Assembly (NCBI GenBank): GCA_015178975.1
Contig: WHVD01000093.1
Coordinates: 248,001 to 312,000 of the forward strand
Origin: Hysterangium stoloniferum
Taxonomy: Eukaryota > Basidiomycota > Agaricomycetes > Hysterangiales > Hysterangiaceae
Reading direction: 5' to 3'
DNA: 64,000 nt
In this document: positions 1-64,000 of the stretch, in pieces
Numbering within the stretch: position 1 is the first letter of the stretch
Layout: each line of letters starts with the position of its first letter
Translations under genes and position numbers: made by a program
The notes under the pieces: generated by a model
The model's input: only the letters and a program-made list of their open reading frames with translations
The model's database searches: none
Told to the model about the DNA's origin: nothing

Positions 1-162
1 AAGGCAGTGGCGATGTTGAAGTCAACCATTGTCAACGAGAATTCTAAAGTATGAAACTATCCATTATGTAATGAGCTCGGATTTAGCAAACTGGTAGGTG
101 ACATTTGCACTCAACTCATTGCTGTCAGATTCTAGACCTGATACAGTTGGGACACCATACCT

Positions 163-1893
163 ATGCCTTTATCGGACACCAATCCTGAATGGAAAGTTGT
201 GGCAATTGGTAGAGGCAGTTTCACTACCATCTCCATCCTTGCTGGCTGCCCTGTGGCTTTCAAGCATGTCCTTGTGCTACAGCGTGCCCCAGAACTCAAA
301 GCAGAGGTGCTCTGCTCATTGTAAGGTAGGCATTGCTTTAGTTCAGCACCTTATGTAATCATATTACTAAGCACCAAGGGCGGCCAAATTTGCAAATCAA
401 ATTTTTGAAAAATTTATTATGAAGTCAAAAAATGAATTGGAGGGTCACTATACAGAGAGTTCTTGGATCCAAGTTTTTGATGTGAGATTGTGCAGCTTTA
501 GACTTCTGAGGCATAGTAGTAGAACTGTACAACTGCATGTTTGCTACTGTGCTGCTTATGTAATGCAGCCTGTGATCAAGTGCACAGCTTACTGCACAAG
601 TACATATGCAACTATACCCTCTTTTCCTTAGGAGAATTTTTATGTAAGTAATATAGGTACATATATTTGAATTTAATACAGTTTTCTTTCCCAATTTTAG
701 GCCCATCAAACAAGGCTGCCCAATATATCACGTGATGATTATGTAAGTGGCCAATACTGACACTGTCAAAATTTTGAAAATCTCAGAATCACATGGAAAT
801 GTGCTTTAAGCATTCAGAGACTCAAAAAAAAAGTCAAAATTTGTAAGTCCTACTACTTGGCAAGGGTGAATTATTTTTCAAGTTTTAAACCTGAGAACTG
901 GAGGAATGGGTCCCAACTCCACTTCCCTGGGCTTTAATTACAGATTATCTATGTTGTGGAAGCACAGAAAGGAATGTGAACAGGTCACTTTTTTGCTTAC
1001 ATAAACAGGTGCCAAACTAAAGTGATGCCTACCTACCTTACCATTTCTGCAACACTAAGGCATTCTTTTCAATTCCTCGCCCTCTCGCATACTACAATCC
1101 AGATGTTGATCCCACTTTTGTTTCCCCCATTTGTATGCCTCCAGGAAGGTCTAGCACCCGAACTCGATGTCCTTTCATCATGGAGGATGATTTCAAAGCC
1201 TTGAACTTGGGAAGTGCGGCCTATGCAATGGATCAAGTCTTTCCTCTTCCTTTGGCAACCGCTCAAATAATTTGTGCATTGTTTTATCCAACAACAGCTA
1301 AGGATGCACCAGTACCATTGCTTTGTCAACTTTATTTCTGCAAAATCATAGCAACCAGTGGAAGGCCTAATAAGTTCTTTAACTCTGCAAACTTCCCCTT
1401 AGATGTTGCTCGCTACACCCAAGTCCTTAGTACTGTAACTAGTACTACCCTCCCATCAGTCAAAAAGATCGCAACTGGCATGGGAGAAATGTTGGGACGT
1501 CTACACTGGTGGGCTGGATACGATGGCCATGACATTGAGTTTGTCATGGGTGGGGCATCCTTCAGTGGCATAGAGGTGTACGTCATCAATTTCAATCAGG
1601 TATATTGCTTGTTTGTCGTTCAAGGTCATTCTACACAACTGATTACTACTTCCAAGCTGCATTCTTGGCTCAGGGAGAAGGAGGACATTAAGCAACTTGT
1701 AGATGCTTTCTTCATTAATGATCCCTATTACCCTCGTCCACGCGCCATTGATCCAATCTATCGGCATTTTCGAACTGGTTACATAAATGCATATCCCCAG
1801 CAGTCCAAAGAGGCGGTCGATATTGCTGAGGCTTTTCTCCTTGCACTCGAAGCAGAACAAGCCCAACGTGACGTGCGCGATATTTCAATTTAA
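163..1893 (+). CDS. DUF3669-like protein with kinase-like N-lobe, two exons
   Basis: I read two exons, 163-320 and 1023-1893, joined by a 702-nt intron (GTAAGG donor; acceptor after CTAAAG), giving 342 residues in a continuous frame. The N-terminus has a glycine-loop-like GRGSF followed by VAFK, as in protein-kinase N-lobes. The second exon has IPRPLAYYNP, then LHWWAGYDGHDIEFVMG with INFNQVY, and near the end FFINDPYYPRP. These are the signatures I associate with fungal DUF3669, a kinase-related fold usually labelled zinc-finger-like with no proven activity. The final DPIYRHFRTGYINA segment also fits that family. The start at 163 is the first ATG after an in-frame stop. The oversized intron contains a repeat (336-877) that is present again at 12.3 kb, so the intron was enlarged by insertion. 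The function is unknown. The exon 2 assignment is more certain than the intron borders. Confidence 0.55.
336..877. repeat. Interspersed repeat R1, long copy (inside intron)
   Basis: This stretch is repeated at 12321-12667 with high similarity at both ends. The longer copy here has about 195 extra bases internally (roughly 432-630). The ends show a weak inverted match (GTTCAGCACCTT against ATTCACCCTTG), so a non-autonomous DNA element is possible. No coding capacity is evident. Confidence 0.6.
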
Positions 1894-4800
1894 CCATGGT
1901 AAATCGTCAATGAGGTGCAACCAAAGTTGTCCTGGATACTGTGTTGCAAGCCGTTGACGTTCAGTGAGCTATTATGGCGATAAGTGGTAGATGGGAATAT
2001 GCAAACGAGTAACACCAAACGAGAATATGTGGGGATGTTTAAGGAACAGACGAGAAATGAGTGAACCCTTTTCTACCCCAGACGGCCCAGATATCACCAA
2101 AGGACGCGAAAAATCTGACGCAGATGACATGGAGGTTGGGGATGTAACTTCGGATAAGCATGGGCTGAGTTAGTTATATCTGATCGATCCAGTTCAAAAA
2201 ATAAAAAAGAACAAAGCGTTCTTGTACTTCTGGCGTGTCACGCCGAAAATGTTTTGGTATGCAAAGCACATTTTTCTGCTGAGCTAACCGAATCATAATA
2301 ATGGAGTCGGCAAAAGATCATTTCCATTGACGCAATTTTAATGCATTGGGTCTATATAGGTATATTTAGCCTTCGTAATACGTCTTTGCAGGGTGATGGG
2401 CACTTAGTACTGAAATAAAAGCACTAAGACCTGCACGCCACTTGATACAACAACCATATGAATACCAATTGAGTAGCAGGTTAGCAGAGCAGCAATAAAC
2501 CCCTTTGTGTGTCTGATGCATATCGAGGATTAAAAAAAGGCCAGAAGAGACCAATTATACCTATTTATTCTAATCCAGTTTACCTGTGTAACTCATGGCC
2601 CTATAAGGCTTGAGGATGCGGCGACACAGAATAAAGCAGAGTAGCGGCAATTGTTAGAAAAACTTGGTCTCCACCACAATCCAGGTTTTTTTTATATGGC
2701 TGTAGATCAGGCTAACCTGAAAGTGGTGTTCAGGGTTGATGACACAAAAATAAATAAAACAGTCCTAAATTAGATACGGTCCTTATTGACTTATTGCAGC
2801 CCTTCACAGCCACCTGTAATTTATACACGTGACAATTGTGCCAAGTTGCAGGGCCAGGGACTTCCCTAAAGCGTCTGTAAGTACTTCTCGGCTGCTAGCG
2901 ACATAAATAGATAAGTAACAGGATATATCTGGTTAAACGATATATTAACAAGAACAAGGGGGGTGGGGGTCCAACATAAATGCCGTAAAGTCCGCGCCTC
3001 GAGTTAGTGATTAAGCATCAAGCCACTCTTGACCTATCGGGTTTTATTGATTGGAGCATAACAACAAAAGATATCAATAAGATATCCATCTTGCTCCCTC
3101 ACTCCTTGACGTTGTTCGTTCATAGTCCCATGTCATCACAACACATGTCGGTCGGTCCCGATGGCAATGGAGGTTCTGAAACACATGCACAGGTTCGCTC
3201 TAGTATGCAGGCCCCAAGCCGTCTCTCACTAAAAATGTGGCTAGATCACAATGCGTCCTGGCAATGAAGGCAAATATAGGGAGAAGTGAATTGATACGCT
3301 ATAGTTTTTGTTGAGGATGAACATTGAACACTTAGATAATTTGGACAGGTACAATGCAGTTATCAAACAGTATGAGAGGGCGTCAGCCGTATGTCAAACT
3401 ACCGCCGTGTTTCGAAAGCATCTTGATCAGATACTTTTCACAGAAAAACCTGGAACACCAGTCCCGTCTTGATGAAGCGATGCGTGCCTACAAGAAAGTC
3501 GAAGCAGAACGCGAGTGCGTGGCTCCACAAATTTACCCTCCTTACCGATATAGATTGCAGTGCTAGCATGCTCTTAGATAGCATCGCTTCTCGCGTCACA
3601 TCGCAGCCTACTTTAGTACGCTTCCTCGAAGATATGGGATATTACGCTGACCATGAGCAAATGCCGATACAAAAGACCATCCCTGACTCGCGTGGCTACA
3701 AGCCCGAGCCATACCCTGGGTCATGTAAGATCAATCATACCCACATGTAGAATCGCAGGCTAACTTATAAGTACCCACAGCCACAGGCTAACACATATGA
3801 TCAGCTCCACATCGCTGATTCCTGCTTTGGCAATCTTGTCCCAGGTTCCAATGGTCTTCACAATCCTCATCTCAATGGCATGCGGTAGCGATAGGCTATT
3901 TGTATTAAAAATAGGTTGGAGTGTTATGGAAGTAGCAAAATATTACCCCTGTCTATCGATAGAGCTTGAGAAGGGCTTTGACTACAGCCTAAATTTCAAG
4001 TTCATTATGACTAATCCCATGGTCTCGAGATAATCAAGATGATATCCCGGAGTTGATAGGAAGGGAATAACTCACACCCACCGCTAGATCACTATTGGCC
4101 ACTCAATGATCCATATGTCAATAACTACGAAGACAGCATGAGCGCCGACCGCAGAGTAATGAGGTATATATTTGACGTCTTTTGCATGATGGATTTTATT
4201 ATCAGTGTCGACATTATTCCGGAGGGAAAAAATGAGATAACTGTATGATGAATGATATTAAAGGTATCGATATACGTGCAGAAACTTTCAAATTCAGCAA
4301 TTTACTAGTAAGAATGCAAGTAACTAACAAAAAATCAGATTAAGAAGTCCTATCAAGCTCCTGATCACAGAGCTTACTAGTACGAAGCTGCGAGGAAATG
4401 GTTGCCAACTATGCCATGTGGTCTTTACTCGAGCACTCTTTCCTTTATATGGCTTTCTGTACCTAACTCTGCGATCAACTTGATTTTAACAGCCGGTCCC
4501 TTATCTTCTCCCGGTAAAAAATGCAGTCTGTCTTCACCATACATATAGTAAATGATTAGTTATTGGTACATAAACGCAACTAGACGGAACGGTGCATCAT
4601 AGTACTTAAGTATACCAAGACAATGCTTCCAGGACTTTAATTTAAGTATCTCTCTCTTGAGTGGCCTTTCTTCGTTGGAGTGAGTGCACCCTAGCGAGAG
4701 CATATATATATAAGACATACGATACGGTGTAGCACATGGCATGTTGACACGGCCCACACTATATAAAAAATGAATATCTAGCTTCTTGTAGATCGATTTT

Positions 4801-5478
4801 TGAGATATCCGGATCAATGACATCCCGCCTGTTACACAGAGTGATCCTGCGAAGCCCGTAAATAAGATGACATCGCTAATATCGCACTAAGGGGAGGCAA
4901 TATGTCGTGTCCCTCAAAGCAATCGAAGGTTCATCTCCGGACTTCCCAGTAGCTTTAATGCATCCTATATCCTATATATCCTCCAAATTGCTTTACAGCC
5001 TCGAGACTTTTGCTAAACTTATGTTCATCGAGGGTTTTTTTGGGGGTAAATTGCCTTATCTTTGTAAACGGTTTGAAATGATTTGAAGCCTCCCTAAGTT
5101 TTGATTAGGACGCTCGGATCCGAAAATATTCCTCCAGATCTATTGGTACAGTTGAAAAGATATAGCACTCACGACATGAGAGCTATATATATAAACGAAG
5201 CTATAAACATCGCCAGGACTTCGGTCTGTATCAGGGAATTCAACTGTACGGGACGGTCGTTAGGTCATGAGTATATTTACAAAGTAGTATATAGTAACAA
5301 ACTGAATTAGCCATATGAATATCTCCGTTTGCTACTATTTCATTGATTCACCCCATTGCGATCAGCTCGCAATTGGAAACAAACTGGCCTGAGGGATGTA
5401 AAATCATATCTAGTTCAAGAGAATATTGATTAAAACCTCGATATTCGGAGTGCTTCGCAAGTCCTACTCGCTTCTTAA
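1894..5478. other. AT-rich stretch without a convincing gene
   Basis: I see no confident gene across 3.6 kb. Around 3330-3900 there is coding-like text on the plus strand in two frames, for example YNAVIKQYERASAVC and LDEAMRAYKKVEAERE. A possible short intron lies at about 3726-3780. Stops break every reading, so this may be the relic of a host gene that I cannot name. The remaining ORFs are short and unremarkable. Confidence 0.4.
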
Positions 5479-5570
5479 CTTGAACGCGTAATTACTTTCA
5501 ACTCGAACGCGTAATTGCTTTCAACCTGAACGCGTAATCGCTTTCAACTCGAACGCGTCATCATTTTCAA
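5479..5570. repeat. Four tandem 23-bp units each carrying ACGCGT
   Basis: Four consecutive 23-bp units share the core GAACGCGTMAT followed by a TTTCAA-like tail. Each contains the palindrome ACGCGT, the MluI cell-cycle box recognised by MBF-type factors in fungi. The units differ at a few positions, mostly in the spacer between the box and the tail. Confidence 0.75.
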
Positions 5571-5601
5571 CTTTGAACTCTGAAATTCAGAACCTCCCGG
5601 G

Positions 5602-5608
5602 TATAAAA
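5602..5608 (+). promoter_or_regulatory. TATA box downstream of ACGCGT array
   Basis: TATAAAA lies about 32 bp after the last 23-bp ACGCGT unit. The spacing and order look like a plus-strand core promoter. No plus-strand ORF of useful length follows, so the transcript, if any, would be non-coding or would run antisense into the HSF-type gene. Confidence 0.35.
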
Positions 5609-6324
5609 CATATCTGTCTATTTATGCTCTGTCCGGCTTGTTCTGTCTGTCCTGGTATCTATTAATTACACACTGGGGGAAAGGAGATAACCAAAAACGA
5701 GAAAAGAGGACGTTGAAATAAGGCCTTCACAATAATGGGAATGAAGCCACGAGTAATCAAGTGAACAATGAGGGCAAAGCAGCAGCAGTAACGATAAGCG
5801 ATGATTAGTATTGAAAGCACTCCAAGCACCAGGATCGCGTCGCTTGACCATGAAGAGGTGATGATCCCAGCAAGGGCATGACGCGCCGTATCTTGAAGTG
5901 GGTAAATAGACACCGGGTGCGTGTAAATGGGTAATTATCCACAGGATGTTGGATTGAAACCTAGGTGGCGTGGTATGATGGGAGATGGGAAAAATGAAAA
6001 TGAATATGAGCGACGTCCACATCCAGAATATAAACAGGCTCTACATGAGCGGATATTTTCCACAAAATAAGGAAGAAATTGAAGCCGAAAGGGGGTGATG
6101 GTACAGTCGAATTTCGAAAGAGCATGGGTCAGAGACGAGGATGAGTCGTTTTGCAGGAGAGTCGAGGGACAAGGGAGTCAGGAAGGAGCAGAGAAAGTAA
6201 CGGCGGCGGGGTAGGATAGACGGGAATCTGCGCAATTCGACAAGGACTTGGAGAAAAAGAAAAAGAAATCAGAAACAACCATGAACAAGACGTGTCAAAC
6301 CACGAAAGTGTGGGTGCACGTAGG

Positions 6325-8715
6325 TCACCTAGTCTCATCCTTAACCCCGCCCATCCCCGTCCCCGGTCCATACCACACACCCACGTTGCCCCTCATGACA
6401 CTACTCCCATTCCCATTCCCATTCCCAACCAGATTACTCCCACTCCTCGGTCGCCCCATGCTCCTTGGCATCTGATAAACACCAGTACCTGGATGATTTA
6501 TCCATTCCAATGTGCTCGCACTTCCACTCGCACTGGAACCATCCAAGCCAGACCTGAGTGGGGCAGAGTCACTGCGAAGTCTTTGCCGTTTCTGGGCTGG
6601 CTCCGTGGTGTTGTGGTGTACGTGAAGGTCGGGGTTTGGTGAATGGGCGTGAGGGTGAAGGTCTGGGTGTGAGTGTGGTGAGTGTGGGTGTAACTCATTA
6701 GGATGTATATGTGGATGGTGCGAGTGCATGTCCCCGTTGTGCCCATGAAGGGGATGTAAACGCCCTGGATCAGTTGGCGAGGAAGGGTATGAGATCTGTG
6801 GCGGCGGCGGGAGGTGAGAATGAGGTTGTGACTGATGCGGTTGTGTGTATTGATGAGATTCGGTAGGGATGTTTATGGATATTTGCGGACGAGGGAACTC
6901 GGCTGTCGTGGGACTAGAACAAGGGCTGGACTGGAGACTAATACTAGCGCTGTAGCGTGGGTCGGAAGGCGATAAGGATAAATGTTGTTGTTGTGGTTGA
7001 GATTGTGACAGGTCATCTGCTTCCTCCTCGTCAGAATGCGTTGTGATGAGTATGGGCGGGTTGTGCTCTGTGTCGAGAAGGTCGGCGGGGAAAGGTATGG
7101 GTACTACAGAAAATGTCAGTAACTCTATGCGTGACATCTCAAACGTTGAGATGCAGGAAGGGAAAAAAAAAAATGCTGCTAGCCCACTGCAAAAAAACCC
7201 ACAAAATCAGGGGAAAAAAGACAAATTCACTCACTGGACCCAGGGATTGTCCTCTCCACAACCTCCCAGAGCATCCTCACTACACCCGTCAGTTTTTCGA
7301 CCTTCTCTTTCTCTATTCTCAATGCCGCCTTGTTCTCTTCTAACTGAAAACGCACGCACACCCAAAAAGTCAATTCCAAGCTTAATGCGGCACTTGATAC
7401 CAACCAGCTTACCTGTCTCAAGACCTCATCTCCAGTTAGTCCAGCCTGAATTCCGCCGACGCCACTGGGAGAGGGGTTATTCGAATTCGGGCTTTGAACA
7501 CCGTCAACGAGCGCCTTGCGTTTAATATCATCCAAGAGGTCTGGACGGCCGCGGATAAAGCGAGGATGTGAGAACTCCCAGGTCTGGAGAGGAGGGCGGG
7601 AGGTACGAGGGGTCTGAAGAGTATCAATTAAAGCGCTGGGGGGATTAAAATGGATTCCACGTACCCTGTTTATTTTATGGAAGCCATACATATTCAACTG
7701 GCGGACAAAGCTCGAGAACTGGCGGGGACAGCTTGTGATTGAGAGAATAAATACGGAAATTTTGTGAATGCGTACGTTGTTATGTTTAAAGTGTGAACCG
7801 AGAATGGACCGGCTGAATTCGCCAACGTTAGAGACGATGAAACTAAGAAGGGAGAGTTGATATGAGCCAGGAGAAGCAGAAAGCCAAAATAGTGCATTGA
7901 GCATTACCTAGACCCATCTTCTTTCCACGATATAAACTGCGAGGATTTGGAATCATTTATCATTCTGAATGTGACTTAAAATTTAATAATATGCATACAG
8001 AATGGAGAAATAAAACGCACGCATAGAGCTTGGATACAAAATTATTCGTACCCCCATTATTACTAATGCTCTTTCCTAACACGCCTTGGACGCCTCCGTT
8101 ACCTGCGTGACTCTCAATAATGCGGAAGTCGTCGAAACTGACACTGGCGGCACTGGTCTTCAGGCAGTGCTCGTCGTCCATGGCCATGCGAAATTCATCG
8201 TCTGCACTGCTTGGGCTCGCAGGGCTGTGCTGGGGCGTTGAATGCGAGTGCGATTGCGATTGCGATTGCGATTGCGAGACGGAATGCTGAGACTGCGGTG
8301 GCTGCTCGTAGGCCTGGTCATATATAGGGCTGCTGTGGCCATATCCGCCTGGACTGTAGCCCATCGGACTGCTCTGGCCCTGAGCGAAGGACTCGTCATC
8401 CAACTCCCCTTCGACGCTGACGCCGAGAGACATGGGCATGCTAGACGATGTCAGGCTGCGCTTTCTCGGGACAGACCTGTCATCGTTAGGAGTTGGTGCG
8501 AGCTCTGGGGGTGCATAACGGAAGCCAGCAGGAGACAGGGGAGTAACTGGAGATAGAGCACCGGTTGATGAAGTGACGGAAAGGGTGGAGATGCTAAGTG
8601 AAAGTCCTGAGGAGGAGCGTGGAAGGGAAGCACTGCTGGCTGACGATGGTGGGGGGTTCTGGTAGTGAAGCACCCAGCTTGTGTTGGAAGGGTGGGGATG
8701 AGGGTATTCGTCCAT
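6325..8715 (-). CDS. Heat shock factor-type transcription factor
   Basis: Seven exons (8715-8021, 7964-7908, 7842-7776, 7718-7665, 7613-7413, 7343-7235, 7103-6325) with introns of 51-131 nt give a 653-residue frame. The HSF DNA-binding domain spans about residues 222-313: FVSKLYAMIND, then SSQFISWKEDGSSFIV, FKHNN, FSSFVRQLNMYGFHKIN and TWEFSHPRFIRGRPDLL. A short heptad segment follows at about 359-394 (LEENKAALRIEKEKVEKL), consistent with the trimerisation coiled coil. The N-terminal ~220 residues are Ser/Pro-rich with a (SQ)n run. The C-terminal ~260 residues are rich in His, Pro and Ser. Such proteins bind nGAAn repeats in the nucleus and control stress genes. Whether this is the essential HSF1 or an Sfl1-like paralogue cannot be decided here. 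The splice borders were chosen because they restore the conserved domain in frame. Confidence 0.9.
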
Positions 8716-11700
8716 TGTTCAAAATGTATGTGAGAAGAATGGGCTTGAGAATGTTGAGGCCAAAATATAGTTGGTAGGGAGGAGAAGTTCAGAAAACAAG
8801 CTGAACAACCCTAGAAGACCAGGGATGTTATGAGAGCATAAGTATTTCGGATTCAAACTCGGATTCAAACCCCGGGTTTCTTACCACCGCCCGAGATTGG
8901 GTTTCGTGCGAGATTGTCGAGCGGAGGAAGCGCTTAGTCAGTCACATCCCTAGTCACGTTATCACCGAGTCCCATTGCGGGTTCGTATGTACAACCAGAT
9001 TGGCAATATAGACTAGGGCTAATTTTTTAGTTACTACGCTACCGATAGATTTTTTTATGTGTGAAATACCAAAGGTCACGAACACATGAGGTCGACACAG
9101 CCCAGCCGTATGTGCCGACATCGGCCGCCGGCAACACTGCACATCCGACGTCAAGGAAACCTCAGTTGAGCAATAAGAACTCATGAAATTTTATGATAAT
9201 AATTCGTATTTCACTGCACTGCACAGCGCACAGCTGGTCTGTGCGTTGAGAAGTACTACATGGTCGTCGATATCGACATCGATCGACACAGGTCACAGCC
9301 ATCCATTAATAATATTACCCCTGTCAACCGTGTCGGTCGTAAGTATTATACCCCTGGGCATTTATTCCACGATTTGCTGATACTCGCTATGTCCGAAATT
9401 TGTTTATCTCGATGCACGCAGATCCATCCCATTTAGCGCATACACGCATAAGCACCCGAACTTAACCGACATCCCTCAACAAATGGCGGCTCCGTGTCCA
9501 GGCGCTTTTTCCTCGTCATCTTCAAGTATGAATTGATCTACCCCTTATCGCGGTCGGCGTCGCCCAATGCACCCACTAATATATTTCCTCGAATGCAGCA
9601 AGTGCTCACGCTGTGGGCAAGTGTTTACTTGTCGCGAGCATCAGTCGATGCTGGCACGCTCGAGTATCACTCCTCGAAAGGGCGCTAGGCACAGCCGCGG
9701 CATCTCCACGCCAGCAACGATTCGATATACCCCATATGCACATTACTCACCACAGGCATCGCTGCCGCAAACCAAATCCACCACCGCGCTCGATTTACAT
9801 TTGTCTCAAGGGCCGTCTGAGCATTCGAAACAGATTTGCGAAGCGAGCGGCGATAACTCCTATTTGATACTGTCCCTGGTTGATGCGAAGTTTACAGGTG
9901 CTTGCTATGACGTAGACCGCACAGTCAAATCAGGAGGCAACGTTTTATACTTTGCATTCGGATCTCACTTCAGTTGTCAAAGAGTTCAACTTCCCCACAG
10001 ATAACGGATGTCTAAGGTTTGATCGTGGCTTGTCTATTCACCAATAGTGGCAACCGTCGACGTATATGTTAGTATGAAACAACCGATAGTACTAGTGGCC
10101 CAGACATTTCTAGCAGGACCAAGAGTAATAATTGATCGCAGGAGATTTAGTGTTGATGGAGACCATTAAAAAGTCACTTCTGCCTCTATATTTCCCTCGG
10201 TAATTCATTCACCCGCATAACTATATAAAGTTACTTGAAAAAAGCTGGTAACGGACAAATTGACCCCGACATTGGACCCAGAAGGCAGAGTCAGTGCAGC
10301 GCCATAGCGGCATCCGGGCTTGGACTGTCGCAGCCCAGATGTTTGCTTCATTTCTAACCTATACCAAACTAGGCAATAAAATTTTAAACATGAAATAGTC
10401 CTCACAAGCACAATTCAACCCCGATGTTCCTTTGGCTGAGGTCTGGTATTCAAATACGGCTTACCGTTGTATACTGCATATATCTGGGCATGATTACCAT
10501 GTTTTATGTCATAAACTCACATTTTTATCACTCCTTTTTCCTCTCCTTCTATTACCAAGTGTTCAATGTGGCGCCCCTAAGCTTTGAGTCCTTACTACGA
10601 GTCACATGAAATTTGAATATAGATAAGCACGTTTTGTGAAAGTATAATAAAATCCCCTTACGGGTACTAACCATGCTTTAATGACCTTGACGCGACATTG
10701 CAACTGAGCAGATCTAACAGGGTCAGGTCCAACGCAAATGGAGATTGATACACATGTCCCTGGACGCATTCTCACGCTCATTGCCGACACCCTATAACAA
10801 GCGCCCACGGAACAAACATCAGTCCTGAAAATCATATTCGGCATTTATACCAGTACAAAGTGCACCAAACCTCGAGGTTCAGTGCTTGCGCATTTCTCAC
10901 TGATATTGAGTGTGAATTCTTCCCGCAGTTGGTTACTTTCTGCGTCCTGTGCGCATTGGCACCATGGTTGGAAAGTCGGGTAAACAGATGTAAAGAAGAC
11001 CTTATTGATTAAGTGCATAGCGTCTGGAATGGACTCGATCTTATCATATTAATTAAGCTGTGTGCTAAGGCGGAACCTTTTAATTACACTCAAATATGGC
11101 ACACAGTTAAGAATTAGAATATTAATTAGCGGCTTCGTGCCTAGCTTGTCAAGTCAATGTTGTATTAAGTATTAATTACTGTGTATTTACCGAGGATTGA
11201 CTGATTCGGACCTCATGATATGATCCCCTCAAATTCCACTGCTGCTTTGATCAACAGGGGCGGGTTCACGTTGCTTGTTTCCTGCAACCAATATGAGGTA
11301 TATTTAAACGTGTAACCAGAGACTTGTGTGACACCCCGGTCTTTAAGTATCTATTTCAAATTAATCAATTCTCCCGGACTATATATTCGGCCCGAACTCA
11401 ATAGTCTCCAAAAAGCACTGCCACAGAATGGCGCGGCTGTGCATTATTCTGAAAAGGACATGATTTGCCGGCCGATCCGGCACGTTTCAAATCCATTTGA
11501 AAATGACCTGGTGGCATTGCGCAGAGCTTTGCGCCAATATGCTATGGCAGTACAGCTCCACCTCTGGCATATCATTAGGAATTTATGGGGTTCTTTCCTC
11601 TGCCGTTGGAAATAAACTAATTTCCTGATTAAGAGAAAGAAGAAAACAATCAAATCAAATACTTGCCCCGTGCCCTACATATTGGCATGGAGCGGGCCGA

Positions 11701-12320
11701 AGGTATTAGAGTTGTTGATAGAAAATGTTCTTTTCGAGGCATCACAGACAAATATTCCGTTGCAATGCTCTAGGTGATGTTTGAATGCAGTAAATCTGAT
11801 CTGACCTTGTACCTGAAACGGGAACTATGCAAAATTACCAATGACATTCCCATGCCGAGGTCTAAATGCACTTGCAATGCCGGGGTTGCGCCACCTTAAC
11901 CATTTACACAGTTAGATTGAAGTATCACGCGCTCTACGTTAGGCTTGCCCTGCGTCGAGTGCAAGGAAAGGTGTAACAAATGTGCTCAGTCGACTCGGGT
12001 AAGTGATTTATGGGGGGTACTAGTATCAATGTAATTAAAATTAGAGTGAGACAATGATATATACGATTAAGACACGATACGTTATCATGTAGCCGTGTGG
12101 ACTTGGCAGGCGATATGTGTATGAGACATTGCTTGAGTGATAGGCGCGCATAAGCCTAGTTTGTAATGACAAAAAGCCTCAGCAATATCTGCTGGGGGGT
12201 ACACATTTAAGAAAATGATCATAGATTGACACGTGGACGAGAGGGTTGTTGGTGACTGTTAGCTGTTTGCATTATGTAAGGCGGATGCAGTAAAAACTCT
12301 CCGAGTAATACTAGGCGTCA
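8716..12320. other. Intergenic stretch, no confident gene
   Basis: This is the upstream region of the HSF-type gene followed by about 3.5 kb with only short ORFs. A plus-strand stretch at 9483-10010 is somewhat coding-like: it begins with ATG and a Ser-rich start and has a possible GT-AG intron at about 9528-9600. I do not recognise it, and it lacks a single clean frame. The rest is AT-rich with no tRNA or other RNA gene that I can see. Confidence 0.4.
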
Positions 12321-12667
12321 CTTTAGTTCAGCACCTTATGTAATCATATTACTAAGCACCAAGAGTGGCCAAATTTGCGAATCAAATTTTTGAAAAATTT
12401 ATTATGAAGTCAAAAAATGAATGAGAATTTTTATGTAAGTAAGATAAGTACATATATTTGAATTTAATACAGTTTTCTTTCCCAATTTTAGGCCCTTAAA
12501 ACAAGGCTGCCCAATATATCACGTGATAATTATGTACGCGGCCAATACTGACACTTGCGAAATTTTGAAAATCTCAGAATCACATGGAAATGAGTTTTTA
12601 AGCATTCAGAGACTCAAAAAAAAAAGTTAAAATTTGTAAGTCCTACTTGGCAAGGGTGAATTATTTT
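12321..12667. repeat. Interspersed repeat R1, short copy
   Basis: Second copy of the repeat found in the intron at 336-877, internally shorter by about 195 bp. It directly abuts the LTR remnant that begins near 12672, so it either inserted into that LTR or lies at its truncated edge. Confidence 0.6.
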
Positions 12668-12671
12668 AAAA

Positions 12672-13411
12672 CTTGTAGGCTGTGCCCTCGCTAGATCGTG
12701 TTGTCCAATTTCAGACAGGTGGACGGGAATCCCAGGGAGTCTGGGCAGGGGTTGTGGGTTGTGAGTCGTAAGTTGGAGGTCGTGGGTCGTGAGTCGAGAC
12801 TGGTGAGAGAGATAGATATGCCAGAGCCCGTGGGCTCCGACTAGTGCGAGCGGTGTGAATCAAGTAGGGTTTGAGAGCAGAAAATGTATTAGATTACTGG
12901 GGGGAATCTAAGCTAATTTTCTGACTGGATTGTATGTACAACATCTGCCAGTTTAAATAGACCGTGAAGTAAATGTCATACTGAATCCAGTAATAATGAA
13001 ACGAAACGAGCAGAACATAAAACAGGAATAGTACACACCAAATTGGTGTTAGGAACGGGACAGAATGGAGCAGAGTCCGAATCGTGACAAAGCATAACCC
13101 ATAACGGGAAATGGAGCAGGAGCGGAGTACAAATCATGACAGGACATTTGACTAAAACGGGAATGGGGCTTGATTAGAGCGGTGACAGGATTCTGAGCAG
13201 GGTCCGGTGACTGATGGTGGGACGAAGATGGACATAGACAGAGACGGAGTCCGGGGGAAGTCCGGTGACTGATATGTGTCATAATGAGGTTGAAATGTAA
13301 CAAGTCTTGATGTACGGAGTTTGGGCGGGAAATCCTATAAACAGACATTTGGTGCGTGTAGGGCGTGGTGGTGTACAGGTTAGTGCCCAGAGGCGAGCAT
13401 GAGGTATAACA
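12672..13411 (-). mobile_element. LTR remnant, family B (Gypsy-type)
   Basis: Similar over its length to the solo LTRs at 33537, 47441 and 53803, including the GTCG-rich tandem stretch and the shared downstream block. One end is missing next to repeat R1; the other ends in a TAACA-like terminus. It is an old, decayed copy. Confidence 0.7.
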
Positions 13412-13439
13412 AACACATTGTGTAACTGTGACTCACCTC

Positions 13440-15260
13440 ATGGGTTCCAAAATATCACCCTCATACCTCAAAAAAGCAGGGAAGCAAGTGTCTGGTAGGA
13501 AGATCAAGCTCTCAAAAATGATGGCAGATATAGTAGAGGATGATGAAGTGGCCATCACTGATGTCGACAAGGTTCTTGAAGAAGGAGCCATTGAGCTGGG
13601 ATTGGACAATGATACATCCCCTGACTATCACCCAGAGAAACATATGCTCAGTGAAAATGATGAGAACTTGGAGGAAGGTTTGGAAGCAGCAGAAACTTGT
13701 CCAAAGAAGAAAATGAAATGGAACACATCCATTCAACCAGAACCAGTTGAATCAAAAGGTATGTCAGTATTTTGACTCTGCCAACTCTACTTACAAATCA
13801 CATTTTTGCAGAGATTCTACTCATTGTTCCCTAAGGATACACTTCTGATGGGTCACAGGTCATGGTGTTGTGGGATTGCAAATGGGAAGATGTTTTTGCA
13901 GCAATTGTTGTTGGCATGGGCTGTGAGAAAATAGTATGCAAACCCATCTTGAGGTTCAAGCTAGACAAGCCAAAAGCAAAGAACTTCAACCTCAGCACTG
14001 CAGAGGACTGGGAGGTCCTAAAGAATTAAGTGATAGATGAAGAAAAGTGTCAAGCAAAGTCAAAGCAATCTGCTGTCAAGGTTGACATTATTGTATCAGG
14101 TGAAGTAAGTCCTATTATTAGCATGTGTTAGAATCTATTAATAGTACTTACTTTGGTTTTTAGTACATGAATCCACTATGATGCCGGTTTGTAAAGGGGT
14201 TCACTATCCCAACCTGCAAAGGAAAGCAAAAGATTGGCCCCCTCAATTTAGATGTCAACTCAGATGAGCTAGCTGCAGACAACCCTGCAAGTGGGCTCTC
14301 GGGGCTGTATGTCTCTGGCTCAGATGGGTTTAATGATGAAGAACGTCAGGCACACAGCCTAATTTTGGAAAAACTCAGGAACTGTCCAGGCTGCCCACAT
14401 GGTGATGGGGCATTTTGCTTGAAGTCGAAGGATGGGGCACATGTTCATTTCACATCTGCCCATAAAAGGATGGGCAAAGGCACTGGTAAGACACAATCAT
14501 TAGTCATCATTTCTTCCATTATTAACATTCATAGGCAAAAAATGTGACTGGCCTGTCAGTTGAACTACCACCACGTACACCCAGTTTTGAATATTTTTTT
14601 ATGGCAGCCCCTGGTGCAATTGTTCATCCACCACCTGACACTCTACCCCTCCCCCCACTAATGACACAAACCATCCCAACTGTGTCCAGCCCCACTCCAT
14701 CACTCCCCACTCCAGCTTGTCCCACATCACCTCAGTTGCAGCCTGCCAACTCCTTCATCCCTGCTTCTGGCAGCACAAGTATTGACCTCAGCCTTCTTAT
14801 AACAACTCAGCTGATGAATATAAGCCAGATGCAAATGCAGATGTTTCAGACAATATCAGTACCTTGTAGTGGATCATATGGTGTATCTTACAATGTGCCT
14901 GGTGCAATGCCGAGTGGCCCAGCCCCCTATGCTCCCCCCCCATTCAGTTTTAATGGCCCTTTTGGTGAAATGGCTCAGCTACCACACACTGTCAGTCCGG
15001 CTAATGGCTCCCATAGTGTTGCACCCATCGTCATTGACCACAACAAGCTTTACCCTCAGGTTGAGGAATTTCTCGAGCCACTTTTGGAAAGGGAGCCCAA
15101 ATGCCACCATATTTTGGCAAAGCTGGTGGATTGTGGACTTTATCATCTTGATGAAGTCCATCTTATTAGTGACACTATATTGGAGGGTACTGGGATGGTA
15201 CTGGGGGATATATTTTGGCTGCAAACAAAGGTTGAACATGCATTAAGGAAGTTGCAATGA
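13440..15260 (+). pseudogene. Decayed multi-exon gene with C-terminal SAM-like domain
   Basis: Coding-like blocks separated by short introns (13759-13811, 14105-14163, 14486-14534) run on the plus strand. In-frame stops lie at about 13832, 14027 and 14179, and the last block is in a different frame from the simplest splice, so the copy is dead. The first block is acidic and lysine-rich (nuclear-like). The third has a CPGCPHGDGAFC cysteine cluster followed by HVHFTS. The fourth is Pro/Thr-rich and ends in a helical segment (about 15045-15257; VEEFLEPLLERE, GLYHLDEV) that resembles the SAM-like tails of large multicopy gene families in agaricomycetes. Those families often travel with transposons. 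No function can be assigned. Confidence 0.5.
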
Positions 15261-15352
15261 TTTTCTTTCTCTGCTTAATAGAATATATCATTTTAAAGCT
15301 TCTAATATGGCCTTGGAATTAATGTATAGCACAAAGTACTACTTATGAGGCA

Positions 15353-16789
15353 CTACAGGTAATTAGAATGCTGGAACCAACCCTCCACATAGCGTGGTGT
15401 GACCATTGACAGTACATCTGTAATAAATGCATGAATAGCAAGGTCATCCTTTGTATCTACAGCTGCTCGAAACTGAGTGCCATGACAGCAGATTACACTT
15501 TCATAAATGAAAAACACTCTTCTATGGGGTTGAAGTCGGGAGAATATGGTGGTAGATAAATGAGTTTCACACCCCTGAACAATGTGTTAGCAGGAAAATA
15601 TAGCACAATAGGATATAAAAACACCTTTCTGTGCAAAGATCTGCAACACCATCGACATGATGTATGGCACAATTGTCCATCACAAGGACACTCTCTGGCT
15701 GAGGGTAGGGATTCATGACATTGACAAGCTTCTGAATGAAAGTGAGGAATGAATTGTTGAATGAGTAATGGTTGACCTGGATATATTAATATCTTACTGA
15801 TGACTAATCATCTCAGTAGTAACTGGTTCTTAATAGAACTACTCTTAATGGCCTGATAGCTCAGGGGTTAAGAGCACTAGACATGTAATCCAAACTTAGT
15901 GGTCACTGGTTCAAATCCAGCTCAGGTCAATATTTTCACCCTGCTTATGTAATTCTTACATGAATCCCCATCGAAAGACCCACAGGTTATTTTCAGGTGT
16001 ATGATTCCATGCAAGTTAAGTGCGGGAAGAATAGAGAAGCTGTGAAGCAAAGCTAGTCAATTAAAACATGCCCTCACATCTAGAAATAACTTACTGGTCT
16101 CCACGCTGAAAATAGGTCTGTTTGCATGCATGAGAACCTTTCAGTGCATGTCCCATACTGTGATAAGTGGTCAGGATATTGACTGCACTTTCATCTGTAA
16201 AAACAAGTTGCTCTGGCCATTCATCACCAATCTTGAAAAGGAAAAGCTTGCATGCCATTTGACAGCATTCCAGGGCAGTCTTTGAAAGCTAAAACAATAT
16301 AAATATGAGCACACCATCTAATGATTTATGGACATACCTTCTTTTGTGTGTATCCAAGTAATGCCAAGGTGCGGTGGACAGTTGACAATGAAACCTCTAC
16401 ACCAAGCATTTCAAATAGATCCATTGCAATCTCATCTAAGTATAGATCAGGCTTCTTGTCCAGTAGACCCATCATATACTAAAAGAAACAGTCAGAATTG
16501 TGCTCACAGTATACATACGTACCTTCATTCAAATACACACATTGCATGCCACCATGTCCATCAATGGTACCTTCCTTCACTTGTTGTATTCTGTAGGGTC
16601 ATGCAAAACATCCCCAATCTCGTTCCAAAGCTGCAAAGTTTGCTGAACTACCCGGAGCGACATGTCAAGGTCTCTGGCAATGTCCTCAGGTTTCTTCTTG
16701 AGGACTTTGTGCTGGTACACAACAAGAGCCTTGATATCTTTGGAGTAATGACGGCGGGACTGGTTTACCTGGACAGACTGCTCAGCCAT
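15353..16789 (-). pseudogene. Tc1/IS630-like (DDE_3) transposase, broken
   Basis: Starting at 16789 on the minus strand there is a helix-turn-helix segment (YSKDIKALVVYQ, PEDIARDLDMSLRVVQQTL). A second block follows (LDEIAMDLFEMLGVEVS, TVHRTLALLGYTQKK), then the first catalytic block (LVFTDESAVN). The C-terminal half has VLVMDNCAIHHVDG and LPPYSPDFNPIEECF, the second and third catalytic motifs of DDE_3 transposases. Several short introns are present. The part expected between the first and second catalytic motifs is missing, and in its place lies about 200 bp containing a tRNA-like sequence. The copy therefore cannot encode a working enzyme. Its terminal inverted repeats were not located. Confidence 0.8.
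15850..15929 (+). tRNA. tRNA-Thr(TGT)-like sequence, probably pseudogene or SINE head
   Basis: The 7-bp acceptor stem GGCCTGA/TCAGGTC pairs with one G-U. The D-arm GCTC/GAGC is intact. Box A (TAGCTCAGGGG) and box B (GGTTCAAATCC) are close to consensus. The loop CATGTAA would give anticodon TGT, but it has A instead of T at position 33. The anticodon stem pairs poorly and the sequence is 7-8 nt longer than a normal tRNA-Thr. It sits inside a broken transposase gene, which favours a tRNA-derived SINE or pseudogene over a working tRNA. Confidence 0.4.
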
Positions 16790-17244
16790 GTTGAGGTAAG
16801 TGATATCAGAGATAGTCACATGCAGGATGCTTGAACATCCGACAGACTCTCTGCCACTCCACACAGTCAACACCAGTATGTGTGAGATGTGGACTTCAAA
16901 CCACTAACAAACCTGAAGACTACTGTGGCGACATTCAAGAATCCATGGTTTCTCTCTTCAAGTAATCTGATTGGCAGGGGTATGTGAATTGGGGCAGCAT
17001 CCCCTTTGCGTAGCTGTATGACACTCTGGAGGTGGAGGAGGTGCTAAGAGGCACACTGCGGTGAGGCAGATTTTGTGTCATTTTGGTGTGTTGGTGGGCA
17101 TGGGGTGGTGGCTGGGTCAAGGAGGGGATGAAATGGGGGGAGGTCAGTGCAAAGATTATTGGTGCGAAGGAGGCGAGTGAGAGGTGAGTAGTGTTTGCAA
17201 GTGGCTGTTTTTGTGTAGGTCATAATGGTGATATTGTTACTGGT

Positions 17245-17440
17245 AGTGCTATCCTTGCTGCTATTGCCTTCCTTCTCCCCAGCGACAAAAATACCCGCGA
17301 TCAGGTTGTGTTGGGCTTGCAGTGGATTGGGCTCTTGGGTGCTGAGAAGGCTACCGTTAGGTAGGCATTTTCTTTCCTGTTGCACCATCAAATCTGAATA
17401 TTAATACATCTGACCAAAGCCACACTCCTCGACACAGGAT
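17245..17440 (+). pseudogene. Fragment resembling saccharopine dehydrogenase C-terminal part
   Basis: A plus-strand block reads FLLPSDKNTRDQVV followed by GLQWIGLLGAEKATVR. A 59-nt GT-AG intron (17361-17419) then leads to TLLDT. Basidiomycete saccharopine dehydrogenase (LYS9, lysine biosynthesis) has a similarly ordered run: FPSD, R, GLxWIGxxS, then a LLDTLC segment. Similarity fades on both sides, so only a short intron-containing piece is visible. It lies between transposon remnants, which suggests genomic capture or a leftover of a deleted gene. The family match is from memory of motif order and is uncertain. Confidence 0.35.
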
Positions 17441-17839
17441 ATTACCATCGGATTTGACAGTGCTGATGCTGCTTCAGTAGGTTAGCTGGCTCACGGACTA
17501 TATCTCTGAGGTGCAAATGCTGTTGGGTCTCGGTGGGAGTGGGGCAGTCTGAACTATACCCTACTTCTCGTGGCTGCTGGGCATCAATATGCTGCAGCTG
17601 TGGTAAGAAGCATGGTGGTAGGACCTTGGGTTGGGAGGCCACACAGCAGGAATGGGGACTTAGAGGGCTCTGGGGCTTTTATATTTACTATATAGTGACC
17701 TTATATACATAATTTGAAACCCCACATGTCTGAAAATGCAACAGAGCTAATGTGAGTGAGTTTGCCGAGTAAATGCATACAAACTACCCTCATACAGGTT
17801 TGAAGCTGGTATTTAGACCGCAAAAGCCAGATGCTGTCA

Positions 17840-18480
17840 TTTTTTACTACCTAGATACATGTAAAACAACATATTACAAGCTCATTGGGAGTGACACATC
17901 TGTTGGCTCATGAATTGGTTTGCAAGCTCAAATGGACTGCAATTTTGGGAAAGATGCTGTAGGTCAAATTGTGGAGTTATAATATCAAAATATACTAGAT
18001 ATATGGTAGTAAAATACATATATGAAGTTACAAGGCAATTGGTCAATTATTGAGAGAGCTACGAGGTTCGCAATTTTCATGCAATATTTTCCTGCAAATC
18101 TAGCACACGCCTTACATAATGGAAGGCACTGTAAGATTCCAAATGTTGCAAGTTTAAGTATAATTCCAGTATTGCTATGGAGGGTGGTTACAATTTCTAC
18201 AATATTTAAAATTTTATTGAAAACCCATACATTTTTACAGCAGTTTGAATTACATGAGGTGTGTGCTAGAATACCTGGAAATAGTGTGCAAAAATTGTGG
18301 ATCTCATGGCTGCTTCAAATGTTGACTGATTACTGTATAACTTTGTATATACATATACATGCATTTTAATACTATATATCTAGTGAATTATCATGCTACA
18401 ACTCCAAAATTTGACCTGTAGCATATTTCCCACAATTGGAGTCCATTTGAGCTTGTAATATGTTATTGGACATGTAGTTA
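17840..18480. mobile_element. Small inverted-repeat element H (non-autonomous)
   Basis: About 110-150 bp at the left (17856-18008) reappears inverted at the right (18371-18480), enclosing about 360 bp without a convincing gene. A third partial copy lies at 31450-31640. This is the structure of a non-autonomous DNA transposon with long inverted repeats. Exact termini and target duplication were not resolved. Confidence 0.5.
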
Positions 18481-19525
18481 GTGTTGAAACAGTTGAATAA
18501 TGCTTTGCAGAACACCCCTGTGAGTGTGATTGGAAAGTAAACACTAAGGAGACTTTCCCACACCCACAGTGGACTATACTACTAGGTGCTTATCTAAGCA
18601 CCTATACAGGAGGTACCGACCCAAGGTAACTCACTCAATACTGCACCTACAGTGCTGGGAAAAATACTACAAATATCAGAAAAATATGGAGATCATAATA
18701 GACTATGTTAGAGCTGTAGTATCATACTCTAACAGTTAGGTAGTAAGAAATGACTACTCCCAACTGTTTCAGTCCAAATACCAGCCATGTGTTGAAGTTA
18801 TGGCCACTTGGCAATAATCTCAATGCAATGACATTTGTGGGTCCTAGATTATTTCACACTAAACTATGTAATTCTGTATAGTAGCTTGGTAATCTTAATG
18901 CTTTTTGTTTGCATCCACAGTGTACCAACATATACCCCCCCTGTTAGATTTAGTGACTCAGCACAGTAGCTACAAGTTGTGTACCATTGTGGGTCCATAG
19001 TGCATGCCAGTGAAATTTGCATTTGCTTGTTCATGTCTGTGTCTGTGTCTGAGCTCTCACACTTCTTGTGTTTCACATCCACCTCCCTTCTTCATTCTAA
19101 TACCCCCTTTGCATCAACAGGTCATCAACCTCACAGACTTATCATTCAGATTCATTGCCACACATTTTCATTCCTTCAAGTATTTACTTGTTGTATCTTT
19201 TTAGGTGGCCATATAGAAGGGCATAGAAGCTGCAGTATTCACATGGGAAGGGCTCCAGGGTGATACAGTGAACTTGCAGGAGTAAGTAGCCATATTAAAG
19301 GGCTTAGAAGCTGCAGTACTCACACAGGAAGGGCTCTGGAGCAGTACATCTGACTCTGCAGTTTGTAGATTCTCATGGGAAGGGCTCCACAGTATCTGTT
19401 TTGGTGTGTTTTGAACACTGAGAGTGTGCTGACTTTATTGTCTGGCACTAGGCTTTTTTTTTAGCCACATTTTCCATTTTTCATTCTTTCACTATTCTAA
19501 ATTGGCATTGACCACTTATCCAAAA
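18481..19525. other. Upstream flank of the Copia remnant, no gene seen
   Basis: About 1 kb with simple TG-rich segments and an internal near-repeat (GGGCTYCAGGGTG-like phrases around 19250 and 19320). It could hold the degraded left LTR of the Copia element, but no matching right copy was found. Confidence 0.3.
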
Positions 19526-20702
19526 TGGGAAATGAGAACCACTTCCAAAAGCTAGGTGAGGAGAACTATGTATAGCACATGGTGTGTCTACATGAAAGCA
19601 CTCCTCACATGCAAGGATGTGTGGGACATCATCAATGGTTTGGAAACTCGACTGCCCAGCTTACCCTCCTTGAAATTGGTCTGCACATTCATTAAAAAAC
19701 AACAACTCATGCAAGCTGAACTCACTCTTGGTATTGAACCAGAGCAAATCCCCTAACTCTATGAAAACAATCCTGCCATCTCTTGGGGAAAATCTGTGCC
19801 AAGTACACATCACCTGTGGATTTGTGTCTCATCTTGTTCTTCATTGCCACTTCCTGACCATGAAAAAGGGCATGCAGCCTTGGATCACTGCCATGAAACA
19901 CACCTCACAATGTCTCAGCCATGCAACCAGTCCTCCAACAACTAACATGGATCCTGCCTGAACAACTCACCCCTCAAATACATCATCAATCACCTACTGA
20001 ATGAAGAGTCACACCAGCTTAGTCCTCACACATTATCTATTACCAGTAACAACATTGAAACCCAAGCTTTTTCGGCTACCTGAGGCTGCACAGTTAAAGG
20101 TCCCCCAATGTTCAATGTTTTAATTGTGGTGGACAAGATCATTATGGGACCAACTGCCCCAGCTCTAAGACTTTGTTAGGACCGGAAAACCCATTAGGCT
20201 CCGGACACCATGAACACAACCTATGTGCACAATTTATGCATCAGCTCCACCAGGAATTGCTGCAACCAAAGAAGAGATTGATGCAGGAATCATGCATGGA
20301 AGCAAGCACTGTGCCTTTATCTCTTTTCCCAGTGAACCACAAAATTACCATGAGGCCATGATATCACCCTACAAGAAGCAGTGGGAGAGAGCCATAGTGA
20401 CCAAATACAAGAAGTTGAAGTCAACTGGAACCTTCAAATGGGTTAGTCAATTGCCCCCAGGTCAAAAAACTGTTGGTAGTCACATTGTATTTTGTGAAAA
20501 ATGAGATGGCAATGGTGCATTTGTCAAAGCAAAGGCTCACATTGTTGCAAAGGGCTTCTCACAGGTGCCAGGAAATGGTTTCACTGAAACCTTCTCATTA
20601 GTGGCAAAGTTCACTACTTTACAAACCTAGTTGTCTCTCATCACACATGAGGATTGGGTATTGCACCAGATCAATGTTGTCAGTGCATATTTGGAGGGTG
20701 AC

Positions 20703-21285
20703 TGTTAAGTGCCATGTCGGGAACTTATTCCGGAACTATCGGGAAGTCACCGGGAAGTCGGAAACTCGTGGATAGGGTCAGGACGTCGGCTTCAGCTTAT
20801 GTGCTGCGCCTCTACGCAAACGCTCAATGTCCTTAATTTCGGAAGTGAACTAACGATGGAAGATATGGATATTCAGAGTTCCGAAGAGTTCCGAATATCG
20901 AGCGTACAGAAAGACGGGAGGAGGAATAAGAAACTAAGTCGATATCAGATCTAAAGTAAAGTACAAATTCGCGGAAACTAATATAAGTCTACTCGTTATT
21001 GTACTACAAACTGAGACCATAATAAGACAGAAACGGAAGTATTCTTAAAACGGAAATACAATAAGACATATTAGGAAGACAATATTCCGAGACGGGAATA
21101 CAACAACAAACGAGTGAATACTTGTCAACGGACAAATTACCAAATGCGGAACAAACGAAGAACACAGATGATACGGTAACTATGATGTTCCGTAGTCGGA
21201 GGTCAAAGTTGGAAGTCGGGGATCGGAAGTCGGGAGTGGGAGACCGGAAGTCAGATATTGAAACATCCGGGAACGGGTCGTAACA
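20703..21285 (-). repeat. Gypsy chromovirus 3' LTR
   Basis: TGTTA...TAACA termini on the plus strand and the same length as its partner at 27626. It contains the motif shared among LTR families at 20781-20810. Confidence 0.95.
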
Positions 21286-21469
21286 GTACCCCCCTGTTAG
21301 GCCGAAATCCCATAGAGGCGATTAGGTACTGAGTGTTTGAAGCGACGGCTGACTGTTATGTGTCGTGAAATTTACGCAATTATGGAGGTGAGAGTTTCGG
21401 TTATTATTCTGAGTATAAAAACCTCCAAATATTCGAATTAACGTTTTTGTTTCTTTAACCACAACTTGT

Positions 21470-22612
21470 ATGTCGATTCGTCGGCCGTTGTTCATCACTA
21501 CCCCGGAAGACTCAGATACCGAAGTATCCGTACTTCAAAAGATGTCGAAGGTCGCAGAACTTCAACAAAAATGCCAGAAAATGGAGGAGTTGAAGCGACG
21601 ACAGGAGGAGGAGGAAAAAGCGTTGATGCAGGAGTTGAAGGATGCAGAGGAGGCGGAAAAGCGGGAATTGGAGCGGGTGAAGGCAGAAAAAGAAAAAGAG
21701 TTGGCGAGGTTGCGGACAGTGATGGAGGATCGGATGTTGAAGGAAGAAGAAGTGAAGAAACAACAAGAAGCTGAGGCGGCGGAAAAACGTAAGGAGGTAA
21801 GGGAAGGAAAGGTGAGTCCGATTCCATAGATTTCCGTGGTTCCAACCGATAACTGTTGCGTACAGCGAAAAGCCGTGGAGGTGGAAGTAGAGGGAGAAGC
21901 TGGGCCTTCGAGTCCTAAAGTAAGTGCATCTACAAAAGGTCGGTAATTGACTAATCTTTCGAAACAGAAACAAAAGGTCAAGGCTCTGGAACGGATGGAA
22001 ATTGCCCATTACACTCCATGTGCTCGATGTTCCGTATGGGATATAACTTGTTGGAAACAGAAGGTAAAATGGGGTGGAACTTGTTATCCTTGCACGGTCC
22101 TCAAACTTACGTGCACTCTTGCTGCGAAAAGGGTTCCGAAAAGCGAAAAGGCTCAAAAACCTACCATCGCGGAAGGTTCAGGAGCGACCAAAACTGCGGA
22201 AACTAAGGTGCCGAGTACGGATGGTATGGGCGTTGAGCTCCTTAAGGAATTGGTCGATACAATGGTCTTCATCGGGGTTGAGATGCGGGAAATGCGGGAA
22301 ACACTGGATCGCCATAATGAGATCCAGGAGAAGGGTTTCCGTTCGCTGGTCCGGAATTTCCGGAGGCAAAATGATTTCCTGGAGAAGATGATGGTTAGTA
22401 TCGGTGTAATCGTGGTATCTGAACGATTTGCCGATAAGGCGAAAAACCAGCCGAACGATCCATTGGCAGAGTGTGTGGAGCGGAGATGGGGGTCAGGAAA
22501 AGAGGAGAGTGAAGATGAGGAGGTACAGGATATGGTGGAAAGTGCGGAAATTGCTGAAGAGCTGGAGGTTGGGACGGAAGGTGGATTTGGGGTGTCAGAG
22601 ACTTTAAGATAG
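21470..22612 (+). CDS. Antisense accessory ORF with coiled coil and Zn2Cys6-like cluster
   Basis: On the strand opposite to gag-pol, open blocks separated by two short intron-like gaps run between pol and the 3' LTR. The first block starts MSIRRPLFITTPEDSD and becomes a long charged coiled coil rich in Glu, Lys and Arg. The last block contains PCARCSVWDITC, a 10-residue linker and CYPCTVLKLTC. This is exactly CX2CX6CX10CX2CX6C, the spacing of the fungal Zn2Cys6 binuclear cluster, although the basic residues usual between the first Cys pairs are absent. A second helical region and an acidic tail follow. Neither gag nor pol of Ty3/Gypsy elements contains such a protein. The role is unknown; DNA binding or regulation of the element is an inference. 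Confidence 0.6.
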
Positions 22613-22700
22613 ATTTAATAATATTTTTTTTGACTTGCAAAACCTAAAACGAGTGTGAAAATGGAAGTGTCGGAAACTTGAACAGAAAAGAACAGAAAGA

Positions 22701-25700
22701 TTAGAGTGATGATAAAGGTCCGGGTTTGCCTGGATAAGCCGTGTGGAAGTCGGTAACAATTTCCATAGCATGTCCAAGTTCCGTGGCCAATATCCATGAA
22801 GTTTCCTCGTCGGTACCTTCATAACCTGCCCATTTGACTAAATAGAGCAATTTACAAGTACGTCGGCGATTGTCGATTTTAGAATCCAAAATTTCGGAAA
22901 CTTCGAATTCGGGTTCTCCATCAATGATGACCAGAGGGAACGGAGGTTGAATACGTTCCGGGAATGAGTTAGGAACACAAGGTTCTAACATGGAAACGTG
23001 GAAAATGGGGACTGCTCGCATACTGTCGGGAAGACGGAGAGTCCATGAAAGTGAACCGGCTTGTGCTATAATTTCAAAAGGTCCTAAGAATTTCTCAGCG
23101 AGTTTTTTAGAAGGTCGGGTAGTACGGAAGAATTGAGCTTTTACAAAAACCTGATCACCAACTTTAAAATTAGGAGGCGGGATCCTGTTTTTGTCCGCGG
23201 AACGTTGATAATGTTCCTGTGCGGAAGAAATAGCTTTCCGAAGTTCTTGATGTAATTCGTCGAGGTCGGTAATAAATTCTTGAGCACAGACAGAAGCCAA
23301 ATCTCGTTCGGAATGTACTGTGAGATTCGGATTATAGCCTTTATTGGCGAAGAAGGGAGATATGCCGGTGGTTGCATTCGGAGAGTTATTGTAGGCGAAT
23401 TCCGCGATCGGAAGAAGGGATTTCCAGTTGTCCTGTTGATAATTACAATAGATGCGGAGATATTGTTCCAATGTTTGATTAACACGTTCCGTTTGTCCAT
23501 CACCTTCCGGGTGATATCCCGAGGTGAAGTGTAGTTTCATGTCGAGGGCTTTTCCGAGGGCCTGGAAGAAATGGGAGACGAACTTGGAGCCTCGATCGGA
23601 AGTTACGTGAGATGGAACTCCGTGTTTGGAAAATACGTGAATAATGAAAAGTTCCGCTAATTGTAAGGACGTGATTGTATCATGAGTGGGTATGAAAATG
23701 CCTTGTTTCGAGAATCGGTCCACAACGACTAGAATGGATGTAAAGCCTTCAGAAGTCGGGAGTTGTTCGATGAAATCCATGGAAATTGAATTCCAGGGTT
23801 TTTCTGGTATCGGGAGTTGCTTGAGAAGGCCGTACGGCTTATGCCTCTGGGTTTTAGAGCGTAAGCAGGTGGTGCATGACTTACAGAACTGAGTTACGAA
23901 ATCTCGGAGGTGGGGCCAAGTATATTCTCTACGGATTAAACCAAGAGTATTGTTGATGCCATAATGTCCGGAGATTGGATGATCATGTTTATACTGAAGT
24001 ACGCGGAGTCGGAGATCGTTGGAATCTGGAACGTAGATACGTCCATCGAGACGGATAAAACCTTGAGAGTCTTGTGACCATCGGGGTTGGTCGGGATTGT
24101 CGGGAACTTCTAAATGTGGCTTGAGGGCCGGGTCGGAAATGAGTGCGGAAAGGATATCTTGATGTAATTGCTCAATGTCCATAATCATGACGCTACGCAT
24201 AATTGGATAGTAAAGGGAAGTTGCTCGGATAGATGCGGAAAGTTGTTGCATTGTAAAAACCGGTTTCAGGTTATGTGGATTAACAACAGCGTAGTTACTT
24301 TCCCCCTCGTTAGGATAGATGTCCCATTGTCGAGTCATGGCATCTGGTTTTCCACCAAGACGTCCGGGTCGGAAACGGATAATCATGTTGAAAGCGGAAA
24401 GAAATTCAGACCAACGGGCCTGCCGGCGGGTTAAAAGTTTAGTGGTAGAAAAATATTCGAGATTTTTGTGATCGGTAACGACGTCAACGGGAGTTGCAGA
24501 ACCTTCGAGATAATGGCGCCAATGTTTGAAAGCTTCAAAAATTGCCAAAAGTTCCTTATCATGAACGTCGTAATTGAGTTCGGATACTGAAAGTGTCCGA
24601 GAAAGAAATGCGACCGGATGAATTTCACCGTCGGAATCTTGAATGGAAAGGATCGCGGCAATTGCATAATCGGAAGCATCGGTTTCCACAATAATCGGAA
24701 AATCAGGTTTCCAATGGGAAAGAATCGGGGCAGAAGTGAAAGCATTTTTTAAAGTCTGGAAGGCGGAGCGGCATTTGTCGTCAAAAACCCATGGTTGAGT
24801 TTTACGGGTAAGATGAGTGAGCGGTACTGTAATATCCGAGTAGTTCCGAATAAAACGACGGTAAAAGTTGGCAAAACCTAAAAATGATTGAATGTCCTTG
24901 ACCTTCCGTGGTTCGGGCCAGTCACGGACAACTTGAACCTTGGTTTCATCCATACGGAGACCATCAGGGCCGATGATGAAACCTAAGTATTCAATAGAAT
25001 CCATGTCGAAATAACATTTTTTACTGTTGGCGAAAAGACCGTTTTTACGGAGTCTTCGGAAAACTTCACGGACTTGTTCATCGTGAAGAGCGGGATCCTC
25101 GGAAAATACCAAAATGTCGTCCAAATAGACTATAACACATACATCAAGCATGTCGGAAAATATATCATTAACAAAACGTTGAAAAGCGGAAGGGGCGTTG
25201 GTAAGGCCGAATGGCATAACCAACCATTCAAAGGATCCATAGCGAGTCCGAAAAGCAGTTTTCCATTCGTCACCCTCGGCAATTCGGACCAAATGATAGG
25301 CGTGTTTGAGGTCTATTTTGGTGTAAATTCGAGCTTTCCGTGGGGCGTCGAGTAAGTCGGTAACGAGTGGGAGTGGATACTTATCTTTCTGTGTGATGGA
25401 ATTTAACCCTCTGAAATCGACACAGAGTCGAAGAGAGCCGTCCTTCTTTCGGACAAAAAGGACGGGTGCTCCATACGGAGACTTTGAGGGACGGATAAAA
25501 CCTATCGACAGATGTTCATCCAGGAACTCCCGAATAGACGAAAGTTCCGATTGGGATAATGGGTAAATAGGTCCTAATGGAGGGTTTGAACCGGGCTCAA
25601 TATCGATTTTTAAGTCGTAGGGTGGTGCAAGCCTGTCAGCTTTTTGCTTACTGAAAATGTCCGCGAAATCATGGTATTTTTCAGGAACTCCTTCCAGATC

Positions 25701-26237
25701 GGTTTTTAGCTCGGATAATTCTGGAGTCGCAAAACGTCCAGATGCTTCATCAACTTTTAAGCTGATCGAAAAACATTGCGAGCCATCCAGTTTACTCGCC
25801 CTAACAAATGCCGAAGCGTTGATGAGAGAGATTTTTGGGGGCTCGGAAGTTCCGATAGAAGCTGGAGATGCCGTTGATGCCGAAAAGGCGTTGGCCGGAA
25901 AAGACGCTGCAGGAGGAACGGAAATGTCGGGAGTCCGGAAAGTAATACTGCCCAATACCCAGTCAATCAACGGATTATATCGGGTGAGCCAGTTGTATCC
26001 AAGAACTGCCAAACAGCTAGAGTCCAACTGTGTTACGAAAAATGTAACCGTCTGGGATGTTCCACAAGGGAACCGGATAGACATGTCGCAGGCTTGAGTA
26101 ATTGCCGTATTGCTAGTGCCGTCAAACAAACGCAAGGAAATTGCGGGAACAGAATGGAGTTTCAGATTATGTTTCATGGCAAAGGTGGTATCTACAAAAC
26201 AGTGTGTGGAGCCAGAATCTATTAGAGCTCGGAACAC
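22701..26237 (-). CDS. pol: Gypsy pol polyprotein
   Basis: One open frame of about 1178 codons. Domains in order: retropepsin-like protease near the start ([13 protein letters not shown]); reverse transcriptase around residues 200-400 (YLDDILVFS catalytic box, [19 protein letters not shown]); RNase H ([14 protein letters not shown]) with [12 protein letters not shown]; an HHCC zinc finger (H...H...[11 protein letters not shown]); the integrase core ([35 protein letters not shown]); and a C-terminal chromodomain ([18 protein letters not shown]) near residue 1130. The polyprotein is processed into replication and integration enzymes. The chromodomain usually directs integration into heterochromatin. 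The true start may lie further upstream as a fusion or read-through with gag. Confidence 0.93.
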
Positions 26238-26377
26238 TAAATTTCCAAGAAAGTCAGAGACGAGTTTTACAAATAATGAATTGGGATTAGAGAGAGCGGA
26301 CGCGTTGAGACGGACAACCTCGGAAACACGGAGAGAGTCAACGCAACCCTCTGTCCGTGCAGATTCCGGAGGGTTGC

Positions 26378-27591
26378 TTACTCTTTTTTTGACTCCGTGG
26401 CGGGTTTTTCCTTAGACGTCGTAGTCGTAGTGGAAGTTGCCGCGCGAGCCTTGGAAGAGCTGGATTTAACGGTACAGTCGGAAACCTTGTGTCCACCTTT
26501 CCCGCAGAAAAGGCAGAGGTCATTGTCCATACGTCGTTGTTTCTCCTTTGGGGTGAGTTTACCGTCGGTACCCAACAAATGGGAAATGTCGGGTTTGTCG
26601 GAAGTTGACTGTTTTTCCTTGTTGGATTTCTTGTCTTTCTTCCGGTCGGAATTTGATTTGCCAGTATTAGTGCCAGAGCCGGTATTATTGCCTGAGTTGT
26701 TGCCGGAAGACTTGCTAGTCGACGCCTTGTTGTTCTGAGAACGTTCCGTCGGGTTCTCTCGAGAAACCTCGGCTTTTCGTTCCCAATAACAGGCATCGGA
26801 TGTTTGAGCTTTCATCCGCATGAGTTGGAGAGTTTTTGGCTTTCCATCTTTGCAGATTTCGTCTTTAAGGCGTGACGGAAGTCCCATATAGAAATGGTGC
26901 CTGAGGGTGGAATCGTCCCATCCACATCGTGTGGTGAGGGTATTGAACTTGACGAGATAATCGGAAACTCGTTGATTGTCCTTCATCTTGAGCGTCATTA
27001 GTTCGTTTTCTGCTTCGCCGGATTGATCGTAAGGTCTGAAATTAGTTTCCAGTTCTTCCACGAAAGCATCCCAGTCGTCGAGCCATACGGGTGTCTCGTC
27101 GGATATTCCGGATAGTCCGGGTTCGAACCAATCCTGAGCGGTATCCTTGAGATATGAGAGCGCAAAATTGACTTTTCGACTGTCGGATTTAAAAGCATTG
27201 GGTCGATCACGGAAACTGAAACGGCATTGAAGAAGGAAATTCTCAATTTTTTCGGATCCTTGCCGGTAAATGGTTCGGGTTCTTTGACTCCAGTGCGGGA
27301 TGATTCTTTGCTATCCTCAGCGGATTTCAAATAGTCAGCGAATTTCACGATGGAGTTGATAAACAACATTTCAGTCGGTTCGTCGGGAGATTTCTTTTTC
27401 GATGTCTCTGGCTGATCTTCTGCTTCATTGTCGGAAGTATGGGGATCATTGGGATCCTTCGTTACCTCGGTAACCTCTTCGATTGAAGCTGATGTTGTCG
27501 GCTGAATTGGGGTTTCTGGTTGGGTGGTGTAAAGTTGCAACGGGGATTGAAGTTGGGATGGTCCTTCGGCAGCTTTGCGTTTGGGACCCAT
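26378..27591 (-). pseudogene. gag: Gypsy gag, about one break
   Basis: The start MGPKRKAAEGPS lies close to the 5' LTR. A disordered acidic N-terminal part is followed by a capsid-like region (WDAFVEELETNF, DQSGEAENELMTLKMKD, FYMGLPSRLKDEI). The C-terminal nucleocapsid has a CCHC knuckle (CLFCGKGGHKVSDC) and a Lys/Ser-rich tail. The coding text is continuous in kind but appears interrupted about once, so this copy may not make a full capsid protein. Confidence 0.8.
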
Positions 27592-27625
27592 GATGAGCGA
27601 GTCGCAGAGTTGAGATCTGATATAC

Positions 27626-28208
27626 TGTTAAGTGCTGTGTCGGGAACTTATTCCGGAACTATCGGGAAGTCACCAGGAAGTCGGAAACTCGTGGATAGGG
27701 TCAGGACGTCGGCTTCAGCTTATGTGCTGCGCCTCTACGCAAATGCTCAATGTCCTTAATTTCGGAAGTGAACTAACGACGGAAGATATGGATATTCAGA
27801 GTTCCGAAGAGTTCCGAATATCGAGCGCACAGAAAGACGGGAGGAGGAATAAGAAACTAAGTTGATATCAGATCTAAAGTAAAGTACAAATTCGCAGAAA
27901 CTAATATAAGTCTACTCGTTATTGTACTACAAACTGAGACCATAATAAGACAGAAACGGAAGTATTCTTAAAACGGAAATACAATAAGACATATTAGGAA
28001 GACAATATTCCGAGACGGGAATAGAACAACAAACGAGTGAATACTTGTCAACGGACAAATTACCAAATGCGGAACAAACGAAGAACGCGGATGATACGGT
28101 AACTATGATGTTCCGTAGTCGGAGGTCAAAGTCGGAAGTCAGGGATCGGAAGTCGGGAGTGGGAGACCGGAAGTCGGATATTGAAACATCCGGGAACGGG
28201 TCGTAACA
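27626..28208 (-). repeat. Gypsy chromovirus 5' LTR
   Basis: 583 bp, same length as its partner at 20703 and about 97.6 percent identical by eye. A short leader separates it from the gag start. The shared LTR motif is at 27704-27733. Confidence 0.95.
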
Positions 28209-28872
28209 GTGACTTAGATGAGGAAATATACATGGATGTACCAGAGGGAATTAAGGAAGATAATAAAGAAGGGTGGTACTGGAGGCTGTTAAAGGCATTG
28301 TATGGGTTGAAGCAAGCTGGACGACAATGGAAGATAAAGCTCAATGAAGTCATGCAAAGTCTTGGTTTTGAAAGGAGCTGCCTTTACATTCTTCACAAGG
28401 ATAGAAAACTTACTCTACTGGTGTTAATTTATCTTGACAACATGGCTGTGGCTGGGTACACACTTGCTTACATTGCAAAATATTTTGATATTACTGATCT
28501 CAGTGAACTAAAATACATCCTGGGAGTACAGGTTAGCCAAGACCACAGCACATGTACCATCTAATTGAACCAAACTGCATACATTCACCAAATTTTAGCA
28601 CATTTTGGCATGAAAGACTGCACACCTGTCACCAGCCCACTTGCAGTCAACCACAATCTTCCAGCATCACAATCACCATCCACCAATGAAGAGCTAAAAG
28701 AATATCTCAGCTTTGATATATGGAAATAGTAGGCTTACTATTGTATGCAACACAAACCCAATCAGATATCCAGTTTGCAGTTGGACTTGTCATGCATTTT
28801 GGAGGCAACCCTGGGAAGCCTCATCTCAAAGCTGTAAAATACATTTTATGTCATTTGAAAGGTACAGCAAGG

Positions 28873-29666
28873 TGTTAGGATCCTCACCCTTTTGGGCCCC
28901 CTTACCTTGATAAGCCTTCTGGGACCCGACATCAGTGCCTCAGGATATGGAGCCACCACCTCAGGACCCCAACACTTGGTTTATGTTGTTATCCCTGTCT
29001 TTCAGCCTCTGCAACTTGTTCTTACCCTTGTAATCTGGCACCCCAACATTGAAGCCCCAGGACATGGCACCACCTCCTTGACACCCCAAAACCTGTTGTA
29101 TTGTAGTTTACCCCTTTAGGTGTTCCATTCCATCTCTGTTATGATGCTCTCCCTTTATCCATTCTATGTGTAAATATTATTTTCCACCTCATACCTTTTA
29201 GAATACTTTTGTTACATTACATTTAGTTCTAGCTTGTTCCTTGTTCCTTTCCATACTTCTTTTGACCCATCATGACCTCTCACTTCTCTAATCAGCCTTC
29301 CAATCATCCACTACACTTAGTATAAAGTCTTTCTCATGTATGCTACAGTTCTTTAGTTTGAAACTCAACCTAGATACCCTCCTCTTGTTTAAGTCCTCTC
29401 TACATTTCTCTTAATACTCTGTACTCTACAACTCTTAGTAGTTTCAGCCCTCTGGTCAATTGAGCTAAGTGTCATCTTTAGTCTTTATCATACTATCTGC
29501 TCTGTTTGAAATACCAGAGCACCCTAACAATTCATGCAAGGGAACAACACATGTTGAAGCCAAATTCCACTTTGCCTTATAGAATCGGACCTCCCGATTA
29601 ATATGATTCACCATTTTTGGACCTCCAAAATCATCCCCTTTTGCCCCCCTTGCTTAGATCCTAACA
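28873..29666 (-). mobile_element. Solo LTR, family D, in the Copia remnant
   Basis: 794 bp with TGTTAGGATC...GATCCTAACA ends, flanked by the exact 5-bp duplication CAAGG (28868-28872 and 29667-29671). No internal region, so it is a product of LTR-LTR recombination. The strand is assigned by the shared LTR motif and is tentative. Confidence 0.85.
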
Positions 29667-30222
29667 CAAGGATGGTGTTTACCTTTGGACAAAAGGACCA
29701 CAACTCAATCGATTTAGTCAGCTGGACTGACTCAAATTGGGCTCAGGATCCTGACTCACAACATTCAGTGGGAGGATTTATATTTGATGTTGCTGGTGGC
29801 TCAATATCCTGGTCATCAAAGAAGCAATCCACCATCACTCTGTCAACAGTGGAGGCTGAATATATGGCTGCTTCAAATGCTATGAAGGAGGCCATATGGT
29901 TAAGAGTATTGCTTGAAGATCTCAGATTTCTGCAGACTATAGCTACAATCATCGTGAAGACAACCAGGGCTGTATGTATTGCACTCACCTGTAATCCCAT
30001 CTCTCATTCACATGCAAAACATATTGGTATCAGGCATCACTTCATTTGTGAACATATTGTAAACTCTGAGGTTAATCTGAAATATGTCACCATGAAGGAT
30101 ATGTTAGTGGACATTTTCACCAAACAATTGCCACAGGAGACCTTTGAGAGGTTTAGATACATGCTAGGAGTTGGAGATACATGACAGAACTCACCAAGTG
30201 GGAGTGACAAAATACAGTAGAC

Positions 30223-30962
30223 TGTTAAGATCTAAGCTAAAAAGGAGGAGGGGGGCTCTAGTTGGGGTGGCTGATGATAGTAACTAAGTCAATCGGGGGG
30301 GGATGATAGAGATCGTACTAGTCAGGAGGTCCAACTCTATAAAATGTAGTGGAGCTTGGCTTCAACTTATGTATTGCACCCTTGTACAACTGTTAGGGTG
30401 CTCTGGTGTTTCAAACAGAGTGGATAGTATGATAGAAGAAGAGATTGACACTTCGGTCAATTGACTGGAGGGGTGAATTACTAAGAGTCATGAGGTAAAG
30501 GGTTGTGGCTTGCTGGAGACACCTTTGAGGGTATTAGAATAGGAATAATAGGACTGAGGACTAGAGGGGTAATCTAAGTCTATTTTCAAACTGAGGAAAT
30601 TGTAGCATACATCAGACAACTTTATACTAGACAGATGATTGGAGGGCCAATCAGAGAAGCAAGAGTGATGACAGGTCAGAAAGAAGTGGAGGAAGGAAAC
30701 AGGGATGTAAATGAGACTAAATACATAGCAAGTATACTAAAAGGTGTGAGGTGGCAAATGAGATATACATATATGGAATGGTGATGGGGGAGTGAGCAGA
30801 ACAGAGATGGGACAAAAGGCTAAGGTGCTGGGATACAATGAAAAAAAGTGTTGGGGGCACCACAGGTGGTGCTACTGTGAGCAGGGTGTTGATAGTAGGA
30901 TGACAGAGGGTTATGAGACTAAAAACAGCTTGCAGGGGTCCAAAATAATGGGGATCCTAACA
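30223..30962 (+). mobile_element. Solo LTR, family D, opposite orientation
   Basis: 740 bp, an inverted relative of the solo LTR at 28873, with TGTTAAGATC...GGATCCTAACA ends. The flanks TAGAC and TAAAC look like a 5-bp target duplication with one change, which suggests an older insertion just after the Copia RNase H end. Confidence 0.75.
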
Positions 30963-30967
30963 TAAAC

Positions 30968-31874
30968 CTCATACATTTATGGATACATAGCATAGGGCTA
31001 CCCTGCTTATGTAATGTAGTAAGCAAGAAGTTTTTCCAACAATATGATCTCTTGAACCATCAACAAGAGTGCTTCATTACTAACCTTCACACATTCAGGT
31101 TCACCTGGCATCATAAATACATACAAACCTGTTAAATTTGATGATGAAACACACCTTTTTATAGGGGGAGTCCACCAATTATTGCAACTTTTCATATGAA
31201 GATGCTAATTGTGGACCATGCATTTGGAGGTTAATGTGTGTCAGAACCACTATACACCTCCCAGAGCATCCAACCTATATTGTCAGGAGGTGCTACACTA
31301 ACTGACACAAGATATTGAGACACAAAGTACTTTTATTACAAGCTTATTAAACCCTTGTATATTGTGTATTGCAATAGAGTCAACTCATACTATTTTTAAT
31401 AAAACCAGCTTTATACAGCTCCACAGCAGATATTTGGACCATAACAGCTGGGAGTGGTCATTTTTTACTATATATGTAATTACATGTCCAATAATATATT
31501 ATGAGCTCATTGGTTTTGGCACAGTGATTGGCTCACAAATGAATTTGCAAGCTCAAATGGACTCCAATTGTGGGAAATATGCTACAGGTCAAATTTTGGA
31601 GGTGTAGCATAATAATTCACTAGATATATAGTATAAAAATATCTAGTCTCAGAGGATACATCACTATTTAAAGATGGAGTTTTGTAGAAATATAAATTTT
31701 ACCAGTAAACATCTGATATTATAATGATTACGGACAACCTCCATAAAGGGACCAAAATGTGGATTTTCTTAAATCCCCCACATGAACACTTTGTCAATCA
31801 TGTTGGCTAAGGCTAAGACACTGGGACCCAAGAGAGTTCACCACCTAATCACAGAGTTCCTATATGTACATATA
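30968..31874. other. Repeat-rich stretch with a short unassigned minus ORF
   Basis: At 31007-31195 the minus strand has a short coding-like ORF (VFMMPGEPECVKVSNEALLL) that I cannot assign. At 31450-31640 lies a partial copy of inverted-repeat element H (compare 17856-18008 and 18371-18480). Nothing else is recognised. Confidence 0.35.
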
Positions 31875-33476
31875 CAGTAGGCAACAAAACCCTTACAATG
31901 TTTTGTACTTTTTGAAAGACATGGCTATTCCTCCAGAAATAAATTCTGTAAAATGCCGAAAATATTATGTAATATACTTCAACATCATACCTTCCAGAAA
32001 TGCACAGCCACAAGGCACCACATCCTTATTTGGTAAGTTCACTTCACACACAAACTAATAGCTCATTGTAAGGGTTTTGTTGCACACATTTTTAAAGTTC
32101 AAAATGGGTCCTAGTCACATGACTTTGTTTATAAAGTTCAACAAAGTCATGTGACCACTCTTCCTCAATATATATAAGATGAAAGCAGCCAGTTGGAATC
32201 CCACAATCACCCTACTCACAATGAAAAAGCTCTCCTCCAGCCAAATCCAACATGTTCTTACTCTACTTGACTCTGGCATTTCTGGAGCTCAAATATGTTA
32301 CCAAACTCATCTCAGCAGTGCCACCATCAGTTGTATTCACTCTGAGCATCACCCTGACCTCCCCAAATGCTCTGGTGGCCATCCTACAAAACTTATCACA
32401 GCCAATATTGCCTATGCTAGAAGAATAATTTGCATGGGGAAGGTTGATAATGCCACACAGGCAACCAAGAAACTTATAGACATCATCAATACTCCTATTA
32501 CTTCACAAACAGTGTGTCACCACCTCAAAATCATAGGCATGAGGGCTGTGGTAAAGAGAAAAAGGCCACTTCTCAAACCTCATCATTGGAAATCTCGATT
32601 GGAGTTTGCAGAAAGGCATTTGGAATGGACCCTGGAGGACTGGAAGAGGGTCATATGGTCTGATGAGACTAAGATTAATAGGCTGAGATCAGATGGAGGG
32701 AAATATGTGTGGAAAAATGTGGGTGAGGGGTTAAATGATAGGTTAGTAGAGGGAACAGTCAAGTTTGGAGGAGGAAACCTGATGATGTTGGGATGCATGG
32801 GCTGGGATGGGGTTGGGTTTGCAACCAAAATTGATGGGAGGATGGATGGTGAGCTTTATGTGGGGATACTGGATGATGAACTCTAGCAAACCCTCAAATA
32901 TTACAACAAAACAGTGGCTGACATTGTGTTTCAACATGACAATGACCCCAAACACACCAGCAAAAAGGCCCAGAAATGGTTCACTGACCATGATGTTACA
33001 GTCCTCAAGTGGCTTGCACAATCTCCTGACATGAATCCTATTGAACATCTGTGGAATCATGTCAAAAAGAAGCTGGGGGAGTATGCACAGCCTGCAAATA
33101 GTGTTCATGAACTGTGGGAGAGGGTGAAGAAGGTGTGGGAAGAGATTCCAAAGGAGGAGTGTCAGAAGCTTATTGAGAGTATGCCTAGAAGACTTGTAGC
33201 AGTGATTAGAGCAAAGGGGGGCCATACTAAATACTAATTTCTTGTAATAATAGTCTCAAAATAGTGTGCAACAAAACCCTTACAATGAGCTATTGGTTTG
33301 TGTGTGATGTGGACTTACCAAATAAGGACATGATGCCTTGTGGCTGTGCATTTCTGGAAGGTATGATGTTGAAGTATATTACATAATATTTTCAGCAATT
33401 TACAGAATTTATTTCTGGAGAAATAGCCATGTCTTTCAAAAAGTGCAAAACATTGAAAGGGTTTTGTTGCCTACTG
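31875..33476 (+). mobile_element. Tc1/mariner transposon, nearly intact
   Basis: 1602 bp flanked by TA dinucleotides (31873-31874 and 33477-33478). It begins CAGTAGGCAACAAAACCC and ends with its reverse complement. The terminal inverted repeats are unusually long, about 200 bp (31875-32085 and 33268-33476), with only scattered differences. One transposase gene lies between them. The good match of the two ends points to recent activity. Confidence 0.92.
32179..33237 (+). pseudogene. Tc1-family DDE transposase with one internal stop
   Basis: A single frame of about 352 codons starts with MKAASWNPTITLLTMKK; a later ATG at 32221 is also possible. The N-terminal ~120 residues form the bipartite helix-turn-helix region (SSQIQHVLTLLDSGISG, ATKKLIDIINTPITSQTVC). 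The catalytic core has VIWSDETKINR, IVFQHDNDPKHTSKKA and QSPDMNPIEHLWNHVKKKL, the three acidic positions of the DD34E Tc1 group. The only defect I see is a TAG at 32884-32886, which a C-to-T change from CAG would explain. No introns are apparent. The enzyme would cut at the inverted repeats and insert at TA. Confidence 0.88.
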
Positions 33477-33536
33477 TATAGCTGAAAGTTAATGAGGTGA
33501 TCAGCAGTGGGATGGTGTAATGGTTTTAAGTCAATG

Positions 33537-34383
33537 TGTTAGGAACTCTTAAGGGTGTGTACACAGAGGGTTTCCGGAGAAACCCACAGGAAATCCGGTA
33601 GGACTTGGCTTCAGCTTATTGGCTGCACCCTCGCGAGATCATGTTGTCCAATTTCAAACAGGCAGACGGGAAACCCAGGGAGTCCAGGTGGAGTTCGTGG
33701 GTCGAGGGGTCATAGGTCAGAGGTTGTGGGTCGAGAGGTCGGGGAGTCGAGATAAATAAGTCAGAGGTTAAGAGATAGATGTGTCAGAGCCCGTGGGCTC
33801 TGACTAGTGAGAATGGTGTAATTCAGAGAGGAGTTTAGAGTGGAAAATGTACTAGATTACTGGGGAGAATCTAAGCTGATTTTCTGACTGTATTGTATGT
33901 ACAACATCTGCCAGACTATATAGACTGTGGAATGAATAACATACCAAATCCAGTAATAATGAAATGAAACTAGCAAAACATAAAACAGGATAAGTAAACA
34001 CCAAATTTGGTGTTAGGAATGGGACAGAACGGAGTGGAGTCCAAATCATGACAAATCATAAACCATAATGGGAAACGGAGCGGGAGCAGAGTCCGAATTG
34101 TGACAGGTCATTTGACTAAAATGGGAATGGGGCTCAGTTAGAGGGATGACGGGTTTTCTGAGCGGGGTCCAGTGACTGATGCGTGGGACAGAGTCAGACA
34201 TAGACAGGGATGGAGTCCAGTGAGTATTCCGGTGACTGATACATAATGTAACGAAGTCGGATGTGGACAAGTCTGATGTACAGAGTCCGGCAGGAATTCC
34301 GGTAAACTGACAATTGGTGCATTATAGGGCGTGGGTGCGTATAAGTTAGTACCTGGAGTCCAGCAGGAATTCCAGTTGTAACA
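33537..34383 (-). mobile_element. LTR family B copy
   Basis: 847 bp, TGTTAGGAAC...TTGTAACA, related over its whole length to the solo LTRs at 47441 and 53803. No target duplication is visible, so it may be one end of a larger deleted element. Shared LTR motif at 33601-33630. Confidence 0.75.
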
Positions 34384-34408
34384 GGAACCATCATTTCAGA
34401 ACCCAACT

Positions 34409-35729
34409 GTTACACTCAGGGCTTATGGGCAGGTATTTAGGGAAACTCACAGATGTTCTGGGGACAGGTAGGACTTGGCTTCAACTTATGTGCTGCACCC
34501 TTGCATGATTGTCAGGTCCAATTTCAGACAGAAAGGTACAGAATACCTGGGGGTCCAGGAATATGCAAAGTGATGAGTTGGGAAGCCTGTGGGCTCCAGG
34601 AATACACTGGTGCTGTAAGGGGACCTTCACTACAAGATCTCCCAATACCCTATCCCCAACCTCATTTTCCCCTATGCCAGATGCTCCACCCTTTTTCAGT
34701 TTTATTCCCTCATGGATTAAGTATGTATTATGCCCTTACACAGACATTCAACCATCATCCCCATATTTCCCTCTTCTATTCCAGTCACCAGCTCTCTGTC
34801 CTAATAGTTCAGCAATATGTAAACCAGTGGACAGATAAGCTAAGCACCAGGAAAGCCTTAGCTCCAAAAATTTTTCAGTAGAGGCTTATTTTATCTAAAC
34901 TTTGCCAATCACTCATTGGATCCTTAACTGAGTTAAAGTTGGTTAAGGAGCTAACAAACTTTTGGATCCTTAAAGATCCATAACCAAGTTGAAATTGGTT
35001 AAGGAACCAACAACATGTGATTGCAGAGTTTAGAAGTTAATGAACTTTTGGATCCTCAAATGATTCCTTACCAATTTTAACTCTTATAACAATTCAATGG
35101 ATGATCGTTGGAGTTTATATAAAATAAGGCTCTACTAAGGATCCTAAATTATTTTGGAGAGGGGGGTTATCCTGGTGTCTGTAAGTCTTTATCTCTCTCT
35201 CACAGTATGACCCACCCAGGTACTGTATCCTGGACCCCTTAGATGCTTGGAGATCTTGTCCCAATCTGCCCTTGAACCTGGTTGACATCTGGTTTATTAT
35301 GTCCCCTGTGCCTGTTCCTGTTTCATCCTGGCCTTGTCCCCAGTATGGACACCCCTTCCTTGTTTCATGTTTGCCCATTTTGTCTTTTCTCCAACCAGTG
35401 TAGTACAATAATCTTTAATTCTATATAGTCTAGCCTATGCATGTACTTACAATCCAATTAGAAAATCAACTTAGTATACCTCTAGTACCCTACCAGTTAG
35501 TTTTTGGTTTGGGCCTGTATATTCTTGGAACCTGCAGGTTGTCCCACTTGACCTTTCCTGCCATTCTCAAGCCTTTGGACTTCCCATCTTGATCATCTCT
35601 TATATTCTGGGACCCCACAGGTTATCTGCTTACCCCTGTCTGAAATAGGGTACAACAATCATGTGAGGATGCAGCACATAAGTCAAAGCCAAGTCCTATC
35701 TGCCATCCAGAACCCTGCCCATAAGCCCT
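34409..35729. mobile_element. Two LTR family C pieces in inverted orientation
   Basis: TGTTACACTCAGGGCTTATG at 34409 opens an LTR-like piece that runs to about 34860. Its inverted relative ends at 35729 (CATAAGCCCTGAGCTTAACA) and extends back to about 35180. Between them (34870-35130) are AT-rich near-repeats around GGATCCTTAA. No coding sequence is recognised. Both pieces are truncated. Confidence 0.5.
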
Positions 35730-35809
35730 GAGCTTAACAGTCATACCCTGCTATTTTTAGTGTAGTAAGTAGATAGGGCCACACCTCACAGAAAGGAATC
35801 CTTAGATGG

Positions 35810-36460
35810 TGTTAAGTGTGGGGGTCATGGGGGGGTCTCCAGGGGAAACCTGTGGAAGTTCCAGGGAAGGACTTGGCTTCAGCTTATGTACTGTGCCCTC
35901 ACAAGATTGCATTGTCCAACTTCAGACAGGAGCAGATGGGAAACCCATGGATTCTGAGAATATGCTGAGGCAGATACTAAGTTGAGGCTAAGTTGATTTT
36001 CTAATCAGATTGTAAGTACAGATAGTAGCTAGACTATATAGACTAGTAGATTATTGTACTACATATCCAGAGAGACAAAAGACATAACAGGCATACAATA
36101 AGACAATAAACCAGATGTCAAATTGATCAGGAAACAAGGGGCAGACTGAACCAGATGTCAAATGGGCAAAGACAGATTATATTGGGGACAAAATCACAGC
36201 CTAAACTCTTGTTCAAAGTCTGCCAGGAGCTAAATAAAGGGATTCCAATGGAGCAGTGGTGCTTTGTTACACTGTGGGATGGCATGTGGGGGGTGTGGGG
36301 CATCAGAAATGGGGGATATGGTGTGTAGGGGTCCCCTGAAGGGTGGGGTAATGTGTCATCATGAGGGAAAATGGCACATGTTGGGGCACACCAGGGGGGT
36401 GGGGTGGTGCAGCATGTGGTGGGGTTGTGGAAGTGTTCAGAGTCCCAAGGTGTGACAGTA
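35810..36460 (-). mobile_element. LTR-like fragment, family B/C
   Basis: Begins TGTTAAGTGTGGGG and carries the shared LTR motif at 35869-35900. The middle has the conserved block that precedes the 'gacaaaagacataacagg'-type tail of other copies. The far end around 36250-36460 is G-rich and poorly conserved. No target duplication found. Confidence 0.45.
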
Positions 36461-36520
36461 TCCTCAATAGGATATTATTGGTCTCAGATCTGGAGTCTTG
36501 GAGCTCTGTGAGTGTGCACC

Positions 36521-36900
36521 TGTTAGGATCCCCATTGTTTTGGACCCCTGCAACCTGTTTCCCTTTGTCATCTCACTGTCAGAACCCTGCCCATGGTACA
36601 CCATCTGCAGTGCTCCCAACACTTGTTTCATTATAGTTTTGATCCTTTTAGCCTTCCATTCTGTCTCTGTCCCATTCACTCCCCCATCACTGTCTCCCTG
36701 TATACATCTCACTTGCCACCTCAGACTGTTTTAGTATTGTTTAGTATTTTACATTTAGTCTTCCCACCTTGTCATCGGACTCTGCTGGAACCTGTGCACA
36801 TCAAAGCCTGTCTATTTCCAACCCCATTCTATGCACCAGTCACCAGGCTCTGCCCAGATAACCTGACAGCTCTCTAACTGAGCCCCATTCCCATTATGGC
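36521..36900 (-). mobile_element. LTR family D fragment, truncated
   Basis: TGTTAGGATCCCCATTGTTT matches the reverse complement of the end of the solo LTR at 30223-30962. It stops abruptly next to the sulfotransferase-like exons, so one side of the LTR is missing. Confidence 0.6.
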
Positions 36901-36932
36901 TTGTACTTATTGACGTCTTGGATCATGTGTAG

Positions 36933-37460
36933 GACCAGCGACTCCGGAGCAATTCGACATGATTTTACAAGGTTATCACGCCGTTCTGGACCAACCTGCC
37001 GCACTTTTTCCTGGCGAACTTTATGAGGCGTACCCTGATGCGAAGTTTATATTGGTAAGTGTCGTTGCTGTGATGGTCAAAGAGTCACATAAACGATAAG
37101 ATATATTTCTCCTAAAGACGACACGAGATCCAGACAAGTGGGTCACCAGCACACAAAAAACAATATTTCCGGCAATTGAATTAATGCAGCAGATGGAGCC
37201 TGAGGATCGGACGCCTCTAGAAGAATTTTTCGTTATATGGCATCGCGACCATGTCTGTATGTGATCTGTATCATTAGCGATTTGTATTCTCATATTGGAA
37301 TACAGTAAAGAAATTTTACAGTCAAGATGCTTTCACTAATTCGAAGCGGATCATTTTGGAGCATAATGAGAAGGTTAAAAGAATTGTCCCTGAAGAAAAG
37401 CTTCTTGTGTATGAAGTTGGGGAAGGTTGGACCAGGCTGTGTCAGTTTTTGGAAGTGTAA
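36933..37460 (+). pseudogene. Sulfotransferase-like (P-loop) gene, 5' end lost
   Basis: Three exons (36933-37054, 37118-37256, 37306-37460) with 49-63 nt introns read in phase: GELYEAYPDAKFIL, then TTRDPDKWVTSTQKTIFP, then VPEEKLLVYEVGEGWTRLC and a stop after FLEV. This is the C-terminal part of the fungal Sulfotransfer_4 / P-loop family, whose members normally have a P-loop exon upstream and continue past the GW..LC motif. The N-terminal half is missing and an LTR fragment begins where it should be. The gene also ends earlier than expected. It therefore looks like a host gene cut by transposon insertion or deletion. Enzymatic function in these fungal proteins is mostly unproven. Confidence 0.7.
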
Positions 37461-39741
37461 GAGGTTCTCAATAAAATAGAATTAATGGCTGACGTGAAAT
37501 ACCTAATGATCTGTCATGTTTTGGACTCTGCCTCCATTCCGTTCCACCTCTAACACTTAATTTGGTGTTTACTTATCTTGTTTCATGATTACTTGTTTGG
37601 ATCTCATTATTACCAGATTTGGTATTGCATACATACAGTCTATCTAAACTACCTAATGTTGTACATACAATCCAGTCAGAAAATCAACTAAGTTTTCAGA
37701 CTAAGTCCTCCCCCAGTTACTTAGCACATACCCACTCCATCCCCATCTCACAACACTATCGACCTCATCAGAGCCTGTGGGCTTTCTGACTGGTCCCTGT
37801 TCCATCCTCATCTCTCATATCACCATGCTCACTATTGACCTCGTCGGAGCCCATGGGCTTCCCAACTGGTCTTTCAACCTATCAACCCTTTATCCATGGG
37901 TTTCTCCAGAAACCCTCTGCTAAGCTCTGCATGCACCTTAACAGTATTTTCTGACCTGGACTCACAGATTGTGTCAATATGCCACCAAGAAGAAAAGCAC
38001 CCATACAGGAATTGTTACCTGGACCCTCGACTCTTCATTCCCCACTTACTTTGTATACCAGCCAGACACTCACAAACCAGCCAGATGCCACAGATGAACC
38101 CCATATTGAAGAAGTCCCAGAAAACCTGGATGAATCTGAGCACAAGGACAAGTCCATGGCCCCCAACAAGGGCAAAGGTGTCAAAAATTCCCCATCTAAC
38201 GATTGACTGCCACTTTCAGATCCCACTTCCAAGTTGTTAGCAATCACTTTAGAAAGATTGATGAATCACATGCTTGGAGAAGGCAATAAAAAGGATCTGG
38301 AACCTCCATAGTTAAAAGTCAACACTCCAGAACCCTTTATGGGTTCCAACCCCAACAAACTTTCCACCTTCCTCATGCAATGTCACTTCAATTTCCACAA
38401 TTGATCTGCCACATTCTCCATGGACTCCCAAAAAGTCAATTATGCACTCTCACACCTCTCAGGATCCGCATTGAAATGGTTCAAACTGGCTTTTAGTGGA
38501 CTTTCCGAGGAAGAGCTGACCTGGCTTGAAGATTGGAATGCTTTTGTTGAGGAGCTAGAAACAAACTTTGGCCCATATTACCCGACCAGAGAAGCCGAGA
38601 ATAGCCTCACCAATCTTCATATGAAGGACAGCCAGCACATCACAGACTACATTGTCCAATTCAACAATCTTGCAGCTCATTGTCAGTGGGGTGATCCCAC
38701 TCTCCACCACCAGTTCTATACTGGTCTGCCATCCTGCCTGAAGGATGAAGTCTCAAAAGGTGAAGATGGCAAACCAAAAACACTGTCCCGTATGTGCCTC
38801 AAGGCTCAAAATGCAGATGTACACTATTGGGAACATCACATGGAAGTTGCCCATGAGACCTCTGTGGACAAGGCCAACAAGTTCATGGCCAACAAGCCCA
38901 ACAACAACACCCCATCCACCAGCAACCAAAACTCCACGCACTCTGATTGGAAGAATGACAAGAAGTCTTCCAACAACAACAACAAAGGTCAACAGTCCAG
39001 CAAGCAAACTGGAAAATCTGACCTTACAGGCAAGCTTGGACCTGATGGCAAACTTAACCCACAGGAAAGGCAGTGGCATATGGACAACAGCCTTTGTCTC
39101 TTGTGCAGAAAACCCAGTCATCGAGTTCTGGAATATCTGTTGGTGAAAGTAAACTCTGCAAAAGGTTGTACAGCCAAGATTTCCTCCACAGAATCCCCAT
39201 TGAAAGACAAACCAGCTTCCAACCCAAAAAAAGAGTAAGCAACCCCATGGATTCCACATGGGTTGGGGGTTGCATTATCTCTCCACACATTCATGAGTTT
39301 ACTTGTCTTAATGCATCTGCTCTTTTGAACTCTGACTCATTTTTTATTAAACTTATGTCTAATATGATCCTGAAATCCATTTTTTCAGCACTCATAGATT
39401 CTGGCTTGACTCATTGTTTTTTAGACACAAAGTTCATAAAAGAAATTCTGTGGTCAACTTATCCAATAAACCCAGTTAGATTCTGACTTTTCAATGGCAC
39501 AAGTAATTTGGTTATCACCCAAGCTTGCAACCTATCTATCCAGTTCCTGTGTGGAACATCTCAGTTGGTCACTTTCTATGTGACCCAGTTAGACTCAAGT
39601 TGCTGGGTTGTCCTAGGACATAACTGGCTTATCTGATACAATCCATTGATTGACTGGGTATCAAACAGTATAACTTTTTGGACACCCACAGCACCCAAGA
39701 CAACTGTATCTGACACGGCCTCCACGACACCCATGGCCTTC

Positions 39742-40430
39742 CACTGGAGGCACCCCAAGATTTTTGGAGTTGCAAAACCTTCAGAAAATCTTGCTATTTG
39801 GCCAAATTTGCTAAGCATTCTTTGAACTGGAAAAACTGTTTGAAAATCTTGAGTTTTAGTAGGTTTTTCTGAGGACAAAAATTGTATCTGAAAACCCTAA
39901 CAATGTTGATCAGGAAATTCTAAGGAAACGTTGTTGGAAATAGCCTATTTTCTGTGGATTTTCTAAATAGGAAAATTCTTAAAAAACCCTGGGTTTTGTT
40001 AGGGTTTTTCCACCCAACAGAATTCTATGAAAACTGTAATAATTTGCCTAGAGAAATCAATTGAAAACCACATATTTCTACTCAATTTTTCTGCTCAGGG
40101 AATTGGGTGAAAACTGTAATTTTTTGCCAGGAAAATCTTGTGCCAAGACAAAGTTTTGTTAATGTTTTGTCAAGGGGAAAACCATAATGAAATTGACAAT
40201 TTAATTATATGGGAAATCATTGAATAATTATAGATTTCAATAAGATTTTCCTTGGCCACAAACACTATGGAAATTCAAAAAATGTGTTGGTGAAATCTTG
40301 AAGAAATTAACATTTTCACATGAGTTTCTTAAAGGTTTTTCAAGATGAGAAACCTTGAACTGATTTTTCCTGATTGAGCATGATTCACAATTGTTTGGAA
40401 TGGTACAGTGGGATTCACAAATATTTAAGA
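39742..40430 (+). repeat. Foldback element, left unique arm (689 bp)
   Basis: Non-tandem part of the left arm. Compared with the reverse complement of 44675-45363 I find one difference (G at 39930) and no length change. AT-rich and non-coding. Confidence 0.9.
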
Positions 40431-43400
40431 GGATTGTTTTAGATTCAGGTAGATTCTTTTAGATTCAGATAGATTCTTTTAGATTCAGATAGATTCTTTG
40501 AGATTCTTTTAGATTCAGGTAGATTCTTGTAGATTCAGATAGATTCAGATAGATTCAGATAGATTCTTTTAGATTCACATAGATTATTTTAGATTCAGGT
40601 AGATTCTTGTAGATTCAGATAGATTCTTTTAGATTCAGATAGATTCCTTTAGATTCACATAGATTCAGATAGATTATTTTAGATTCAGGTAGATTCTTGT
40701 AGATTCAGATAGATTCTTTTAGATTCAGATAGATTCTCTTAGATTCATATAGATTCACATAGATTCTTTTAGATTCACATAGATTATTTTAGATTCAGGT
40801 AGATTCTTGTAGATTCAGATAGATTCTTTTAGATTCAGATAGATTCTTTTAGATTCTCTTAGATTCAGATAGATTCTTTTAGATTCACATAGATTCAGAT
40901 AGATTCTTTTAGATTCACATAGATTCTTTTAGATTCAGGTAGATTCTTTTAGATTCTTTTAGATTCTTTTAGATTCAGGTAGATTCTTTTAGATTCAGAT
41001 AGATTCAGATAGATTCAGGTAGATTCTTGTAGATTCAGATAGATTCAGATAGATTCAGATAGATTCTTGTAGATTCAGATATATTATTTTAGATTCAGGT
41101 AGATTCTTGTAGATTCAGATAGATTCTTTTAGATTCAGATAGATTCCTTTAGATTCACATAGATTCAGATAGATTGTTTTAGATTCACATAGATTATTTT
41201 AGATTCAGGTAGATTCTTGTAGATTCAGATAGATTCTTTTAGATTCACATAGATTCAGATAGATTCTTTTCGATTCAGATAGATTCTTTTAGATTCACAT
41301 AGATTCTTTTAGATTCACATAGATTCTTTTAGATTCACATAGATTCTTTTAGATTCACATAGATTCAGATAGATTCTTTTAGATTCTTTTAGATTCACAT
41401 AGATTCAGATAGATTCACATAGATTCAAATAGATTCTTTTAGATTCACATAGATTATTTTAGATTCAGGTAGATTCTTGTAGATTCAGATAGATTCAGAT
41501 AGATTCAGATAGATTCAGATAGATTCAGATAGATTCTTTTAGATTCACATAGATTCACATAGATTATTTTAGATTCAGGTAGATTCTTGTAGATTCAGAT
41601 AGATTCTTTTAGATTCAGATAGATTCTTTTAGATTCTCTTAGATTCAGATAGATTCTTTTAGATTCACATAGATTCAGATAGATTCTTTTAGATTCACAT
41701 AGATTCTTTTAGATTCAGGTAGATTCAGGTAGATTCTTTTAGATTCACATAGATTCAGATAGATTCTTTTAGATTCACATAGATTCAGATAGATTCTTTT
41801 CGATTCAGATAGATTCTTTTAGATTCACATAGATTCTTTTAGATTCACATAGATTCAGATAGATTCTTTTAGATTCTTTTAGATTCACATAGATTCAGAT
41901 AGATTCACATAGATTCAAATAGATTCTTTTAGATTCACATAGATTATTTTAGATTCAGGTAGATTCTTGTAGATTCAGATAGATTCACATAGATTCAGAT
42001 AGATTCAGATAGATTCAGATAGATTCAGATAGATTCTTTTAGATTCACATAGATTCACATAGATTCTTTTAGATTCACATAGATTATTTTAGATTCAGGT
42101 AGATTCTTGTAGATTCAGATAGATTCTTTTAGATTTAGATAGATTCTTTTAGATTCAGATAGATTCTTTTAGATTCTCTTAGATTCAGATAGATTCTTTT
42201 AGATTCACATAGATTCTTTTAGATTCAGGTAGATTCAGGTAGATTCTTTTAGATTCACATAGATTCAGATAGATTCTTTTAGATTCTTTTAGATTCAGAT
42301 AGATTCTTTTAGATTCACATAGATTCAGATAGATTCTTTTAGATTCACATAGATTCAGATAGATTCACATAGATTCAAATAGATTCTTTTAGATTCACAT
42401 AGATTATTTTAGATTCAGGTAGATTCTTGTAGATTCAGATAGATTCAGATAGATTCTAGAATCTATCTGAATCTATCTGAATCTATCTGAATCTACAAGA
42501 ATCTATCTGAATCTACAAGAATCTATCTGAATCTACAAGAATCTATCTGAATCTACAAGAATCTATCTGAATCTACAAGAATCTATCTGAATCTACAAGA
42601 ATCTATCTGAATCTACAAGAATCTATCTGAATCTACAAGAATCTATCTGAATCTACAAGAATCTATCTGAATCTACAAGAATCTATCTGAATCTACAAGA
42701 ATCTACCTGAATCTAAAAGAATCTACCTGAATCTAAAAGAATCTACCTGAATCTAAAAGAATCTATGTGAATCTAAAAGAATCTATGTGAATCTAAAAGA
42801 ATCTATCTGAATCTAAAAGAATCTATCTGAATCTATGTGAATCTAAAAGAATCTATCTGAATATATGTGAATCTAAAAGAATCTACCTGAATCTACCTGA
42901 ATCTAAAAGAATCTATGTGAATCTAAAAGAATCTATCTGAATCTAAGAGAATCTAAAAGAATCTATCTGAATCTATGTGAATCTAAAAGAATCTATCTGA
43001 ATCTAAGAGAATCTAAAAGAATCTATCTGAATCTAAAAGAATCTATCTGAATCTAAAAGAATCTATCTGAATCTAAAAGAATCTATCTGAATCTAAAAGA
43101 ATCTATCTGAATCTAAAAGAATCTATCTGAATCTAAAAGAATCTATCTGAATCTAAAAGAATCTATCTGAATCTAAAAGAATCTATCTGAATCTACAAGA
43201 ATCTAAAAGAATCTAAAAGAATCTAAAAGAATCTACCTGAATCTAAAAGAATCTACCTGAATCTAAAAGAATCTACCTGAATCTAAAAGAATCTATGTGA
43301 ATCTATCTGAATCTACAAGAATCTACCTGAATCTAAAATAATCTATGTGAATCTAAAAGAATCTAAAAGAATCTATGTGAATCTAAAAGAATCTATCTGA

Positions 43401-44674
43401 ATCTAAAAGAATCTAAAAGAATCTATCTGAATCTATGTGAATTTAAAAGAATCTATCTGAATCTACAAGAAACTACCTGAATCTAAAATAATCTATGTGA
43501 ATCTAAAAGAATCTATCTGAATCTATGTGAATCTAAAGGAATCTATCTGAATCTAAAAGAATCTAAAAGAATCTAAAAGAATCTATCTGAATCTATGTGA
43601 ATCTAAAAGAATCTAACTGAATCTATGTGAATCTAAAAGAATCTACCTGAATCTAAAAGAATCTACCTGAATCTAAAAGTATCTATGTGAATCTAAAAGA
43701 ATCTATCTGAATCTAAGAGAATCTAAAAGAATCTATCTGAATCTACAAGAATCTACCTGAATCTAAAATAATCTATGTGAATCTAAAAGAATCTATCTGA
43801 ATCTATGTGAATCTAAGAGAATCTATCTGAATCTAAAAGAATCTACCTGAATCTACAAGAATCTACCTGAATCTAAAATAATCTATCTGAATCTATGTGA
43901 ATCTAAAAGAATCTATCTGAATCTATGTGAATCTAAAAGAATCTATCTGAATCTAAAAGAATATATCTGAATCTAAAAGAATCTATCTGAATCTAAAAGA
44001 ATCTAAAAGAATCTATCTGAATCTAAAAGAATCTATCTGAATCTAAAAGAATCTATCTGAATCTAAAAGAATCTATCTGAATCTATGTGAATCTAAAAGA
44101 ATCTAACAGAATCTATCTGAATCTAAAAGAATCTACCTGAATCTAAAAGAATCTACCTGAATCTAAAAGAATCTATCTGAATCTAAAAGAATCTATCTGA
44201 ATCTATGTGAATCTAAAAGAATGTATCTGAATCTAAGAGAATCTAAAAGAATCTATCTGAATCTAAGAGAATCTAAAAGAATCTATCTGAATCTACAAGA
44301 ATCTACCTGAATCTAAAATAATCTATCTGAATCTAAGAGAATCTATCTGAATCTAAAAGAATCTATCTGAATCTACAAGAATCTACCTGAATCTAAAATA
44401 ATCTACCTGAATCTAAAATAATCTATCTGAATCTATGTGAATCTAAAAGCATCTATCTGAATCTATGTGAATCTAAAAGAATCTATCTGAATCTATGTGA
44501 ATCTAAAAGAATCTATCTGAATCTATGTGAATCTAAAAGAATCTATCTGAATCTAACAGAATCTATCTGAATCTATCTGAATCTATCTGAATCTATCTGA
44601 ATCTCAAAGAATCTATCTGGATCTAAAAGAATCTATCTGAATCTAAAAGAATCTACCTGAATCTAAAACAATCC
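40431..44674. repeat. Decamer satellite, two inverted arrays of AGATTCNNNT
   Basis: 40431-42457 consists of direct decamers AGATTC plus a three-base word plus T. 42458-44674 consists of the same decamers inverted. The variable words are mainly TTT, AGA, ACA, AGG, TTG and TCT. Unit phase never shifts across about 203 units on the left and 222 on the right: changes are substitutions only. The left array contains larger duplicated blocks, for example a rare CGATTC unit recurring 530 bp apart (41271 and 41801). The right array begins with a long alternation of two unit types (about 42490-42700) not mirrored on the left. Confidence 0.95.
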
Positions 44675-45363
44675 TCTTAAATATTTGTGAATCCCACTGT
44701 ACCATTCCAAACAATTGTGAATCATGCTCAATCAGGAAAAATCAGTTCAAGGTTTCTCATCTTGAAAAACCTTTAAGAAACTCATGTGAAAATGTTAATT
44801 TCTTCAAGATTTCACCAACACATTTTTTGAATTTCCATAGTGTTTGTGGCCAAGGAAAATCTTATTGAAATCTATAATTATTCAATGATTTCCCATATAA
44901 TTAAATTGTCAATTTCATTATGGTTTTCCCCTTGACAAAACATTAACAAAACTTTGTCTTGGCACAAGATTTTCCTGGCAAAAAATTACAGTTTTCACCC
45001 AATTCCCTGAGCAGAAAAATTGAGTAGAAATATGTGGTTTTCAATTGATTTCTCTAGGCAAATTATTACAGTTTTCATAGAATTCTGTTGGGTGGAAAAA
45101 CCCTAACAAAACCCAGGGTTTTTTAAGAATTTTCCTATTTAGAAAATCCACAGAAAATAGGCTATTTCCAACAATGTTTCCTTAGAATTTCCTGATCAAC
45201 ATTGTTAGGGTTTTCAGATACAATTTTTGTCCTCAGAAAAACCTACTAAAACTCAAGATTTTCAAACAGTTTTTCCAGTTCAAAGAATGCTTAGCAAATT
45301 TGGCCAAATAGCAAGATTTTCTGAAGGTTTTGCAACTCCAAAAATCTTGGGGTGCCTCCAGTG
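44675..45363 (-). repeat. Foldback element, right unique arm (689 bp)
   Basis: Mirror of 39742-40430 with identical length. The outermost seven decamers adjoining each arm also match almost perfectly before the two arrays diverge in unit order. Confidence 0.9.
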
Positions 45364-46505
45364 TTCCCAGCACCTGTGGCCTCGGTGGCCCCTGTGATCC
45401 CTACAGCACCCATGGCTTCCCCAGAACCCACAGCACCTCTGTCTATTTCTCTCATTAATGCTGCAGCATTCATTAGGGCTACAAAAATGGATGGATCCCA
45501 GGTGTTCACTATCAATTTGAAAATTGATGAAGCAACTGGACATTTTTTCAACTCTGGCATCTGAGCAATCCGCTGATCTAGAAGGCATCCCCAAGAAATA
45601 TCATGATTTCGTGGATGTTTTTAGTAAGTGTAAAGCTGACTGGCTTCCACCCCACAGAGAGTATGACTTAAAAATCGACCTCGAAGAAGGTGCCCAGCTA
45701 CCCCTTGGACATACATATGTACTGTATCTACCCGCTGTCCTCCATGGAACTTTCTGCAATCCGGGATTTCCTGGACAAACATTTGTCCATAGGTTTTATC
45801 AGACCCTTGAAGTCTCCTTTTGGAGCACCTGTTCTGTTTGTTAAGAAAAAGGATGGATCTCTTTGACTATGTGTTGATTTCAGAGGACTCAATGCTGTTA
45901 CATGGAAGGATAAGTATCCACTCCCACTTATATCTGACCTGCTCGATGCTCCACAGAATGCCTGGATTTATACCAAGATAGACCTTAAACATGCCTACCA
46001 CTTGGTCTGGATCTCCATGGGAGACAAGTGGAAAACCACTTTTAGGACCCAATATAGGGCTTTTGAGTGGTTGGTGATGCCCTTCAGGCTCACCAATGCT
46101 CCATCTGTTTTTCAATGTTTTATTAATGATATTTCTCTGACATGCTTGATGTATGCATCATTGTTTATCTGGATGACATTCTTATCTACTCCAAGGATCC
46201 CATGGTACATCACAAACAGGTTCACAAAGTTCTCCAGAGACTCAGACAACATGGTTTATTCACAAATGGTAAAAAATGTACTTTGACATGGACTCTGTGG
46301 AATATCTAGGTTTCATAATGGGACCCAACAGACTCCATATGGATGAAGCCAAAGTACAAGTCATCAAAGATTGGCCAGAACCCAGAAAAGTCAATGATAT
46401 ACAGTCTTTCCTTGGCTTTGCCAATTTTTACTGACGGTTTATCCACAGATATTCCAAAATCACAGTTCCCCTTAATTGTCTTACACACAAGGGCACTCTG
46501 TGGAA

Positions 46506-46930
46506 GGGCCACCTCAGTAGAGCCTGTGGTACTCACACTAGACCAACTAACAGAGGGATATCCAGAGTATATTAGGTAGCTACTAGATACAGATAAGGAC
46601 TACTCACCTAACAGAGGGATATCCAGAGTATATTAGGTAGCTACTAGATACAGATAAGGACTACTCACCTAACAGAGGGATATCCAGAGAGAAAAGGATA
46701 AGGAGGCACCTCTGCTAGATGTTCCGAAACATGGGGGTGTCTAAAAATAGAATGACAGCTTACCCTCAATGGTCCATAACTATCTACTCTATCCTAGAAT
46801 ATTCCTAGAGGATGGAACAGTCCTCTGAAAAATGTGAGAAAAATATAGGAAACAATATAAAATAGCCTCTAAGGGTTAGTAAGTATAGACATAACAAAAA
46901 TCAAGAGATAAGACATAGAATGTCCCCTTA
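46506..46930. mobile_element. 425-bp insert with 12-bp target duplication and 61-bp tandem repeats
   Basis: Flanked by CACTCTGTGGAA on both sides (46494-46505 and 46931-46942). Inside, a 61-bp unit occurs twice plus a partial third copy (46547-46688). There is no ORF, no inverted terminal repeat and no clear Pol III box. The long duplication suggests target-primed or other non-LTR insertion, but the family is unknown. Confidence 0.6.
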
Positions 46931-47440
46931 CACTCTGTGGAATTTTGATGATAAGTGTCAAAAAGCTTTCAATCTTTTAAAAAATTCGTTTTCATCAGCT
47001 CCAATCCTTTCACATTGGAAATTGGACTTTCCACTCTGACAGAGAAGTCCACCCCATGGCTTTTCTGTCCCAGACTTTCATCAGACCAGAGCTCAATTAT
47101 GATGTTCATGACAAAGAACTCCTAGCAATTTTTACAGCCTTCAAATCTTGGAAACATTATTTGGAGGGTGTGGGAATTCCAATTGACATTGTAACAGATC
47201 ACAAAAACCTGGAATATTTTTCAACTATGAAACCTTTGACCCGCCAACAAGCCTATTGGTCTGAATACCTATCAGCCTTTAATATGATTATCTGTTTTCG
47301 ACCTGGCCACCTTGGTAGCAAACCCAATGCTTTAACTAGATGATGGGATGTCTATCCTAAAGAGGGGAGCAACGACTATGCCACAGTAAACCCACACAAC
47401 TTGAAACCCATTTTCATAAACCAGCAGCTTACCGCATCAG

Positions 47441-48280
47441 TGTTAGGATACACACACAGGCCGGGTTTCCAGAGAAACCCGCAGGATATCCGGTAGGACT
47501 TGGCTTCAGCTTATAGGCTGCACCCTTGCTAGATCGTGTTGTCCAATTTCAAACGGATGGATGGGGATCCCGGGGAGTCCGGGCGGGGTTCGTGGGTCAT
47601 AGGTCGTAAGTCGGAGGTCGTGGGTCGTAGGTCGGGGGTCATGGGTCGTAAGTCGAGTTAGTTGAGGGAGGTAGATGTGCCGGAGCCTGTGGGCTCTGAC
47701 TAGTGCAAGCGATGTGAATCGAGTAAGGTTTTAGAGCGGAAAATATTATTAGATTACTGGGGGGAATCTAAGCTAATTTTCTGACTGGATTGTATGTACA
47801 ACATCTGCCAGTTTATATAGACCATGGAGTGAATGACATACCAAATCCAGTAATGGCAAAACGAAACTAACAAAACATGAAACGGGAATAGTAAACACCA
47901 AATTGGTGTTAGGAACGGAACGGAATGGAGTGGAGTCCAAATCGTGACAAAGCATAACCCATAATGGGAAACGGAGCGGGAGCGGAGTCCTAAATCGTGA
48001 CAGGTCATTTGACTAAAATGGGAACGGGGCTCGATTAGAGCAGTGACGGGATGCTAAGCGGGGTCCGGTGACTGGTGCGTGGGACGAAGATGGACATAGA
48101 CAGAGACGGAGTCCAGGGGAAGTCCGGTGACTGATATGTGTCGTAATGAGGTCGAACGTAACGAGTCTTGACGTGACGGAGTCCGGGCGGGAAATCCTAT
48201 AAACAGACAATTGGTGCTTGTAGCGTGTGGGGGTGTACAGGTTAGTGCCCAGAGTCCGGCGGGATTGTCCGGTCGTAACA
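47441..48280 (-). mobile_element. Solo LTR, family B
   Basis: 840 bp, TGTTAGGATAC...GGTCGTAACA, with exact 5-bp duplication ATCAG (47436-47440 and 48281-48285). It contains a short GTCG-rich tandem region and the shared LTR motif (47496-47526). Inserted in the old Gypsy element. Confidence 0.92.
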
Positions 48281-48467
48281 ATCAGTCCACATGACTTTTC
48301 TCATCCATCCCATCATCTGTGGAATTATCATTATGGATATTGAGAAACTACATCAAGATATTCTATTAGCAATTCTGCTAGATCTGATAACCAAAGCACA
48401 TCTTGACAATCCTGTGGACCCCAGTCAACCCTGGTGGTCTCTTGATCAGCATGGTTTCATTAGACTT

Positions 48468-49190
48468 TGTTATGACTGTGTCGCAACCCTTCGCACGCCG
48501 ACGGTCCCCGATGGAATACCCTTGTTATACGCCTTTGACAATACAAGATCTCGGAAGCCGTCGGTCCCCCGATGCTGACGTATGCTCTCCGGTCAATCAA
48601 ACCCGACTACGCCTTTCTGTCTGGTTATGCTTTGATATGTCCCTTTCATCATGTTGATCCGTCTCATCTTATGTTCCACATATGTCTATCTATATTTGTA
48701 GTCCTTGAACTATTTCCTTTTATCGTAATTTCCATTCTCGGTTATCATCGGCCTCCGAACTAATCATAAACTTCCTGTTCCTAGTCAAGCTTATTGTTAA
48801 TGCCGTTTTCCGCCCTCCTCCCCATTAGTACTTTCTAGACGCCTGTTACTTGTATATGAACTCGCTGTAATTGTAGTTACTAGGCAATCAGAATATCGAC
48901 TCAGAATACCCTCATACGTCTGTAGCAGTCTCATACTAGAAGAATCCCCCTTCCGCCTTCGCATGCGCTCGCCCACTCTCGGCCCCGACCCCTTGGCCCG
49001 ACACTTGACTTGTCCTTCAGTTCCAATCGGTATCTCGCCGAAAGGTTCTTCTTAGGATTTAGTCTTCGCCTGTCCGAAATTTAAGGACAACCTACGGATA
49101 TTTGCGAGGGTGCAGCACATAAGCTGAAGCCAAGTCCTCCCGATCGGTCCCCGTCGGCCACCGACATTAGTCAGTTTCTAGTTCTTAACA
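48468..49190 (+). mobile_element. Solo LTR, family F
   Basis: 723 bp, TGTTATGACTG...GTTCTTAACA, flanked by exact GACTT duplications (48463-48467 and 49191-49195). Related to the copy at 50435. Shared LTR motif, in inverted sense on the plus strand, at 49107-49138. Confidence 0.92.
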
Positions 49191-50190
49191 GACTTGACAA
49201 TCACATATATGTACTGGACTCCGATGGCCTCCACCTCAGGATTCTCTAGTACAAACATGACCATCCACTCTTGGGACATTTTGGGTTTTACAAGACTCTA
49301 TCAATGATAAGAAGAGAATATACTTGGCCTGGACTCCGAGATTTCATTAAGCACTATTGTAAATCTTGCATTACTTGTCCACACTCTAAATCACAGCATC
49401 ACAAGCCTTACAGCCTTCTGAAACAACTCCCAGTAATGGAACACCCATGGAATTCCATCTCTATGGATTTCATTGAACATCTACTGGACACTGAAGGCTT
49501 TTCTGCCATTCTAGTCATTGTTGACAGATTCTCAAAACAAGGTATTTTCATCCCTACACATGATACCATCACATCCATGCAGCTAGCAGAACTTTTTATG
49601 ATCAATGTATTTTCCAAGCATGGAGTTCCATCCCATGTACTGTAGCTTCTGATTGAGGATCAGAGTTTGTATCTCACTTCTTAAGATCCCTTGGGAAATC
49701 CTTGGATATGAAATTACACTTCACATCCAGATAACACCCAGAAGGCAATGGACAAACTGAGTGTGTCAACCAGACATTGGAACAATATCTCCATGTATAT
49801 TGCAACTATCAACAGGACAATTGGAAATCCCTGTTACCACTTGCAGAATTATGCACCCTCAGCCTACTGCCATTTCTCCATTCTTCACAAATAAAGGGTA
49901 CAATCCAAATATTATGGTATACCCAGAACAGAATCTTGCCTCTGCCCATGCTCAAGAGTTCATCACGGACCTCCATGAGCTCCACAAGGAACTCCAGACT
50001 GCAATAAAATCCACTTAAGAGCAATATCAGCATTCAGTGGACAAAAGCCAGATTCCACCACCTAACTTCAAAATTGGTGATCGCATTTTTGTCAAAGCTC
50101 AATTCTTCTGAAGTACCTGTCCATCAAAGAAACTTGCTGAAAAATATTTAGGTCTGTTTGAAATAATAGCACAAGTAAACCCCTGTATGG

Positions 50191-50434
50191 CACATGAGCT
50201 TTGCCACAATCTTTGGAACATTGAGATCCTCTGAGGAGATGGAATCAAGTCAGGATTCAAGCATGTTGAGTTTCTCATCCTTCATGACATGTCAGACCAT
50301 CTTCTCCCAGAAGTATTTCATGACATCCAGTAGATCCATGTGTACAAAGGATTTTACATATCTTTTTCAAACCATTTTGAGGATTCTGAAAATAAGTGAG
50401 ATGAGTTCCTGCATGTATATAGATGCTGACCTGA
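50191..50434. other. Unassigned segment after the Gypsy integrase
   Basis: Coding-like on the plus strand (for example HDMSDHLLPEVFHDI) but not recognised. It may be the degraded distal end of the Gypsy element or host sequence. It continues beyond the inserted solo LTR as 52782-52875. Confidence 0.3.
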
Positions 50435-52781
50435 TGTTACGACCATGTCGCAACCCAACGGTCCCCAAGGTTATCACCACCTATCAACGTTTCAAGTTAT
50501 CGTTCAAGTCATTGCATTGGAAACCATCGGCCTCCCGATGCTGACGTATGCTTTCATGGTGATCAAACTCCATTTACGCCCCCATCAAAATATACTCGTA
50601 CTATCTGGTTATACTCTGATACATCCCCTTATTATTATGATGATCCATTCTACTCTATGTTTCACATATGTCACGAATCAATTATTCTTCAATAAAGTCG
50701 AATAATATTCTACTAATCGAATTCGAAAGCCTCGTTCGACAAAGTATATATTCGCCCTGTCGATGAAGTAAGAGGCTATTACCAGTCGCAAGAACTCACG
50801 GAAGTATTTGTCAAAGAAGTTACGACAAGATAGATTACTAATATCACTAATATACAGATATTTCGACTGACTTCCCTTGCTCCTTTCATAGCCCTTTTAT
50901 GCTTTTCTTCATATCGTGATGACTATGTTATGAACTAATAATGAAATCATACATGACGTCAAAATGAGACATGTCGAAAGAGATTCGATATTGTTGAATA
51001 TTCTTCAATTGTTTATTCGACTTTATTGAGTAAAATTCGATTCGTGACAGTGTTTTCTGACTGCCAACTGTTGATGAAGCATAGGACACTCTGAGCACAC
51101 ACCACAAATCTAATTCATTTCACATCCCCTTCATCCATCATTCCCACAACCACATTATCTGGACTCATCATGTCAAGTGGTATTAGGACCCAATCAGCTG
51201 AAGCAATACAATCCTGAGATTGACTAGCGATCTGGCCATTACATTGTTCAAACCTACTTCGACAATCTTTGAGAAATCTGAATCTGATTCAAATGTCAAT
51301 CATGACTTTATTGGAAAAGAGAAGCATGCTTCGATCTGGGCAAGTCAAATCATTATTTCCGAGAAGATTTACAAGAAATCAAAATCCGAGATCAAAATCC
51401 GAGAGTTTTCAATTCTTCTACCACATGATTATCTTCCAACTTCTTCTTTCCGACTTTTGAAGATTTTCCGACTTTCAACTGTTACTGATTTTGGAAGATT
51501 TCTGACTTTTAAATATTTCGATTTTTGAAGCTTTCAACTTTTTCAAAGATTTCAACTATTCCGAAAATTTTGACTATTTCGACTTTCAAAGATTTTTCGA
51601 CTATTTGACTTTTTGACTTTCGACTTTCGAAGATTTCAAATTTTTCAAGATTTCCGATTTTCAAATATTTCCGACTATCGAAGATTTTCAACTTTCAAAT
51701 ATTTCTGACTTTTTGATTTTCTTGATCAAATTGATATTCAAGTGAAATCTGGGACTATCAATTCAATCACAATTCGACCTTGTGGGCTCAGTCATAAAAG
51801 GGGAATACTGTCACGAACGTAGAAGCTCAAATTTTGATAACATTCAATATTATATTTCTTCAACATTCCTTCGACTTTCCGACTCGACTATTCTTCGACA
51901 ATATCTTCGACAATCTCAAATATCTTCGACTTGACTCAGGTTGATGTCATTGATGATTTCACTTTGATATCATATTATCATTATAGGTAAATGATATATA
52001 GTATATAAGGGCAATGATAGGAATGAAGGAAGTCAGTCAGAAAACCTGTATTATATTATATTATTACTGTATTACATAATCGTCGAACTTTTCCGAGTCC
52101 TTCTTTGACTTATTTATTCGTGAGCCTCTGTGTCCTATCTTTGCCTCATGCTTTATCAACAGGACGAATTAATACTTCGTCGAATGAGGCATCTTTATTC
52201 GATATTGTTGAATATTCTTCAATTGTTTATTCGACTTTATTGAGTAAAATTCAATTTGTGACAACATATGTCTATATATACTTGTAACCCTCGGACTATT
52301 TCCTTTTCTCATAATCCCACTCTCGGTTATTTCACAGCCTCCGAACTAATCGTAACCTTCCTGTTCCTAGTCAAGCTTATTTGTCAATAATGTTTTCTGC
52401 TCTTCTCCTAGTTAGTATTTTCTAGACACCGAATACTTGTATATGAACCCACTGTAGTTGTAGTTACTAGGCAATCAGAATATCGACTCAGAATACCCTC
52501 ATACATCTCTAGAAGTCTCATACTAAGTATTCCACCCTCCACCTTTGCATGTGCTCACCCATTCTCAGTCCCTGACCCCTTGGCCTGACACTCGACTTAT
52601 CCTTTGATCCCGATTGGTAACTCACCGAGAGGTACTCATCAGGACTAGTCTTCACCTGTCCAAAATTTAAGGACACCCAACAGATATTTGTGAGGGTGCA
52701 GCATATACATAAGCTGAAGCCAAGTCCTTCCGATCGGTCCCCATTGGCCTACCGACATTAGTCGGTTTTCAGTTCTTAACA
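50435..52781 (+). mobile_element. Solo LTR, family F, split by a small LTR element
   Basis: Ends TGTTACGACC and CTTAACA, flanked by exact CCTGA duplications (50430-50434 and 52782-52786). Removing the insert 50669-52263 leaves a length close to the other family F copy. The shared LTR motif at 52693-52727 has a few extra bases. Confidence 0.85.
50669..52263 (+). mobile_element. Small non-coding LTR element (TRIM-like), family G
   Basis: 1595 bp between exact ACATA duplications (50664-50668 and 52264-52268), with TGTCACGAA...GTGACA ends. Terminal blocks 50669-51049 and 51809-52263 share their outer ends and about 65 bp at the 3' side. A purine tract (AAAAGGGGAATAC) precedes the second block. 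The ~760-bp interior has no retroelement ORF. It contains a degenerate TTCGACTTT/GAAGATTTC repeat at 51470-51720. It depends on another element for movement. Confidence 0.7.
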
Positions 52782-53052
52782 CCTGAAAATGATATCTGGT
52801 ATTGAGCTGCAATTTGGAGATAATTCTGAGATAGCATGGAAGATTGATGATAAACTGTTAATGACAAAGCTACACTACAGTCAAACCCCTCTTATCCCAT
52901 ACCCCTTGGTTACAGCCCAAAGCTATGGGTTATGAGGGAGTATGGCATATGAGGGAGTCACTAAAAAATAGGCTCCAAAAATCAGGGAAAAATCAGACAA
53001 AATTGGAAAAAATCACTATATGATATTTTGAGCTATTCTAAGAGGGTGTTCA

Positions 53053-56000
53053 CTATTTATGACTGAAATAGTCTGTGAGATAAGTTGGAACCAGGGAACA
53101 AGACTTCTCTATACAGATTTGCTGCCTAAAGGAAGCCAGGATTCCCTTGAGCTTGTGTTCCACATGATCATTGATGCCGTTGATGTACCTGTTGATGAGC
53201 GATGCAGCCTGAAGCACCTCACGTTGTGTAGGACAAGCTTCAACTGATGTGTCATCATCAATGTCATCATCCCCACCATTAATTAGCCCCTCTTCCTGTC
53301 CTCTTTGTGCATCCACCATGGCCTGGAAATTTTCTTCATCTGTTGTCTCATTGGTAAATGATACCTCATCTGCCAGGTTGAGCAGGACCTCAATATACAT
53401 TCTGTTGCTTGTCTGAAGTGCCCCAGTTAATACCAGCTTATCAAGGGCACACTTGACCTGGTTCTCAGCATTCGTGATTGGATCTTCATGACCAAGAGTG
53501 GCATCAAGATTCAGGAGTGATGGGATCTGGATTGTGGCTGGATGGGTGTCATAAAATCTGCAGTAGGAAGAATCCCAGCTTTGCACCAACAATGCCTGAT
53601 CGTGGTCACATCCACCTCTTGCTAAGCAAGATCAGCAAGTCACATTGCTTGGAGTTGGTTGATATCATAGATTTGCAATGGTGTGTGTGACATTTGCATC
53701 ATAACAGTTGATGGTGGGCTGGATATATCTTGCACAATAATGAGCCTTGAAGCATCATATGATGCCCTGATCCATTAGCTGGATATGTGCAGTCAGGTTG
53801 GGTGTTAGGATACACACTCAGGCCAGGTTTCCGGAGAAACCCGCAGGATATCCGGTAGGACTTGGCTTCAGCTTATGGGCTGCGCCCTCGCTAGATCGTG
53901 TTGTCCAATTTCAAATGGATGGATGGGGATCCCGGGGAGTCCGGGAGGGGTTCGTGGGTCGTAGGTCGTAAGTCGGGGGTCGTGGGTCGTAAGTCGGGGG
54001 TCGTGGGTTGTAGGTCGTAAGTCGGGGGTCGTGGGTCATAAGTCGGAGGTCATGGGTCGTGAGTCGAGTTGGTTGAGAGAGATAGATGCGCCGGAGCCCG
54101 TGGGCTCCGACTAGTGCGAGTGATGTGAATTGAGTAAGGTTTAGAGCGGAAAATATTATTAGATTACTGGGGGGAATCTAAGCTAATTTTCTGACTGGAT
54201 TGTATGTACAACATCTGCCAGTTTATATAGACCGTGGAATGCATGACATACCAAATCCAGTAATAACGAAATGAAACTAACAAAACATGAAACGGGAATA
54301 GTAAACACCAAATTGGTGTTAGGAACAGAACAGAACGGAGCAGAGTCCGAATTGTGACAAAGCATAACCCATAACAGGAAACAGAGCGGGAGCGGAGTCC
54401 TAAATCATGACAGGTCATTTGACTAAAACGGGAATGGGGCTCGATTAGAGCGGTGACGGGATTCTAAGCGGGGACCGGTGACTGATGCGTGGGACGAAGA
54501 CAGACATAGACAGAGACAGAGTCCAGGGGAAGTCCGGTGACTGATATGTGTCGTAATGAGGTCGAACGTAACGAGTCTTGATGTAATGGAGTCCGGGCGG
54601 GAAATCCTATAAACAGACGATTGGTGCTTGTAGCGCATAGGGGCGTACGGGTTAGTGCCCAGAGTCCGGCAGGATTGTCCGGTCGTAACATTGGGCTCGA
54701 AATTCTCAACACAGATGTTCTGAAGACCATCTGGAATGATGTGACTGGAGAAATTATCTTGCAGAAGAAGAACCTTCTGATTTTTTTCTCTGAACTCCTG
54801 ATCCCATTGCTGAAGCTACTCTTGATACAAGGCCAACATCATCCAAGCTTTCACATTGTTTCAATAATAAAAGCCAAGTTGTGCACCAGTCTTGTTTTGG
54901 AATGCTCATGGCTTCTTTGCTTTTCCAATAATAAAAGCTGGCAGTTTTTAGGACCCATCTGCATTTGATGTGAAGGTATATGTCAGCCTAACTTTTTTCC
55001 CTTTGACTCCTGAAGACTTCTTGTCTGCCAGGCCTTGATCAGGGGGCATCCTGCTTTGGAACTGGGTGATCAATGTTTTGAAAACAACAGATATGGGATG
55101 CACCCATAGAACAATCCAGTCTCATCTATGTTAAAGATGTCCCACAGCTCATAACCATACTGCTTGATAAGTTCCTGGATACACTGTCACTCCCTGTTTA
55201 CTGTCTCCAGGTCTGCAGATCTGGCCTCTCTGTGGAACTCCCTCAAGCCATTTCAAGACTTGAACCAATCCAGCCAACCACCACTCAAATTGAGACACTT
55301 ATCCATTGGGACGCCCACCAGGTCAGCAAATTTTGTCCACTTCTGGTGCAAGACTTTGCCAGTTACAAGAATACCATCTGCCATCGTCTTCAACACCCAA
55401 GGCTCCATCATTTCCATAACCTCCAGATACTGTGTTTGATGAGCCCATTTTGTTGTGTTGACACCGACACCACATCCCCATTCTTCATGCCACTTTGCTT
55501 CATCCTTTACCCAGGCAGAGACAAGTGGCTGCTTGATTTTCAGGTTAGGATAAATTGGGTCAAATGTTTTGCTGTTTTTGACTGATTCCTGCCATTCATG
55601 TGATACCAATCCAAGATTTCAATTTGCTGTGAAAGTGTCACATTTTCCTTTTTGGTGAACACTGGTACAGAAACATGAGAGGTCTTCTCAACCTGTTTTT
55701 TGGGCTTGTATTCTGGGCCTTATGGATAGTTATTACCACCATGAATGAAATCATCAGTATCCACATATGTTTCTGCTTGTTTCCTATCACTTTGCTGAGG
55801 TCCCCAGTCATCTCCCATAATTTTCGGACAACACCCTTCTGCTCATTGTCAAGTCTCCCCAAACCTCTCTCATAGTCTGAAGCTTCTTCCAGAGTCTCCA
55901 AAGCCCACTGCTTGTCCACCAAATTGGCTTTGTGATCCAGCCATCTCTCATCTTGCCACAAAATCGACTTCTTCTCAGCTAGCTGTGCCTGGAGCCTCTC

Positions 56001-56090
56001 TTTCTTGGCTTTGACTTGATTCTGCAGGATTTTCAGCCCCTTTTTCAGGACCTCAATGGGCTTCACTGGCATGGCCTGGCAGGGGCTCAA
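53053..56090 (-). pseudogene. Pogo/Tigger-type transposase (CENP-B-like), broken
   Basis: The minus strand starts near 56090 with a coiled-coil-like N-terminal region (GLKILQNQVKAKKERLQAQ). Next come WVKDEAKWHEEWG and a CENP-B/Tc5 DNA-binding type segment (LVTGKVLHQKWTKFADLVG). The catalytic domain has DIFNIDETGLFYG and LLLQDNFSGHI (first and second Asp motifs). Beyond the LTR it has TAHIQLMDQGII and CFKAHYCARYIQ (the third-Asp region). The C-terminal part (53592-53053) is acidic and open. Several stops and frame changes besides the LTR insertion make it non-functional. Confidence 0.8.
53803..54690 (-). mobile_element. Solo LTR, family B, inside the pogo element
   Basis: 888 bp, TGTTAGGATAC...GGTCGTAACA, with exact TTGGG duplications (53798-53802 and 54691-54695). 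It is 48 bp longer than the copy at 47441, mainly through extra GTCGTGGGTCGTAAGTCGG-type tandem units around 53955-54065. Confidence 0.92.
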
Positions 56091-56340
56091 GGACTCTAGA
56101 AGGATGAAATTTTCATTTTACATCAAAGGTGGATTGGTGCTGCTTCAATCACATAAATGTACCAACAATATAGTAAAAAATGTATGGGTTTTGTCTCAGA
56201 AAGATCATGAGTTATGGAGTATTGTAGACTATGGGTTATGTTACCAGATCCCCTGCAAACCAACATGGTAACTCGAAAATCCTATGAGGTATGAGGGAGT
56301 ATGGGGTATCAGGGGTATGGGATAAGAGAGGTTTAATGTG

Positions 56341-56896
56341 AGAAAATGAGCAATTAGATCCAGGTATGATAAAATAGAACTAAAGTCTGTTTTTATGACA
56401 GACATTCCTTTGCCTACATTCCAGTAGATTTCTTCTTAAATCATTGAGTGAAAATAAAATAAGAGCCATCTGAACATAGTGTGAGCTCTCCGACAATGAC
56501 AGTGTTCTTTTGAGAGAGGGTGAATGATTGTTGGGGTCACCACATCATCAAGCATGTCTTCCAGCCACTTCACGCCATGCCAAGTCTGCGACATACTTCC
56601 CTCCCCATCTTCAGGATAGGCAACAGCCGCATACTTACGGGACTGCATGCAGCCTTCATGAAAGAATCATGCTAGCTTCGTTCTTGAAATGTGTGCAACG
56701 TGAAGATGTTGAAGGAATGCGTTGTGACGATGTAACAAAACCTATGGGTTTTGCCCAAGGTTATGTATTATTGCGGAGGTCCGTTTTAGGCGAATTGTAC
56801 CACGGACACTATTTATAGAGCGAAAGTCAGGTGCTTTCGCTCACGAAAACTTCCACTTCATCACATTTTTTCTAAGCTACCAGCCAAACTTTTGCT
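56341..56896. other. Upstream region of the LYC1-like gene with an unassigned minus ORF
   Basis: At 56436-56648 the minus strand reads SRKYAAVAYPEDGEGSMSQT and TWHGVKWLEDMLDDVV, which looks like real coding text. It is cut off by the pogo element on one side and is not recognised. The remaining bases are the promoter area of the plus-strand gene at 56897. Confidence 0.3.
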
Positions 56897-58324
56897 ATGC
56901 CATATCTAACCGAGGACTCTCTATCTAATTTCACACTTGTTCCAGCAACTGCGGCGCAGGTGGGCCCTTTTTTATTGCCTTTTTTCAGCTCCAATGGAAG
57001 GAACGGCCCATGGGCGACCATTTATTATATAAACGTTACCACCACCAGACACTTACTATAAACAATTAGATCCTTGTCTCAAGGAAACGTCAAAGTCTGC
57101 ATTGGGCAAGAGGAATGACCGAGAAGGAATTTATCAGTCGAGAAAATAAGCTTGAGGTATTGGAGCATTCAGAGGATGGCAAATTAAGGGCATGGTTTGT
57201 TATATTTCTTTTATATGCATGATTGTAACTATGCAAGATTCAAATTTATTCAACTGTGGATTTCAGGGCTCTTGTACCAAGGGATGACCCTGAGACCATT
57301 GATCATCCCTGTTCTTGTGAAACGTAGGCCTCTTACACTTTCTAGGAGCATTAGATGGTATCTTACAAAAATCGCAAGCTTTCGCCGTAAAGTGCTTGTA
57401 TCCAGTGCATCCAATGCTCTTGAAGAAGCAGTGGGATATGGGATCGCCACTGTCTTCTGCGGCCCAGAATATAGAAAAAGGGGCTTTACCTCACATATGA
57501 TGAGACTTTTACATTACATTTTGGCTCCACCTGGATCGCTGGGGGTTTTTCCAGAACAATGGGGTGCACCACCCGCTTGTGAGGGCCTCGGTGACGCACG
57601 ATGTTCCGTACTTTACAGCGACGTGGGCAATTTTTACAGTCGATGCGGCCCGGCGCCTCTCACAACTGGGTGGGAAATTCGGAGTCCTGTCGGCACGACG
57701 TGGACTCCAGAACATGTTACCGGACTTGAGGAAAGTGCGGAAGAATTCGAGTTTCTCTCTGAGGAGGAATGCAGGCTTCTCTGGGAAGATGATGCAACGT
57801 ACATTGCAGAACAACTATCGAAATTACCCTCTTCGTCGCCTACCCGTTTCACATTTTTACCCAGTCAGGGTGTTGCGGCGTTTCTCATCAGCAGGGCACT
57901 CGCCGAAGAGCCTTTGCTCCCTAAGGTGTCTATGGACCGCTGGGGCGTTCGGTTGATCCAGACGGGCGGCCCCCCACCCGCTTATGCCACATGGACCTTA
58001 GACATGGAGCTCACTAAACCGCCAGTGATCGTTGTGACTCGTTTACGTGCCACCCCCGAGTCTTTCCCGTCCCTTCTGAGGGGTCTGTTGGCGGAGGCGT
58101 TAAGGATTAATGCGAAAGCCATCGAGGTATGGAATCTGGACACGGGGCTCGCAGATGTGGCGGCGAATATGGGCGGAAAGACTGCTGCGCGCACACAGGA
58201 CCATTTATCTGCAGTGGCTTGGTACGGTTCAGAAAGTCAACACGAGGTGGAATGGGCATTCAATGAGAAGTATGACTATTTTATTGGCTTGTTTATGGAT
58301 GTCAAATTGATCATCCTTCGATAG
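56897..58324 (+). CDS. LYC1: LYC1-like N-acetyltransferase (GNAT fold)
   Basis: Four exons (56897-56959, 57070-57194, 57267-57323, 57379-58324) with introns of 110, 72 and 55 nt give 396 residues. The start context MPYLTEDSLSNFTLVPATAAQ fits the family. Exon 2 has HWARGMTEKEFISRE. Exon 3 has RAWALVPRDDPETID and CSCETF across the junction. Exon 4 holds the GNAT core GYGIATVFCGPEYRKRGFTSH, with the acetyl-CoA-binding R/K-x-x-G/A-type turn, followed by CSVLYSDVGNFYSRCG. Yeast LYC1 acetylates lysine at the epsilon amino group, the first step of lysine breakdown. Substrate specificity in basidiomycete members is inferred. The borders were chosen because each junction restores a conserved motif in phase. 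The gene is convergent with GUK1. Confidence 0.88.
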
Positions 58325-58788
58325 GTTTGCTTGGTGCTAATTGAAACACAATCTTCAAGCCTCTGGTCATGACTCTGAATCTGGATGTACATTATGTCAA
58401 TGAAGTAGTATTAAAAGCATTCCATTCCGCTCCGCATTCCAACCCTCGGAGAAGCATTTTATCCCAGCAGAGAACCAACGAAAATTCATTCCTACAGTGC
58501 TATGGAAAAATTAAGAATCTTCAACGACGCTGATTCGCTCAAGGAATTTTTATGACCTGACTTTCCTTGTTCTCTTAGAGGTACATGATTGATGCTGGGT
58601 GAGAAGGCTAGGTACATGGGAGAGGAGAGGTTGTAATTGGACCAGACGCAGGGACACTAGACGCTCGATTAAATCAATTCAAGTCTTATTCTATCCGATG
58701 CCCACCAGTCAAATGTGAGCCATGACGAAGCAGACAGCCACCGACATATCCAAAATATCACATGACTGTAAGACCCCGCATAACCCAC

Positions 58789-59582
58789 CTATTTGTTCTC
58801 CCCCTCCGCCCTAGTATCGTCCTCCACTCTACTCTCCGGCGCACTTTCATCGTCGTCCAATGGCGGGAGCTCATCCACCTTGCCCGAATCGCCCAGGGCC
58901 ACATTCTCGAACGCCTTGTACGCCTTCTCAACGTCGTCATTGACGATCACGATGTCGTGCACGCCCGGCGTCCTCGCATACTCCACCTCCCCCCGCGCCG
59001 CCTGCAGGCGCAGCTGGGTCGACGCCTCCGTCTCGGTACCCCGCCCCGTCAGCCGCTCCCGCAGCGCCGCCATGCTCGGCGGCGCGACGAAGAGGTAAAC
59101 GGGGTCGAGGTCCTTGCACGCTTTGACCTGCCGCACGCCCTGCAACACAAAACACAAAATACACGGTCGGAACGCAAGTCCACGCTGGCTTTACACAGAC
59201 CTGGCTATCAATGTCTAACAGGCATCGCCGCCCAGAGGCCGCCACATCCTTGACAGTGGCGGCACTTGTTCCGTAAAAGTTGCCAGAAAATTGGGCGTGC
59301 TCGATGAAGGCGCCTTCTTCAAGGAGGCTTGTGAACTTCTCGCGCGGGACGAAGTAGTAGTGCTTCCCCTCGACTTCCCCTATGCGAGGCGTGCGTGTGG
59401 TGTCTGCGAAGGATCAATTGAGTCGGTCACGAGGGGGTGCTGTAAGGATGTTACGGACGGGAGACAGTGAAGCCAAATTTGTCCGGGTGCTCTGAGAAGA
59501 GACGAGAGATGAGAGTGCTTTTTCCTGTTCCAGAGGGTCCAGATATCACCAGAGGTCGCACAAAGTCAGTACGAGGTGTCAT
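58789..59582 (-). CDS. GUK1: Guanylate kinase
   Basis: Three exons (59582-59459, 59403-59201, 59139-58789) with 55- and 61-nt introns give 225 residues. The P-loop is at residues 15-22 ([10 protein letters not shown]). FGFTVSHTTRTPR crosses the first junction and, with EGKHYYFV and [15 protein letters not shown], forms the GMP-binding region. [15 protein letters not shown] crosses the second junction, and RLTGRGTET is the lid. The enzyme makes GDP from GMP and ATP in the cytosol. The C-terminal ~30 residues are an acidic extension ([14 protein letters not shown]) beyond the usual end. An upstream in-frame ATG at 59666 exists, but the sequence before MTPRTDF does not look like kinase and the later start fits the family length. 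Confidence 0.95.
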
Positions 59583-59949
59583 GGCAGTGAAGGATTTAAG
59601 CTTATGTAATGAGAAAATGCAATCGCAACTAAAATAAAAGTCAGGAATGTCATGGGTACGCACCATGTACTTCTAAGCTTCCGAGTCAACAACTTGAGCT
59701 CTTTGTCTTTGTGGCTTACATGGCACATGTTCATTCATATGCATCCGAAAACATGGTCTCTATTGTGTCTACTGCGAGTAGATGTATAGTATCTAGAGAT
59801 GAAATAGAGATGCAACGATAAAAAAAAAAGAGAAAAAAAAGAAAGCCAACACGGGAAAAGCGAATAGGACTTGGACAAGAAAATGCTGTCTATCCATCCG
59901 AACGAATGCAATAGTACATGGATTATTGATTTATTCATACTATAATCAG
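59583..59949. other. Spacer between GUK1 and HMG-CoA synthase genes
   Basis: GUK1 promoter and ERG13 3' region, both on the minus strand. An A-rich run lies at 59820-59845. No separate feature is recognised. Confidence 0.6.
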
Positions 59950-61761
59950 TTACAGTTCCGAGACGATGCCGTACTTGCGTCGATATTTAGCATCGATGTG
60001 CTCGAGGTAGTAGGACCCTGGCCAGAGGTTCTCGAGTGATCCCGCAGGTGTATAGTCGCCGGCATTATGGTTCTGCTCACGGAGCTGTGGAATAAATAAA
60101 AATTGAGCAACGGCGAGATCACGGAGAAATGAAACAGCTCTACTAACCTTGAGCGACGAGACATATTCTTCACACGGCACAACCTTCATAGCCTTTATTC
60201 TCGCATGCAAATCGATCTTCTCCCGCAGTTGGGACGTGTCGCCGCGCACGCGGATGCTGTAAAATGAGCTGGCACATCCTGAGCCATAAGCAAACATGCT
60301 GATTCGTTTTCCCAATAGCTCCGCAGGCTCGATGTTCGAGACGAGCGAAACTAGGCCACCATACAAACTGGCGGTATACATGTTTCCGCACCGTTTGGCG
60401 AGCGACATACCCGGGGAGACACGGGTCTTGTAGTCGGCGGCGGCGAGACCCATGAATGCCTTCTCGAGGGTCTTTGAGGCAAGTGCTTCGGCGGGGGATA
60501 GAGCAAGATATTCGGAAGCAGAGGGGACAGATGCGAATCGCGGTTTCTCCGGCGCCGATAGGAAATCGTTGTACAATAATCGGGCATGGCCCTTCTGGAC
60601 GAGTTTGCCGTATGGTGAGTGGAAGATATTAAAGTCAAAGTCGTCAAGCGCGATGATGGCCTTGGGGTCAGCAGAACCAGTAGCATGGCCATTGCCATTA
60701 GCATGACCATTGCCATTAGCCTGGCCATTGCCGTTCACGTGGCCGTTCGTACCAGCGAGCTTCTCACGTCTACCCTGAGCACGGGCGTGTTTTTCACGGA
60801 AACGGGCATATGAGTTGTCCAATGCACCGACATAGGAAGTTATGGACAGCGGGCCATCGACTTCAGGATATTCCGAATCAAGCTAAATTAATGTTTGTTA
60901 CATGGATGTAAAATTAGATGGAAGCCAAGACTACCTTGGGCTTGTAGAAATCATAGGTGTTGGCCATGTATGTGCCGTGGATGGCTGCATGGTAAAAACA
61001 TTTAGCATGAGAAACGACAGCAAGGAGACAACGACCAACGTTCAAAGGCCAGAGGTGCATCGGGACCAATTAGCATCGCGACGGCACCGGCTCCGCCGAC
61101 AGGTCGGGCGCCACCTTCAGCATAAATGGCAATATCACCCGCGAATACAATAGCATTTCTGCCGTCCCATGAACTGGATTCGACCCAATTGATAGCATTA
61201 AAGAGGGCAGCCGTTGACCCATAACAGGCATTTTTCGAGTCGATGCCCTCAATATCGAAGTTGCCGGAGGCAGCGAACAGGTCCATGAGCACCGTCTTGA
61301 CCGACTTGGACTTGTCAATAATGGTCTCAGTTCCGACGTCCAGACGTCCAATGGATCTGGGGTCAATATTGTACTTTTTCATGAGGGAGGAAACAGCTGA
61401 GGGAGAGAAAGGGCATGAGCGCGGTGCAGTAGTCAGATGCGAGGCTGCACGCACCAGTCAGCGCGAAGGAGTTGATGTCTTCACGATCGTCTGTGCATGC
61501 CATGTATTCCTGACCGAGACCAATTGTGTATTTTCCCTTTGGGACGCCGTCAAAAACTTCAAGGGCCTCTTCGGAGATGCACTATTAAGGGGGGACGGTC
61601 AAGATCGTGCAACGAGCGGTGACAGGTGTAGAAATGCTGACTCGTTTGGGGAAGTAAACCTCCAAGGCAAGGATACCGATATTCTGAGGTTTTGAGAGAC
61701 CATACACGCTCTCGGACTCGGTATGGGCGACAGGGAGTTGAGTGTTAGTAGGGACAACCAT
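59950..61761 (-). CDS. ERG13: Hydroxymethylglutaryl-CoA synthase
   Basis: Six exons (61761-61642, 61581-61455, 61396-61040, 60984-60935, 60882-60148, 60084-59950) give 507 residues. [16 protein letters not shown] opens the domain. The catalytic Glu is E106 in [15 protein letters not shown], the nucleophile is C140 in [11 protein letters not shown], and the catalytic His is in [33 protein letters not shown] and [17 protein letters not shown] are also conserved. The enzyme condenses acetyl-CoA with acetoacetyl-CoA to HMG-CoA in the mevalonate pathway. A low-complexity Asn-Gly-His insert of about 25 residues follows [15 protein letters not shown], in a loop before the catalytic His. The last intron (63 nt) is a multiple of three without a stop, so its retention would add 21 residues. 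It was removed here because splicing restores [14 protein letters not shown]. Confidence 0.96.
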
Positions 61762-64000
61762 GGTTCTAAGAAGAGAGAATAGGGGAGAGGGAGACAAGAT
61801 GTGATAAATAGTGAATGCTCTGTGTTTAAATAGATGAAAGTAAAGCGAGAGGCTGGTCGGATGGTACGATTTCCTTGACAATTTTCTTACTCTAACGCAT
61901 ATGTTTAGTCCACTTACATAATACGTGCGCCTATTTAATCCTGGAAGATGCAAACTCACTCTGCAGCAGCCGTATCAACGCCGTGATTTGCCTCTATTAT
62001 TATTATTATTATTATTGTATATAAAACCCTTCTTTTTCTGCCACGCACCGTGAGTCCTGAGAGAACGCGTGTGAGGTGCCCCCGTTGGAAATACTGCGTT
62101 CGACCCATTTGTGCCTTCCAGCCAATCACCTCTCAACGCGCGGTATCATGCAAGTATCTACTTTGCGATCTTTGCCTAAACAAGGTAAGATGATGCATCA
62201 CCTTCTCCTTGTCTGGTGCGAATGACAACACTGTTCTTGTTACCACAGCCCCACGACGCGCTGGATCCTCCTCGGTTCTGGAGGTAGCCGGCGACAATCG
62301 CGCACTGGACTGTATTGACGACCCTTGCCGTCTGCTACTGCACCTGGGCCGTCCGAAAAGCCGACGACAGCGCAGAGTCAAATCGGCGGCCTGCTCAATA
62401 CAGTATGACGTAGTGGCTCTGCATCGGAAGATGCGATGTACGGCTCGTGGCCACGGCGCCGAACGCGGGGCGAGTCTTGGGCTGGTTTGCCAGCCCAGTG
62501 TGTGTCCACACAGACATCGCTCGTCCGATCCCTCGATGGCATGATGCTGTGTGTGGCGTGGTATCGTGCCAAATAGAGTGCAGGGCCACTTGCTGTCAGT
62601 GAAATGGGACTAGCGTTTACCAGACAACACCTTCGTAAGCCAGGGTTGTGGTGCCACTGGGAACCGGACGCCCGTCTCGCTCAAATACGATTGATCTTCT
62701 TCGACTTGCTTACCGCTCAGTCCACGAGAGAAACCAACTTGGTCGTGATAAGGAGTGTGCAAGTGCGGCCAACTCACTATGTGATTTACTGGCAATACTT
62801 CAGTGTATGCAAAGTACCTAAAGTTGGCACGTGTACTAGTTACAGTGTGTCTACGATTACCATCTGGTGGCTGTTAAAAATAGTTTTATATTGTACCGAA
62901 TTTTCAAATCTACCCTGATCGTCTTATCAGGGGGAGCGTTGTCATAAATTTCCAATTCACATGTTGACAAAATGTCGGAAATGTGGATAAGGCGAGTTAC
63001 CTAGAAGGGGCTTGGAGCAAAGTTAGATTATTTCTCCGTGGGGGAGCTTGAGTAATATGTAATTGCCCAATTCATTGTAATCTGGGCTAGTTTGTGAAAT
63101 GGTATTTGCGATATTATGTATATCTAGATGGGAGCTACGGTCTAAAGTGTGTGCTAGAACCCACCTTCATTGCAGCAGCTACGGTTTAAAATATACTACA
63201 CTGCATAGATACGAAGGTAAAACTGAGTTCCAGAAAGATGACATGTATCAAGACAAGGTACAGGCCACCCCGGGGAAAGGGCAATACTGGTTTCTTACTA
63301 CAACAGATCACATACCAAAAAGTGTCTTCTTCCTGACCACTACCCTTCCATCCACTACTACCAATTCACATAATGCGGTGATAACCACGACGATCCCCTA
63401 CAACCACCGTCACGACCTCGAACACAGCCGCCACCTTGTTGGAGTCTGCGAGCCATAGAAGCTGCGAGACTCCCCTGTTGTCTCAGATGATTGATTCTGA
63501 GATTGAATTAAGTAAATTTAGGTATATATGTAGCTAGCGTTATGCAATAGTGTGCTTGCCCTTATACATTGAAAATATCTAACACACGCGTCGTACTCTT
63601 CCGTGTCGCGACATGTGTTCCGGGAGTGCAAACTCCAGTGTCGTGTCCAAAGTTATTAACCTGCACACCTTTGTTTAGGCCTTGCTGCTTGGAATCATGT
63701 CTTGATCAAGCCTTATACAAACAGCCATCCCCCGACGCCGCCCGATGCTACCATCTGCCAGCGCCTCAGTGTATATTTGCCACCTCAACTGCTGCTCAAT
63801 GTCTGATCCACAATTCAAATGGTCTTGGCAGCCATCTTGATCATTGGCGACCATGTGCCAGCGCAGACCTGCCCAGATCTGCGTCAGCGACTCAGGCCAC
63901 GGCAGGCGAGCAGATATGAGGGTCCACACTCTAATTGGCTTGCCATTTCATCTAGCTCATTATTTGTGTGTTTGCGTTCCGCACCCCCGTCCTTTTCAAT
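61762..64000. other. HMG-CoA synthase promoter and gene-poor right edge
   Basis: Upstream of the ERG13 start there is a TATA-like TTTAAATA at about 61826, and an ATT trinucleotide run lies near 61995-62017. Beyond it, ORFs at 62209-62544 and 63569-63919 are GC-rich or chance readings with no motif that I recognise. No tRNA or transposon is identified up to the window end. Confidence 0.4.

Follow-up and report, generated by a model that had tools for sequence, protein, structure and literature searches.

The 64-kb stretch of Hysterangium stoloniferum DNA analyzed here (hereafter the window) contains, at positions 39742-45363, an inverted repeat of 5622 bp without spacer, the halves of which differ in length (2716 bp on the left versus 2906 bp on the right). 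The 5' end of this element is CACTGGAGGCACCCC, while its 3' end is the reverse complement of the same sequence. Proceeding inwards from the left, an outer non-array part of 698 bp (39742..40439, plus strand), which starts with CACTGGAGGCACCCCAAG and carries a single CpG, is followed from element position 699 onwards by an array of decamers (40440..42457, plus strand) comprising 201 full TAGATTCNNN units and, at its central end, 8 bp of a further, partial one. At the centre, a perfect palindrome of 56 bp (42430..42485) extends 28 bp to each side of the turn at 42457/42458, where TAGATTCT directly meets AGAATCTA. The right array (42458..44665, minus strand) runs in the opposite orientation, with 220 full units and one partial unit of 8 bp, and the element is completed by a right outer part of 698 bp (44666..45363, minus strand), which ends with CTTGGGGTGCCTCCAGTG and lacks CpG altogether. 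An earlier, sequence-only reading had described two mirrored halves around a perfect centre, defined CACTG...CAGTG ends with a 3-bp target duplication, absence of a gene, and outer arms of 689 bp identical except for one base. All of this is confirmed, with junctions read directly, a longest stop-to-stop frame of 73 amino acids within the element, and arm identity holding out to 743 bp. The same reading took the middle 4.2 kb to be made only of decamers, which is correct in that decamers (4210 bp of full units and two 8-bp partial ones) run throughout, and too strict in that some are variant units, the core TAGATTC being present in 390 of 421.

At the junctions, CATGGCCTTC precedes CACTGG on the left and TTCCCAGCAC follows CCAGTG on the right. 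The trinucleotide TTC directly abuts each end (39739..39741 and 45364..45366, as read from the sequence), giving a 3-bp target site duplication in this one insertion, although a 3-bp match between flanks has a chance of 1 in 64 and CACTG itself is short. The surrounding DNA is a decayed Ty3/Gypsy retrotransposon, in whose protease-reverse transcriptase (RT) linker the element sits. Using the intact Gypsy element of the same window (22704-27310) as tblastn query, gag (38357-39235) and pol (39226-39687) were matched upstream, and the matches downstream (45343-50180) follow the order of the intact pol. Hence, the host site consists of a gag and protease region on the left (38357..39738, plus strand; also recognized by Pfam as Retrotrans_gag) and, on the right (45367..50180, plus strand), of the remaining linker followed by RT, RNase H and integrase pieces, which are decayed, lie in several frames and are separated by gaps. 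After removal of the element and one TTC, both flanks share one reading frame as in the intact Gypsy, an agreement expected by chance in one of three cases. Since the joined frame contains stops (10 in 200 codons) and the linker, a variable segment with 32 residues in the intact Gypsy, measures 44 at the insertion site, reconstruction of the empty site is not exact to the base.

In the window, the element stands by itself. No second copy is found in the 64 kb, and the 18-bp end, allowing up to three mismatches, matches only twice, at the two ends of the element (0.04 matches expected). Likewise, when the whole window was scanned for CACNR..YNGTG pairs (16-bp ends, up to three mismatches, 200-20,000 bp apart), the sole pair with an adjacent 3-bp duplication was that formed by the element's own ends. 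For coding content, 341 stop-to-stop frames of at least 60 amino acids were obtained from the window, or 339 without the two large Gypsy frames; the longest 150 were taken and 116 of them (at least 86 amino acids) were scanned against Pfam, the other 34, which mostly overlap the intact Gypsy or other frames, being left aside. A separate Pfam scan covered ten open reading frames (ORFs) including both Gypsy frames. The 116 ORFs yielded 24 families, with mobile-element signals of Tc1/Tc5-type, DDE_3 and Gypsy domains as well as weak matches to HTH_7, HTH_23 and a Caulimovirus coat protein. A CMC-type transposase family was not among them, and no parent transposon was found in the window. Its one tRNA (15850-15929) lies outside the element, which contains no RNA gene. 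In public viral and prokaryotic DNA, the decamer pattern was encountered in 6 viral and 24 prokaryotic stretches and the 18-bp end in one viral contig. These 31 loci, which amount to brief stretches of decamers or to a coincidental match of 18 bp, were rejected as chance; only 4 of them gave any match to the outer arm at E up to 1, over 16-23 bp. A text search of the literature for the sequences of the ends and of the decamers returned only matches unrelated by title.

The decamer arrays are clearly structured. With one mismatch allowed, the decamer-pair pattern matches 419 times in the window (0.03 expected), and two decamer classes alternate in 150 of 200 steps on the left and 182 of 219 steps on the right; in 2000 shuffles per array, the corresponding means were 98 and 110 and the maxima 120 and 132. 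An alternating TTG/AGA run in the right array adjoins the centre. Fifteen decamers occur only once, and in 13 of these the 7-bp core is altered (two of them representing a change shared by both arms at unit 7). Thus, there is no sign of core conservation in this copy, which argues against a present role of the decamers as binding sites.

Comparison of the arms reveals a common history. Their outer 743 bp differ by one base at position 189, the next difference following at position 744; the core change GAGATTC occupies unit 7 in both arrays; and of 196 six-unit words in the left array, 46 recur in the right one in the same order, as opposed to two in reversed order. Alignment of unit order scored 151.2, exceeding 500 first-order Markov simulations (mean 123, maximum 149.6). 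Deep inside the arrays, however, shared order is only moderately supported, because second-order simulations reach 164 versus 151 observed and the longest shared run of 11 full decamers was equalled or exceeded in 29 of 200 simulations. The contrast in change rate between arrays and outer arms, calculated from the 15 single-occurrence decamers and the one arm difference, gives P = 0.053 (0.09 without the shared unit-7 change, 0.07 when it is counted once). On these figures, gene conversion need not be invoked for the outer arms, although it may have occurred.

Regarding the type of mobile element, the inverted CACTG...CAGTG ends, conforming to the CACTA/CACTG (CAC..GTG) pattern of CACTA/EnSpm elements, together with the 3-bp duplication (TTC on either side, with the site itself not base-exact) point to a transposase of this kind. 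Very long inverted repeats with short tandem repeats and little or no unique middle, as present here, are, in turn, what defines the foldback class. Hence, the element is likely a non-autonomous cut-and-paste CACTA/EnSpm (CMC) transposon in foldback form, moved in trans, the symmetry of which would have arisen by duplication of a single end. The earlier view of a foldback-type insertion stands as far as a discrete, gene-less unit with defined ends and a 3-bp duplication is concerned, and is sharpened to a CACTA/EnSpm type by those ends. In plant CACTA elements, transposase motifs are repeated subterminally. In the outer arm, no 8-mer stands clear of shuffled sequence, the best exact one occurring 5 times against a mean of 3.1 and a maximum of 5 in 60 shuffles, and the best one with one mismatch 15 times against a mean of 10.6 and a maximum of likewise 15. 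EnSpm families of fungi are bounded by CAC..GTG and make duplications of 3 bp (PMC12730594), and in Cryptococcus neoformans the CACTA element CNIRT6 has been observed moving. According to its description, CNIRT6 is about 7.5 kb long, encodes a transposase, and is bounded by 24-bp inverted ends starting with CACTG and by 3-bp duplications of variable sequence (PMC12810828). Set beside it on the basis of that description, our element shares the initial CACTG and the duplication length; in contrast to CNIRT6, it has no gene and its inverted repeat makes up the whole element, with 743 bp nearly identical and decamers thereafter. The accessible portion of a further article on CACTA elements in fungi (PMC1636069) holds nothing on ends of this kind.

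A transposase from another superfamily that creates 3-bp duplications, such as PIF/Harbinger, Plavaka or an undescribed fungal group, could have moved the foldback instead, and we give this a modest chance. PIF/Harbinger elements do generate 3-bp duplications, the assignment to CACTA/EnSpm draws on end sequence and duplication length, and the scanned ORFs of the window provide no transposase to match. Harbinger target sites are, however, TTA- or TWA-like, which TTC does not fit. PlavakaB duplicates 2 or 3 bp, but its ends are CATCA..TGATG and those of PlavakaA TGT..ACA (PMC12730594), both unlike CACTG, whereas CACTG combined with 3 bp is the CNIRT6 pattern.

In its build, the element resembles foldbacks of flies and nematodes. 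Drosophila FB arms also contain shorter repeats, of 10 and 20 bp. No fungal foldback element was found among the matches listed from the open-licence literature searched; those named are from animals and plants, most being assigned to Mutator (PMC4079207). As described in the respective sources, FB (PMC7642927), Tetris (PMC4079207) and Tm1 of root-knot nematodes (PMC3169594) share with our element long inverted repeats carrying variable numbers of tandem repeats. A repeat-free outer domain is likewise present in FB (467-479 bp) and Tetris (up to 866 bp), single FB and Tm1 elements, too, have unequal repeat numbers in their two arms, and complete Tetris copies also lack a conserved gene. By contrast, these Mutator-type foldbacks duplicate 8-10 bp of target (9 bp for FB), which is absent between CATGGCCTTC and TTCCCAGCAC beyond the 3 bp. 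Moreover, their repeats measure 13-15, 27-31 or about 220 bp instead of 10 bp, and FB and Tetris possess a middle domain that is missing here. Galileo demonstrates that the foldback form can arise in another superfamily, namely P (PMC3688188, PMC3573991). Like our element, it has arms enlarged by tandem repeats, and some copies consist of two arms and no gene; in some copies, the arms grew when an internal region was duplicated in inverted orientation, a step akin to that proposed here, and the longest-armed ones are non-autonomous (PMC3573991). It differs in its P-type transposase, its ends, arms of up to about 1.25 kb and repeats of about 210 bp, and binding assays have demonstrated extra transposase sites in its arms (PMC3688188, PMC3573991). 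The decamers might likewise be extra sites of this kind, or else passive. Relative to the foldbacks compared, with duplications of 8-10 bp or P-like affiliation, the element is indeed of an unusual type, as initially suspected.

Alternatively, the element might act chiefly as RNA, with read-through transcription producing a long hairpin that feeds small-RNA silencing, which would be compatible with transposition. With DNA parameters, folding of the central 600 nt yields -211 kcal/mol, whereas 100 shuffled versions average -67, and the arrays pair in multiple-of-10 registers (0.79-0.83 of bases at five such shifts versus 0.18 and 0.29 at shifts of 1 and 5). Such pairing follows automatically from a palindrome, however, and is therefore not independent evidence of function; a primary RNA role appears improbable. 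An immobile one-off inverted duplication or satellite expansion would be in line with the single copy in the window and with the predominance of tandem array, but a plain inverted duplication should have included flanking host DNA; given symmetrical ends and a duplication inside another element that is split to either side, this explanation is very improbable. Least credible is an assembly artefact, i.e. a chimeric contig or a read folded back into a palindrome, a possibility raised earlier. Sequencing reads are known to produce long perfect palindromes artificially, and the arrays leave exact lengths unsure; yet the flanks, instead of mirroring each other, carry consecutive segments of a single Gypsy pol in one frame, left and right halves are unequal in length and unit order, and the boundaries coincide with CACTG/CAGTG and the duplication.

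For the favoured CACTA/EnSpm-type foldback, the following origin can be proposed. A transposase encoded elsewhere in the genome would bind and pair the CACTGGAGGCACC ends and excise the element, and insertion through a 3-bp staggered cut would leave TTC on each side; in this way, a gene-less, near-perfect palindrome seems to have jumped into an old retrotransposon. Because no protein needs to be encoded inside, the interior could have turned into a minisatellite, in which slippage and unequal exchange may have multiplied the two alternating decamer classes. If a half-element broke within its array, or the template was switched there, head-to-head joining would then have made both termini copies of one transposon end. 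Inverted duplication of one end best explains the zero-spacer symmetry and probably gave rise to it. Subsequently, the repeat numbers of the arms would have diverged while the outer parts remained nearly identical.

If the assignment is true, a fungal CACTA-type foldback represents a further independent origin of the foldback form. An element with two identical ends, lacking a middle and probably recent, offers a clean case for palindrome formation and survival. Long palindromes are prone to breakage and encourage rearrangement, and a natural one of 5.6 kb with a spacer length of zero provides useful material for studying both. More speculatively, and with a small chance of being right, the element may exemplify a new kind of fungal transposon, in which one end is duplicated head to head without a middle, the array serves as a helically phased 10-bp ladder of putative sites for transposase or a partner protein, the arms pair in any 10-bp register and thereby preserve the foldback form despite length changes, and near-absence of CpG allows escape from the CpG-directed silencing and mutation by which surrounding repeats are destroyed. 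The element is in fact nearly CpG-free, and repeats in the surrounding genome decay at CpG, so that a testable link between silencing and the persistence of gene-less elements presents itself. The one difference within the outer arms (39930 on the left, 45175 on the right) is a CpG in the left arm and a CpA in the right.

The element, a foldback-type inverted repeat, was read directly from the sequence and measured at 5622 bp (39742-45363). It begins with CACTGGAGGCACCCCAAG, whose reverse complement forms its other end, TTC directly adjoins it on either side, and its longest reading frame comprises 73 aa, with nothing evident encoded; hence, the defined ends, 3-bp duplication and lack of a gene noted in a sequence-only reading of this DNA were borne out. 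Its two halves, or arms, measure 2716 bp (left) and 2906 bp (right), and when aligned end to end they match at 2528 positions, mismatch at 168 and show gaps at 230. They join at 42457/42458 without spacer (TAGATTCT/AGAATCTA), where the perfect central palindrome of the same reading spans 28 bp per side. The arm identity it had reported over 689 bp but for one base even extends to 743 bp when compared position by position, the exception being position 189, where the left arm has CpG (39929-39930) but the right CpA (45175).

Fungal EnSpm families carry CAC..GTG ends and 3-bp duplications according to the excerpted text of Kojima (PMC12730594), which gives TGT..ACA ends with 2-bp duplications for PlavakaA and CATCA..TGATG ends with duplications of 2 or 3 bp for PlavakaB. 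For CNIRT6, a CACTA element that moves in Cryptococcus neoformans, PMC12810828 gives 24-bp ends starting CACTG and 3-bp duplications that vary in sequence. The element matches this pattern of ends and duplication; however, the inverted ends of CNIRT6 are given there as 24 bp, while here the entire element is an inverted repeat without spacer. As it fits the CACTA pattern and no CACTA/EnSpm-type transposase was found by Pfam among the 116 window ORFs scanned, the element may be called CACTA-like by ends and duplication, with family membership unproven. Encoding nothing evident, it would need to be moved in trans. The scan used revealed no second CAC..GTG end pair with a 3-bp duplication in the window. 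On the whole, a non-autonomous CACTA-like foldback element, represented by one copy at one site, is the fairly probable explanation.

The non-array outer arms contain one and zero CpGs, compared with about 17.5 each predicted from base composition, and the whole element three versus 113, a prediction that is too high because one unit recurs so often. In the Hysterangium stoloniferum genome, repeats decay at CpG. A recent Ty3/Gypsy element (20701-28210, minus strand; CpG o/e about 1.2) has open gag and pol frames and two 587-bp LTR copies of 97.6% identity, in which 10 of 14 differences, classified from the listed differences, are CpG versus TpG/CpA; two more form a CA/TG pair, as expected from one lost CpG. 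The decayed Ty3/Gypsy around the insert retains 0/22 and 5/61 CpGs of this intact relative versus 10/19 and 17/34 in the GpC control. Along the window, CpG forms a sharp mosaic per kb, with o/e of 0-0.52 in 13000-21000 and 28000-47000 and 0.70-1.34 in 21000-28000 and 57000-64000, as expected from CpG-directed repeat mutation. Since the arms differ by a single CpG change, the element was nearly CpG-free already when its present arms formed or were inserted, and most of the surrounding decay probably predates it. Gene conversion that homogenized the outer arms would fit as well. The CpG loss itself could reflect plain decay of ancestors or an advantage.

With the intact Gypsy (22704-27310) as query, and by Pfam domains, both flanks were recognized as parts of one decayed Ty3/Gypsy on the plus strand, gag and protease pieces lying upstream and those of RT, RNase H and integrase following in order downstream. 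Without the element and one TTC, '...ITFWTPTAPKTTVSDTASTTPMAF' meets 'PAPVASVAPVIPTAPMASPEPTAPLSISLINAAAFIRATKMDGSQ...' in a single frame, as in the intact Gypsy. This joined frame has 10 stops in 200 codons, and the linker at the insertion site comprises 44 residues versus 32 in the intact Gypsy, so that the paralogue locates the insertion in the linker and the empty site is not base-exact. The element is an insertion into the linker of this retrotransposon. This imprecision at the empty site makes a one-off inverted duplication or satellite expansion that is not mobile slightly more likely and the CACTA-like foldback element slightly less so, yet the former is still very unlikely. If the palindrome were a sequencing or assembly artefact, a doubt raised by the earlier reading, one would not expect flanks that differ and follow on from each other, nor a 3-bp duplication, nor arms of differing length.

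Tandem decamers fill the element inward of its position 699 (window 40440); the left array counts 201 full units and the right one 220, lengths that may be off in the assembly. Their consensus from outside to centre is TAGATTCNNN, with the exact core in 390/421 units and a variable triplet that is mostly TTT, AGA, ACA, AGG or TTG. Units with an A-initial triplet alternate with others in 150/200 steps on the left (shuffled mean 98) and 182/219 on the right (shuffled mean 110); the working repeat is therefore nearer 20 bp, a period also reported, among others, by Tandem Repeats Finder in both arrays. Copying of one ancestral array into both arms, with later reshaping, has moderate support from unit order. 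The core change GAGATTC occurs at unit 7 in both arrays, and 46/196 six-unit words of the left array recur in the right one with their order preserved, versus two with it reversed. The unit-order alignment score of 151.2 exceeds the maximum of 500 first-order Markov simulations (149.6), whereas second-order simulations average 129 and reach 164; the longest common run of full decamers (11) was equalled or exceeded in 29/200 simulations. A long alternating TTG/AGA run next to the centre, present in the right arm only, looks like a recent expansion.

Duplication of a single transposon end would be the simplest route to this form: if the array of one end broke, or the template was switched within it, head-to-head joining would then leave that end duplicated with zero spacer. 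A precedent for such arm lengthening is a Galileo copy in which, per the excerpt of PMC3573991, 441 bp of internal region were duplicated and inverted. Foldback forms were suggested to arise in different lineages via transposase loss and arm lengthening, a view cited in PMC4079207. Unequal repeat numbers between arms, as here, are described for Drosophila FB (PMC7642927) and Tm1 (PMC3169594), and Tetris differs in repeat number between allelic copies (PMC4079207), each in excerpted text.

In Galileo, tandem repeats of the arms hold extra transposase sites according to binding assays (PMC3688188, in excerpt), and the decamers could likewise be a ladder of such sites, about one per helical turn. 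Counting against this, 13/15 singleton decamers are changed within the 7-bp core (two of the 13 being the shared unit-7 change), leaving the core without visible conservation in this copy, in a count biased by swaps between common triplets being invisible as singletons. Independently of such a ladder, the arrays pair when offset by multiples of 10 (0.79-0.83 of bases for the five shifts of this kind tried, 0, 10, 20, 50 and 100, versus 0.18 at shift 1 and 0.29 at shift 5); therefore, whole-unit slippage leaves the foldback intact. With DNA parameters, the folding energy of the 600 nt around the centre is -211 kcal/mol, compared with -67 for shuffles.

Pattern matches to the decamers or the 18-bp end at 31 loci in virus, plasmid and prokaryote collections were rejected as relatives, being chance matches. 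Related decamer runs such as TAGATTCTGG occur in a Helicobacter MAG (CALUTE01 contigs; L011, L016, L018, L024, L026), several at ends of retrieved stretches; nothing in these loci matched the element arm beyond 21 bp, and the runs are perhaps the bacterium's own decamer repeat. Within the window, a 61-bp tandem repeat (2.3 perfect copies, 46547-46689) lies in the decayed Gypsy downstream of the element, and an HTH_Tnp_Tc3_2 frame (Tc1/Tc3-type transposase helix-turn-helix) at 32155-32883, in a CpG-poor stretch, is probably a decayed Tc1-like element. A dispersed repeat of about 0.7-0.9 kb is present in four copies, 78-88% alike (12672-13402, 33568-34383, 47440-48280, 53802-54690), three of which carry GTCG-rich short tandem repeats. 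Gene content suggestive of a fungus includes GNAT_LYC1-like and DUF3669 genes and an HMG-CoA synthase gene with apparent short introns.
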